From Kiritimatiellia bacterium (GTDB taxonomy: Bacteria > Verrucomicrobiota > Kiritimatiellia > RFP12 > JAAYLN01), in assembly GCA_017509565.1 (NCBI GenBank), contig JAFWPM010000221.1, forward strand, positions 1 to 47,673: a DNA stretch of 47,673 bases, read 5' to 3'. Below are positions 1 through 47,673 of the stretch, one piece after another (within the stretch, counting starts at the first letter, position 1; each line of letters begins with the position of its first letter). The notes under the pieces are model-generated. The model had not been told where the DNA came from and made no database searches. It worked only from the letters and a program-made list of their open reading frames with translations. Position numbers and translations under genes: made by a program.

Positions 1-2
1 CG

Positions 3-2345
3 CTGGCGCTGGTCGCGCTGGCGGCCGTGCTGTGGGGCCTGGACTCCTTCGTGGCCGACTCCGCCATCCCCGACAGGCTCTCCTGGGCTCTCCGCGTCCT
101 CGGCATTGTCGCGCTCGTCGCCGGCGCGGCGGTGTCGATGGCGGCCGGGGTCAGGCCGCTGCTGCTCGCGCTGGTGTCGATTGCCGCAACCGTCGTGTTC
201 GTCGTCCTCGGCAACATCCCGGCGATAGAGCGCAACTTCGACGCATCGCGCATCGACAAGCTTTTCATCGGCGGGCTCCTGACGCTTGGGGTAGTCGGCG
301 GACTGTGCTTCGTGGTCGAGCAGGCGGCCGGCCTCGTCGCGAGCGCTCTCCGGGCGGTTGGGTGGCGGGGCCGCGCGGACGGTGCCGATGAAGGCGGCGA
401 AGGCCTCCCGGCGGAGGGGCCCGACGCGGGGGCGGGACCGCGTGTGCGCCTGCCCGCCGTGTCGCTTTTCGACAATGTCTCCCAGCAGTGGCTCATCGGC
501 ACCGTCTGCAACTTCCTGGTCATGTCCGTCGTCCTGATCATGCTCGCGAACCCGAAGGGCGACCTCCAGGACACCTTCATCCAGAAGGTCAAGTTCATCG
601 CGTCCCACGGCCTCTTCGCGCTGTGGATCGGCTATGGGCTTGTCATCGCCCTCCAGGTCGTGGACGGCATCGTGCGCCGCGTCCTGCCCGGCGGCGCGGC
701 GCGCCCGGCGATGGCCGTCGCGGCGGCGCTGGTCTTCCTCGCGCCGCTGATCCCGATCGAGCAGAACTACTGCAACGACCGCCTTGTCTTCGAGCTTAGC
801 GGCGCCGAACAGAACGGCCACGACTACGGCTGGCAGTTCGGCAACTACCAGCTGCGCGGCGCAAACGCCATCCGTGAGGAGCTGGAGGACGACGAGGAGC
901 CGCTCCCCAACCCGCTGTATCCGCCCGAAATGGGGCGGGGCGCCGTCTTCTTCGGCGGAACCGACCCCGGGCGCTTCGTCCCGACCTACATGATATACTC
1001 GGCCGACGTGCGCCCCGACGTCTTCCTGATCACCCAGAACGCCCTCGCCGACAACACCTTCATGTCCGTCACGCGCGACCTCTACGGCGACCAGCTCTGG
1101 ATTCCGACGCCGGCCGACAGCGAGAACGCCTTCTCCGAGTTCGTCGCCGACGTCAACGCCGGCCGCCGCCAGGCGAACTCCGACATCGTCGTCGAGAACG
1201 GCCGCGTCCAGATTGTGGGCGCGCTCGGGGTGATGGAGATCAACGGCATCCTGTGCCGCCAGATATTCGAGCGCAACAAGCGGTGGCACGACTTCTACGT
1301 CGAGGAGAGCTACGTGATCCCGTGGATGTACCCGTACCTCACGCCGCACGGCCTGATCATGAAGATCAACTCCGACCGGACGCCGCTCTCCGCCGCGAAC
1401 ACCGAGGACGACATGGACTTCTGGGACTGGTACGTGCGGCGGATGACGAAGGACGGCAAATACCGCCGCGACATCGTGGCGCAGAAGTCCTTCTCCAAGC
1501 TCAGGAGCGCGATCGCCGGGCTCTACATGAACCGCGGGCGGATTCGCGAGGCGGAGCGCGCCTACAACGACGCGCGCGTCCTCTACCCGGTCAGCCCGGA
1601 GGCGACCTTCCGCTACGTGCAGGACATCCTGATGCGGCAGCGGCGCTACGCCGAGGCCATGGAGGCGATCGGCTACTTCTGCGAGAAGGACCCGAACAAC
1701 GAGCGCGGGCCATACGTGCTTAGCGTCATCGGGGACATCGTGGCGGCGGACAGGCGCCTGGCGGAGATAATGGCGCGGCGCGGGCCCGACGGCTCGCTGG
1801 GCGTCGCCGACAGGGTCGAGATGGCCGAAATCCAGCTTAAGAGCGGCGACGTCGCGGCGGCGCGCAGGAGCCTTGAGGGGCTCGCCTCCGCGCCCGGGCT
1901 GTCAGTTCCGGAATGCCTGCGCATAGCGCTGCTGCTCGACGAGGCCGGCGAGGTTTCCGAGGCGGCCAAGGCGATGGACCGCATCTGGCGCAAGGATGCC
2001 GTGCGGCGCAGCCCGGAGGCCCTGCGGCTCGCGGCGCGCATCTACGAGGGGACGGCCGACGTCGAGAAGCTCGCCGTCCTGCTGCCGCTCCACCTTGAGC
2101 GCACCCCGGGCGACTGGCAGGGCTGGCTGGCCTTCGCCAACATCAATGGCCTGAGGGGCAGGATGGATGCCGCGGCGGATGCGCTTGAACGCGCGATCCA
2201 GGGCGGCGGCGAGAGGGTGGTCCCCATGGTGGAGGGCAACGCCACGCTCACGGCCGCCTACCGCCACATGGTGGCGCGGATGCGGCGGCGCCAGCAGGGC
2301 GGCGCCGCCCCGTGGGGCGCGGCCATGCCGATGGAGCGGAAATGA
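3..2345 (+). CDS. Polytopic membrane protein with C-terminal TPR-like repeats (5'-truncated by the window edge)
   Basis: The reading frame is open to the left edge, so the gene starts outside the window. A GTG at 27 is only an internal candidate. About six hydrophobic segments are visible before about residue 250, split by an acidic, charged loop. A soluble region follows with GGTDPGRFVPTYM and VRPDVFLITQNALADN, resembling the soluble part of DUF2723-type proteins as I remember them from Verrucomicrobia relatives. The last 270 residues or so are alpha-helical and Ala/Arg/Leu-rich with TPR-like spacing (GRIREAERAYNDARVLYP). DUF2723 proteins are thought to be GT-C-like membrane glycosyltransferases. 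That role is inference here, because the N-terminal catalytic part is missing. The stop overlaps the next start (ATGA), so the two genes are probably cotranscribed and translationally coupled. Confidence 0.6.
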   Translation: MALVALAAVLWGLDSFVADSAIPDRLSWALRVLGIVALVAGAAVSMAAGVRPLLLALVSIAATVVFVVLGNIPAIERNFDASRIDKLFIGGLLTLGVVGGLCFVVEQAAGLVASALRAVGWRGRADGADEGGEGLPAEGPDAGAGPRVRLPAVSLFDNVSQQWLIGTVCNFLVMSVVLIMLANPKGDLQDTFIQKVKFIASHGLFALWIGYGLVIALQVVDGIVRRVLPGGAARPAMAVAAALVFLAPLIPIEQNYCNDRLVFELSGAEQNGHDYGWQFGNYQLRGANAIREELEDDEEPLPNPLYPPEMGRGAVFFGGTDPGRFVPTYMIYSADVRPDVFLITQNALADNTFMSVTRDLYGDQLWIPTPADSENAFSEFVADVNAGRRQANSDIVVENGRVQIVGALGVMEINGILCRQIFERNKRWHDFYVEESYVIPWMYPYLTPHGLIMKINSDRTPLSAANTEDDMDFWDWYVRRMTKDGKYRRDIVAQKSFSKLRSAIAGLYMNRGRIREAERAYNDARVLYPVSPEATFRYVQDILMRQRRYAEAMEAIGYFCEKDPNNERGPYVLSVIGDIVAADRRLAEIMARRGPDGSLGVADRVEMAEIQLKSGDVAAARRSLEGLASAPGLSVPECLRIALLLDEAGEVSEAAKAMDRIWRKDAVRRSPEALRLAARIYEGTADVEKLAVLLPLHLERTPGDWQGWLAFANINGLRGRMDAAADALERAIQGGGERVVPMVEGNATLTAAYRHMVARMRRRQQGGAAPWGAAMPMERK

Positions 2346-3178
2346 CGGCGGGCGTCCAGAGTCTTTTCCAGGCGCTGCCCCTTCCGGCGCTTGTCGCGTG
2401 GGCGGCGCTTGTCGGCGCCTGCTTCGGCAGCTTCCTGAGCGTTTGCATCTGGCGCATACCGCGCGGGGAGTCCGTCGTGCGGCCGCGCTCGCACTGCCCG
2501 TCGTGCGGCCGCCTCATCCCGTGGTACCGCAACTTCCCCGTTGTAAGCTGGCTTGTCCTGCGCGGGCGCTGCGCCGACTGCAAGGCCCGCATTTCGCCGC
2601 GATACCTGCTGCTTGAGGTCCTCACCGGGACGCTCTTCGCCCTCGCCGCAGCCCGCTTCTCCGCCGACCCGGCGATCATGCTGCTGGCGTGGGTCGTCAT
2701 TTTCGGCCTCGAACTCGGCGCCTTCGTCGATCTCGACTGGTACATACTCCCCGACCGCGTCACCGTCGGCGGCATGGCGCTGGGGCTGTGCGCCTCCGCG
2801 CTCATGCCGCGCATCCACGGGGCGTACTACTGGGCGGACGGCCTGCTGGTCTCGGCCTGCGGCCTCGCCATCGGATTCGGGACGCTGTGGCTTGTCTCCG
2901 TCATAGGCCGCGCGGTGTACGGGCGCGAGGCCCTTGGCTTCGGCGACGTCAAGCTCATGGGCGCCGTCGGCGCGGTGTTCGGCTGGCAGGCGGTCGTCGG
3001 CGTCCTTTTCCTGTCGGCGCTCTCGGGCTCGGTCGCCGGCATCGCGCTGATGGCGCTGGGGCGGCGCGGGCTCAAGGGCCGCATCCCCTACGGGCCGTTC
3101 ATCGCGGCGGCGGCGATTCTGTGGCTCTTCGCCGGGCCGTGGCTCTGGGGCCGGTACATGGCGCTGCTCGCGCCATAG
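2342..3178 (+). CDS. pilD: Type IV prepilin peptidase / N-methyltransferase (A24 family)
   Basis: This 278-residue inner-membrane aspartyl protease would cleave and N-methylate type IV pilin or type II secretion pseudopilin leaders. The N-terminal methyltransferase-type domain has the motif GSFLSVCIWRIP and two zinc-type Cys pairs (C52/C55 in HCPSCG and C77/C80 in CADC). The catalytic domain has the first Asp in VDLDWYILPD (D130) and the second in GFGDVKLMG (D202), both in the expected context. About eight hydrophobic segments are present. The ATG at 2342 overlaps the upstream TGA, which fits the family N-terminus. An earlier in-frame ATG at 2312 would add ten non-family residues. No pilin or secretion ATPase lies in the window, so its substrates are encoded elsewhere. 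Confidence 0.93.
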   Translation: MTAGVQSLFQALPLPALVAWAALVGACFGSFLSVCIWRIPRGESVVRPRSHCPSCGRLIPWYRNFPVVSWLVLRGRCADCKARISPRYLLLEVLTGTLFALAAARFSADPAIMLLAWVVIFGLELGAFVDLDWYILPDRVTVGGMALGLCASALMPRIHGAYYWADGLLVSACGLAIGFGTLWLVSVIGRAVYGREALGFGDVKLMGAVGAVFGWQAVVGVLFLSALSGSVAGIALMALGRRGLKGRIPYGPFIAAAAILWLFAGPWLWGRYMALLAP

Positions 3179-3202
3179 GCCCGCCGCCCGCAATCGACAA
3201 AA

Positions 3203-4378
3203 ATGAAAACTTCCGACTTTGACTACGAACTGCCGCGCGGGCTTATCGCGCAGCACCCATCCGAAAAGCGCGAGGGGTGCCGGATGATGGTGCTCAACCG
3301 CGCCGCCGGGACGCGCGAGGACTCCGTGTTCTCGACGCTTCCGCGGCGCCTGCGCAGGGGCGACCTCCTCGTGCTCAACGACACCCGCGTCTTCCCGGCG
3401 CGGGTCGAGGGCCACTGGGCCGACACGCCCGGCAAGGTCGAACTGCTGCTGCTTGAGCCGCTCGCCGGCGGCGAATGGGAGGCGCTGATGCGAAGCGGTC
3501 GGCCATTCCGCGCCGGCAACGTTGCCGTTTTCGCCGACGGGGCGCTGAAGGCAGAGCTCCTGCGCCATACCTCGGAGCCTGGCCCGTGCCACTTATCTCC
3601 TGCCGGCGGTGGCTCCCTCCCGTCCCAACCCCCTTTAACTTCTGTTGGTGGGGCGGTGCCCCGTCAAAGGGGTGTGGGGCCGGGCCCCACCCTCTCCGGC
3701 CACATCGTCGTGCGCCTGGACTTCGCCGGCGACCTCTACGCGCTGCTTGAACGCAGCGGCGAGACGCCGCTGCCGCCGTACATTGCGCGGACGCCAAGGG
3801 CCATGACCGAGGAGGAGCGCCGCGAGGACGCCGAGCGCTACCAGACCGTCTACGCAGAGCGCACTGGCGCCGTCGCGGCGCCAACCGCCGGCCTGCACTT
3901 CACGAGGGAGCTCCTCGGCGAAATCGCCGCCGGCGGCGTCGAGATCGCGAAAATCACCCTCCATGTCGGCCCGGGCACGTTCAGGCCGGTGACGGTCGAG
4001 AACCCCGACGACCACCCAATGCACTCCGAACGCTACGAGGTCTCGGAGGAGGCGGCCGACGCAATCGCGCGGTGCCGCGCACGCGGCGGGCGCATCGTGT
4101 GCGTCGGCTCGACGACCGTCAGGACGCTGGAGACGATGGCCGCCGAGCACGGCGGCCGCGCCGTGGCCTGCTCCGGCCGCAGCGCGCTCTTTATACGCGA
4201 GCCGTACCGCTTTGTCTTCACGGACGCGATGATCACGAACTTCCACCTCCCGAAGTCAACGCTGCTGATGATGGTCTCCGCGCTCGCCGGACGCGGCTTC
4301 GTGCTGGACAGCTACCGCGAGGCGGTGCGGCTCGGCTACCGCTTCTTTAGCTACGGCGACTGCATGCTGATCGAATAG
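3203..4378 (+). CDS. queA: S-adenosylmethionine:tRNA ribosyltransferase-isomerase QueA
   Basis: QueA transfers and isomerises the ribosyl group of SAM onto 7-aminomethyl-deazaguanine in tRNA, giving epoxyqueuosine in the queuosine pathway (cytoplasm). The family signatures are unmistakable: an N-terminal FDYELPRGLIAQHP, then LVLNDTRVFPARV, then GAVAAPTAGLHFT, HVGPGTFRPV and YRFFSYGDCMLI at the end. At 391 residues it is about 40 longer than the usual 340-360. The excess lies in a Gly/Pro-rich stretch near residues 125-166 that interrupts the sequence between ELLRHTSE and HIVVRLDF. It begins 24 nt after the prepilin peptidase stop without an obvious Shine-Dalgarno, so it is probably in the same transcript. 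The reading frame is intact. Whether the inserted protein stays active cannot be seen. Confidence 0.95.
   Translation: MKTSDFDYELPRGLIAQHPSEKREGCRMMVLNRAAGTREDSVFSTLPRRLRRGDLLVLNDTRVFPARVEGHWADTPGKVELLLLEPLAGGEWEALMRSGRPFRAGNVAVFADGALKAELLRHTSEPGPCHLSPAGGGSLPSQPPLTSVGGAVPRQRGVGPGPTLSGHIVVRLDFAGDLYALLERSGETPLPPYIARTPRAMTEEERREDAERYQTVYAERTGAVAAPTAGLHFTRELLGEIAAGGVEIAKITLHVGPGTFRPVTVENPDDHPMHSERYEVSEEAADAIARCRARGGRIVCVGSTTVRTLETMAAEHGGRAVACSGRSALFIREPYRFVFTDAMITNFHLPKSTLLMMVSALAGRGFVLDSYREAVRLGYRFFSYGDCMLIE
3578..3702 (+). repeat. In-frame, hairpin-forming insertion inside queA
   Basis: This stretch codes for a Gly/Pro/Ser-rich segment that QueA proteins normally lack. The DNA is full of complementary arms: 3630-3636 with 3666-3672 (CCCCTTT/AAAGGGG), 3650-3654 with 3658-3662 (GGGGC/GCCCC), and 3674-3680 with 3684-3690 (GTGGGGC/GCCCCAC). 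It contains no stop in the queA frame. The structure suggests a small palindromic repeat that landed in-frame, comparable in concept to the palindromic elements found inside Rickettsia genes. The exact ends are uncertain because I know of no uninserted allele. Confidence 0.6.
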
Positions 4379-4685
4379 CGCGAGCGCCTCTCGCAATGGC
4401 GGTTTCCGGCACAACCAACCATTTCTTTTCGTGTTAGGACGAAGGCCGATTTCGTGTCCCGCGAAGCGGGGTTTCGTGTCCGCCGGAAGCGGCGGCGATG
4501 CTGCGCATCGCAAGGGCATGGGATGGCGGCGGCGATGCTCGCATGGGTCGGCGCAGTCCCTGGCCCGCAGGGCCGCCAAAGGCGGTCCGCCGCGACGGTG
4601 GCTTTCGTGGTCGCGCGCTAGCGCCTGCCGCAATGGTGGCTTCCATCAAAGTCGCCCACAACTATGCACGAAGCTTCTGATTTTT
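4379..4685. repeat. Intergenic cluster of small hairpins bounded by an imperfect direct repeat
   Basis: No convincing gene lies here. A 24-bp direct repeat with 20 matches bounds the block (4384-4407 and 4621-4644, core CGCAATGG). Inside are two tandem units that each begin TTTCGTGTCC and continue into a GC-rich hairpin (4450-4471 and 4472-4495). A perfect 7-bp stem GCGATGC/GCATCGC follows at 4495-4511, then more GGCCC/GGGCC-type pairs near 4563-4590. This looks like a REP or BIME-like region. Some of the hairpins could terminate or stabilise the queA transcript. Confidence 0.5.
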
Positions 4686-4694
4686 TGCTAGAAT
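4686..4694 (+). promoter_or_regulatory. Extended -10 promoter for the coiled-coil protein gene
   Basis: TGC-TAGAAT forms an extended -10 element about 25 nt before the ATG at 4720. No good -35 is visible at 17 bp. The same TGn-TAGAAT pattern precedes several other genes in the window. Confidence 0.5.
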
Positions 4695-4719
4695 ATAGGC
4701 CGGTTTTTTTGGAGAAACA

Positions 4720-5454
4720 ATGGGAAACTGCAATTGCAAATGCGTAAAGCGGGTGGCGCTGTGCGCCGTCCTGCTGGCCGCCGTTGCCGCGGCCGTTGTG
4801 TTTTCGCGCGGGAGGGGGAAGGCCGACGCCGCCCCGCCGCCGGCCGCCGAGGAGGAGCCGGAAGCCGTCTCGTTCGAGGAGAGGGCGCAGAGGAAAATCG
4901 ACGAACGCATGAACGACGGCGAATACGTCGGCGGGCTCAACGCGCTTGCCGCCGCGCAGGGCGAACTCGCCAGGCGCAGGGAGGCCGCGCAGCGCGAATT
5001 CGCCGACTGGCGAAGCAAATTCGTCGAGGGCAGCGCCGAGGCGCGCGAGCTGGTTAAAAAATTCGCCGCGCTTGGCGACGCCGACAGCGCGGAGGCTGCC
5101 GATTTGCGCGCGCGCCTCCAGTCCCTCATCGACGCCGACGCCGTGGGCGCCCGCCTCCAGGGCGTGATTGCCGAAATCGACGCAGAGGCGGAAAGGGCGC
5201 GGGCCGCCGCCGCCGAAATGATCGGCGCCAGAATCCATCGCCAGGCCGGCGAGGGCATGAAGGCCGAACAGGCGGAGGCCGAGGCCGCAAGGCGCCGGCG
5301 CATCGCCAGCGGAGAACTCGCCCCGGCAACGAACAGCGGCGCAATCCGCCGGCCCACGGCGGGTGGCCGCGAAATCTCGCCGAGGGGCAGCGGATGGTGG
5401 ACGAACGGCGTCCCGGCCGCCGCCGCCGTCCCGGCCCCTGCCCCTGCGGAATGA
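4720..5454 (+). CDS. Small membrane-anchored coiled-coil protein of unknown function
   Basis: The product has 244 residues. A short N-terminus with three closely spaced cysteines (GNCNCKC) and basic residues is followed by one hydrophobic segment (about residues 11-28, VALCAVLLAAVAAAVVF). A long Ala/Glu/Arg-rich helical region follows (about residues 45-195) with heptad-like spacing, as expected for a coiled coil. The last 50 residues are low-complexity and Pro/Ala-rich. I recognise no family. The topology suggests a cytoplasmic N-terminus and a periplasmic coiled coil. The start is supported by GGAGA at 4711-4715, five bases before the ATG, and by the promoter at 4686. It is the only gene between two non-coding stretches, so it is probably monocistronic. 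Confidence 0.75.
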   Translation: MGNCNCKCVKRVALCAVLLAAVAAAVVFSRGRGKADAAPPPAAEEEPEAVSFEERAQRKIDERMNDGEYVGGLNALAAAQGELARRREAAQREFADWRSKFVEGSAEARELVKKFAALGDADSAEAADLRARLQSLIDADAVGARLQGVIAEIDAEAERARAAAAEMIGARIHRQAGEGMKAEQAEAEAARRRRIASGELAPATNSGAIRRPTAGGREISPRGSGWWTNGVPAAAAVPAPAPAE

Positions 5455-5565
5455 CCACCACGCCACTGCGCGCGACGCCATGCGGAACTTGGGGAATCTG
5501 GGCCGGAAACGGATGCCTTGCGCGGCCGACGGCAAAGTTTTTGCCCGCCTTTTTTTGCCCGCCGC

Positions 5566-5594
5566 TTGAAAACCCGCGCCGCTTTTAGTATTAT
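5566..5594 (+). promoter_or_regulatory. Sigma-70-type promoter of the giant exported protein gene
   Basis: TTGAAA (5566-5571), a 17-bp spacer, then TATTAT (5589-5594). The predicted start lies near 5601, about 45 nt before the ATG at 5647. An AGAAGGGAG ribosome-binding site precedes that ATG. Confidence 0.65.
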
Positions 5595-5646
5595 TTAGAT
5601 GGAATTTGCCATGAATTTTTCACGTACAACTAGAAGGGAGACGACA

Positions 5647-8600
5647 ATGGACAACAACCGTTGTGATTACTTTGGTCTCATCCGCAAGGCTTTTGCCGGA
5701 GCGTTCCTTGGAGCGCTGTCGCTGTTTTCAGCAGCAACGTCGCGGGCCGACGTCTATGTCTCGGGCGTCGAAGTCGACGCCGGCGGCGACTACAACGTGA
5801 CCTTCAACACCGGCACCATCAGGTTCCGCGTCCAGCTGAGCGAGGACATCACCTCGGACATCACCGGCGGCACCCCGACGATCAACCTGAAGGGCATCTC
5901 GAACTTCGCCACCGGCTCCTCCACCCACATCGCGACATTCGCGGGCGACGGCCGCTCCCAGGGCGACGATTCCATCATGTTCTTCACCTACCCCATCCAG
6001 GCAGGCGACTACTCCGGCGGCCTTGAGCTGACCGGCACGCTCCAGCTCAACGGCGCGACGATCAACACCACGGGCGGCGTCGTCAACGACGGCGTCGCGC
6101 TCCCCAGCGGCGAGGAGGACGACGGCTCGCTCACCGACAACGGCTTCGTCGTCAAGATCATGACCTTCTACTTCGAAGGCGGCGTCAACAGGCTTGAAAT
6201 CCCGGCCAGCAAGGCCAAGGTCGGCAAGACGTCCTCCTACGAAATCTACGGCGGCGGCGCCCTTTCCTCTGCAATCCAGTTCCAGATCAAGGCCATCTCC
6301 GACGACGACATCGAGGTGACCGTCGCCGACCAGACCGGCGCCAGCAAGCGGCTCTCGTCCGAAGGCGGCGAAATCCTCAACGCCACGATGGACGCCAGCG
6401 GGCAGATGACCCTGACCGTCACGCCCGAGGTCGAAACCGACAGCGAGATCACCCTGCGCATCCGCCCGGCCTCCGCTTCCGGCGACTCCAGCGCCGACCT
6501 CGAACTCGTGCTGAAGGGCGTCGCGGAGCAGGCCCCGACCGTCGAGAGCGTCACCGCCGTCCAGGCAAACACCGGCGTCGGCCAGTCCATCATTCTTGAA
6601 ATGACCCTTTCGGGCCGCATTAACAGCGTCAACTCCAGCAGCTCCTCGACGCCGTATGCCCAGCTCAACGTCGCGAACCAGAACAACAACTCAACCTACG
6701 CGAACAACAACGCCCTCGCCGACTACGCCGTCTACAGGAGCGACAGCGTCTACTACTTCAGCGGCAAGAAGATATACTTCCACTACACCGTCAAGCCAGG
6801 CGACTTCGTCGAAGACCTCGACCTCAAGAACCTGAGCTTCGCCCCCCGCTCGATCAACACGGCCGAAGGCTACGCGACCGCCGCCACCGTCACGTCCCTG
6901 CCAAAGGGTGACGACGCCGGCTCGCTCGCCTCCAACGCCGACATACGCATCCAGACGATCGTCTTCAGCGACACCTCCAGCGCGACGGCCGACATCAGCC
7001 TCGTCGAGGACAACACCTACAACCTCGTTATCACCCGCGGCGGCTCCGCCAGCGTCGCCCAGGGCTTCCGTGTGACCAGCGAAAGCACCTCCGGCGAGGC
7101 GATGGCCAGCGGCGACAAGATCACCTACTCCCCGCAGTTCTCCATCCCGGCGAACTCCGCCACCGCGACATTCACCTTCGCCGCCGTAGAGGAGGGCACC
7201 CAGGTCCTCCGCTTCCGCCCGTACGGCTATCCCGACAGCGGCGCCGGCGACCTTCTCGCGACCATCACCGTCACGCCCAGTTCCGTGACCCCGTCCGTCC
7301 AGATTTCCGGCGCATCCTCCGTCCCCGAAGGCACCGGCACCTTCACCGTCAACCTGGCCCTCTCCAAGGCGCCCAAGGAGAACATAACTGTCACGGTCTC
7401 CTCCTCCGACAGCGACAGCCTCAGGATCGCCGGCTGCGACAGCGGCACGATGAGCGGCGACAACGCCGTCGTCACCTTCCGCGCCGGGCAGGCCGGCCCC
7501 TACGCCATCACGCTCGACCCGGTCGACGGCTACGCGCAGGGCCTCAACGAGATTACCCTTACCGCTACGGCCAACAAGACCTACACCGAGGCGACCCACC
7601 GCATCCGCGTCAACAACCTCGCCCCCGAAATCACCGTCTCCCAGACCGACGAGGGCGGCAACTGGCTGATGACCGGCTTCTCGGCGATGTCCGAGGGCCA
7701 AATCAACTGGGGCTCGTCCGACGTCAACGCCGACCGCGCCGCGCTCATCTCCGCCGAGATCGACTGGGGCGACGGCTCGTCCGACACCGTCTCGTGCAGC
7801 GCCTCCGGCAGCGGCAACGCAAGGCACACCTACGCCTCCGCCAACGGCAACGCCGAGGAGAAGACCGGCGGCTACAACATCTCGCTCAAGCTCACCGACA
7901 AGGACGGCGGCTTCTCGCAGGTCGATGGCCGCATCATCGTCTCGGCGCCTATCGCGGCCCTCATCTACGAACACAAGACGACGGTTGGCAATTCCGGCGG
8001 CAACTCCTACAAGTCCGAGCAGCACGGCACCGTCCTCCAGGGCCTCGGCGAGGGCCGCGTCGGCTACCGCGTCGGCAACGGCTCGACGCAGTATCCGACG
8101 GACGTGGTTGACGCCAACTACAACTGGAACGCCTACTTCACGCGCGGCAAGCAGCAGGTGGTGTTCCAGGGGATTCCCGGCGACTTCACCGACACGCACC
8201 CCGCGACGCAGGAGTCCGCCACCTTCAACTCCTTCTTCCACGTCTGGATGGGCGAAAACTTCACCGACGAGCGCGCCGTCGATCCCGAGGTCCATCTGGC
8301 CACGGCGGGCATAGACCTTGAAGAGGATACGACGTCAATCCGGATCCACGGCGTCTTCGCCCGCGAGTTCTACCCCGAGGACAACGTGGCCGACATCGAC
8401 AACGACCAGCTCCCCGACAATTGGGAGAACAGGGTCTGGAGCGGCGAAGTGGCCTTCGAAAACCCCAACGGCGACTACGGCACCCGCGGCAATGTCGACG
8501 GCGATTTCTTCCCCGCCTGCGTGGCCGGCATCAATCCCGACGGCTCCTTCAGGCTGGCCGAGAAAAACGGCGCCTTCGACTTCTCGCCGAACGGGCTTGC

Positions 8601-11600
8601 CTTCGACAACCGCTACGAGGTCCGCGGCACCCACTGGGCGCTCAACGCGGCGATGTCCGACGCCACCGAACCGCAGGACGAACCCCACTGCGGCACATAC
8701 GACCCCGAGACCTTCGCCTTCACCGACAATGGCGGGGCCAACAAGTACTACCCCTTCTACGGCACCGACCCGCTCAGTCCCGACACCGACGGCGACCTGC
8801 TGACCGACGGCTACGAATACTTCTTCTGGCGCATGGCCAAGTTCTCATCCGAACCATACGGCGAACGCTACGACCCGACAGCCGTAATCACCGGCACGGC
8901 AATCGAAAACGCCGAAATCGAGGCGACCTTCAACCCCTGCGTTGAAAACAGCCACATCACCCTCGACACCGACGGCGACGGCCTCTCGAACTTCGAGGAG
9001 TTCCTGCTCGGCACCAACCCCGTGCGCTGGGACACCGACGGCGACCAGATGAACGACGGCTGGGAGGTCATGTGGGGCCTCAACCCGAAGAACCCCGACG
9101 ACGCCAAGGAGAATCCCGACGGCGACTTCATGGCCGCCGACGGCCAGGGCAACTTCCACTCCCAGGTCTTCGTCACCTACGGGTTCGACCCGCGCACCGC
9201 CTGGAAGGCGACCTACCAGGAGCGCAACCGCTCCGCAGTCGCCTTCGACTCGCCGAACACCGTCGCCTACAACAACTTCCACGAGCACTACCTCGGCCGC
9301 TGGGCAATCGACAACGGATTTGCCGAGAAGGTGGAGCCGACCTCGCGCTCGTTCATGACGCAGCCCGTCCCGTACGGCACCCGCCGCTACTACAACCCAT
9401 CCTGGAAGGGCACCGCGAACCACGTCCCCGGCCATGCCGTCAAACTTGGCCAGGACCAGGGTTCCGGCGAGGACACCTATACCGTCGTCTACGGCGAGGA
9501 ATCCTTCACCGTCTACTCCGAGGAAATCACCACGCACGGCTGCGACACCGACGGCGACGGCGTCCCTGACGGCTGGGAGCTCTACCTCTGCTCGTCCGAC
9601 GGCACGTCCCGCGACGGCTTCTGGCCCACTAGCGACAGGGATGTCGAGGGAAACCCCTTCCCGTCCGCGGAGGACGCCGGCAAGGACTTCGACGAGGACA
9701 AACTGAGCAACCTTGCCGAGTGCCATTCCGTCGAACTCTGCGACTACTACGGCTCCATCTGCACCAACGGCTTCGCCAACGTCAACGGCAACTGGTACAA
9801 CAAGTGGTGGCCGTCGAACCCCTTTGACTACGACACCGACCTCGACGGACTTCCCGACGGCAAGGAGGGTGACGAGACCTTCCGCTACCAGGAGAACTTC
9901 ACCGCCTCCTACAGCGGCGGCTCGTTCATGGGCGTTGAAGTCCAGCTCGCCTGGAAGGACCCCGACGCCAAGACGCAGACGCGCTTCGGCAAGAACACGA
10001 TGCGGCGCGGCCACGTTCCAGGCGGCGGCCTCAACCCCTGCTCCGTCGATACCGACATGGACTACATCCCCGACTTCTGGGAATACCAGTTCGCCGGGAC
10101 AAACCGCGACACCGACTGGGCCGGCGGCTTCTGCGACAAGCCAGGTCTCCAGACTTCGCTCGCCTTCCGCAACGGCGTCCCCTACATCTCCCTCGCCGGC
10201 GGCGGCATGGACGGCACCTACTTCGACTCGCGCGACGCGCTTGACGAAGTCGAGGGCGTCGACGCCGTTGTCTCGAACAAGGTCAACTACATCAAGGAAG
10301 GCAAGTTCGTCTACCGCAAGTTCGACTTCGACGGCGACGGCCTCCAGAACTACCAGGAATACCTGATCAACGGCGTCCGCCACTTCCAGTATGACAAGTG
10401 GGTCGCGGGCGGCGAATACGGCGACTACGACATCCAGGAAATCCTGGACACCGGCAAGTTCGGCGAGAACTCGCGGACCCCGTATGTCAAGGTCCCGAAG
10501 ACCAACTTCACGCTGGAGCCCGAGATGGACGAGATGGACCCGCTCCTCGCAGTCTGGGACTGGGCCCGCTACGCCGACGACTGGCAGAGCGAGGGATCCC
10601 GCGTGCCATTTACCCTCCTTGGCGGCGCGCTCTTCCCGTTCAGCTACATGCCGCCCGAGCCGCGCGGTCCGGCCCTCCTCCTGTCCTACGCCTCGACCGA
10701 CCCGCGTCTGGCCGACTCCGACGGCGACAACATGGACGACTACTACGAGATGTTCCACGGCCTCAACCCGATCCTCTCGATGCTCATGGACTACTGCGGC
10801 AACGGGCACCCGGCCGGCGAGACGATGGACTTCATCTCCTTCCCGTGGATGGCCGGCCTGGCCGAGGCCGACCCGGACCACGACGACAAGCTCAACTGGG
10901 AGGAGTCCCTGGCCCCGAACCAGCCCGCTCCGGCCAACCACAACACCGACCCATCGCCGCTGTGGATGACCGACATGTCCTACAGCAACTCCTTCGTCAA
11001 CCTCTACTACAACTGGGGCACCGCGGCCAACTTCTGGACCCGCGAGACCCTTACCCTTAACGAGAGCGACGACAAGATTTACGTCCAGTACCCCTACCCG
11101 CCGATGATGCTGGGCGAGGAGCGCCCGACCTACATGTTCTCGTTCGAATGCAACGAGGGCTTCGACACCGATAACGACAACCTTTCCGACACCTACGAGA
11201 TCAACGGCGGCGCCGGAAATGTCACTGACCCGCAGAACCCCGACCGCCCGATTGCCCGCAAGGCCCTCTACCTCGACGGCAACGCCGCGGCCCGCACCAG
11301 GTCCGTGTTCGCGGCCGGCCCGAACGCCCTCCGCTCCTTCACGGTCGAAGCCTGGGTCAGGCCCGAGAACCCGGCTTCTGGCTCGATGCAGGTCATCGTC
11401 GAGCGCCCCGTCGCGTGCTTCGAGTCCAACGAGGAGCCGACCTACGAGTATGTCCGCCGCAACTTCCGCATCGGCCTGACGGCGACCGGCCTGCCCTTCG
11501 TCGAGTTCGACAACGAGGGCGGCAAGAACATCGTCACCGACCGCGCCGTTGCCTCCAAGGACAAGGCCCTCGCAGCCAACGAGTGGGTCCACCTCGCCGC

Positions 11601-14600
11601 GACGATGGACGGCTACGCCAAGCGGCTCAGCCTCTACATCAATGGCGAACTCGCCGCCTACGCGGCCACCGAGGGAATCCCCTGCACGGGCTTCTCCAGC
11701 TCGGCGATGTCGCCGGTCGGCGACCAGGCCTACATGATCCCCAACTGGGCCCCGATCGTGATCGGCGCCGCCGACGCCAACCCCAACGGCAAGGTCGATG
11801 GCGGCTTCTGGTACTACAACGGCGCGGTCAACGACATCCCCGGCGGCCAGCCGCAGCTCTCGAACTTCTTCAAGGGCTGGATCGACGAAGTCCGCATCTG
11901 GGACGGCGCCCGCCCCGGCGGCGAGGACGCCTCCGACCGGCGCGTCGCCTTCTGGCACTGGCCGACCATCAAGGACGACTACAAGAGCCTCAAGCGCTAC
12001 GGCATGGACGAAATCCTCGAAGCGCGCAACGACACCGTCAAGTTCCTCAACAGGCTCGTCGACTACCGCAAGGGCGAAATCGACGCGGACAATGAGGCCG
12101 GGGCCACCGCGACCACGAACGCCACGGTCGTCAACTCCTACTTCTATGAAGGCCACGGCAAGACCTTCGAGGAGTTCTGCGACTTCTGCGTCAACTTCAT
12201 CCAGATGACGCCCGGCGGCGAGAGCGCCAACGTCAGGATTCCGCCGAGGCTTCTCTGCGTGTACTCCTTCGACACCCTCCCCGACCCGAACTACGAGCCG
12301 GTCCAGCCGGCCAAGTTCGCCTCGCTGAACGGGCGCCCGAACGACTACGGCGGCGTGCCATGGCTCGCCGGCGCGAACGAGCGCTCCACAGTGTACACCT
12401 CAGTGGAGGCCCCCTATCTCTTCCCGCAGTCGATCCAGAACCTCGTGACCTGGCTCCCGATGGGGCACCTCGTCTCCAATGGCATCGACACCGGCTACCA
12501 GGAAATCAAGAGCTCCTCCAGCGTCCGGCTCTACACCTTCCAGGCCGACTCGGTCGCCGACTCCAAGTACTGGACCCGCTACACGAAGGGCGGCATCCCG
12601 CTCGCGAAGCTGAAGAGCCTCGAAACGACCGGCGCATTCAACGCCGCCGAGGACTATGTCAACAACTTCCCGAACAGCGCCAATCCATACGGCTACCGCT
12701 ACGAGACCGCGATCGACATCGAGGACGAGGCCAACCCCGTCACGACCTACCTCGACTCCTACGATCCGAACTACGCGGTTCTCTTCAACGACCTGCTGCC
12801 GCTGCGTGGCGCCAGGGCCGACATGGACGTCCAGCTCTGGGACGACCCCAACGGCACGGGCCTCGGCGTCCGCGTCGATTCCGACGGCGACGGCCTGCCC
12901 GACTGGTGGGAACTCCAGTACAGCCTTGACCCGTTCAATTCCGACCGGAACGCCAATGGCATCGCCGACGCCTGGGACGACGACGACGGCGACGGCCTGT
13001 CGAACTACGCCGAATACCTCGCCGGAACCAACCCGCTGCTCTGGGATTCCGACAACGACGGCATCGGCGACTACGACGATTCGCCCAATGGCGGCATGAC
13101 ATACGGTGAAATCTACTCCGACAACGACCACGTCCTCGACGCCTACGAGTCGAAGTGGAACGACAACTTCGCGTCGCCGTTCCGCTATGACGAGCATCTT
13201 GACCGTGACCTCGACGGCTGGGACAACTGGTCCGAGGCCCTTGTCGGGACAAGCCTCGACTACAACGACTACAGCATGAGCGCCGACGCCACCAACGGCA
13301 TCGTCGAGGCTTCCGTCAACGACAAGGCGGAGCAGTTCCCGATGCCGACGCTGCGGGTGACGCTCAACAACTCTGGCGACCGGCTGAACGGAAAAGTCGA
13401 TGACAGTGCTTATGCAAGACTTGTTGTCCATGCGTACTCCGATGCAGAAATGAACGGCTGGCCAGATGCGGTACTTGCTCGAAATGTCGCTACTGACACG
13501 TTCCCGATGACGGTGGATCTGACTGCTAGTGATGTAATATATGGCCATCTACGGCAGGGTCGAAACTGGTTCTTTGCCTGGATAGAGCAGGATAATACAA
13601 AACTTGACAAGGTGAACTTTGGTGGGCCGACACCATCCAATCCTTATGGTGGTAACTGGCCGACCTGGACCCCCGGCGAGTCCGCCGCTGTGGCCGACTT
13701 CCAGGTTGAGGAGGGGATAGACATCGGCTGGGACCGCAACGAGGTCTCCTTCCACCTCGCCGCCGACCCGCTGGGTTATGTCCGCTACTCCTTCCAGCAG
13801 CCTGTAAGCGGAAGCGCGACGATCCAGGGCTATGCGGCCGACAAGCGCTCGCACAGCGTCTCCGTCGCGACGCAGGGTTCGATCATCTTCTCGAAGACCC
13901 TTGAATGGCCGCGCGTGTGGCTGCACGAGGGCGACTTCCAGGCCGGAAAGACCCAGAAGTACGGCGTCGGCACGGCCTCGGTCAGCGCCAGCCTGCCCAA
14001 TGCCTATGCGGTGACGGTCGACGGCAACGTCGGCGGCTCCGTGACCAACTGGTTCACCAAGACCCTCGCCGCCCCGACGATTGTCTCGCCGAAGGACTAC
14101 GAGGTCGTCTACGCCGGCCGCCCCGAGTTCCAGTTCTCGCTGCCAGCCGAGGCGACGGAGTTCCAGTTCACGCTGACGCGCATAATCAGCGGCAGCTCGA
14201 AGGTTGTCTACACCAAGCGCCTGCCCGCCCCGGTTGGCTCTCCGGTGATCTTCACCCTGCCCGAGCATGTCAACGACCAGACGCTGGCGAACGGTCTGAA
14301 CCTCACGATGGGCGCGACCTACAGCTGGACCGTCAAGGCATACAACGCTGCGAACGCCTCCGGCGGCGCGGCGGCAACGGCCAACTTCGTTGTAGCCTCC
14401 GAGGAACAGCAGTCCCTCTCGGCGGCATACGGCAAGGTCGCCCTCTCCGCAGCCTATCCGACGGGCTGGGCCTATGCGAACTCCGCCTCGCCCAGGATAC
14501 TCTTCCGGGCCTACGAGTCCGCCTCGTTCAACGGCATCCCGGCCGGCGGTTCCAACCGCACCTCCGCCGGCGCCTCGACGATCTACGGTCTCAAGCCCGG

Positions 14601-15468
14601 AAACGAGTACTACCTGATGGCCTTCGTCGACCAGAACGGCAACCGCGTCCGCGACGTCTGGGAGCCATGGGGCTACTACCGCGACGCCAACTGCGAGACG
14701 CCCTACGCGCCTGTTGCCGTCAAGGCCGGATTCGCCGCCAACGAGGCCGCGTATGAAATCGTCATCCGCGACCCCGATACGGACAACGACCTGATTCCGG
14801 ACTCGGCGGAATACGCGCTCTACGGCTCCAGCGACCCGGACGGCTTCCTCGCCAAGTCCGGCATGACCGACGCGACGCTCAAGGCCTCCGCCGCGCGCTC
14901 CTCCGCCGCGGCAACGCTTGGGGCGGCAACGGCCACCCTGGCCGGCGCGCTTTCGACCCCGGCGGAATTCGAGGCAACCCGCGCCGCCGCGCTTGCGGCT
15001 TCGGACGGCGACTACGACGAGGACGGCCTCTCCAACGCCATCGAGCTTAACTACGGCCTTAACCCGGCCGAAGCCGACAGCGACAGCGACGGCGTCGAGG
15101 ACGGCGACGATGTCTACCTCTTCGGACAGATCTCCGCCGCCAAGAGCGACCAGACACTCGGAGTCTCCGGCATCGAGCTTGACGCCGACGGCAACGTGGT
15201 CGTCTCCTGGGACTGGACGGGCAAGCCGGCCGAGGAAACGACAACGACGGCCCGCCGCGGCGCGGCCAGCGCTGACGCGGCTGTTCGCAGCGCCGCTGCG
15301 GCCACCGCCGCCACGCTCAACTACGTGATCGAGGCCACGGACTCGCTGATTGAACCCAACTGGCAGCCCGTCGGCACGGTCAGGGCCAAGTCCGCCACCG
15401 GCAGCACGGCTGTCGAGGAAGAATCGGGCACCGGCGCCCGCTTCTTCCGCGTCCGCCTCGTGAAGTAG
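5647..15468 (+). CDS. Giant (3,273-residue) exported protein with Calx-beta-like, PKD-like, LamG and calcium-type DxDxDG repeats
   Basis: A start at 5647 is chosen over 5599 because AAGGGAG precedes it and the next 34 residues form a clean signal peptide ending TSRA|DVY. After N-terminal beta-rich repeats come a Calx-beta-like module (about 548-655, SSVPEGTGTFTVNLALSK) and a PKD-like module (about 656-765, EIDWGDGSSDT). A long region follows with many thrombospondin-3-like acidic repeats such as DTDGDGLSNFEEFLLGTNP, which should bind calcium. A LamG/concanavalin-like domain lies at about 1872-2105 (FTVEAWVRPENP). Further DxDxDG repeats occur near 2415-2540 and 3040-3155, and the end is RFFRVRLVK. 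No enzyme motif is seen. I infer a cell-surface or secreted adhesin or carbohydrate-binding protein. It sits alone between its own promoter and a strong hairpin. The DNA at 13391-13662 differs in codon use. Confidence 0.85.
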   Translation: MDNNRCDYFGLIRKAFAGAFLGALSLFSAATSRADVYVSGVEVDAGGDYNVTFNTGTIRFRVQLSEDITSDITGGTPTINLKGISNFATGSSTHIATFAGDGRSQGDDSIMFFTYPIQAGDYSGGLELTGTLQLNGATINTTGGVVNDGVALPSGEEDDGSLTDNGFVVKIMTFYFEGGVNRLEIPASKAKVGKTSSYEIYGGGALSSAIQFQIKAISDDDIEVTVADQTGASKRLSSEGGEILNATMDASGQMTLTVTPEVETDSEITLRIRPASASGDSSADLELVLKGVAEQAPTVESVTAVQANTGVGQSIILEMTLSGRINSVNSSSSSTPYAQLNVANQNNNSTYANNNALADYAVYRSDSVYYFSGKKIYFHYTVKPGDFVEDLDLKNLSFAPRSINTAEGYATAATVTSLPKGDDAGSLASNADIRIQTIVFSDTSSATADISLVEDNTYNLVITRGGSASVAQGFRVTSESTSGEAMASGDKITYSPQFSIPANSATATFTFAAVEEGTQVLRFRPYGYPDSGAGDLLATITVTPSSVTPSVQISGASSVPEGTGTFTVNLALSKAPKENITVTVSSSDSDSLRIAGCDSGTMSGDNAVVTFRAGQAGPYAITLDPVDGYAQGLNEITLTATANKTYTEATHRIRVNNLAPEITVSQTDEGGNWLMTGFSAMSEGQINWGSSDVNADRAALISAEIDWGDGSSDTVSCSASGSGNARHTYASANGNAEEKTGGYNISLKLTDKDGGFSQVDGRIIVSAPIAALIYEHKTTVGNSGGNSYKSEQHGTVLQGLGEGRVGYRVGNGSTQYPTDVVDANYNWNAYFTRGKQQVVFQGIPGDFTDTHPATQESATFNSFFHVWMGENFTDERAVDPEVHLATAGIDLEEDTTSIRIHGVFAREFYPEDNVADIDNDQLPDNWENRVWSGEVAFENPNGDYGTRGNVDGDFFPACVAGINPDGSFRLAEKNGAFDFSPNGLAFDNRYEVRGTHWALNAAMSDATEPQDEPHCGTYDPETFAFTDNGGANKYYPFYGTDPLSPDTDGDLLTDGYEYFFWRMAKFSSEPYGERYDPTAVITGTAIENAEIEATFNPCVENSHITLDTDGDGLSNFEEFLLGTNPVRWDTDGDQMNDGWEVMWGLNPKNPDDAKENPDGDFMAADGQGNFHSQVFVTYGFDPRTAWKATYQERNRSAVAFDSPNTVAYNNFHEHYLGRWAIDNGFAEKVEPTSRSFMTQPVPYGTRRYYNPSWKGTANHVPGHAVKLGQDQGSGEDTYTVVYGEESFTVYSEEITTHGCDTDGDGVPDGWELYLCSSDGTSRDGFWPTSDRDVEGNPFPSAEDAGKDFDEDKLSNLAECHSVELCDYYGSICTNGFANVNGNWYNKWWPSNPFDYDTDLDGLPDGKEGDETFRYQENFTASYSGGSFMGVEVQLAWKDPDAKTQTRFGKNTMRRGHVPGGGLNPCSVDTDMDYIPDFWEYQFAGTNRDTDWAGGFCDKPGLQTSLAFRNGVPYISLAGGGMDGTYFDSRDALDEVEGVDAVVSNKVNYIKEGKFVYRKFDFDGDGLQNYQEYLINGVRHFQYDKWVAGGEYGDYDIQEILDTGKFGENSRTPYVKVPKTNFTLEPEMDEMDPLLAVWDWARYADDWQSEGSRVPFTLLGGALFPFSYMPPEPRGPALLLSYASTDPRLADSDGDNMDDYYEMFHGLNPILSMLMDYCGNGHPAGETMDFISFPWMAGLAEADPDHDDKLNWEESLAPNQPAPANHNTDPSPLWMTDMSYSNSFVNLYYNWGTAANFWTRETLTLNESDDKIYVQYPYPPMMLGEERPTYMFSFECNEGFDTDNDNLSDTYEINGGAGNVTDPQNPDRPIARKALYLDGNAAARTRSVFAAGPNALRSFTVEAWVRPENPASGSMQVIVERPVACFESNEEPTYEYVRRNFRIGLTATGLPFVEFDNEGGKNIVTDRAVASKDKALAANEWVHLAATMDGYAKRLSLYINGELAAYAATEGIPCTGFSSSAMSPVGDQAYMIPNWAPIVIGAADANPNGKVDGGFWYYNGAVNDIPGGQPQLSNFFKGWIDEVRIWDGARPGGEDASDRRVAFWHWPTIKDDYKSLKRYGMDEILEARNDTVKFLNRLVDYRKGEIDADNEAGATATTNATVVNSYFYEGHGKTFEEFCDFCVNFIQMTPGGESANVRIPPRLLCVYSFDTLPDPNYEPVQPAKFASLNGRPNDYGGVPWLAGANERSTVYTSVEAPYLFPQSIQNLVTWLPMGHLVSNGIDTGYQEIKSSSSVRLYTFQADSVADSKYWTRYTKGGIPLAKLKSLETTGAFNAAEDYVNNFPNSANPYGYRYETAIDIEDEANPVTTYLDSYDPNYAVLFNDLLPLRGARADMDVQLWDDPNGTGLGVRVDSDGDGLPDWWELQYSLDPFNSDRNANGIADAWDDDDGDGLSNYAEYLAGTNPLLWDSDNDGIGDYDDSPNGGMTYGEIYSDNDHVLDAYESKWNDNFASPFRYDEHLDRDLDGWDNWSEALVGTSLDYNDYSMSADATNGIVEASVNDKAEQFPMPTLRVTLNNSGDRLNGKVDDSAYARLVVHAYSDAEMNGWPDAVLARNVATDTFPMTVDLTASDVIYGHLRQGRNWFFAWIEQDNTKLDKVNFGGPTPSNPYGGNWPTWTPGESAAVADFQVEEGIDIGWDRNEVSFHLAADPLGYVRYSFQQPVSGSATIQGYAADKRSHSVSVATQGSIIFSKTLEWPRVWLHEGDFQAGKTQKYGVGTASVSASLPNAYAVTVDGNVGGSVTNWFTKTLAAPTIVSPKDYEVVYAGRPEFQFSLPAEATEFQFTLTRIISGSSKVVYTKRLPAPVGSPVIFTLPEHVNDQTLANGLNLTMGATYSWTVKAYNAANASGGAAATANFVVASEEQQSLSAAYGKVALSAAYPTGWAYANSASPRILFRAYESASFNGIPAGGSNRTSAGASTIYGLKPGNEYYLMAFVDQNGNRVRDVWEPWGYYRDANCETPYAPVAVKAGFAANEAAYEIVIRDPDTDNDLIPDSAEYALYGSSDPDGFLAKSGMTDATLKASAARSSAAATLGAATATLAGALSTPAEFEATRAAALAASDGDYDEDGLSNAIELNYGLNPAEADSDSDGVEDGDDVYLFGQISAAKSDQTLGVSGIELDADGNVVVSWDWTGKPAEETTTTARRGAASADAAVRSAAAATAATLNYVIEATDSLIEPNWQPVGTVRAKSATGSTAVEEESGTGARFFRVRLVK
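13391..13662 (+). other. Codon-usage anomaly patch inside the giant gene
   Basis: The frame is uninterrupted, but codons switch abruptly from almost all G/C-ending to mixed A/T-ending (gct tat gca aga ctt gtt; gat aat aca aaa ctt). Counting bases by hand gives about 48% GC for 13441-13620 against 65% for 13321-13380. Typical usage returns at about 13663. This indicates a replaced segment, by gene conversion or recombination with a divergent homolog, or a chimeric assembly. Confidence 0.65.
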
Positions 15469-15471
15469 GCG

Positions 15472-15515
15472 AATAAGCATCGTGGCGCGGCTTTGGCTGC
15501 GCCGCGATGCTTATT
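15472..15515 (+). terminator. Long hairpin directly after the giant gene
   Basis: Arms 15472-15491 and 15496-15515 pair over 20 positions (11 perfect outer pairs AATAAGCATCG/CGATGCTTATT, then GC-rich inner pairs with two G-T wobbles) around a TTTG loop. It begins 3 nt after the stop. It lacks a U-tract, so it may be a 3'-end stabiliser or an atypical terminator. Confidence 0.6.
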
Positions 15516-15618
15516 GCAGCGCCAAACAGGCATTTCGCGAAAAAGCCTTGTCCGATGGGCGCATGCATTCCTTTGAAACGGGGCATGTGGTTTGGGAGAT
15601 GACTAAATTTTTGTTTTT

Positions 15619-15627
15619 TGGTAAAAT
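15619..15627 (+). promoter_or_regulatory. Extended -10 promoter before the lipoprotein gene
   Basis: TGG-TAAAAT lies 27 nt before the ATG at 15655, in an A/T-rich stretch that contrasts with the GC-rich surroundings. No strong -35 is present. Confidence 0.5.
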
Positions 15628-15654
15628 TTAATCTAACTTTTCGTTGGAGTCATT

Positions 15655-16554
15655 ATGAATAAGACAATCATTCCTGTTTCTGTCGTTGCCGTCTGCGCAG
15701 CGGCGTTTGTCGGTTGCGAGTGGGGCGGCGTCCACTCCGGCGAGTCCTGGAACGACGCCTATTCGTGGGCCAATTTTTCAGGGACCTACAAGCTCGTCAC
15801 CGCCGTCCAGGCCGAAAGCTCCAGCTCCTCGACAGACGGGACCACGACGACTTCAGTATCCGAGAACACCATTTCCGCAACCGCCACCTTCGCCGTGGCC
15901 TCCGGCGCGCAGTCCGCAACCATAAACGGGCTCAAGACCCCCGTCGTCCCCAAGTCGGTCACCATCCGGTGCGGCAACTGGGTCTTTACCGACGACGGAG
16001 CCGGCTCCCTTGTGTTCCAGGGCTCGGGCGATGCCTTCGGCGGGTCAATCAGCTACGCCACCGGCACCGCCTCCCTCACCTTCGGCGAAGCCCACGGCAA
16101 GCTCAACGGAACGGTCAGCTACGGCTACACCGTCAAGAACACGGCGACCGCGACAACCACCTCCAACGGCCGCACGACGACTGTCGCCGCGCCAATCACA
16201 TGGCTGAACCTTACGCAGAAGGGCAACCTGCTTACCTTCCAGGACAATGCCGGAACCGTCTACAGCGGCAAGATCACCGGTGCGAGCTGCCCGAAGGCAG
16301 ACGACGGCGGCTATGTCCAGGCCGGCCACATCCGCTTCACCTTCGAGGCGAGGGCGAACAGCGGCGCAACCCTCTCCGGCTCGATTTCCGGCGACTGGTC
16401 CGGCGCCACGACCGCCAACACCGGGACGATTTCCAACCGCACGATCGACGCATCCTACAGCAACGGCAGGACTTCGGTGCAGTTCCAGGCCGTCTGCGGT
16501 AGCACGACGGTCTACGCCCGCGAGGTCACGCCGGCCGGCGGTTCGACGAACTAA
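15655..16554 (+). CDS. Putative exported lipoprotein, beta-rich, unknown function
   Basis: The 299-residue product starts with a typical signal peptide ending AAFVGC, with the candidate lipidated cysteine at residue 21. The box is slightly non-standard (FVGC rather than LxGC). The mature part is rich in Ser, Thr, Gly and alternating beta-strand patterns (GTYKLVTAVQAESSSSS; LSGSISGDWSGATT), which suggests a beta-barrel or beta-sandwich on the membrane surface. I recognise no family. A GGAG ribosome-binding site lies just before the ATG. The gene has its own promoter-like element upstream and a strong intrinsic terminator 8 nt after its stop, so it is very likely a single-gene unit. It could work with the giant exported protein upstream, but only proximity supports that. 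Confidence 0.7.
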   Translation: MNKTIIPVSVVAVCAAAFVGCEWGGVHSGESWNDAYSWANFSGTYKLVTAVQAESSSSSTDGTTTTSVSENTISATATFAVASGAQSATINGLKTPVVPKSVTIRCGNWVFTDDGAGSLVFQGSGDAFGGSISYATGTASLTFGEAHGKLNGTVSYGYTVKNTATATTTSNGRTTTVAAPITWLNLTQKGNLLTFQDNAGTVYSGKITGASCPKADDGGYVQAGHIRFTFEARANSGATLSGSISGDWSGATTANTGTISNRTIDASYSNGRTSVQFQAVCGSTTVYAREVTPAGGSTN

Positions 16555-16561
16555 TCGCTAC

Positions 16562-16594
16562 AAAAAGGCCGCACGGCAGTGCGGCCTTTTTTTT
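16562..16594 (+). terminator. Intrinsic terminator after the lipoprotein gene
   Basis: A perfect 8-bp stem GGCCGCAC/GTGCGGCC (16567-16574 and 16579-16586) with a GGCA loop is followed by eight T residues and preceded by five A residues, so it could act in both directions. Confidence 0.9.
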
Positions 16595-16658
16595 GCTTTT
16601 TGGGGTTGGTCCGCCGCCCGCGCTGCGCGGGAATGTAAACACCGATAACCTTTCAACT

Positions 16659-16664
16659 TATAGT
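16659..16664 (+). promoter_or_regulatory. Candidate -10 immediately before the cytidylyltransferase start
   Basis: TATAGT ends only five bases before the ATG at 16670, and no Shine-Dalgarno is visible. If used, this would give a leaderless mRNA. The -35 region is poor. Confidence 0.3.
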
Positions 16665-16669
16665 CAAGC

Positions 16670-17395
16670 ATGAATTTTGCAGGAATACTGGCCGGCGGCA
16701 TTGGCAGCCGCATGGAGCGCGACGTCCCGAAACAGTTTCTGGACATCGCGGGAATCCCAATTGTCGTAAGGACGCTGAGGACATTTCTGGCGTCGCCGCG
16801 CGTCGGCCGCGTGGTGCTGGCGATGAACCCGCAGTGGATGGACTACTGCCGCGACCTGCTCGCGAAGAACGGCATCACCCCCGGTTCGCTTGACATCATC
16901 TCCGGCGGCGAGAGCCGCTTCCTCTCCATGGCCAACATCGTTGACCACTGCATCGGCCTGCGCGGGAATGCGCCTGGGGAGGACGACCTGGTCTGCATCC
17001 ACGATTGCGCGCGCCCGTTCGTCACCCCGCGCATAATTGATGACAACTTCACAATGGTCGCCGACTTCGACATGGTCACCACCTCGCTCCCGACAATCGA
17101 CACCGTGATTATCGCCGAGGATGGCCGGACCGAGACATCCGTGCCGGTGCGCTCCACCGTCTTCTGCGACCAGGGGCCGCAGACATTCCGCCTCCGCGAG
17201 TTCAAGCGCCTCCAGGCCGCCCTCACACCCGAGGAGACGGCGGCCCTCATCGAGGCCGGCAAGATGTATCTCGCCGCCGGCAAGCGCGTCGGCATCGTAA
17301 AGGGCGACAGGATGAACTTCAAGATTACGACGGAGTTCGACCTCACCCTCGCCGAATGCCTGCTGAAGGGCAATGCGGGAAGCGGCAACGGCTGA
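16670..17395 (+). CDS. IspD/TarI-family nucleotidyltransferase (CTP-dependent)
   Basis: This 241-residue protein has the family's CTP-binding N-terminus (LAGGIGSRMERDVPKQF, residues 7-23), HDCARPFVTPRIIDDN near residue 111, the substrate-loop region TIDTVIIAEDG, and the late motif GPQTFRLREF. IspD makes CDP-methylerythritol for isoprenoids. TarI-type relatives make CDP-ribitol or similar CDP-alditols for wall polymers. I cannot decide from sequence alone. The nearby CDP-glycerol-type transferase (20666) and the absence of other isoprenoid genes favour a polymer precursor role. No TarJ-like dehydrogenase lies next to it. The start is fixed by the motif at the N-terminus, and no ribosome-binding site is seen. 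Confidence 0.8.
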   Translation: MNFAGILAGGIGSRMERDVPKQFLDIAGIPIVVRTLRTFLASPRVGRVVLAMNPQWMDYCRDLLAKNGITPGSLDIISGGESRFLSMANIVDHCIGLRGNAPGEDDLVCIHDCARPFVTPRIIDDNFTMVADFDMVTTSLPTIDTVIIAEDGRTETSVPVRSTVFCDQGPQTFRLREFKRLQAALTPEETAALIEAGKMYLAAGKRVGIVKGDRMNFKITTEFDLTLAECLLKGNAGSGNG

Positions 17396-17543
17396 CGGGC
17401 ATTGTTCGCAACAGGGCCACAGGCGCAAGCCGCTGGCACGATATGCTTGCGTTTGCCGTGGCCGCGGCGATGTTCGCAAACAGCGGAATCGCGCCTGGCG
17501 GCCAGTCCGCAATCCTGAAACCGGCGGCAATGGGTAGCTTGGC

Positions 17544-17572
17544 TTGATTTTCTCGAAACAACATAGTAGAAT
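17544..17572 (+). promoter_or_regulatory. Promoter of the beta-helix protein gene
   Basis: TTGATT (17544-17549), a 17-bp spacer, then TAGAAT (17567-17572). The ATG at 17615 follows 42 nt later with a GGGAGGAA ribosome-binding site. Confidence 0.65.
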
Positions 17573-17614
17573 CGTGTTGGTTCGATGTCTCAGTTTACAG
17601 CAGGGAGGAATATC

Positions 17615-20600
17615 ATGAAAAAGAACGCCGCCGTTTTCGCCATTGCCGCATTGTCTGCATCCCTTCTCTCCGGCGCAATTGTCATCGACGACTGCTGGCC
17701 TGATCCAAACGACGAGGAACTTGCCGCCCTGTCTGTCTATGGCAGCCTCGACTTTGGCGTTGCGGCCCACGACGACAGCGACACTCCGGCGGAACTGTAT
17801 TACAACTGGAGCCTTGTCGCCTATCCCGATGATGGCGACCCGGAGGTTTACGACCTTCCCGAATTCGAAGGCTCCTCCGAAATGTCGTTCGATCCGATGA
17901 CGATGTCCGGCGCCGGAACCTTCGATCTGCAGTGCGAGATCAGCGGGGAGGGCATTCCGGCGGGCTTGTCGCAGTGCTGGACTGTCACGGTCGTGGAAGG
18001 CGGCACGGTCGAGGTCTCCACGGTTGAGGAGCTAAGGTCGGCCCTGTATTCGGTCCAGGCGGGGCATCCTCTCGAAATCCGCGTCGCCGCGGGAACCTAT
18101 TACATCGGGGACCCGCTCCGCATCTGGTCCGGGACGTCGCTTATCCTGGACGACGACGCCGAGATGGTGTTCACCGGCGCCGGCGGCGACCCCTTCCTGC
18201 GCGGCAGCCACTTCGACGAGGACGGCTACCGCTGCTACGAAACGTCGGGAAGCTGCCCGCACGGCGGCTACGGCCAGTGCCACGACGTGGTGGTCCGGGG
18301 CGGGACGTGGAACCGCAATTCGCCCAAATCCGTCAACTCGAACGTGTTCATCTTCCGCCACGCCTCGGGGATCGAGCTGTCCGACATGACGGTCATGAAG
18401 TGCTCCAACCACTATTTCAACCTGAGCGGGTCGGAGGACGTGCTCGTCTCAAACGTCGTATTCTCGTCCGCCGTCAAATACACGGGCACCGACGAGGATT
18501 TCTGGGGCAAGTTCGCGCAGGGCGACGCGGACCGATACAAAACGATCGAGGCGATCCACCTCGACGCCCTGACGAAGGGTGGCGAGCCCAACGTCCTCCC
18601 GCGCGACGGGACGCCGTGCCGCAACGTGCTGGTCGTCGACTGCGTTTTCACGGGCGTCTTCGCGGGCGTCGGCACGCACCATATCGCCAGGGACGCCGTG
18701 CCGGCAGCAGGTCGGGCCGAGGGGATTGAAGTCCGGAACTGCTCATTCGAGAACCTACAGTCCTTTGCGGTATACTGCTTCGGCTACGAGGACGCCGTCA
18801 TAGCGGGAAACGACGTCACCGGCGGCGCGGGGCTTCTCATAGTCGAGGACTCCACCTGCACGGCGACGGGCAACGCCGCGACGGGCGGCAACCACAACAC
18901 AATCCAGGTGGGGAACGGTTCGACCGCGACGCTCTCCGGAAACGTGCTTGCGAACGCCGGAATGGCGGCCATCCGCGTCCTCGGTGGATCGACTGCGACA
19001 GCCAAGAACAACACGATCACGCGCCCGGCCACCATGGGCCTGAGCGCCGCCGAGGGCAGCGTCCTCAAGGCCTCCGGCAACACCGTGTCGGCCGCGGGGC
19101 AGCACGGGGTCTACGTCAATGCGGCAACGGCCACGCTGACCGGCAACACCATCAAGTCGCCCGTCCAGGCGGGCATTCGCGCCGACGTCGGCGCGAAGGT
19201 GACGGCCACCTCGAATACGATTTCCGGCGCCGGGACATACGGCATAACCGCGGGCGGCAAGTCGGCCGTCACGGCCAAGGGCAATACCATAGCCTCGCCT
19301 AAGAACTACGGAATCATTCTCGACAGTTGCGGCACCTGCTCGGTCGCCGGCAACAAGATCACGTCGGTCGGCTCTGTCGGGATCAGGATCAACAACACGA
19401 AGGGCGTGGTGGTCTCCAAGAACACCGTGAATAAGACGGCGAAGCTTTGCGATGGCATCCTGCTTGAGAACTGCGCCACCGGCACCGTTTCCGGCAACAA
19501 GGTCACGGGGGCCGGCGGCTTCGGCATCCGCGTCGTCGGCACGAAGAAGATTCCGGTGAAAGTCGCGGTCAGCGGCAACACCGCCGCGACGGCCGCCGCG
19601 AAGTCCGGCTACCACGACATCAGGCTGGGCGACTACTGCCAGGGCTGCTCCGTCAGCGGCAACAGCCTTGTCAACGGCCTGTATTCGGTGTCGAAGACCG
19701 GCACAAAGGGAAACAAGTACGCCCCTGCCGGGACCTCGCTCGCCTCGGCGGTCAGGACGGCGAACGCGACCATGGCCGTAAAGTGGAAGAAGCAGGGCTA
19801 CGCCGCCGGCTACCAAATCCAGTACGCCGACAACAGGAAGTTCTCCAAGGCGAAGACCATTACGGTCTCCAAGGCGTCGGCGACGTCAAAGGCGATTGCC
19901 GGACTCGCGAAGAAAAACCGCTATTGGGTGCGCGTAAGGACCTTCGACAAGGTTACCGGCGCCGCCGCCTATTCCGCATGGACCCCGGCGCTGGCGGCCC
20001 TCCCGTCCTGGGCGATGGGGACGTTCTCCGGCTACGCGGTCGTCAAGGGCGTCCCCGGAACTGTCGAGATGTCCGTTGCGAACAGCGGCGCGGTCTCCGG
20101 GACCTATACCGTGAATGGCGTCTCGTCCGACTTCTCGGTCGCGGATCTCACCGCCTGGGACGGCAAGAAGTTCAAGGTCAAGTTCGCCGTGAAGATTGGC
20201 GAAAAGACGTGGAAGCCGACATACGCGATTGCGCCGGCGACCGGCGCGCAGACAATCGGCAGGGCCTCCATAAATGTCGCGAACTTCGTGTCGGAGATGT
20301 CCCAAAGCCTGTCGCTGCTGTCGCCGTCCGGAAAGCTGTCGGCGCTTGTCGGGAAGCTCAAGACGTTCAAGGCGTCGGCCGCGAACGCCGGCCTGGCGGG
20401 GAACGATTCGCTTACGCTGAAGTTCGTTTCCCCGGACACCATCGAATGGTCCGGGAACATCGGCGGGGCGGACGTGTCCGGCTGGGCCCCGTGCGTGATG
20501 CGCTCCGCCGCCGCTTCGGGGACTTCGGTCGTATATGCGGCGAAAATCCCCGTATGCATCCCGTCGGCCGGATACGCCAGGCTTGTGACATGCAAAGTGA

Positions 20601-20653
20601 CGCGAAAGAAGAGCGGCGCCTGTTCGGTCAAATGGGCCTTTTCGGAGTTTTAG
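17615..20653 (+). CDS. Secreted right-handed parallel beta-helix protein with a fibronectin III-like domain
   Basis: The product has 1,012 residues starting MKKNAAVFAIAAL, a signal peptide supported by the ribosome-binding site GGGAGGAA. About residues 130-700 form many short repeats of the pectate-lyase/NosD beta-helix type, for example NTISGAGTYGITAGGKS and NKVTGAGGFGIRVVG. A fibronectin III-like domain follows (about 709-792, AGYQIQYADNRKFSK and NRYWVRVRTFD). The C-terminal domain (about 799-1012, GTFSGYAVVKGVPGTVEMS) is beta-rich and unknown to me. Beta-helix proteins of this kind often bind or cleave polysaccharides. No catalytic residues can be assigned here. It lies 12 nt before the CDP-glycerol-transferase-like gene, so it probably shares that transcript and may act on the same envelope polymer. 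Confidence 0.85.
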   Translation: MKKNAAVFAIAALSASLLSGAIVIDDCWPDPNDEELAALSVYGSLDFGVAAHDDSDTPAELYYNWSLVAYPDDGDPEVYDLPEFEGSSEMSFDPMTMSGAGTFDLQCEISGEGIPAGLSQCWTVTVVEGGTVEVSTVEELRSALYSVQAGHPLEIRVAAGTYYIGDPLRIWSGTSLILDDDAEMVFTGAGGDPFLRGSHFDEDGYRCYETSGSCPHGGYGQCHDVVVRGGTWNRNSPKSVNSNVFIFRHASGIELSDMTVMKCSNHYFNLSGSEDVLVSNVVFSSAVKYTGTDEDFWGKFAQGDADRYKTIEAIHLDALTKGGEPNVLPRDGTPCRNVLVVDCVFTGVFAGVGTHHIARDAVPAAGRAEGIEVRNCSFENLQSFAVYCFGYEDAVIAGNDVTGGAGLLIVEDSTCTATGNAATGGNHNTIQVGNGSTATLSGNVLANAGMAAIRVLGGSTATAKNNTITRPATMGLSAAEGSVLKASGNTVSAAGQHGVYVNAATATLTGNTIKSPVQAGIRADVGAKVTATSNTISGAGTYGITAGGKSAVTAKGNTIASPKNYGIILDSCGTCSVAGNKITSVGSVGIRINNTKGVVVSKNTVNKTAKLCDGILLENCATGTVSGNKVTGAGGFGIRVVGTKKIPVKVAVSGNTAATAAAKSGYHDIRLGDYCQGCSVSGNSLVNGLYSVSKTGTKGNKYAPAGTSLASAVRTANATMAVKWKKQGYAAGYQIQYADNRKFSKAKTITVSKASATSKAIAGLAKKNRYWVRVRTFDKVTGAAAYSAWTPALAALPSWAMGTFSGYAVVKGVPGTVEMSVANSGAVSGTYTVNGVSSDFSVADLTAWDGKKFKVKFAVKIGEKTWKPTYAIAPATGAQTIGRASINVANFVSEMSQSLSLLSPSGKLSALVGKLKTFKASAANAGLAGNDSLTLKFVSPDTIEWSGNIGGADVSGWAPCVMRSAAASGTSVVYAAKIPVCIPSAGYARLVTCKVTRKKSGACSVKWAFSEF

Positions 20654-20665
20654 AGGTATTGCGCA

Positions 20666-21904
20666 ATGATGTTTCGTCTGATGTCCGACGCTCTCGTGGA
20701 GCGCCGCTTCCTCAAGAGCTGTATCGATGTCGCGGACAACGTCCTGGCATCGCTTTCCGTCCGCGTCCTTCGCCATTTCACCAAGGTGCGGCCGAACAAG
20801 GTCGTCTTTACCAACTTCAGCGGGGCCTACGAGTGCAACCCGAAATACATCTGCGAGGAGATCCTGCGGCGGAAGCTGCCCTGGGAACTCGTCTGGGTCT
20901 ACTGGGGCGCGCATTCCGGCTTCCGGAAAAACAGCCTTGCGCCAGGCATGTACCCCGACGGCGTGGAACTCACCGAGCGCTACTCGGGCGACTTCTACCG
21001 GCACCTCTACGGGGCCCGCGTGATTGTGGACAACGGCTCTTCGTTCATAAGCGCCAACTACCCGAAGAAGCGCGGCCAGTTCGTCATGAACACCTGGCAC
21101 GGCTCGCTCGGAATCAAGCGCTTCCCGAAGGACGATGGCGGCAAGGGCTCCCAATACAACCAGGCCGGGCGCCGCATTGGCCGGGCCACCGACCTTATTG
21201 TCTCCAACAGCGAGTTCGAGGAGATGTACTACAAGGAGACGTATTTCGCCAAAACGCCCGTAAAACGGTTTGGCCATGCCCGCAACGACATGTTTTTCAA
21301 CAAGGATCCGGCCTTTGCCGCGAAAATCCAGGCCAAGGTCCGCGCGGCGCTGGAAATCCCGGAGGGGAACCGCATCTGCCTCTACGCCCCGACCTTCCGC
21401 GACGACGGCGACCTGAGGCCCTACGACCTGCCATACGGGGACATCCAGAAGGCCCTCGCCGACCGGTTCGGCGGCACGTGGACCATCCTCACGCGATTCC
21501 ACTTCCGGACGAAGAAGCGGACGGCCCATCTCACGTTCCCACCGGGCGTCATCTCCGCGACGAACTATCCGGACATCCATGAACTCATGTTCTGCGCCGA
21601 CGCCGGCATCACGGACTACTCCAGCTGGATCTGCGAGTACATCCACACTCGCCGCCCGGGCTTTCTCTATGCGACCGACATGGCGCACTACGGGGACATC
21701 GAGCGGGGCTTCTACGACCCGCTCGACAAAATGCCGTTCCCGCTGTCCACCGACGGGGATGGGCTGCTCCGCACAATACGCGAGTTCGACGAAAGGAAAT
21801 ATCTCGCAGACTGCGATTCCTTCATCGCCAAGAAGGGGTGCATTGACGACGGCCACGCCGCCGAACGCATCGTTGACTTCCTGGAAACCATTGTCGGGAA
21901 GTAG
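20666..21904 (+). CDS. CDP-glycerol glycerophosphotransferase family protein (TagB/TagF-like)
   Basis: This 412-residue enzyme belongs to the family that transfers glycerol- or ribitol-phosphate from the CDP-activated form onto a glycan or polymer at the cytoplasmic membrane face. Visible motifs are NTWHGSLGIKRF (His145), VSNSEFEEMYYKETY, GHARNDMFF and LYAPTFRDDGD, then FCADAGITDYSSW, all in the family order. It lacks long extra N-terminal domains, so it resembles single-domain TagB/TagF-like enzymes of capsule loci. An ATG at 20666 follows AGAGGT and begins 12 nt after the beta-helix gene. The IspD/TarI homolog at 16670 could provide the CDP-activated substrate. That link is inference. Confidence 0.88.
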   Translation: MMFRLMSDALVERRFLKSCIDVADNVLASLSVRVLRHFTKVRPNKVVFTNFSGAYECNPKYICEEILRRKLPWELVWVYWGAHSGFRKNSLAPGMYPDGVELTERYSGDFYRHLYGARVIVDNGSSFISANYPKKRGQFVMNTWHGSLGIKRFPKDDGGKGSQYNQAGRRIGRATDLIVSNSEFEEMYYKETYFAKTPVKRFGHARNDMFFNKDPAFAAKIQAKVRAALEIPEGNRICLYAPTFRDDGDLRPYDLPYGDIQKALADRFGGTWTILTRFHFRTKKRTAHLTFPPGVISATNYPDIHELMFCADAGITDYSSWICEYIHTRRPGFLYATDMAHYGDIERGFYDPLDKMPFPLSTDGDGLLRTIREFDERKYLADCDSFIAKKGCIDDGHAAERIVDFLETIVGK

Positions 21905-21920
21905 GAAGCCAAGGACGCCC

Positions 21921-23153
21921 ATGTCACGTCCGCGCATCCTCTATCTCGACATGGTGCCCGGGGAGTTCGTCCAGGAGACGAAACTGTCCGGAATAGGCCG
22001 CTACGCCGCCGCGCGCGGCTGGGAGGCCGTGTCCATTCCGGAACGCGATTCGCGCCCCGACAAACTGAAGGCTCTCTTGTCGGCGCATAGGCCCGTGGGC
22101 TGCGTCGTCGAATGCACCATTGGCCGGCGGGACCTGCCGCCTCGCCTCTTCGGCGCCGTGCCGGTCGTCTATCTCGACGCGTATGCGTCGCTCTATGGCC
22201 CCAGGGCCGCGCGTGTCGCGCCCGACGACGGGGCCATCGTCCGCGCCGCGATGCGCGAACTGTCAGCCGGTCGCCCCGCCGCATACGCCTTTGTCGGCTA
22301 CTATTACGCCACGCCATGGGAGCGGGCGCGCGAAAAGGCCTTCCGCCTCCAGGCCAAGACAACAGGGAATCCCTTTCGCGTATTCCGCCATGTTCCCGCT
22401 GACCGCAACGACCATGGGTCGCGCACCATCCGCCTTGCCGCATGGCTTTCGACCCTGCCACGCCATTGCGCCGTAATGGCCGTGAACGACCAGATCGCCG
22501 CCAACGTCGCCCTGGCGGCCAGCCGCGCCGGTCTCGGCATCCCATACGACCTCACACTTGTCGGGGTGGACAACAACGACTCCTTCCTCGCGAAAGCCAC
22601 ACCCGCTATTACCACCGTCCTGATCGACTACGAGCGCGCCGGATTCCTTGCCGCGCGGATGCTGGGGGAGCAGATGGGATGGGGAAATCATCGATTGCCG
22701 TCGATTGCCATCGATTGCCGTCGAACCGATTGCAGTCGAATGCCTTCGAATGCCATCGACAAATCAGCCCCCAATGTCTTCGGCCCGCTGATGGTAATTC
22801 GGCGCGAATCGACGCGCGGGTTCGGGCGGCGGGAGCCTTATATCCTGGATGCCGTGGAAATCATCCGGCGCGAGGCGTGCGATGGCCTCACGCCTGCGAA
22901 ACTCGTCGCCCGGATGCCCGGTTCCCGCCGACACTTCGAGCAGCGCTTCCGCGAAGCGATGGGCCACAGCATCCTCGACGAAATCCAGACTGTCCAGCTG
23001 GAAAAGGTCTGCACACTCCTCGCGCAGACCGACACCACCATAGAGGCCATAGCCGACTTCTGCGGCTTCGGCTCCGGCCGCGCCCTGCGCGACCTCTTCC
23101 GCGCCCGCTTCAAGATGTCCATGCGCGAATACCGCATGCGAAGTCGGGGCTGA
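21921..23153 (+). CDS. XylR-like transcription factor: LacI-type sugar-binding sensor fused to AraC DNA-binding domain
   Basis: The 410-residue protein begins at 21921 with AAGGA upstream, 16 nt after the preceding stop. Residues 1-255 form a periplasmic-binding-protein-like sensor (VVYLDAYASL; MAVNDQIAANVALAASRAGLGIPYDLTLVGVDNN), as in XylR and LacI. Residues about 300-408 form the double helix-turn-helix AraC domain (GSRRHFEQRFREAMGHS; IEAIADFCGFGSGRALRDLFRARFKMSMREYR). Such regulators usually activate sugar-use genes when a monosaccharide binds the sensor. The likely targets are the LamG and hydrolase genes just downstream. The linker between the two parts is coded by an array of 10-bp units (22691-22755), which adds a stretch not expected in this family. 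Confidence 0.9.
   Translation: MSRPRILYLDMVPGEFVQETKLSGIGRYAAARGWEAVSIPERDSRPDKLKALLSAHRPVGCVVECTIGRRDLPPRLFGAVPVVYLDAYASLYGPRAARVAPDDGAIVRAAMRELSAGRPAAYAFVGYYYATPWERAREKAFRLQAKTTGNPFRVFRHVPADRNDHGSRTIRLAAWLSTLPRHCAVMAVNDQIAANVALAASRAGLGIPYDLTLVGVDNNDSFLAKATPAITTVLIDYERAGFLAARMLGEQMGWGNHRLPSIAIDCRRTDCSRMPSNAIDKSAPNVFGPLMVIRRESTRGFGRREPYILDAVEIIRREACDGLTPAKLVARMPGSRRHFEQRFREAMGHSILDEIQTVQLEKVCTLLAQTDTTIEAIADFCGFGSGRALRDLFRARFKMSMREYRMRSRG
22691..22755 (+). repeat. Degenerate 10-bp tandem repeat in the regulator's interdomain linker
   Basis: Three units TCGATTGCC(G/A) (22691-22720), one 15-bp variant unit (22721-22735) and two TCGAATGCC(T/A) units (22736-22755). The frame stays open. The same unit occurs again at 31379-31402. 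Confidence 0.85.
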
Positions 23154-23195
23154 AAAAGATTTTTCGCAATTCCGCCACTCATGGCGTGTGGCCTG

Positions 23196-23204
23196 TGGTA
23201 TCAT
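23196..23204 (+). promoter_or_regulatory. Extended -10 promoter before the LamG protein gene of module A
   Basis: TGG-TATCAT lies 60 nt before the ATG at 23265. The spacing leaves room for a short leader and operator sequence between the regulator and LamG genes. No -35 is clear, which is common for activator-dependent promoters. Confidence 0.45.
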
Positions 23205-23264
23205 TGTTGGCGCCAGGCGGGGATGTCTACTATCTGGCCAGGATTTTCAATTGGAGAAACAACC

Positions 23265-25601
23265 ATGAATGCAAGAACAATGTGCATCGCGCTCCACTTC
23301 ACCATCGCAGCAGCCGCGACGATGGCCTTCGGCGGAGTGAAATACTGGGACAACCCGGACTTCAAGGCATACGACGCCGACTCCTACGTCACCATCGACC
23401 TAACGCTCAACTACGACGGCATCCGCAACGTCGGCCTCGGGCAGGAACACTCCTGCGATACGCTCTACTGGGCCAACCTCGGCCCCAATTCGCCCGCCAA
23501 GAATTTGGAGTGGTCGAGCCGCGGCACGGCATCGCTTGCCGCATCGAGGAGGATTGACACTCACGGCTCCTGGGCCGAAAACGGCTTTCAATTCGACGGC
23601 GCGGCCTGCTGGATCAAATGGAACAACAACGGTGAGAACCCGGTTGTCGTCCCCGCCAATTACACCATGCAGTTCGTCATGACCGCGAATGCCGCAGACC
23701 AGGTTGGCGATGGACAGACAGGCTACATCTTCTTCCCGCACGACAGTTTCGGCTGGACAAACGGAACGGTCGCTCTCCGCTCGTCGGCAAACACTGGCGT
23801 TACCGTGGCAAATGCCCTCTACGCCGTTGACGCCTCCCGCCTCAGCGGCACGGGCGTGCGCCCGCATTTCGCCAAGGCGAACCCGCGCTACGCCACCGTC
23901 ATGTCCGATTCGACGGCGCTCCGCGTCTTCGAGGGGACGACCCTCCCTGCATCCGGAGATTCCGGCTTCGCCGAAATCACCGGCATCTCGCCTTCGCGCT
24001 CCATGAACGTAATCGCCCTCGGCGGCATCTACACGAAGGTCGGCAACAAAAGCGGCGATTCGAGCTTCAGCACGGCGAATTTCCAGGGCTTCACCGGCAC
24101 GCTCCACTCCTACCGCCTATATTCCCGCGCGCTGACGGAGGAGGAACTTGCGTGGAACCGCGTGGTTGACGAGAAACGCTTCTTCGGGATTCAGTTGCCG
24201 ATTCCCGCCACCAACGCAGTGATCCGCTCCAACCTGCGCCTCGTCTCAGGCCCCGAACCCGTCGGCTGCTACGCGGTCGATGCGGGCGGCCACACCTTCA
24301 CCGCCCCGGCCATGACGAACATCTCCGGCCACACCTACGCGCTCCTTTCCGCCACGAAGGAGACCTGGGACGCCACCGCCGGCGCCTGGGGCGCGGCCGA
24401 GGCGGTCGCCGTCGGCGCGAACGGCGCCTCGGTCGTCGTCGCATCCTCGGAGCTCGTCCGCATCTCGTGGAAGTGGCAGCCTGTCGGCGGGGCATTCACC
24501 GCCGCTGACTACTCCATCGACGACATCGTGACCGACGGCCTCGTCCTCCACTACGACGGCATCCTCAACGTCGGCAGGGACAAGGGCCATTCCACCTCGA
24601 CCACCATCTGGGAAAATCTCGCCGAAGGCTACAAACAGTTTTACATGGACTGGGTGAGCTATACCGGCGAAGCGCCAACCATCAAGCGGAACAAGGACAA
24701 CACGACCTACGGGCGATGGGACGCGAACGGCTTTGCGTTCGACGGCCGCGTTGGCTGGATGAAGTGGAACAACAACAATGGCCGTGACGCCTTTACGTTG
24801 ACGGAGCAATACACGATGCAGTTCGCCATGACCGCGAACGCGGTCGACCAGACCGGCGCGGGACAAACGGGCTACCTGTTCGTGCCGCACTCGACCCCGG
24901 GCTGGACGAACTCCGCCGTCGCAATCCGCTCGTCGGCAAATGGCACGACGACGCCGGCCAACGCCGTCTATGCGACGGGAGATGTCCGGCTCGGCGGCTA
25001 CAACAACCGCCCATATTTCGTCAACGCCCACCCGCGCTACGCCACGGTCATCGTCGATGACGCCTCCATGCGCGTCTTCGAGGGGACGGACATTCCGGCC
25101 TCCGACGCCAGCGTCTGCCAGGTCGTTAACCCCGTTTCCTACACCATGACATGGTTCTCCGTGGGCGCGCAGGGGCGCTGGGCGGACAACATCAAGTCCG
25201 TGGACGACCTGCAGGGCTTCCACGGGACGCTCCACGCGATGCGCCTCTATGACCGTCCGCTGGCGGAATGGGAACTCAAGCGCAATCGCAACGTCGATGC
25301 CAACCGCTTCTTCGGCGCGCTGGGCGTGACGAACGTCGTCGTCGAGGTCGAGGAGGGCTCCGGCATCACGGCGACGCCCGCAGCCGACGAGGCGTATTTC
25401 GTCGAGGGGTCGCACACCTTCACCGCCACCGGCCCCGCCGGTCTCGGCTACCGCCTCTCCGTTCCCGACGGCAACGGAGGCTGGCAGGTGCAGGACACCT
25501 TCACGGAAGGAGACACCTATACCTACACGGACGGCACCTCGCCCGCGCTCGTCAAGCTCGAATGGCGCGTCCAGAAGCCGTTCGTGATGGTCGTGCGGTA
25601 G
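23265..25601 (+). CDS. Secreted two-LamG protein ending in PFVMVVR (module A)
   Basis: The start at 23265 has a GGAGA site and gives a signal peptide (MNARTMCIALHFTIAAAATMAFG). The protein has 778 residues and is internally duplicated. A LamG-like unit at about 39-307 and another at about 420-685 share LNYDGI/LHYDGI, WIKWNNN/WMKWNNN, TMQFVMTANA/TMQFAMTANA and FTGTLHSYRLY/FHGTLHAMRLY. Each is followed by a small beta-domain. LamG folds bind carbohydrates or proteins, and no catalytic residues are evident. The last residues, PFVMVVR, and the last 21 bp are identical to the end of the module B protein at 28987. It lies between an XylR-like regulator and a secreted hydrolase, which suggests a surface glycan-binding partner of the hydrolase. 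Confidence 0.85.
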   Translation: MNARTMCIALHFTIAAAATMAFGGVKYWDNPDFKAYDADSYVTIDLTLNYDGIRNVGLGQEHSCDTLYWANLGPNSPAKNLEWSSRGTASLAASRRIDTHGSWAENGFQFDGAACWIKWNNNGENPVVVPANYTMQFVMTANAADQVGDGQTGYIFFPHDSFGWTNGTVALRSSANTGVTVANALYAVDASRLSGTGVRPHFAKANPRYATVMSDSTALRVFEGTTLPASGDSGFAEITGISPSRSMNVIALGGIYTKVGNKSGDSSFSTANFQGFTGTLHSYRLYSRALTEEELAWNRVVDEKRFFGIQLPIPATNAVIRSNLRLVSGPEPVGCYAVDAGGHTFTAPAMTNISGHTYALLSATKETWDATAGAWGAAEAVAVGANGASVVVASSELVRISWKWQPVGGAFTAADYSIDDIVTDGLVLHYDGILNVGRDKGHSTSTTIWENLAEGYKQFYMDWVSYTGEAPTIKRNKDNTTYGRWDANGFAFDGRVGWMKWNNNNGRDAFTLTEQYTMQFAMTANAVDQTGAGQTGYLFVPHSTPGWTNSAVAIRSSANGTTTPANAVYATGDVRLGGYNNRPYFVNAHPRYATVIVDDASMRVFEGTDIPASDASVCQVVNPVSYTMTWFSVGAQGRWADNIKSVDDLQGFHGTLHAMRLYDRPLAEWELKRNRNVDANRFFGALGVTNVVVEVEEGSGITATPAADEAYFVEGSHTFTATGPAGLGYRLSVPDGNGGWQVQDTFTEGDTYTYTDGTSPALVKLEWRVQKPFVMVVR

Positions 25602-25628
25602 TCATTGCAAGGTGTCCGCGCATAGGCC

Positions 25629-27854
25629 ATGTGTCGCACGCCACTCTGTTTCCTGCTCCTCTCGGCGGCGCTGCTCGCATCAGCCGCGCCGGACTACCGG
25701 CCCGTCGGGCCGGAGACCGGCGTGCTCGGCGCAGCGACGGGCTTCTTTCACATGGAGATAATCGACGGGCGCGACTGGATGGTCGATCCCGTCGGGCGCG
25801 GCGTCTATCTCGCCGGCGTCGACTGGTGCATGCCGCAGGGGATGTTCTGCGAGGCGCTCGGCTACGCCCCATACGGGAAGACCGTCCGGGAGAAATACGC
25901 CTCGCGCGACGACTGGGCCGAAGCCACGGCCGCGCGGCTTTCCGCGTGGGGCTTCAACTTCCTCGCCGTCGGCACCGGCCCGCAGATGCGCTACCGCTCG
26001 CTCGCCCACGCGAACGGCGCCGATTCCCTCTATTTTTCCACGCATCTCTGCACTGGCGACGATCCTGACCGCTGGATTTCCCCCTATCGCAACGCCCCCG
26101 GCACCGCCTTCCCGAACGTCTTCCACCCCGACTTCGAGAAGACCTGCGACGAACTCGCCTGCAAGCGCTGCGCGCCCAACGTCGGCGACCCGTGGCTTGT
26201 CGGCTACTTCCTCGACAACGAACTGCGCTGGTGGGGCCTCGGCGACTCAGCAACCGGCCTCTTCGACCTCGTGCGCACCCTACCACCGGAACACAGCGCC
26301 CGCCAGGCGCTGGAACGCTTCGTGGCGCAGGTTTTTCAGGAAGCCGCGTCTGCGGCTTCCTTCGGGGGGGCGGGAGCGCAGCCCCCGCCTACCGTAAAGC
26401 GCGCCTTCGTGGCCCTGGTTGCCGAACGCTACTTCTCCACGCTCTGCGCCGCCATCCGCAAGGCAGACCCCGACCATCTCATTCTCGGGAGCCGCTTCGC
26501 CGGCATGGACTTCGCGCCCGAAATCCTCGCCGCTTGCGGCCGCCATTGCGACGTCGTTTCCGTGAACGTCTACCCCTGGGCCGACCTCGACGCCGGCGTC
26601 GTTTTGCAAAAGCGCGGCGGCATCCCTCTCGCCGCTGCCTTCCGCGACTTCCACGAAAAGACCAGCGGCAAGCCGCTGCTCCTCACGGAGTGGAGCTTCC
26701 CGGCGCTCGACTCCGGCCTGCCCTGCACCTACGGCGCGGGCCAGCGCTTCCACACCCAGGTCGAGCGCGCGCAGGCGTCCGAAATGCTGTTGCGGACCGT
26801 CATGTCGCTTCCGTTCCTTGTCGGCGACGACTTCTTCATGTGGCAGGACGACCCCGCCCTCGGCTTCAACAAACACTTCCACGAAAACAGCAACTACGGC
26901 CTCGTCAACGTCAATGACGAACCATACGCCGAACTCACCGAGATGTTCGCCCGCGTCCACGCCGAGGCTCCCCTCATCCGCGCCGGTGCCGCGAACCGCG
27001 CAAATGGCGGGGCGAGCCCTCCGGGCGAGCCGCCGGTGTCGGCGCTCGCTTCGACCCGCCGGGATGCCTCGTCCGGTCGCTCCGAGCGCGAGCGCTTCTT
27101 CGCCGCCGCCCGCGCGGCTTGTTCCAAGCCTGAAGCGGCAGCTCCGGGAAGCGTCGGCTTCCGCCAGGAAGCCGACGGCTCCTGGACGCTCTCCAACGGC
27201 CTCGTGCGTATTTCCGGGCGCGTCGGGGGCGCTCGCATGGCCGACGAAATCGCATACGGCGGTGCCCCGGTCGGCCGCTGGGGCGCGCTTCTGCAATGGA
27301 ATCGGGACGGCGTCACGCAGTGGACCGAGGTTTCCCGCGTCACCGATGTCTCCTATGGCCAAGACGCCGCCACCGGGGTTGGCACCGTCACCATTCGCGC
27401 CGCTGGCGGCAAAGAGCAGGCGGCCGGCGCTTCGGCGGCCGCGTCCACGGCCTTCGCCATCACCGACCGCCTATCCCTCGCCCCCGGCTCCGCCGACATC
27501 CTCGCCGAGATTGTCTCGCTGGAAAACACCGGCGCTTCGCCGATTCGAGTCGAATACCTGTTCCTTAGGCCATTTGCCGTAGAGAAGGCCCCGCGCGCAT
27601 CGCCGCCAACGGCCGTTCCGAATCTCTGGAAGGGGCCGGTCGAAGGCTGGTGGCGCCTTGCCGGCGGTTCGCGCCTTGGCATTGTCTCGCACGACAGCGG
27701 CGTGGTCTCCGCGAAGCTGTGGATGCGCCCGGAGGACGGCAGCCAGCATCCCGATGTCCGCTGCGCCGAAGGACCGCCGTTCACGCTCCAGCCAGGCGGC
27801 ACCTTCTTCCCGCGCACCGCATTCGGCGCGCTAATCCGTTTCCAGCCTGAATAG
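25629..27854 (+). CDS. Secreted clan-A glycoside hydrolase, agarase/beta-galactosidase-like
   Basis: The 741-residue protein has a signal peptide (MCRTPLCFLLLSAALLASA) and an (alpha/beta)8-barrel-type catalytic domain in about residues 30-440. The candidate acid/base is Glu198 in YFLDNELRWWG and the candidate nucleophile is Glu354 in LLLTEWSFPA, the spacing seen in GH42/GH50-like agarases and beta-galactosidases. A beta-sandwich domain follows (about 510-741, WTLSNGLVRISG). I cannot fix the GH family without a search. The start is 27 nt after the LamG protein stop with only a weak upstream AAGGTG, so it is probably cotranscribed. Two low-complexity insertions interrupt it: a hairpin-forming segment near 26336-26395 and a Ser/Arg/Pro-rich linker near 27003-27100. 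A fragment of a second copy survives at 32850-32972. Confidence 0.82.
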   Translation: MCRTPLCFLLLSAALLASAAPDYRPVGPETGVLGAATGFFHMEIIDGRDWMVDPVGRGVYLAGVDWCMPQGMFCEALGYAPYGKTVREKYASRDDWAEATAARLSAWGFNFLAVGTGPQMRYRSLAHANGADSLYFSTHLCTGDDPDRWISPYRNAPGTAFPNVFHPDFEKTCDELACKRCAPNVGDPWLVGYFLDNELRWWGLGDSATGLFDLVRTLPPEHSARQALERFVAQVFQEAASAASFGGAGAQPPPTVKRAFVALVAERYFSTLCAAIRKADPDHLILGSRFAGMDFAPEILAACGRHCDVVSVNVYPWADLDAGVVLQKRGGIPLAAAFRDFHEKTSGKPLLLTEWSFPALDSGLPCTYGAGQRFHTQVERAQASEMLLRTVMSLPFLVGDDFFMWQDDPALGFNKHFHENSNYGLVNVNDEPYAELTEMFARVHAEAPLIRAGAANRANGGASPPGEPPVSALASTRRDASSGRSERERFFAAARAACSKPEAAAPGSVGFRQEADGSWTLSNGLVRISGRVGGARMADEIAYGGAPVGRWGALLQWNRDGVTQWTEVSRVTDVSYGQDAATGVGTVTIRAAGGKEQAAGASAAASTAFAITDRLSLAPGSADILAEIVSLENTGASPIRVEYLFLRPFAVEKAPRASPPTAVPNLWKGPVEGWWRLAGGSRLGIVSHDSGVVSAKLWMRPEDGSQHPDVRCAEGPPFTLQPGGTFFPRTAFGALIRFQPE
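26338..26361 (+). repeat. Perfect inverted repeat within the hydrolase gene
   Basis: The arms AGGAAGCCGC/GCGGCTTCCT (26338-26347 and 26352-26361) pair perfectly around a GTCT loop. They are followed by a run of seven G and a second GC-rich palindromic stretch to about 26390. The region encodes EAASAASFGGAGAQPPP, a low-complexity insertion in the barrel domain. Confidence 0.7.
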
Positions 27855-27890
27855 CGGTGTTCGCCAGCCCCGCGCCGTCCCTGCCCGGTT

Positions 27891-27919
27891 TTGCATTCAT
27901 TCCGGCGTTATGCTAGAAT
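27891..27919 (+). promoter_or_regulatory. Promoter of the module B AraC regulator
   Basis: TTGCAT (27891-27896), a 17-bp spacer, then TAGAAT (27914-27919) with an upstream TG for an extended -10. The ATG at 27948 follows 28 nt later. Confidence 0.6.
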
Positions 27920-27947
27920 TGAAGCCGCAAACGACAAAGGGGGCGAC

Positions 27948-28889
27948 ATGCAACCGAGCAAACGCAGAACCGGGAAATCCAGAGCCGAAGACTCGATCGT
28001 GCAGCGCATCGACGATATCGAGTGGTGTTCTCTTGCCAACGTTCCGCGTCTCCTGAAGTTTCCCTATCGCGTCCATGTCGTAGGCTGGGTGCTCGCCGGC
28101 GCGGCGCACTACCGCGGCGCCCACCTCTCCTACGGGACGGAGTTCTGCGTCCGCCTGCGCTCGGCGGACGCCACGGCGGTCGATGTCGTGGCCGGAGTCC
28201 GCCACGAGTCCTCGTTTCCGCACGTGATCATGAAGCGCCCCGGCGAGCGGCACGAATATCGCGCGCCCGGCTGGCGCGAGGCGTTCTACGTCATCTACCC
28301 GCCGGGAACGGAGGCAATGCTCCGGGATGCCGGAGTCGATGAAGGGCCTGGCGCGCGGCCGGTGTGGTCTGTTTCCGGCGCACAGGACATTCTCGATTCC
28401 ATTCGCGAGATGCGCGCCCTTTTCCCGCGACAGACGGAACCTGGCGTCGCCGACGAGCTCGACGCGCGATGCTGGGCGCTCGTGACGCGCCTCGTCGCGC
28501 TTCGCGACCATCCGGCGGGCAAGCCGCACTCCCCGGTGGATGCGGTCGATCCGGCGGCTTGTCGCTCCGACGACGACCGCATTCGCGCGTTTTCTGCCTC
28601 GCTTCCGGCGCGTTGCCTGAAGCACGTCGATTTCGCAGCCGAAGCGCGCGCCCTCGGATTCTCGCGCAGTGTCTTCTACCGGCGCTTTACCGCGCTCGTC
28701 GGCGAGCCGCCGGAAAAGCATCTTCAGAATCTCCGCCTCGACGCCGCGGCGCGTCTGCTGCGCGAGAGCCCGTTCTCCGTCAAGCAGGTGGCCGGCGCAA
28801 TCCACGACCGTTCGCAGTCGCATTTTGCGGCGGCCTTCCGCGCCCGCTTCGGATGCACTCCGAGCGCCTGGCGCGCCGGGACGCGCTAG
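27948..28889 (+). CDS. AraC-family transcriptional regulator (module B)
   Basis: The 313-residue product has an N-terminal beta-rich domain (about 20-150, YRVHVVGWVLAGAAHYRGAHLSYGTE) of the AraC/cupin ligand-binding sort. The C-terminal AraC DNA-binding domain (about 215-313) contains ARALGFSRSVFYRRFTALVGEPP and VAGAIHDRSQSHFAAAFRARFGCTPSAWR. The start at 27948 is chosen because AAAGGGGG precedes it and the promoter lies at 27891. A TTG at 27891 would overlap that promoter. It precedes the second LamG/hydrolase pair as the XylR-like regulator precedes the first, but its sensor domain is unrelated, so the two modules probably answer different ligands. Confidence 0.88.
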   Translation: MQPSKRRTGKSRAEDSIVQRIDDIEWCSLANVPRLLKFPYRVHVVGWVLAGAAHYRGAHLSYGTEFCVRLRSADATAVDVVAGVRHESSFPHVIMKRPGERHEYRAPGWREAFYVIYPPGTEAMLRDAGVDEGPGARPVWSVSGAQDILDSIREMRALFPRQTEPGVADELDARCWALVTRLVALRDHPAGKPHSPVDAVDPAACRSDDDRIRAFSASLPARCLKHVDFAAEARALGFSRSVFYRRFTALVGEPPEKHLQNLRLDAAARLLRESPFSVKQVAGAIHDRSQSHFAAAFRARFGCTPSAWRAGTR

Positions 28890-28986
28890 ACAGCAATTGA
28901 GACGCACAAGACAATCCTTTGTGGGAGAATTGATTCCGCAACGCCGAACATGCGTTGCACGATCAAACCAATCAGGGACTGTCAGG

Positions 28987-31365
28987 ATGAAAAACGCCAT
29001 GCTAGCATCCGTCGCCGCCATGGGGCTGGCGACATTCTCCGCCAGTTCGGGAACCGTGGCCTACTGGCCGCTTGCCTTCGAGAACGGTGTCCGCACGACG
29101 ACAGCAACCGTCTTTGCCAACCAGGGCGACGGCGGCACGCTCGACGCCGTGCCATCGTCGCGTTCCGGCGCGTCGTGGGTTGCCGGCGACGCCTACTGTC
29201 CTCTGGGCACCAACGCCTTTCCCGTTGGCTATGGCGTCTGGGACCCCGTTTCGGGCACCAATGCCGTTGCCGACTCCGCACTCTACTTCCACAAAACAAG
29301 CCTCGCGGGCTACGCCGGGGCGCTGCGCGTCGCCAATCCCGCGGCGCTGCGCCTCTCGACGTTCACGATCGAGTGCTTCATCCGCATGCAGCAAGGCACG
29401 GGTCAAGGCGACTGGAACTGCATCGCCGTTATGCCGCAACAGATCGCGAACTGCGCCAACTACGAGTCATGGGGCCTTCGCGTGACGGGCGCGGAAACCA
29501 TCAAGGCGCGCTTCTCCAAGGACAAGGGGACCGTCTCGGCCAATCTTGGAGGCACCGACAACACGGAGATCGGCTCCAATGGAAACGCGCCGGCGATCTA
29601 CGACGGCGGCTGGCACCATGTGGCGCTCGTGGTGGACGGCTCCACGCTCAAGGCCACGCTGTTCGTGGACTACATCCAGCGCGGCACGGGAACGCTTCCC
29701 GAAGCCGTCGCCTACAAGTCCGGCATGGACCTTTTCATCGGCAACACGCCGCAGACGACCGGACCCTTCGGCGGCTCGATCGCCCATTTCCGCGTCTCCG
29801 ACGCGGCTCTCTCGCCTTCTGAATTCCTGCACTTCAAGAGCATGGCGCCGGCGGCGGAGGAAGATCCCGACACCGTGCTGCACGTGACGTTCGAGCCGGT
29901 TGCCGGGATTTCGACCCCGAGCGCCTTCTTCAACGACGCGGCGAACGGCTCCGCCCTCGACTGCCTCGTAGCCAACTACTACCCGCAGGGCGCGGCCGAC
30001 GTGCCGTTCACCCCGGTGTTCGCGAACCTTCTCGACGCGATAGGCGCGCCGAACGCGAAGAGTCTCCTCAATGCGACGCAGGCCTCCGGCGGCAAGACCG
30101 TTCCGACCTGCCTCCAGTGGCAGCCCGAAGAGGATGTCTTCTCCAACGGCACCTTCACCGTGGAATGCTTCTACAAGACCTCGAAAACGCTCGGCAGTTG
30201 GATCCCGCTCGTGCGTCGCCTCGGCGGCTACAATGTCCAGTTCAACCTCGGTTTCAGCGGCGGCGCGAACGCCGGCAAACTAACCGCCGCGTCCGTCCCC
30301 GGCGATACAGGAGCGTCCGTATCGATCGTGGACTCCGTCCGCTCCGACGACGAGCAGTGGCACCACGCGGCCCTCGTCGTCAATCGGGGCCGCGGGACGA
30401 TTGCGCTCTTTCGCGACTATGAGCAGGTCGGTAGCGCGGACTACACGCGCGTCTGCGCGCCGACGGACAAGCCCGTCTGCATCGGCGGATCCTACAGCAA
30501 CGACGGCGTGTTCTACACCTTCGACGGCGCGATCGACGATGTGCGCATCACCATGCGCGCGCTGACCATCGGCGAGTTCCTGCGTCGCGACAACCTCGTG
30601 CCGGCCGGTAGCACCGTTGCGTGGGCGGCGTTCGACGACGCGCTTGCCGCCGACGCTCCCGCCTTCGCTCTCACGAACGGCACGGCCGCCGCCGTCGGCG
30701 ATGGCGGAGCCGTCCCGGCTTTCGTGTCGCTCGGCTCCGGCGAGCGCATTGAGGACGGTGCGGGCAACGCCCTGCGCTCCTTGAATCTTGCCGCGCTCTC
30801 GTTTGAGCAGGGCGTCGTGAAGTATCCCGGCAACGTCCTGCTGCCGCTCCTCGACGAGCAGACGGTCGAGTTCTTCGTGAAGGCCGGCCCACAGACGCCC
30901 TTCGCCGGCCTTTTGCGCTGCAACCTCTACCGCGACGTGGCGGACATTCCCGTCTGGGGGCTTTCCTTCGACGAACACGACGGCACGAAACTGCGCGTCC
31001 GTTGCACCACCGTCTCCGCCGCTTCGTGGAACAACGTCGGCATCAACGAGGATACGCCGGTCGTGGTCGGCGACGGCCGCCGCCACCACATCGCCCTCAC
31101 GCTTTCGACCGCCGGGCAGGGTGAGTCCGCCTCGACGACCGTGAGCATATACAAAGACTACGAGGAGACCCCCTCCTGGAAGAAGACCGTTTCCGGACGC
31201 CTCTTCTACGGCGCTGGCTACGCGCCCGTCTGGATCGGCGCATCCTCCTCCGCGACCGCCTTCTTCGACGGCGAAATCGACGAACTGCGCATCTCGCGCG
31301 GCATCCTCGCCCCCTCCGACTTCCTCCGCCGCGGAAAATTGCCCTTCGTGATGGTCGTGCGGTAG
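28987..31365 (+). CDS. Secreted three-LamG protein ending in PFVMVVR (module B)
   Basis: The ATG at 28987 follows AGGGA and encodes a signal peptide (MKNAMLASVAAMGLATFSASS). The 792-residue protein contains three LamG/concanavalin-like units (about 25-280, 297-535 and 543-785), marked by FTIECFIRMQQG, FTVECFYKTSK and VEFFVKAG, and by GGWHHVALVVDG, QWHHAALVVNRG and RRHHIALTLSTA. The C-terminus PFVMVVR and its 21-bp coding sequence match the module A protein exactly, although the LamG domains themselves differ strongly. It lies 97 nt after the AraC regulator and 47 nt before a cytoplasmic-looking hydrolase. A surface glycan-recognition role is inferred. Confidence 0.85.
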   Translation: MKNAMLASVAAMGLATFSASSGTVAYWPLAFENGVRTTTATVFANQGDGGTLDAVPSSRSGASWVAGDAYCPLGTNAFPVGYGVWDPVSGTNAVADSALYFHKTSLAGYAGALRVANPAALRLSTFTIECFIRMQQGTGQGDWNCIAVMPQQIANCANYESWGLRVTGAETIKARFSKDKGTVSANLGGTDNTEIGSNGNAPAIYDGGWHHVALVVDGSTLKATLFVDYIQRGTGTLPEAVAYKSGMDLFIGNTPQTTGPFGGSIAHFRVSDAALSPSEFLHFKSMAPAAEEDPDTVLHVTFEPVAGISTPSAFFNDAANGSALDCLVANYYPQGAADVPFTPVFANLLDAIGAPNAKSLLNATQASGGKTVPTCLQWQPEEDVFSNGTFTVECFYKTSKTLGSWIPLVRRLGGYNVQFNLGFSGGANAGKLTAASVPGDTGASVSIVDSVRSDDEQWHHAALVVNRGRGTIALFRDYEQVGSADYTRVCAPTDKPVCIGGSYSNDGVFYTFDGAIDDVRITMRALTIGEFLRRDNLVPAGSTVAWAAFDDALAADAPAFALTNGTAAAVGDGGAVPAFVSLGSGERIEDGAGNALRSLNLAALSFEQGVVKYPGNVLLPLLDEQTVEFFVKAGPQTPFAGLLRCNLYRDVADIPVWGLSFDEHDGTKLRVRCTTVSAASWNNVGINEDTPVVVGDGRRHHIALTLSTAGQGESASTTVSIYKDYEETPSWKKTVSGRLFYGAGYAPVWIGASSSATAFFDGEIDELRISRGILAPSDFLRRGKLPFVMVVR

Positions 31366-31378
31366 CAACCATCCACAC

Positions 31379-31402
31379 TCGACTGCATTCGATTGCAATC
31401 GA
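31379..31402 (+). repeat. 10-bp repeat and 14-bp palindrome upstream of the GH39-like gene
   Basis: TCGACTGCAT, TCGATTGCAA and TCGA stand head-to-tail with a 10-bp period. The second unit forms the perfect palindrome TCGATTGCAATCGA (31389-31402), ending 10 nt before the ATG at 31413. The unit matches the array at 22691-22755. It could be an operator, a recombination hot spot, or both. Confidence 0.75.
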
Positions 31403-31412
31403 AAAATAAAAA

Positions 31413-32822
31413 ATGAAAATCACCATTCCTGTCCTCGACACGCGAACGGGCGTCCGTTCCGAATTCCTCGGCCTTGGCTTTGAAAAGCTCGACCGCGACC
31501 TTTTCGATCCGACGAAGGCATATCCATTCCTGCCCGCCACGGGCGTTTCGTGGATCCGGCTCCAGAGCGGCTGGCAGCGCACGGAGCGCGAAAAGGGTAT
31601 TTACGACTTCGCGTGGCTCGACAAAATCGTCGATTCGCTCGTCGGCCTCGGCCTCAAGCCGTGGATGTGCCTCTGCTACGGCAACGCGCTTTATGGCGGC
31701 GGCGCGGAAAAGGTCTTCGGCGCCGTCGGCGTCCCGCCGATCGCCACGGAGGAGCAGCGCCGTGCCTGGCGCGCCTACGTGACGGCGACCGTCGCGCATT
31801 TCCGCGGCCGCGTCGCCGCATGGGAGGTCTGGAACGAGCCGGACGGCCAGTGGTGCTGGAAGCACGGGCCAAGCGGTACGGAATACGGGCGCTTCGTCAT
31901 CGAAACCGCCGCCGCCGCGCGCGCGGCCGACCCGGAGGCGAAGATCGTCGCCGGCTCCATGTGCATGTGGGTCGATACGCCTTGGTTCCATGAGGTGGTG
32001 GATACCGGGGCACTCGATGACGTCTGGGGCTTCACCTACCACCAATACACGGACGACGAGCGCAGTTCCATCGAGAAGGCGCAGATGCTCGAGGCGATGC
32101 TCCGCCTGCGCAACCCGGACATTCGCATCATCCAGGGCGAAAGCGGTTCGCAGTCGCGCCCCGACGGCAACGGAGCGCTGAAGGTTCAGGCCTGGACGCC
32201 GCGAAAGCAGGCGCGGCAGCTTCTGCGCCACGCCGTCGCCGACCTCCTCGCCGGGGTGGAGTTCTCGTCCTATTTCTCCTGCCTCGACATGGTGGAGGCG
32301 CTCAACGGCGCGACAGGCGACCTCGGCTCCATCCTCGATTACGGCTACTTCGGGGTGCTGGGGGCCGAGTTCGGGCCCGACGGCCGCGCCACGGGGACGT
32401 ATTCGCCCAAGCTGTCGTATCATGCGCTTGCGCATCTCGCCGCGATCCTGCGCGGCTCGCCGCGCCGCGTGGACGCGCCCGTCCAGTTCTGCGCCGATCC
32501 TGCGCCGCATCTCGGCTGGAGCATGCGCGAACCGGCCGGACGCGAACTCGTGTTCGGGATGCTCGAACTCGCCGGCGGCGCGCGCGGTCTCGCCTACTGG
32601 AACCCGACGCCGCTCCACACCGTGGAATACAATGGCACCGCGACCGTCGTCTGGCGCGGCGTCGAAACCTCGCCGCTCCTCGCCGACCCGCTCGCCGGCA
32701 CCGTGGAGCCGCTGCCGGAATCCAGCGTCGAGCGTCTCGCCCCCGGCGTCCTCAAACTCCACCGCATCCCCCTGCGCGACACGCCGCTCTTCCTCCTCGC
32801 CGGTCTTCCCTGGAAGGAATGA
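31413..32822 (+). CDS. GH39/GH5-like glycoside hydrolase, probably cytoplasmic
   Basis: The 469-residue protein has no signal peptide (MKITIPVLDTRTG). It is a TIM-barrel hydrolase of clan A. The acid/base is Glu142 in WEVWNEPDG and the candidate nucleophile is Glu243 in IIQGESGSQS. Supporting features are GVSWIRLQSGWQRTE and the beta-4 region GRVAAWEVW. The C-terminal 120 residues or so form a beta-sandwich (FGMLELAGGARGLAYWNPTP). GH39-type enzymes act on xylosides or iduronides, but the substrate cannot be read here. The ATG follows an A-rich stretch with no Shine-Dalgarno, right after the 10-bp repeats. It completes module B. The enzyme may act on oligosaccharides imported after extracellular cutting, though no transporter is visible nearby. 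Confidence 0.82.
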   Translation: MKITIPVLDTRTGVRSEFLGLGFEKLDRDLFDPTKAYPFLPATGVSWIRLQSGWQRTEREKGIYDFAWLDKIVDSLVGLGLKPWMCLCYGNALYGGGAEKVFGAVGVPPIATEEQRRAWRAYVTATVAHFRGRVAAWEVWNEPDGQWCWKHGPSGTEYGRFVIETAAAARAADPEAKIVAGSMCMWVDTPWFHEVVDTGALDDVWGFTYHQYTDDERSSIEKAQMLEAMLRLRNPDIRIIQGESGSQSRPDGNGALKVQAWTPRKQARQLLRHAVADLLAGVEFSSYFSCLDMVEALNGATGDLGSILDYGYFGVLGAEFGPDGRATGTYSPKLSYHALAHLAAILRGSPRRVDAPVQFCADPAPHLGWSMREPAGRELVFGMLELAGGARGLAYWNPTPLHTVEYNGTATVVWRGVETSPLLADPLAGTVEPLPESSVERLAPGVLKLHRIPLRDTPLFLLAGLPWKE

Positions 32823-32849
32823 CGCGATGAGAACGGCCGCTTTCCGCGT

Positions 32850-32972
32850 CGTTGGACTTTGCGCCTGAAATCCTCGCCGCCTGCGGCCGCCACGGCGACG
32901 TCGTTTCCGTGAACGTCTATCCATGGGCCGACCTCGACGCGGGCGTCGTGCTGCAAAAGCGCGGCGGCATCC
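32850..32972 (+). pseudogene. Fragment of a second copy of the agarase-like hydrolase gene
   Basis: The translated segment DFAPEILAACGRHGDVVSV and onward to VLQKRGGIP matches residues about 296-335 of the hydrolase at 25629 (26508-26627), with only a handful of base differences. It has no start or end of its own and is cut abruptly at both sides. This is a relic of a former hydrolase gene that followed module B. Confidence 0.85.
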
Positions 32973-33158
32973 CGCGAGAAGCGCGCCCGCAAGGAGGCCG
33001 AAACGGCAGCGGACGATGCGGCCCGGGCCAGACGGGAATTGACCGGGGAAAGGCGCAAGTCCGCAAAGTCCGCAAGGGCGCTGGAGACCCTGCGCGGGTC
33101 GTTTTCGTGCCGCCTGGGATTTGCGCTGACCTGGCTGCCTCGAAAACTATTTCACTGA
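32973..33158 (+). pseudogene. 3' remnant of a glycosyltransferase-like gene (coiled-coil tail)
   Basis: In the frame ending at the TGA at 33156 the DNA reads EKRARKEAETAADDAARARR, then a basic helical stretch and SFSCRLGFALTWLPRKLF before the stop. This charged coiled coil plus SxxxRLG-type end resembles the tails of surface-polysaccharide glycosyltransferases, including the tail at 37520-37872. It joins the hydrolase fragment without a gap, so a deletion fused two broken genes. Confidence 0.6.
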
Positions 33159-33200
33159 TTCGCTTTGATGCTCGACGAACGATATCGCCGATTTTGGTGG

Positions 33201-35270
33201 TTAAAGATCGTCCTTGCTTTGTTTTCTGCGGAGTCCGGCGATGTCTGCCAAGGCACCAACAATAATGCGGAGGGCTGTCTTCAAGCAGTATCGAAGCGTC
33301 TGGGATTCCAATATCCACTTTTCCTGCTTCACACACCTTGACCAGTATTTTCTGGCGTTATTTTTCCAATATTCAACTTCCTGCCGGATGGAAAGCTGGC
33401 GGTTTTGCTCTAAAAGACTAAGTGTCGCTTCGGATACAACCATTGATTGATAAAAGGAATCGTTCGAAAGGCACCTTTTTAGCATGTTCTCTTCGCCTCT
33501 TGTCGTTTCGGCCCATTTCCAGAAATTGGCGAACTGAATATCATTTCCATCTTCTTTCACATTCGACTTGAACAGGGCGACTTCCTGCGATCCTGGGACA
33601 TAGACTAGCCGCATGGCTCTTGAGATTTGAACGACCGGAATGCCCGCCAGCAACTCAAAACCCTTAAGCCATAAATCATCGGCGTAGAGACAAGTTTTCT
33701 TTATCATCTCCTCATTGAAGGCCTCTTTAGGCAAAAGACCAGGTGGGAACAGCGTTCCGCTGCCAGTCCCCGCCAGCAGCAACAGAGAGGGTTGAAGTAT
33801 CAAGGCATTCTGCGACTTAATCCAAAATTCGTAAGAATGCGGTTCTCCAGAGGGACGCATTGTCATGAGATTGGCCCTGGCCGTAGATATCGCATATGGA
33901 AACGCCATATATGATTGGATCAGCCGCTCCACTAGATATCTGGGATAAAGGAGGTCGTCATCGAATGTCATGACGATTGAATTTGGGAATTCCTGCAAAG
34001 CGTAAAAATACTTTTTGTGCGGCTTGAGATCGCTATCGCACCAGCGCAATTCAACATCTCCCGCCTTGACGATTTCCATTAGGTCTTCCGGCAGGCTTGC
34101 TTCACGATCGGGAAATTGCCCCTTTGCGAGCCATATTATTATCCTGTCAGGTTTTCTCGTCTGCGCAAGTAGCGTTTTGATGGATTGGGCAACGCTGCAA
34201 ATCCTGCCCGGCCAGGAAGTCAAGGATGCTACGACAGGAAGAGCTAATCGTCTCGCATATTCTTTGGCATCATTGTTCCGAATAGCCATAAACGCGCAAT
34301 ACGAGGCATCATTCCTAAAAGTTTCAGGACTGACATCATCGAAATCCTCGCCGGTGAAGATATTTTGGATTGCACCATAAAAATCAACCGCTTCATTACT
34401 GCTCAAATCGGCCACATAGTGTGTCAGGCTGAAATAACAGTTGTCAAAGACGAAGCATTGCAGCGATTTGCGAATCTCTTCATAGTACGGAAGCCTCTTG
34501 ATTTGACGGATGGTACTCTCAACGGCGACAATCACATTCCTGAGATTCTTCGACTTGGTGGAGGTAATCGAGCCGCTTTCGCCGATGCGATATGTGACGA
34601 ATGAGTCGGGCATCAAGGCAATCTTTGACGCCATGGCCACCGAAACTGCGGCGAAAGTTATGTCGTTGGTGGACGATATTTCTTCGAAGCGCAGATCGTT
34701 TTCCACTAAGAAGGCGCGTCGATACAGCTTGTTCCAGGGAGTCGGGTTTACTATGCTTAAAATTCTGTCCGGGCAATCATGCCACGAAAAAACGTCCGTT
34801 TGAGGCGTGAGGTATCCTGTATTTAAGCCAAGCGGTTTTGTGCAATTCCCATCCGGAGATAGTCTGCAAAATTTAAAGGCGACGATATCCGCCCCTGTTT
34901 CCAGGATTTTTTCAATGCTTTTGGAAATCATTTCCGAGTCAAAGAGGTCGTCCGCATCAAGGAAGATGACATATTCGCCTTTGGCTTCACGAAGACCCAT
35001 GTTTCGGGCCGCTCCGGCACCGCGATTCGCCGACTTGAATACTCGTATCCTGGGGTCTTTTTGCTTGCGACTCTCAAGCTTCGATGCTGAAGAGTCGGTC
35101 GAGCCGTCATCGACGGCAACGATGTCTAGATTGCCATAGGATTGAGAACAAATGCTGTCAAATGCCGCATCCAGGAACCGCTCCGCATTGTGAACCGGCA
35201 CAATTATGGAAACCAGTGGAGACGAGTGGATGTTGTTTATGTCCGACTGCGCTTGTGAAATGTTTTTCAT
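33201..35270 (-). CDS. Two-domain glycosyltransferase (GT2 plus a second GT-A-like domain)
   Basis: The 689-residue protein starts with a GT2 domain (residues 18-250) with VSIIVPVHNAERFL, the nucleotide-binding VDDGSTDSS (54-60) and the metal-binding LDADDLF (105-108). A second GT-A-like domain (about 344-560) begins ASLTSWPGRI and has the acidic triplet TFDDDLLYP (437-439). The C-terminal 100 residues are helical and charged. Such enzymes usually build capsule, O-antigen or glycoprotein glycans in the cytoplasm. It is the only clear minus-strand gene in the window, its codons are less GC-biased than the neighbours', and the start has no good ribosome-binding site. These signs fit horizontal acquisition. 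Confidence 0.85.
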   Translation of the reverse strand: MKNISQAQSDINNIHSSPLVSIIVPVHNAERFLDAAFDSICSQSYGNLDIVAVDDGSTDSSASKLESRKQKDPRIRVFKSANRGAGAARNMGLREAKGEYVIFLDADDLFDSEMISKSIEKILETGADIVAFKFCRLSPDGNCTKPLGLNTGYLTPQTDVFSWHDCPDRILSIVNPTPWNKLYRRAFLVENDLRFEEISSTNDITFAAVSVAMASKIALMPDSFVTYRIGESGSITSTKSKNLRNVIVAVESTIRQIKRLPYYEEIRKSLQCFVFDNCYFSLTHYVADLSSNEAVDFYGAIQNIFTGEDFDDVSPETFRNDASYCAFMAIRNNDAKEYARRLALPVVASLTSWPGRICSVAQSIKTLLAQTRKPDRIIIWLAKGQFPDREASLPEDLMEIVKAGDVELRWCDSDLKPHKKYFYALQEFPNSIVMTFDDDLLYPRYLVERLIQSYMAFPYAISTARANLMTMRPSGEPHSYEFWIKSQNALILQPSLLLLAGTGSGTLFPPGLLPKEAFNEEMIKKTCLYADDLWLKGFELLAGIPVVQISRAMRLVYVPGSQEVALFKSNVKEDGNDIQFANFWKWAETTRGEENMLKRCLSNDSFYQSMVVSEATLSLLEQNRQLSIRQEVEYWKNNARKYWSRCVKQEKWILESQTLRYCLKTALRIIVGALADIAGLRRKQSKDDL

Positions 35271-35554
35271 GCCAGGGAAGCGGGTTCTTCGCCAAATTGT
35301 GTGGGTGAGATGAAAAAGAAGAGTTCATGTGAGATAATGTGAGCGAAGGTGGAATCTCACATTGACGGGAAAGAGGCTATCACATACTTGCCTGAAAGTC
35401 AATTTCCGCAATACGATTGTGCGTGTAATGGAGTAGCGAACCTTTCGGGATGCCGAATGACATCCCGCCCGCACAATTCGGAGACGAACCTTTCCCCTGA
35501 CACAAGGTGGTGCAACGCGCCTGCGCCCGCCTTATATCGCTTCAGTCCGTTTTT
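35271..35554. other. Divergent intergenic region between the two glycosyltransferase genes
   Basis: No gene is supported here. It must hold the promoters of both flanking genes. I see the inverted repeat at 35327-35362 and the extended -10 at 35555-35563. A copy of GGTGAGATG near 35304-35312 may be a third half-site. The rest shows nothing recognisable. Confidence 0.5.
35327..35362. promoter_or_regulatory. 9-bp inverted repeat, possible operator
   Basis: ATGTGAGAT (35327-35335) and ATCTCACAT (35354-35362) are exact reverse complements separated by 18 bp, between two divergent genes. A related GGTGAGATG lies upstream at about 35304. The spacing fits a dimeric regulator or a stem-loop. Confidence 0.4.
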
Positions 35555-35563
35555 TGGTATCAT
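35555..35563 (+). promoter_or_regulatory. Extended -10 promoter for the GT8-GT2 gene
   Basis: TGG-TATCAT precedes the ATG at 35590 by 26 nt. The -35 region is weak. Confidence 0.45.
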
Positions 35564-35589
35564 ATTATATGATTGACAAAGGAACGCCC

Positions 35590-37872
35590 ATGATAGATCT
35601 CGCAAGACCCGACATAACGCCCCCTTTCGCTGGGCCGAGCACTCCTATCGCCATTTCCACCGATGAGAACTATCTGCCATACACGAAGGTGCTCATCTCC
35701 TCCATCGCAGCATCGTCGAAAGGCAAAATCGACCTGATGGTGCTGCATTGCGGGATTTCAGAGGACAAGACCAGTTCGCTAATCGATTGGGCGAGCCGCA
35801 AGATCGGGTCCAGGTTCTCCGTCCGGTTCATCGATATCCCAAGGACAGAGCATTCCCATGTGTTTGAGAATTTTACGCAAACGGGGCATCTCACTTGTGC
35901 GTCATTGTATCGGCTGCTCTTGCCGGAGATTCTCGTTCAATACGACAAGATCGTGTATCTGGATGTGGACATTGCCGTGCTGTGTGACATCGCCGAACTT
36001 TATGCAATCGACATCGGCGACAATCTCCTTGGCGGAGTGGAAGACTGCGGCATTTATTTGAATGTCCGGCGTATAACCGAATACGCGGAATGGCTTCGTG
36101 CGAAGGGAATCGAAGATTATACCCGATATATAAACTCCGGCGTCCTGCTGATGAATCTCGCGGAATTCCGGAAGGCCGCGATGCTCGGGACAATGGTCAA
36201 CCTCGCGTGCGAATCGAAATGGCTCGTGGATCAAGACGCGTTTAACATCGCCTGCAAGGGACGGATAAAACTCATTGATCCAACCTGGAACATCCAGATA
36301 TACGGCGAAGGAATGCGCCGTCAACGGAAGTTCCTGCGTGAGGCGTCTCCACGCATCATCCATTATGCGGGGGGTGCGTCAAAGCCATGGAACAAGCCTG
36401 AGGTTCAATATTCCGATGTCTGGTGGAGAAATGCCGGAGAAGACCGGGTATCATTGTGGAGAAGGGCTTTTGGCGTAGAGCCGCTGCCCGAGGCGGGTGC
36501 CGAAAGCGGCGGCGGCAGCATCCGCGTGACGGTGGTGATGCCTATCTACAATGCCGCAGAATATCTTGAGGAGGCGCTTCTTTCCTTTGAAGCGCAGACG
36601 TTGACGGATTTCGAGGTGATTTGCGTGGATGACGGCTCGACGGACAATTCGCCCGCGATTTGCAGGGCTTTCGTCGAGCGCGACCCTCGTTTCCGTCTAT
36701 TGACGCAGACAAACTCCGGCGCGGCGGCGGCCCGGAACAGAGGCGCGGCGGCGGCCAAGGGCGAATGGCTTTTTTTCGCCGATTCCGACGACTTCTGCCG
36801 CCCGGACATGCTCGAAGGAATGGTTGCCGCCGGCGAAGCCCATGGTAGCGATATGGTGGTGGCCCAATGCTTCCTCTGCTACACCGATGTTGACTATCGC
36901 ATCATCGAGCATCGTATTCCAAAGACGTTTTTGAAAGCCGCCCAACCTGTGAAACGCGAAGATGGGCTAGTTTTCCTGCCGCACGCTTGTTTTGCCGCAT
37001 GGGACAAGCTCTTCCGACGAAAATTCGTAGTGGAAAACGGTCTCGAATTCCACAATACGCCTGCGGTGGATGATGCCTTCTTCGTTTTTTCCGCCATGGC
37101 GCTTGCCCGAAGCACAACGTATCTTGAGAAGTCCTACTACTACTATCGCTCAGGACTCTCGACGAGTCAAATCGGCTTGGCTGACAGGCATCCCACGGGA
37201 TTCCTCGAAGCTCTGATGCAAGTAAAGGACGTCCTCGAAAAAATAGGTGCCGATAAGAATACGAAAACGAAATTTTTCATAGTAGCTGTCAAGGCCTGTT
37301 TTAATGTGCTTCTTCTTCGGAAAAACGGCGAATCGGCTTTGAAAACATATGAAGCAATACGGGATGGAGGATTAGAGGCACTTGGCTTCGTTGGAATCGA
37401 TCCTGAAATGGTTGATTTGGGTATGTATCGCGAAGCTTATGACCTCACCATGGCAGGAGCCGACATGCAGGCTGTTATATCGAGGTTTGTCAGGCGGAAA
37501 GACATCTCTCTAACTGCCAATATGGCAAGGAAAGACGAAATAATCGCAGAACGCGATGCAAAGGTGGCAAAGCGCGATGCCTGGCTCGCAGAGGCCAAGG
37601 AGAAGCTGGCGAAACGCGATGCCACAATTGCCGAGAAACGCGGTTTTATCGAAAGACAAAAGGAAAAAATCGCCAAACGCGATGCAAAGCTCGCAGAATT
37701 CAGGGAAGGTCTGGCTAAGCGCGATGCGACAATTGAAAAACTCAGGAAAAATCTTGGCAAGTGCAGGAAAGAACTTGATGCGATTCACGCTTCTCGATTC
37801 TACCGAATGGCGCAAGCTCTTGGCGGGGTGCTAGATTTTGTGCGTGGAAGGAAACGTCTTGCCAGAGGATAG
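35590..37872 (+). CDS. GT8-GT2 fusion glycosyltransferase with a KRDA-repeat coiled-coil tail
   Basis: The 760-residue protein starts at 35590 with AAAGGA upstream, preferred over 35554 or 35569, which lie on or next to the -10. Residues 18-290 form a GT8 domain with the DxD motif YLDVDIAVL (125-127) and IHYAGGASKPW near its end. Residues about 312-530 form a GT2 domain with VVMPIYNAAEYL, VDDGSTDNS (347-354) and FADSDDF (398-401). The tail (about 647-734) is a highly charged coiled coil with repeated (A/L)AKRDA units and ends in SRFYRMAQALGG. Two fused glycosyltransferases suggest sequential addition of two sugars to a surface glycan. Codon use is less GC-biased than in the flanking surface-protein genes. 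Confidence 0.88.
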   Translation: MIDLARPDITPPFAGPSTPIAISTDENYLPYTKVLISSIAASSKGKIDLMVLHCGISEDKTSSLIDWASRKIGSRFSVRFIDIPRTEHSHVFENFTQTGHLTCASLYRLLLPEILVQYDKIVYLDVDIAVLCDIAELYAIDIGDNLLGGVEDCGIYLNVRRITEYAEWLRAKGIEDYTRYINSGVLLMNLAEFRKAAMLGTMVNLACESKWLVDQDAFNIACKGRIKLIDPTWNIQIYGEGMRRQRKFLREASPRIIHYAGGASKPWNKPEVQYSDVWWRNAGEDRVSLWRRAFGVEPLPEAGAESGGGSIRVTVVMPIYNAAEYLEEALLSFEAQTLTDFEVICVDDGSTDNSPAICRAFVERDPRFRLLTQTNSGAAAARNRGAAAAKGEWLFFADSDDFCRPDMLEGMVAAGEAHGSDMVVAQCFLCYTDVDYRIIEHRIPKTFLKAAQPVKREDGLVFLPHACFAAWDKLFRRKFVVENGLEFHNTPAVDDAFFVFSAMALARSTTYLEKSYYYYRSGLSTSQIGLADRHPTGFLEALMQVKDVLEKIGADKNTKTKFFIVAVKACFNVLLLRKNGESALKTYEAIRDGGLEALGFVGIDPEMVDLGMYREAYDLTMAGADMQAVISRFVRRKDISLTANMARKDEIIAERDAKVAKRDAWLAEAKEKLAKRDATIAEKRGFIERQKEKIAKRDAKLAEFREGLAKRDATIEKLRKNLGKCRKELDAIHASRFYRMAQALGGVLDFVRGRKRLARG

Positions 37873-37936
37873 AGACTCGGGTCCAGGGGCCGATTTTCTG
37901 GAAATCAACGATCCCTTACATCCTGGGGAGGTCGGA

Positions 37937-38044
37937 AGGAAACTACAAGCCAAGGCAGGCAAGGTGAAATACAGGAACAAGTCGGCCGTCAAGAACCTCG
38001 TCGCCACCGGCAAGACCGTCAAGCTCTACGCCATGTGGAAATAG
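37937..38044 (+). pseudogene. 3' remnant of an InlB-repeat-tailed gene
   Basis: Only the last 30 codons or so of a B-repeat tail remain (AGKVKYRNKSAVKNLV to KLYAMWK, then TAG). They match the end of the serpin gene at 39966 at nearly every position. The sequence before it does not match, so the body of the gene is lost. Confidence 0.85.
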
Positions 38045-38118
38045 CCTTGGCGGATATGGTAGAATATAGTGCATGGAGCGACATTTCAACATAGCGGGGC
38101 CATGCGTCCCTGGCGAGC
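37958..38118 (+). repeat. 161-bp direct repeat, copy 1 (InlB tail plus ATPase head)
   Basis: It matches 39880-40040 without gaps at a constant offset of 1,922 bp, about 93% identical by eye. The block 38048-38101 (54 bp) is identical. It spans the end of a B-repeat tail, the short gap with the promoter, and the first codons of an ATPase-like gene. Confidence 0.92.
38057..38065 (+). promoter_or_regulatory. Extended -10 just before the ATPase remnant (copy 1)
   Basis: TGG-TAGAAT ends 7 nt before the ATG at 38073, so transcription would begin at or next to the start codon (leaderless). It may now supply transcription to the serpin gene. Confidence 0.5.
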
Positions 38119-38189
38119 CCCGGGACGAAAAGCCCTACGGCCGCGACGTAGCCTTCGACGGCAGGACGCTGCACGTCGTCGGCCTGTGA
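38073..38189 (+). pseudogene. Internally deleted AAA-ATPase-like gene (38 codons left)
   Basis: It reads MERHFNIAGPCVPG, the conserved N-terminus of the AAA-ATPase/PD-(D/E)XK-like family (PF09820 type as I recall), and jumps in-frame to a tail ending DGRTLHVVGL, which resembles the C-terminus of the same family, then TGA. The ATPase core with its Walker motifs is gone. The mini-ORF is intact and lies directly upstream of the serpin gene, so it could still be translated as a leader. Confidence 0.7.
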
Positions 38190-38220
38190 CCAAGGATTTG
38201 TTTTGAACGGATGCCACCAA

Positions 38221-39966
38221 ATGACGATGAAGCGAGGCAAAACCTCTTTAACTTTTTTTGCGCTTGCCCTTGTTTTCGCCGCAAGCGCGTTGGCCGACAC
38301 GGAGATCGGGAACGTCAGCCCCGCGCCGTGGCGGCAGGCCGACTTCGCCGCCGACCTCTATCGCAATGCCGCCGCCTCGGCGGGCGCGGATTCCAACGTC
38401 ATTCTCTCCCCCTGGGGGGTGGCTTCGCTCTTTGGAATGCTCCAGACTGGCGCGCGCGGGGACACCGCGCGGGAAATCGCCGCCACTCTTCGGCTTGGCA
38501 CCGGTGATTCCTCTCCGGACGAAACGGCCGAAACGTTTCGCAAGGCGCGCTCCGCCATCACCGCCGCCGCAGGGAAGGACGTCGCGCTGGAACTCTCGGA
38601 CTCCCTTTGGCTTGCTCCAGGTTTTGCCCCACAAAAGGACTTCCTCGACATCGTGCGCGACGCCTTTTGCGCAGAGGCCCGTACCACCACGATGGGGGAA
38701 ACGGGGCGCAGGGCAATCAACGGCTTCGTTGCGGAAAAGACGCACGGGCGCATCCCGAATTTGCTCGCACCGGCCTCCCTTGACGACCCGTTGTTGCGCA
38801 TGGTGGCCGTGGATACGATATATCTCAAGGCTAAATGGAACACGCCATTCGATGCCGCAATGACGGATTCGGGAACATTTCGCGCGCCGTCCGGCGCCGT
38901 CCGTGTTCCGTTTATGCGCGACACGCGGGATGCCGAGATTCTTGATACGCCGGAATGCGCCGCTTTGCGGTTGCCATACCGCGGCCGGGCCGTGGAGATG
39001 CTGGTCATCCTGCCGTCCCCATCCAACACCCTTGCGGATGTGGAGTCGCAGCTTGGCACCGCGTTCCTTGAACTGCTGGATTCGTCCCCGTGGAGCGGGA
39101 CCGTCTCCATCAAGCTTCCGAAGTTCAATTTCGACTCCACGCACAATCTCAGGCCCATGCTTTCGTCAATGGGGATGGCATCGGCATTTTCCGCCACGGA
39201 TGCCGACTTTTCCGGCATCGCCCCGGATATTTACATATCGCAGGCGCTTCAGAAGGCCAATGTGACCGTTGACGAGGAAGGGACCGAGGCCTCCGCCGCA
39301 ACCGCCGCAATAGTCTGCGCCTCCGCCATGTGGCCATTGCCCAAGCCGAGGGCGTTCGTCGCCGACAGGCCTTTCCTTTTCCTAATCCGCGAAACAGGCA
39401 GCGGCATCGTCCTCTTCATCGGGCGTGTAACCAAGCCCGAATGCGCCGGCGGGCAGGTTTTGCCGTATAAGGTCAAGTTCAACGCCAACGGCGGTAAGCT
39501 GCCCAAGGGCAAGAAGATGGCGGCGCAGACGATAGTTTACGGCAAGGCCGCAAAACTGCGCAAGAACGTCTTCACGCGCAGCGGCTACGTCTTCGCCGGC
39601 TGGGCGACGAGCAAGGCCAATGCCAAGAAGGGCGTGATCGCCTACGTGAATGCGCAGAAGGTGAAGAACCTTCGCGCTGACGGCAAGACGACTACGCTCT
39701 ACGCGGTCTGGGCCAAGCCGAAATACAAGGTCGCCTTCTACGCGAACGGCGGCAAGGGGAAGACTGTCGTGCAGACGCTTAAATACGGCAAGGCCGCGAA
39801 GCTCGCGAAGTGCAAGTTCAAGGCACCGAAGGGGAAGAAGTTCGCGGGCTGGGCCACAAGCAAGGCAAAGGCCAGGGCCGGCAAGGTGAAATACAGGAAC
39901 AAGGCGGCCGTCAAGAACCTCATCACCACGGGCAAGACAGTCAAGCTCTACGCCGTCTGGAAATAG
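38221..39966 (+). CDS. Secreted serpin with a C-terminal InlB B-repeat tail
   Basis: The 581-residue product begins MTMKRGKTSLTFFALALVFAASALA, a signal peptide. ATG 38227 is an equally possible start, and no strong ribosome-binding site is visible. Residues about 38-410 are a complete serpin: NVILSPWGVASLFGMLQTGARG, VDTIYLKAKWNTPFD, KLPKFNFDSTHNL, and VADRPFLFLIRETGSGIVLFIGRV. The hinge EEGTEASAATA (about 352-362) has the small residues typical of inhibitory serpins, so it should trap serine or cysteine proteases. The reactive bond lies within CASAM, suggesting elastase- or chymotrypsin-like targets. Residues about 417-581 hold two List_Bact/InlB B-repeat units ending KLYAVWK. The tail is shared with the protein at 40367, which suggests a common surface-attachment module. 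Confidence 0.92.
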   Translation: MTMKRGKTSLTFFALALVFAASALADTEIGNVSPAPWRQADFAADLYRNAAASAGADSNVILSPWGVASLFGMLQTGARGDTAREIAATLRLGTGDSSPDETAETFRKARSAITAAAGKDVALELSDSLWLAPGFAPQKDFLDIVRDAFCAEARTTTMGETGRRAINGFVAEKTHGRIPNLLAPASLDDPLLRMVAVDTIYLKAKWNTPFDAAMTDSGTFRAPSGAVRVPFMRDTRDAEILDTPECAALRLPYRGRAVEMLVILPSPSNTLADVESQLGTAFLELLDSSPWSGTVSIKLPKFNFDSTHNLRPMLSSMGMASAFSATDADFSGIAPDIYISQALQKANVTVDEEGTEASAATAAIVCASAMWPLPKPRAFVADRPFLFLIRETGSGIVLFIGRVTKPECAGGQVLPYKVKFNANGGKLPKGKKMAAQTIVYGKAAKLRKNVFTRSGYVFAGWATSKANAKKGVIAYVNAQKVKNLRADGKTTTLYAVWAKPKYKVAFYANGGKGKTVVQTLKYGKAAKLAKCKFKAPKGKKFAGWATSKAKARAGKVKYRNKAAVKNLITTGKTVKLYAVWK

Positions 39967-40040
39967 CAGTGGCGGATATGGTAGAATATAGTGCATGGAG
40001 CGACATTTCAACATAGCGGGGCCGTGCGTCCCTGGCAAGC
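39880..40040 (+). repeat. 161-bp direct repeat, copy 2 (InlB tail plus ATPase head)
   Basis: Partner of 37958-38118. Together the two copies flank the serpin gene. Copy 2 begins inside the serpin's own tail and runs through the extended -10 into the ATPase-like head. Confidence 0.92.
39979..39987 (+). promoter_or_regulatory. Extended -10 just before the ATPase remnant (copy 2)
   Basis: TGG-TAGAAT at the same position relative to the ATG (39995) as in copy 1. It may drive the BspA-like gene at 40367, unless the hairpin at 40166-40221 stops it. Confidence 0.5.
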
Positions 40041-40126
40041 ACTACATGGTGCCGGCGCTGGAGCGCCTGCCAGAGGTGGCGCGGCTCATCGACCGCGAGC
40101 AGTCGTTCGCGATCCACGCGGCGTGC
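39995..40126 (+). pseudogene. 5' remnant of an AAA-ATPase-like gene
   Basis: It encodes MERHFNIAGPCVPGKHYMVP, then LERLPEVARLIDREQSFAIHAA. This is the family's N-terminus and stops just where the Walker A motif (RQSGKTT-like) should follow. The following sequence is unrelated, although the frame happens to stay open into the BspA-like gene. I regard that as chance. Confidence 0.75.
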
Positions 40127-40165
40127 GATTCCAGCCCACCTCGCGGCACTCAAAACCAAGAGACG

Positions 40166-40221
40166 AAAAGGACGGAAGCGACGTCAAGGGACATTCCCTT
40201 GGCGTCGCTTCCGTTCCTTTT
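40166..40221 (+). terminator. Long near-perfect hairpin
   Basis: The arms 40166-40191 and 40195-40221 pair over about 26 positions (AAAAGGACGGAAGCGACG on the left), with one bulge and one mismatch, and have A-rich and T-rich ends. This could be a bidirectional terminator between the ATPase remnant and the BspA-like gene. Confidence 0.65.
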
Positions 40222-40366
40222 CGCATCCGTCCCATTTCGCCACTCTCTCATCTCGCGTCTCATGTCCCGGGGTCGCATTCCGGGCGCGAGACGTTGGACG
40301 CGAGACGCGGAAAAGCCAGCCACCAACCACTTAACCACCCACCCACCAACCAAAAGAAAGCAACCA

Positions 40367-43300
40367 ATGAAAAAACTGCTAACAACAATCGCGGCGGCGA
40401 TCGGCATTGCCGTGGGCTCCGCGACGGCATTGGCCGACAGCATTAACCTATCGGAGGTGACGGCGGATACGATCGTCGCCGACGGCACGACGCTGACGGG
40501 CACGCTCGGCGAGAGGGTCAAAATCTCCATCGCCGACGGCGCGACGGTGACGCTCGACGGCGTCGTCATCAACGGCGCGAACGACGAAGACTGCGGGTGG
40601 GCGGGCATCATCTGCGAGGGCGGCGCGACCATCATTCTCAAGGGCGCGAACACCGTCAAGGGCTTCTACGAGGAGTATCCCGGCATTTACGTGCCGGAGG
40701 GCAAGACGCTGACCATCAAGGGCGACGGCTCGCTCGACGCGTCGAGCAACGGCTACGGCGCGGGCATCGGCGGCGGGTACAATATTTCGTGCGGCAACAT
40801 CGCCATCGAGGGCGGCAACATCGTCGCGACGGGCGGCTACCTTGCGACCGGCATCGGCGGCGGCGGCAATGGTTCGTGCGGCGCCATCACGATAGCAGAT
40901 ACCGTGACGAAGGTCGTCGCCACAAAGTACGAGCAGAATACGCCTTGCAGCATCGGCAGTGGCGCTGGCGGCTCTTGCGGCACGGTGACGATCGGCGGCA
41001 CGGTGTATCCCGACGGCATCACCCAAAGCCCCTACATCTATCCTACCTACACCGCGACGCTGAAGGACGGCACGGAGGACGCCGACAACTGGACTATCAC
41101 CCCCAGCGAGGGACTTTCGGAGAGCAACACGGTCACCGTCGCCTACGCCGGAGAGAACAAGGTGAAGAGCGTCAAGGCGAAGAATGGGACGGACGCAATC
41201 GCCGTCACCCCCGTCACGGGCAAGACGAATGAATGGACGTTCCAGATGCCTGACGGGGACGTGGAGGTGGAAGTCGCCTACCTCGCGGTCGCCACGTTCG
41301 ATGTCGATGGCGAGACGTATGCGGTGACGACGAATGTCGTCGGCGAGGCGGTCGCGACGCCGGCCGCAGACCCGGTGAAGGCCGGCCATTCGTTCGTCGG
41401 CTGGTTCACGGCGGCGACGGGCGGCACGCAGGTCACGGACGAAACATTGATGGGCATCGCCGACACGACGTTCTACGCGCAGTTCCGCGAGCCCATCCTG
41501 ACGATTGAAAACGGCGTGCTCACGGCCGTCGATTTCAACGGCTGCACAAACTTGAATCTGGTGATACCGACCAACGTCACGACAATCGGCGATAGTGCAT
41601 TCTATCAATGCACGGGTCTTGCGAGCGTGACGATACCCGGAAGCGTCAAGACGATCTCGCATGCCGCGTTCCGTGATTGCTCCAATCTAACGAGCGTGAC
41701 GATCGAGGAAGGCGCGACGACGATTGGCGAACGTGCGTTCGCCCGCTGCGTCAATCTGGCAAGCATAACCATTCCTGGCACCGTCACGGAGATCAGCGAA
41801 GCCGCATTCAGCGATTGCAAGAGCCTTACGAGTTTGACGATTCCCGGCAGCGTCAAGACGATCGGACCCCAGGCGTTCCAGAACTGCACCGGACTCGAGA
41901 GCGTGACGCTCGAAGAGGGCGTGGAGACAATCAGAAGAGTCGCGTTCGACGGCTGCGAGAATCTCTCAAGCGTGACCATCCCGGACTCCGTCAAGGAAAT
42001 CGGAGATGATGCGTTCGCGGGTTGCAGCGACGCCCTCTACGAAGAAGGGACGGGGAATCTCGCCGGCGTGAAACTGGTTGATGGCTGGGCCGTCGGCTAT
42101 GATAAGGCCTCCATCTCCGAAAACCCTGACTTGACCGGCGTCCGCGGCATCGCAGGCGGCGCATTCGCCGGATGCGACGTCATTACGGGCGTAATCATCC
42201 CGGACGGGGTGGCGACAATCCCCGAATACGTATTCAACGGCTGCGACAATCTGACGGGCGTGACCATCCCGGACAGCGTCACGTCGATAGGGGAAGGGGC
42301 GTTCGGCGGTTGCGACAATTTTGCAAGCGTGACCATCCCGGACAGCGTCACGTCAATCGGCAAAGATGCATTCGAGGGTTGCAGCGAGGAACTCTTCGAC
42401 ACCACGACGCTTACAGGCGTGGCGCTGGTGGACGGCTGGGCCATCGGCTATACCGACGCGCTTCCTGAAAACCTCGATTTGACCGGCGCGTGCGGCATCG
42501 CCGACAACGCGTTCCGGGAGAGTGCGCTCGAAAGCGTGACCATCCCCGGCACCGTGGCGAGGGTTCCCGCCGGCGCGTTTATGTCCTGCACCAGCCTGGC
42601 GAGCGTGACGCTCGAGGAAGGCGTGACTGCGATCGACGACTCCGCGTTCATCGAGTGCTCTGCGCTCGAGAGCGTGGAAATCCCCGACACGGTGACGGCG
42701 ATCGGGCCTCAGGCGTTTGTGTCGTGCGCGAAACTTGCGAGCGTGACGGTTCCCGGCAGCGTGGCGGAAATCGGACCGGCGGCGTTTGGCATGTGCAGCA
42801 GCCTGACGAACGTCGTCATTGAAGCCGGCGTCACGAATATCGGCATGATGGCGTTCGCCATGTGCTCCGCGCTTGAGAGCCTGGAGATTCCCGACACCGT
42901 GACGGCAATCGGATCCCAGGCGTTCTTGATGAGCATGAACCTTGCGAGCGTGACGATCCCGTCGTCCGTTATGGAAATCGGGCAGGACGCGTTCCTGTAC
43001 ACAGCGCTCTCGACGGTCAATGTCGATTACGGCGACGGCGAGCGCGTGAAGGCGCACCTGGCCGCATCGGGTCTGGATGTTTCCGGCCTGACGTTTGTCG
43101 AGCCGTACAAGCTGACGTTCGACCCGGACGGCGGCGAATTCGCCGAGGGCGTAGAGACGAACCGCTTCCTCTATGCGGGCGAAGAATTCGGCGACCTGCC
43201 CGAAGCGACCCGCATTGGCCACACGTTCGCGGGCTGGTTCACGGCGGCGACGAACGGCTATGAAGTCGCGGCGACAAACAAGATGGGCGATGCGGACGCC

Positions 43301-44344
43301 ACAGTTTACGCGCAGTGGACGGTCAACAAATACACGATTACGTTCGACCCCGCCAACGACAGCGACGTAGTTGTGATAACGAACGACTACGGCACGGTGG
43401 TGGCGGCGCCCGCCAATCCGACCAAGACCGGCTACACCTTCGCCGGCTGGTCGCCGGCCCTTCCGGCGACGATGCCCGCCGAGGACACTACGTACACCGC
43501 GCAGTGGACGCCGAACAAATGCACGGTGAAGTTCGTGGACGAAAATGGCACGGTGCTTTCCTCTGCCGCCTACAACTACGGCACGGCGGCGTCGGACATC
43601 GCCGAACCCGCCACCCCGGAGAAGGCGGCCGACAAACAGAACGTCTATCTGTTCACCGGCTGGACCCCGGCGATCGAGGACGTGACCGCAGACGCGACCT
43701 ACACGGCGACCTATGCGAAGGCGTCCATCCAATATCTGGCGGATCTCTTCCTGGACGAATACGGCAAGACGATCAGCCTTCCGCTCGTCGTGGACGGCAA
43801 GAGCGTCACGCTCTTTGCCCGCTGGGCCCTGTCGAAATACACCATCAAGTTCAACGCCAACGGCGGCAAGCTGCCAACGGGCAAGACTATGGCGGCGCAG
43901 ACGATAGTTTACGGCAAGGCCGCGAAGCTCAGGAAGAACGTCTTCACGAAGGAGGGCTACGTCTTCGCGGGCTGGGCTACAAGCAAGGCCAATGCCAAGA
44001 AGTGCGTCATCGCTTACAAGAACGCGCAAAGCGTAAAGAACGTGCGCGCCGACGGCGGCACGACGACCCTCTACGCGGTCTGGGCCAAGCCGAAATACAA
44101 GGTGGCCTTCTACGCGAACGGCGGCGCCGGCGCCACGGTGGTCCAGACTGTAAAATACGGCAAGGCGACCACCTTGGCGAAGTGCAAGTTCGTTGCGCCG
44201 AAGGGGAAGAAGTTCGCCGGCTGGGCGACGAGCAAGGCGAATGCCAAGGCCGGCAAGGTGAAATACAAGAACGGGGCGGCAATCAAGGGCCTTGTCGCGA
44301 GCGGCAAGACGGTCAAGCTCTACGCCGTGTGGAAGAAGATGTAA
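40367..44344 (+). CDS. BspA-like leucine-rich-repeat surface protein with InlB B-repeat tail
   Basis: The 1,325-residue protein starts at 40367 with signal peptide MKKLLTTIAAAIGIAVGSATALA. An earlier in-frame start would run through the ATPase remnant and is rejected. The N-terminal 220 residues look like a short beta-helix (GYGAGIGGGYN; LATGIGGGG). Then comes a B-repeat-like unit (about 300-375), a long array of LRR_5 (BspA) repeats (about 391-884, for example SVTIPGSVKTISHAAFRDC), and further B-repeat units (about 905-1325) ending KLYAVWKKM. The last 165 residues are nearly the same as the serpin tail. BspA-type proteins are known adhesins binding host matrix proteins. A surface adhesin role is likely but inferred. 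Confidence 0.9.
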   Translation: MKKLLTTIAAAIGIAVGSATALADSINLSEVTADTIVADGTTLTGTLGERVKISIADGATVTLDGVVINGANDEDCGWAGIICEGGATIILKGANTVKGFYEEYPGIYVPEGKTLTIKGDGSLDASSNGYGAGIGGGYNISCGNIAIEGGNIVATGGYLATGIGGGGNGSCGAITIADTVTKVVATKYEQNTPCSIGSGAGGSCGTVTIGGTVYPDGITQSPYIYPTYTATLKDGTEDADNWTITPSEGLSESNTVTVAYAGENKVKSVKAKNGTDAIAVTPVTGKTNEWTFQMPDGDVEVEVAYLAVATFDVDGETYAVTTNVVGEAVATPAADPVKAGHSFVGWFTAATGGTQVTDETLMGIADTTFYAQFREPILTIENGVLTAVDFNGCTNLNLVIPTNVTTIGDSAFYQCTGLASVTIPGSVKTISHAAFRDCSNLTSVTIEEGATTIGERAFARCVNLASITIPGTVTEISEAAFSDCKSLTSLTIPGSVKTIGPQAFQNCTGLESVTLEEGVETIRRVAFDGCENLSSVTIPDSVKEIGDDAFAGCSDALYEEGTGNLAGVKLVDGWAVGYDKASISENPDLTGVRGIAGGAFAGCDVITGVIIPDGVATIPEYVFNGCDNLTGVTIPDSVTSIGEGAFGGCDNFASVTIPDSVTSIGKDAFEGCSEELFDTTTLTGVALVDGWAIGYTDALPENLDLTGACGIADNAFRESALESVTIPGTVARVPAGAFMSCTSLASVTLEEGVTAIDDSAFIECSALESVEIPDTVTAIGPQAFVSCAKLASVTVPGSVAEIGPAAFGMCSSLTNVVIEAGVTNIGMMAFAMCSALESLEIPDTVTAIGSQAFLMSMNLASVTIPSSVMEIGQDAFLYTALSTVNVDYGDGERVKAHLAASGLDVSGLTFVEPYKLTFDPDGGEFAEGVETNRFLYAGEEFGDLPEATRIGHTFAGWFTAATNGYEVAATNKMGDADATVYAQWTVNKYTITFDPANDSDVVVITNDYGTVVAAPANPTKTGYTFAGWSPALPATMPAEDTTYTAQWTPNKCTVKFVDENGTVLSSAAYNYGTAASDIAEPATPEKAADKQNVYLFTGWTPAIEDVTADATYTATYAKASIQYLADLFLDEYGKTISLPLVVDGKSVTLFARWALSKYTIKFNANGGKLPTGKTMAAQTIVYGKAAKLRKNVFTKEGYVFAGWATSKANAKKCVIAYKNAQSVKNVRADGGTTTLYAVWAKPKYKVAFYANGGAGATVVQTVKYGKATTLAKCKFVAPKGKKFAGWATSKANAKAGKVKYKNGAAIKGLVASGKTVKLYAVWKKM

Positions 44345-44379
44345 GTGGCCTTTGAGTGATTTGTTCATGAAGGCGGACG

Positions 44380-45852
44380 ATGAACATTGTCAGGGATAGG
44401 AGTCGCAGGCGCCGGGCTGGATGGATCTCGTTTGCCGCAGTGGCGGCCGCGGTGGCGCTCTGCGCCGGCGTGGCCATTTGGGCCCTCCGGGGCTCGTCTT
44501 TAGGAGACGTGGATGCTTCAAGCGTGAAGCCGCTGTCAAGGCCGAGCGCGGTTTACGTCCCCAAGGCGGAGCCAGTCCGCCATGTGGAAAAGCCGGAGCT
44601 GGCACCCGATCTTGCTGGACGGGCCCGCGCTGTAGCGTCAGATGAGGTGGAAGACGCTGCCGGTGAAGAGGATGATGGCGGCGAGGATGTCGCAACGCCC
44701 GCCCCGATCCCCGAGGACGACCCAGAATTGCTTGCCATGGCAGCGGAGAAGTCCTTTTCGTCGAAAATATGGGACAGCGCGCAGTCGCATGATGCGTCGG
44801 CGTTGGCGGCGGAGGGCTCGGCGCTCCTTTTTTCCGGCAGCCCCGAAGACAGGGCCATGGGCGGTGTGATGCTGTTTCTGGCGGACGCCCTTGACGACGG
44901 CGCTATCGATGTCCTTATGGCGGATGAGGATCTCGGCGTCCCCCTGACCTTGCTCGACTGGGTGCGCGACTTCGGAACCGAGGACGGGGCGGCAACGCTG
45001 GCCGACAGGTTCCGCTCGCGGGGCGTTTCAAGGGACGACCTTTACGCCTACGCCTCCGCAAGCAAGGGGACGTTTGGCGGGGGGCGCTCGGCCCTTGACC
45101 TGTGGCTGAGGGATTTTGCGGCGGATGGTTCCGAAGGCGCGGCGCTCGCGGCGATGCTCGTTTCGCCCGAGGCCTCCTACGATGTGCGCGCGCAGGGGCT
45201 GCTCAAGCTTCTGGAACCTGAAACGCGGCGGCTCGGCGAAGAGACCCTGGCGGCCATTCCGGCGGACGGCGACTCCACCCTCTGGGCGCAGTTCGCGGAT
45301 AAGATCGCGCGGCTGGCCGAAATCGGAGACGAGGGCGATGACTGCAAGATATGGGATTCGCAGTCGCCAGTCGTGTATTTCCTCACCCAGGACGAATCCG
45401 CGCTCCCTGCGCGCGATTTGGCAAACTATCTGGAATATGCGCTCCGGCGCGACGACCAGGAGGTCGAGCCGAACATCGAGGAGGGCACATGGGAGTTCGC
45501 GAACGACTACCTCGAAACAATGCGCCCGCTTGCCGATTCCCTATCCCCTGAGGAGGTTGACGCCCTTGACCGCATAGCCTGCGCCCTCGACAAGCTGGTT
45601 GACTACGATCCGGCCTTCAACCCGTTCGAGACGGTGGAGGACGATGGTGACGAGCCCGACGAAGAGGACGCCGGCCCCGACGCCTATGAGCCGGACATTG
45701 ACGACGTGGACGAAGATGAGGCCGGCGAAGAAGATTACGTGGATGCGGAAGACGAGGCGGATATGGATGACGTCGGCGACGGGGATGAGGCAGAGGTGGA
45801 TGACGCAGAAGATGCCGGCGACGACGATGCGGATGATGGGGAGGGCGAATAG
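44380..45852 (+). CDS. Single-pass membrane protein with a strongly acidic C-terminal tail
   Basis: The 490-residue product has a basic N-terminus (RDRSRRRRAGW), one membrane segment (about 15-36) and a soluble helical region (about 110-415) that I do not recognise. The last 75 residues are almost only Asp, Glu, Ala and Gly (DDVDEDEAGEEDYVDAEDEA). The ATG at 44380 follows AAGGCGG and lies 35 nt after the BspA-like gene, so it may be cotranscribed. The tail is probably on the periplasmic side and could bind cations or basic surfaces. No catalytic motif is visible. Its length and low-complexity tail are the only distinctive features. Confidence 0.75.
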   Translation: MNIVRDRSRRRRAGWISFAAVAAAVALCAGVAIWALRGSSLGDVDASSVKPLSRPSAVYVPKAEPVRHVEKPELAPDLAGRARAVASDEVEDAAGEEDDGGEDVATPAPIPEDDPELLAMAAEKSFSSKIWDSAQSHDASALAAEGSALLFSGSPEDRAMGGVMLFLADALDDGAIDVLMADEDLGVPLTLLDWVRDFGTEDGAATLADRFRSRGVSRDDLYAYASASKGTFGGGRSALDLWLRDFAADGSEGAALAAMLVSPEASYDVRAQGLLKLLEPETRRLGEETLAAIPADGDSTLWAQFADKIARLAEIGDEGDDCKIWDSQSPVVYFLTQDESALPARDLANYLEYALRRDDQEVEPNIEEGTWEFANDYLETMRPLADSLSPEEVDALDRIACALDKLVDYDPAFNPFETVEDDGDEPDEEDAGPDAYEPDIDDVDEDEAGEEDYVDAEDEADMDDVGDGDEAEVDDAEDAGDDDADDGEGE

Positions 45853-46260
45853 GAACGCTTCGGCGAAAGGCGATGGGCTGAGCTGGCGCGAGCGGAAACG
45901 GTGAAGCGGCCTAGCTTTTCTCACGCCGCGACGCCGATTTTTGGACAGGATTTACAGGATTGTCAGGATTGTTTTCAGCCACAGAGTTCACAAGGTCTTT
46001 GTATCCCTTTGTGGTGGAAAACTCCGATATTCTACGGCCTACACCCGCAACCCCTTATCCCGACCTTCCCAGCCATCGGAACTTCCAATGCAAATGTCCT
46101 TGGACTGGCCTTGCCGCATGGCGGCGCAACTGTTCTCCGCCGAAGCCGGCTTTGGTGTTCCGCGCGGAGCGCCTGTCCCGTATGGGATGCGAAGTTCAAC
46201 TGCTCTTTTTTGGTTCAAAACACCAAACCTCTGTGTCTCTGGCGAAGCTTGGAAAATACC
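45853..46260. other. Intergenic region with degenerate repetitive sequence
   Basis: No gene is supported across about 400 bp. The 9-bp tandem repeat at 45943-45971 is followed by CCACAGAG (45979-45986), which has an inverted counterpart CTCTGTGT near 46234-46241. Base composition is mixed, unlike neighbouring genes. It resembles a decayed interspersed repeat. Confidence 0.5.
45943..45971 (+). repeat. Short tandem repeat, ACAGGATTT-type
   Basis: Three 9-bp units stand head-to-tail: ACAGGATTT, ACAGGATTG and TCAGGATTG (45945-45971), preceded by GG. I recall similar ACAGGATTTACAGGAT strings in other environmental genomes, but no comparison was run. Confidence 0.75.
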
Positions 46261-46289
46261 TTGACGCCGTTTGCGGTTTATGGGATAAT
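46261..46289 (+). promoter_or_regulatory. Promoter of the second BspA-like gene
   Basis: TTGACG (46261-46266), a 17-bp spacer, then TGG-GATAAT (-10 at 46284-46289, extended by TG). This is the best promoter match in the window. It leaves a leader of about 125 nt before the ATG at 46423. Confidence 0.7.
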
Positions 46290-46422
46290 CATGTCGATTA
46301 TTTACGGTGCGGGCAACACCGTGCCGGATGGCAGGACAATTTGGAATCCGTGTGGCGGCCGCTCCTGTGGCCGCTTTGTGTGGAATTGTTTTGGACGGCA
46401 ACGGCACTAGGGAAAGACACAA

Positions 46423-47673
46423 ATGAAAACCCCAATTCTCGCGACCTTCACCACTGCGGCAATAGCGGCCTCCATCGCCTTGGGCGACTCATACACAAAC
46501 GAAAACGGCCTTGTCTGGTCATACCGCACGAACGGTGCCGGAACCGCCACACTCACCAGCGTCACGCAGGCGGACGGAGCCGAACCGTCTGGGGCGCTCG
46601 CCATCCCGTCGTCCGTCAATGGCGTACCTGTCACGGCTATCGCCGCCGCATTCTGTCGATACAACCATTCGATCACGAACCTGACGGTTGCGGACACCGT
46701 GACCGAAATTGGCGCCATGGCCTTTGCCGGCTGCACGGAGCTGACTGGCGTCATCCTGGGCAACGGACTGGTCTCCATCGGCGGCGGCGAGCACCCTTCC
46801 TCCTCCTCCGACCCCGACGAATACGCCAACTACGGCGCATTCGGCAAGTGCCTCAAGCTGGAAACCGTGGCGTTCGGATCGAAGATCGCCAGTATCGGTG
46901 CGCACGCCTTCTCCGAATGCCAGGCGCTCAAGACGCTGACGCTTCCTGACTCCGTGCAGACGCTCGGCGTCAACGCCTTCTACCATAACAAGTCGCTTGC
47001 CACGGTCACGCTCGGCACGGGGCTGACTGCCATGGGCGAATGCGCTTTCGCGAACTGCACGGCGCTGAAAAACGTCCTGGTCCGCCAGTACGGAGATGCG
47101 CAGAAGGCGCTGTTTGACGGAGTCTTCGACAACTGCTCGATCTGGACCTACTCACTTTCCGGCGGCAAAGCCACCATCACCGCCGTCGCACCCGCCGATG
47201 GCGCGGTCTCCGTCCCGTCGTCGGCCGGAGGGAACCCCGTCACGGCGATTGCGAACAATGTCGGGAAAGGTTGCGAAAACATCACCTCGCTCGTGATAAC
47301 AGATACTGTGAAGACGATAGGGTACGGCGCGTTCGCGCTCTGCACGTCCCTGGGCGAGGTGGTCCTCGGGGACGGCGTGACGACGCTGAACAGCTACAAC
47401 GAGTATGCGTACAGCGACCCGACGACGGCCTGGTATGCGTTCGGCGGATGCACGGCTCTGACGAACGTCGTGTTCGGCTCGTCGCTTACGGCGATGTACG
47501 GCTCGTTCTGCCGTTGCACGGCTCTGGAGCGTGTGGTTCTCCCGGATTCGCTCGTGACGCTCGGCGCGGACTCGTTCTTCGGCTGCACGAAGATGACGTC
47601 TGCGTCGCTCGGCCCGAACCTGACGACTGTCGGCGGGTATTCGTTCTACGGCTGCACGCGCCTGCGGGAGGTC
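46423..47673 (+). CDS. BspA-like leucine-rich-repeat surface protein (3'-truncated by the window edge)
   Basis: The frame is open from the ATG at 46423 to the end of the window (417 codons). The start gives a signal peptide (MKTPILATFTTAAIAASIALG). The rest consists of LRR_5/BspA-type repeats such as NLTVADTVTEIGAMAFAGC, TLTLPDSVQTLGVNAFYH and RVVLPDSLVTLGADSFFGC, each about 23 residues, with two non-repeat interruptions. It resembles the repeat region of the protein at 40367 but has a different N-terminus. Whether it also ends in the InlB tail cannot be seen. It has its own promoter at 46261. Family knowledge suggests a surface adhesin. Confidence 0.88.
   Translation, partial: MKTPILATFTTAAIAASIALGDSYTNENGLVWSYRTNGAGTATLTSVTQADGAEPSGALAIPSSVNGVPVTAIAAAFCRYNHSITNLTVADTVTEIGAMAFAGCTELTGVILGNGLVSIGGGEHPSSSSDPDEYANYGAFGKCLKLETVAFGSKIASIGAHAFSECQALKTLTLPDSVQTLGVNAFYHNKSLATVTLGTGLTAMGECAFANCTALKNVLVRQYGDAQKALFDGVFDNCSIWTYSLSGGKATITAVAPADGAVSVPSSAGGNPVTAIANNVGKGCENITSLVITDTVKTIGYGAFALCTSLGEVVLGDGVTTLNSYNEYAYSDPTTAWYAFGGCTALTNVVFGSSLTAMYGSFCRCTALERVVLPDSLVTLGADSFFGCTKMTSASLGPNLTTVGGYSFYGCTRLREV

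Follow-up and report, generated by a model that had tools for sequence, protein, structure and literature searches.

Composition of the two modules

Do two consecutive sets of genes, each consisting of a regulator, a large exported protein and a hydrolase in the same order, belong to a recurring unit, or did they arise by duplication or by chance? The question is raised by a Kiritimatiellia bacterium contig (JAFWPM010000221.1), of which we analyzed a stretch of 47,673 nucleotides, hereafter the window. All genes of both modules lie on the forward strand. The module A regulator (21,921-23,153) matched Peripla_BP_3 (2.9e-21) and HTH_18 (9.5e-15) in Pfam and contains a LacI-like sensor and an AraC HTH on one chain, the domain order of XylR-type regulators. 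It is followed by an exported protein (23,265-25,601) with two related LamG-like halves, which are DNA repeats of 70-79% identity. A Pfam search with this protein yielded no LamG, and a 41% identical homolog matched Laminin_G_3 at 2e-9; the two-LamG description given in an earlier, sequence-only reading is thus clear for the duplicated halves and holds for the LamG assignment only through the homolog. None of the solved structures queried with the profile of this protein family matched. The protein ends with the C-terminal tail PFVMVVR (25,578-25,598). The third gene (25,629-27,854) encodes a hydrolase without a match in the Pfam search, which, judged by its similarity to the beta-agarase 4bq2 in PDB (E 2.9e-21, residues 81-452), resembles GH50-type beta-agarases across the catalytic region. 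The GH50 label follows the family of the beta-agarase PDB entries of the 4bq2 type. The named matches to this hydrolase were from Kiritimatiellae/Verrucomicrobia MAGs, several of them from yak and goat rumen.

Module B contains a plain AraC regulator (27,948-28,889; HTH_18, 3.8e-19), an exported three-LamG protein (28,987-31,365; Laminin_G_3, 9.6e-43, in three stretches) that also ends with PFVMVVR (31,342-31,362), and a GH39/PslG-like hydrolase (31,413-32,822; Glyco_hydro_39, 7.5e-9; PslG, 2.4e-11). The sequence-only reading had placed all six genes correctly, and its assignments for module B were confirmed by the Pfam matches. It had also reported a fragment of the module A hydrolase 3' of module B, and we found there a 121-bp piece (32,853-32,973, forward strand) that is 92% identical to 26,506-26,626. 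Since a near-complete agarase copy (475 aa, to the contig end) directly follows the GH39 gene at the corresponding place in a related genome, G160, this piece is best read as the probable leftover of a second agarase copy.

Modules A and B are not recent duplicates

BLASTP of the module A and module B exported proteins gave nothing significant, and their best-scoring stretch consisted of both chain ends, including PFVMVVR. The hydrolases showed no detectable homology in BLASTP, and profile-profile comparison of the tailed proteins was not convincing. Because neither the tailed proteins nor the hydrolases are detectably homologous, A and B are not duplicates of each other, and a recent tandem duplication is ruled out by the lack of homology beyond the tail. 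This bears out the earlier view that the pairs are too different for a simple recent duplication, whereas the claimed agreement of the LamG C-termini stood for the last seven residues and for nothing significant beyond them. From these comparisons, A and B are parallel assemblies, typical members of the cassettes of this genome described below.

We then compared the modules with their counterparts in relatives. The G151 counterparts of the module A regulator (78% identical) and hydrolase (96% identical) enclose a 677-aa protein whose sole common feature with the window protein is PFVMVVR, and a short gene precedes the hydrolase. The middle protein of module A is therefore exchangeable, having been swapped while the regulator and hydrolase were kept. 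The module B counterpart in G151 has 97-99% identity and lies on a contig separate from that of module A; its exported LamG protein (L164:3108-5462) ends with PFVMVVL, a natural variant of the last residue. G024 keeps the agarase-AraC-LamG-GH39 order contiguously at 61-85% identity, which partly answers the concern that the A-B junction is a misassembly. The tailed protein was the least conserved member in several orthologous trios, although not in all.

Linkage of regulators, tailed genes and downstream genes

Repeated linkage of the three gene types in related genomes had been set beforehand as the test of the unit. An XylR-type regulator (profile A1) lay within 500 bp upstream of 19 of the 32 tailed genes in the own genome (G000) versus 13 of 238 other genes, the controls being taken from tail-containing loci (59% versus 5.5%; Fisher p 9e-13). 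The same linkage was found in G024 (10/16 versus 5/54), G151 (8/14 versus 5/72) and G160 (10/18 versus 4/65), the four genomes sharing orthologous loci and thus not being fully independent. Gene calls and starts came from a simple caller, and the genomes are fragmented MAGs. Co-directional regulators had a median distance of 136 bp from the tailed gene, and divergent ones of 196 bp. Of 91 downstream neighbours, 88 shared the strand of the tailed gene and 78 lay no more than 300 bp away. At least 13 of the 30 downstream genes in the own genome encode recognisable glycoside hydrolases, including one at L036 that is closely related to the module A hydrolase; the remainder include sulfatase-type, phosphodiesterase and metabolic genes, such as a dehydrogenase at L079.

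About 40% of the tailed genes had no regulator within 500 bp. At L076 the regulator is of another type, a GntR-LacI hybrid, and at L146 of G160 a gene like the regulator of the ortholog locus L086 is located one gene further upstream, which means that immediate adjacency undercounts regulators. SusD (PF07980) had no match in any of the four genomes, with a positive Bacteroides control, in agreement with the proposal of a unit that lacks SusD. The trio of regulator, tailed gene and downstream gene recurs at dozens of loci in four genomes, so that the refuting condition of the sequence-only reading, absence of such linkage from related genomes, does not hold. This rumen-type Kiritimatiellae bacterium contains dozens of cassettes composed of a sugar-type regulator, a large exported tailed protein and, often, a glycan-degrading enzyme. 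Like polysaccharide utilization loci (PULs), they cluster genes for a regulator, a putative surface glycan binder and glycoside hydrolases.

Distribution of tails and regulators

Matches to the strict-M tail pattern came from the genus of this bacterium, from several species of a second genus in the order and, one match each, from a few further genomes. In a draw of 388 genomes from the phylum, which overlaps the order sample, only G477 had a match (one) besides G000, G151 and G160. Hardly any genomes outside a few related Kiritimatiellae carry the tail. Across 22 genomes, the number of XylR-type regulators, counted at E <= 1e-40 over at most 106 candidates in the largest sets, whose counts are thus lower bounds, correlated with that of relaxed tails (Spearman rho 0.86). 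The five main carriers had about 73-98 regulators (at least, for the largest sets) and 19-55 tails each, and relatives without the system had 0-15 regulators and 0-1 tails; the incomplete genomes G154, G159 and G153 had intermediate numbers. G000, G024, G151, G157, G160 and G154 count as tail-positive, and G155, G152, G021 and G048 as tail-negative relatives. These regulators differ from XylR-type regulators as otherwise known in their number per tail-rich genome (about 70-98 detected) and in their diverged sensor regions. G000 is placed in family f1, apart from the g33 carriers, yet its loci are near-identical to theirs, pointing either to horizontal spread or to a problem of placement or binning.

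The C-terminal tail

The tail [PA]F[VI][ML][VI][VI]R-stop occurred 37 times in the own genome, 12 of them by the strict pattern, and the reversed pattern did not occur. Such reversed-pattern controls in the carrier genomes exclude a chance origin of the tail. The 82 residues preceding the tail fell into 37 clusters without detectable similarity among the collected tailed proteins. Information content was 2.5-4.5 bits at positions -7 to -1 and ~0.3-1.05 upstream; the high values are partly built in by selecting on the tail, but the missing conservation just before it is not. The tailed proteins have a mean length of ~825 aa, and by a crude rule 60 of 85 begin with a signal-peptide-like stretch, compared with 160 of 531 other genes. 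LamG was found in 10 of 35, and the tail also occurs on non-LamG proteins with autotransporter-type repeats or CBM60-like, FGE-sulfatase and polysaccharide lyase domains. Orthologs of ~60% identity retained the tail.

A short C-terminal motif that recurs on unrelated exported proteins is also the hallmark of PEP-CTERM-like signals, and the heptapeptide has the look of a tag for protein sorting that has not been described before. In the PEP-CTERM/EpsH and GlyGly-CTERM/rhombosortase systems, a short C-terminal signal is found on many unrelated exported proteins over a sporadic taxonomic range (PMC1569441, PMC3237569), and the tail is like them in these respects. It is unlike them in consisting of seven conserved residues with one terminal Arg and unconserved residues before it, in showing no C-terminal transmembrane segment or basic cluster, and in having no cognate processing protein identified. 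AlphaFold models of both tailed proteins had a mean pLDDT of 29 and 55 and were not interpretable, and a search for SprA of type IX secretion with PF14349 gave no match, with the control equally silent. A role of the tail in sorting or anchoring has moderate probability; because no sorting enzyme was identified and the models could not be interpreted, we put it forward only as a hypothesis. We found no account of the tail or of a sigma-LamG fusion in the open-access literature searched.

Fusions of sigma factors to tailed proteins

At several loci an ECF-type sigma region is present in the same ORF as the tailed protein (L039, L044, L091, L095 and, in G160, L143) or as a protein with a variant tail (L049). 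The order is ECF-type sigma, hydrophobic segment (ALLLALALCGLTALGAAVW-like), linker and a second signal-peptide-like stretch, with no stop between them; L095 starts at a contig edge, so that only the end of the sigma part is visible. Upstream of the L039 fusion, at 413 bp, there is an additional regulator match. Over 1014 residues, the tailed part of L044 shares 60% identity with L152 of G160, which has no sigma part and is preceded by a divergent XylR-type regulator 279 bp upstream. On the basis of this one clear pair, the separate regulator and the fused sigma appear to substitute for each other, which suggests that the regulator belongs functionally to the unit. These sigma-membrane-tailed fusions are candidate one-piece sensors working from outside to inside.

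Upstream elements and decamer arrays

Upstream of the module A tailed gene we found a tentative operator-like element, TTTTTCGCAA (23,160-23,169, forward strand), with a similar TTTCTCGCAA in the G151 counterpart and a motif class that is only weakly enriched, and a -10-like box, GTATCATTGT (23,198-23,207, forward strand). This upstream region is alike in the window and in G151, though the genes behind it are unrelated. By patterns that were picked after inspection of the sequences, 28 of the 39 non-redundant intervals separating regulator and tailed gene contained a -10-like TA[TG][AC]AT (shuffles 2.8, maximum 7), and 6 contained ATTTG direct repeats (shuffles 0.3, maximum 3). A TTTT..CAAA operator class was weakly supported (11/39 versus 3.5 expected, maximum 9). 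The -10-like box may be the general promoter of the organism, and the ATTTG repeats would fit AraC-type half-sites.

A degenerate tandem decamer, TCGANTGCNN, had 67 matches to its three-unit core over many contigs and none in the reversed control. An in-frame array of it lies within the linker that joins the sensor of the module A regulator to its HTH (22,691-22,759, forward strand) and was not seen in the G151 ortholog. Another array (31,375-31,402) separates the module B tailed gene from the GH39-like gene. Sigma fusions carry decamer sites in their linkers (one example being IDCNRLQSTEID in L049), and other intergenic gaps contain them too.

A proposed mechanism and its alternatives

We consider it probable that the cassettes are inducible, SusD-free operons for the capture and degradation of glycans, whose exported binding protein carries a common sorting tag. 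A cytoplasmic sugar-type regulator (an XylR-type LacI-AraC hybrid, a plain AraC or a GntR-LacI hybrid) would control the gene just downstream of it. Sorted or anchored by the common heptapeptide, the exported protein, which is large and in many cases bears LamG, CBM60-like or beta-helix repeats, would hold the glycan at the cell surface. One or more enzymes of the operon would attack the surface-held glycan, and the released sugars would feed back on the regulator. At a minority of loci, an ECF-type sigma that a membrane helix connects to the tailed protein would sense from outside to inside. More tentatively, and at somewhat less than even probability, the heptapeptide could be the recognition signal of an undescribed sorting or anchoring route in a small group of gut Kiritimatiellae. 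Tailed glycan binders would then be its interchangeable cargo, either under the control of separate XylR/AraC regulators or joined to an ECF-type sigma in a single transmembrane chain that senses glycan.

One might suspect that common gene types have come to lie side by side by chance, as XylR-type regulators are very numerous in the own genome (roughly 70 full-length ones, counted from the list by eye) and A and B lie on separate contigs in G151; for the unit this is effectively refuted by the linkage rates of 59% versus 5.5% and their repetition in three more genomes, and chance may still account for A and B being neighbours, although agarase and module B are contiguous in G024. Could the swapping of the middle protein itself be the purpose? 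The tailed proteins would then serve chiefly as adhesins, antigens or phage receptors exposed to diversifying selection, with the enzymes as incidental neighbours. The exchange of the module A protein for an unrelated one in a relative and the low conservation of the tailed protein in several orthologous trios are in line with such surface variation, but one sugar-type regulator per unit and recurrent downstream glycoside hydrolases would not be expected for antigen cassettes, and carbohydrate-binding type domains are common among the tailed proteins, making this explanation rather improbable.

A slightly better but still unlikely alternative is that the tail does not serve in sorting and is either a short stretch retained through common descent or the last strand needed by each fold. 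Several tails are indeed preceded by a beta-strand-like stretch such as KLEWRVQK, and some tailed proteins are homologous. Against this, the tail is common to the 37 dissimilar clusters, is the only part shared by unrelated proteins in one slot, and is kept in diverged orthologs. The tailed LamG proteins might also, beyond holding glycan, act as receptors that relay a surface signal to the neighbouring regulator. The fusions, which unite regulator and surface domain in one chain, argue for this, as does the analogous SigI/RsgI biomass sensing of Clostridium thermocellum, in which an extracellular domain is tied via a membrane helix to sigma-factor control (PMC4711584, PMC12203970). We nevertheless regard a receptor role as doubtful, about as improbable as surface variation, given that XylR-type regulators have a LacI-like ligand domain of their own and that no membrane link was seen between them and the tailed protein. 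The fusions further differ from SigI/RsgI in that the sigma factor itself, rather than an anti-sigma, shares the chain with the extracytoplasmic domain.

Read as glycan operons, the cassettes resemble the SusCD-type PULs of Bacteroidota in encoding a regulator, a glycan-binding surface protein and glycoside hydrolases together. They differ from them in lacking a SusD homolog (in the four genomes), in using XylR/AraC regulators or a fused sigma, and in having the heptapeptide tail instead of the lipoprotein/SusCD arrangement. The cassettes would provide a rule for locating inducible operons of glycan use in Kiritimatiellae, a group in which PUL finders based on SusCD detect nothing, and would tie roughly 20-55 exported proteins in each carrier genome to a single route of export or anchoring. 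Direct sensing from surface to promoter is suggested by the sigma-membrane-tailed fusions.

Genes neighbouring the modules

The modules are flanked by glycosyltransferases and a CDP-glycerol glycerophosphotransferase-like gene (20,666-21,904, forward; 33,201-35,270, reverse; 35,554-37,872, forward), which suggests cell-surface polymer synthesis. Further downstream, the gene at 38,221-39,966 encodes a serpin domain (1.9e-90) followed by Listeria-Bacteroides repeats.
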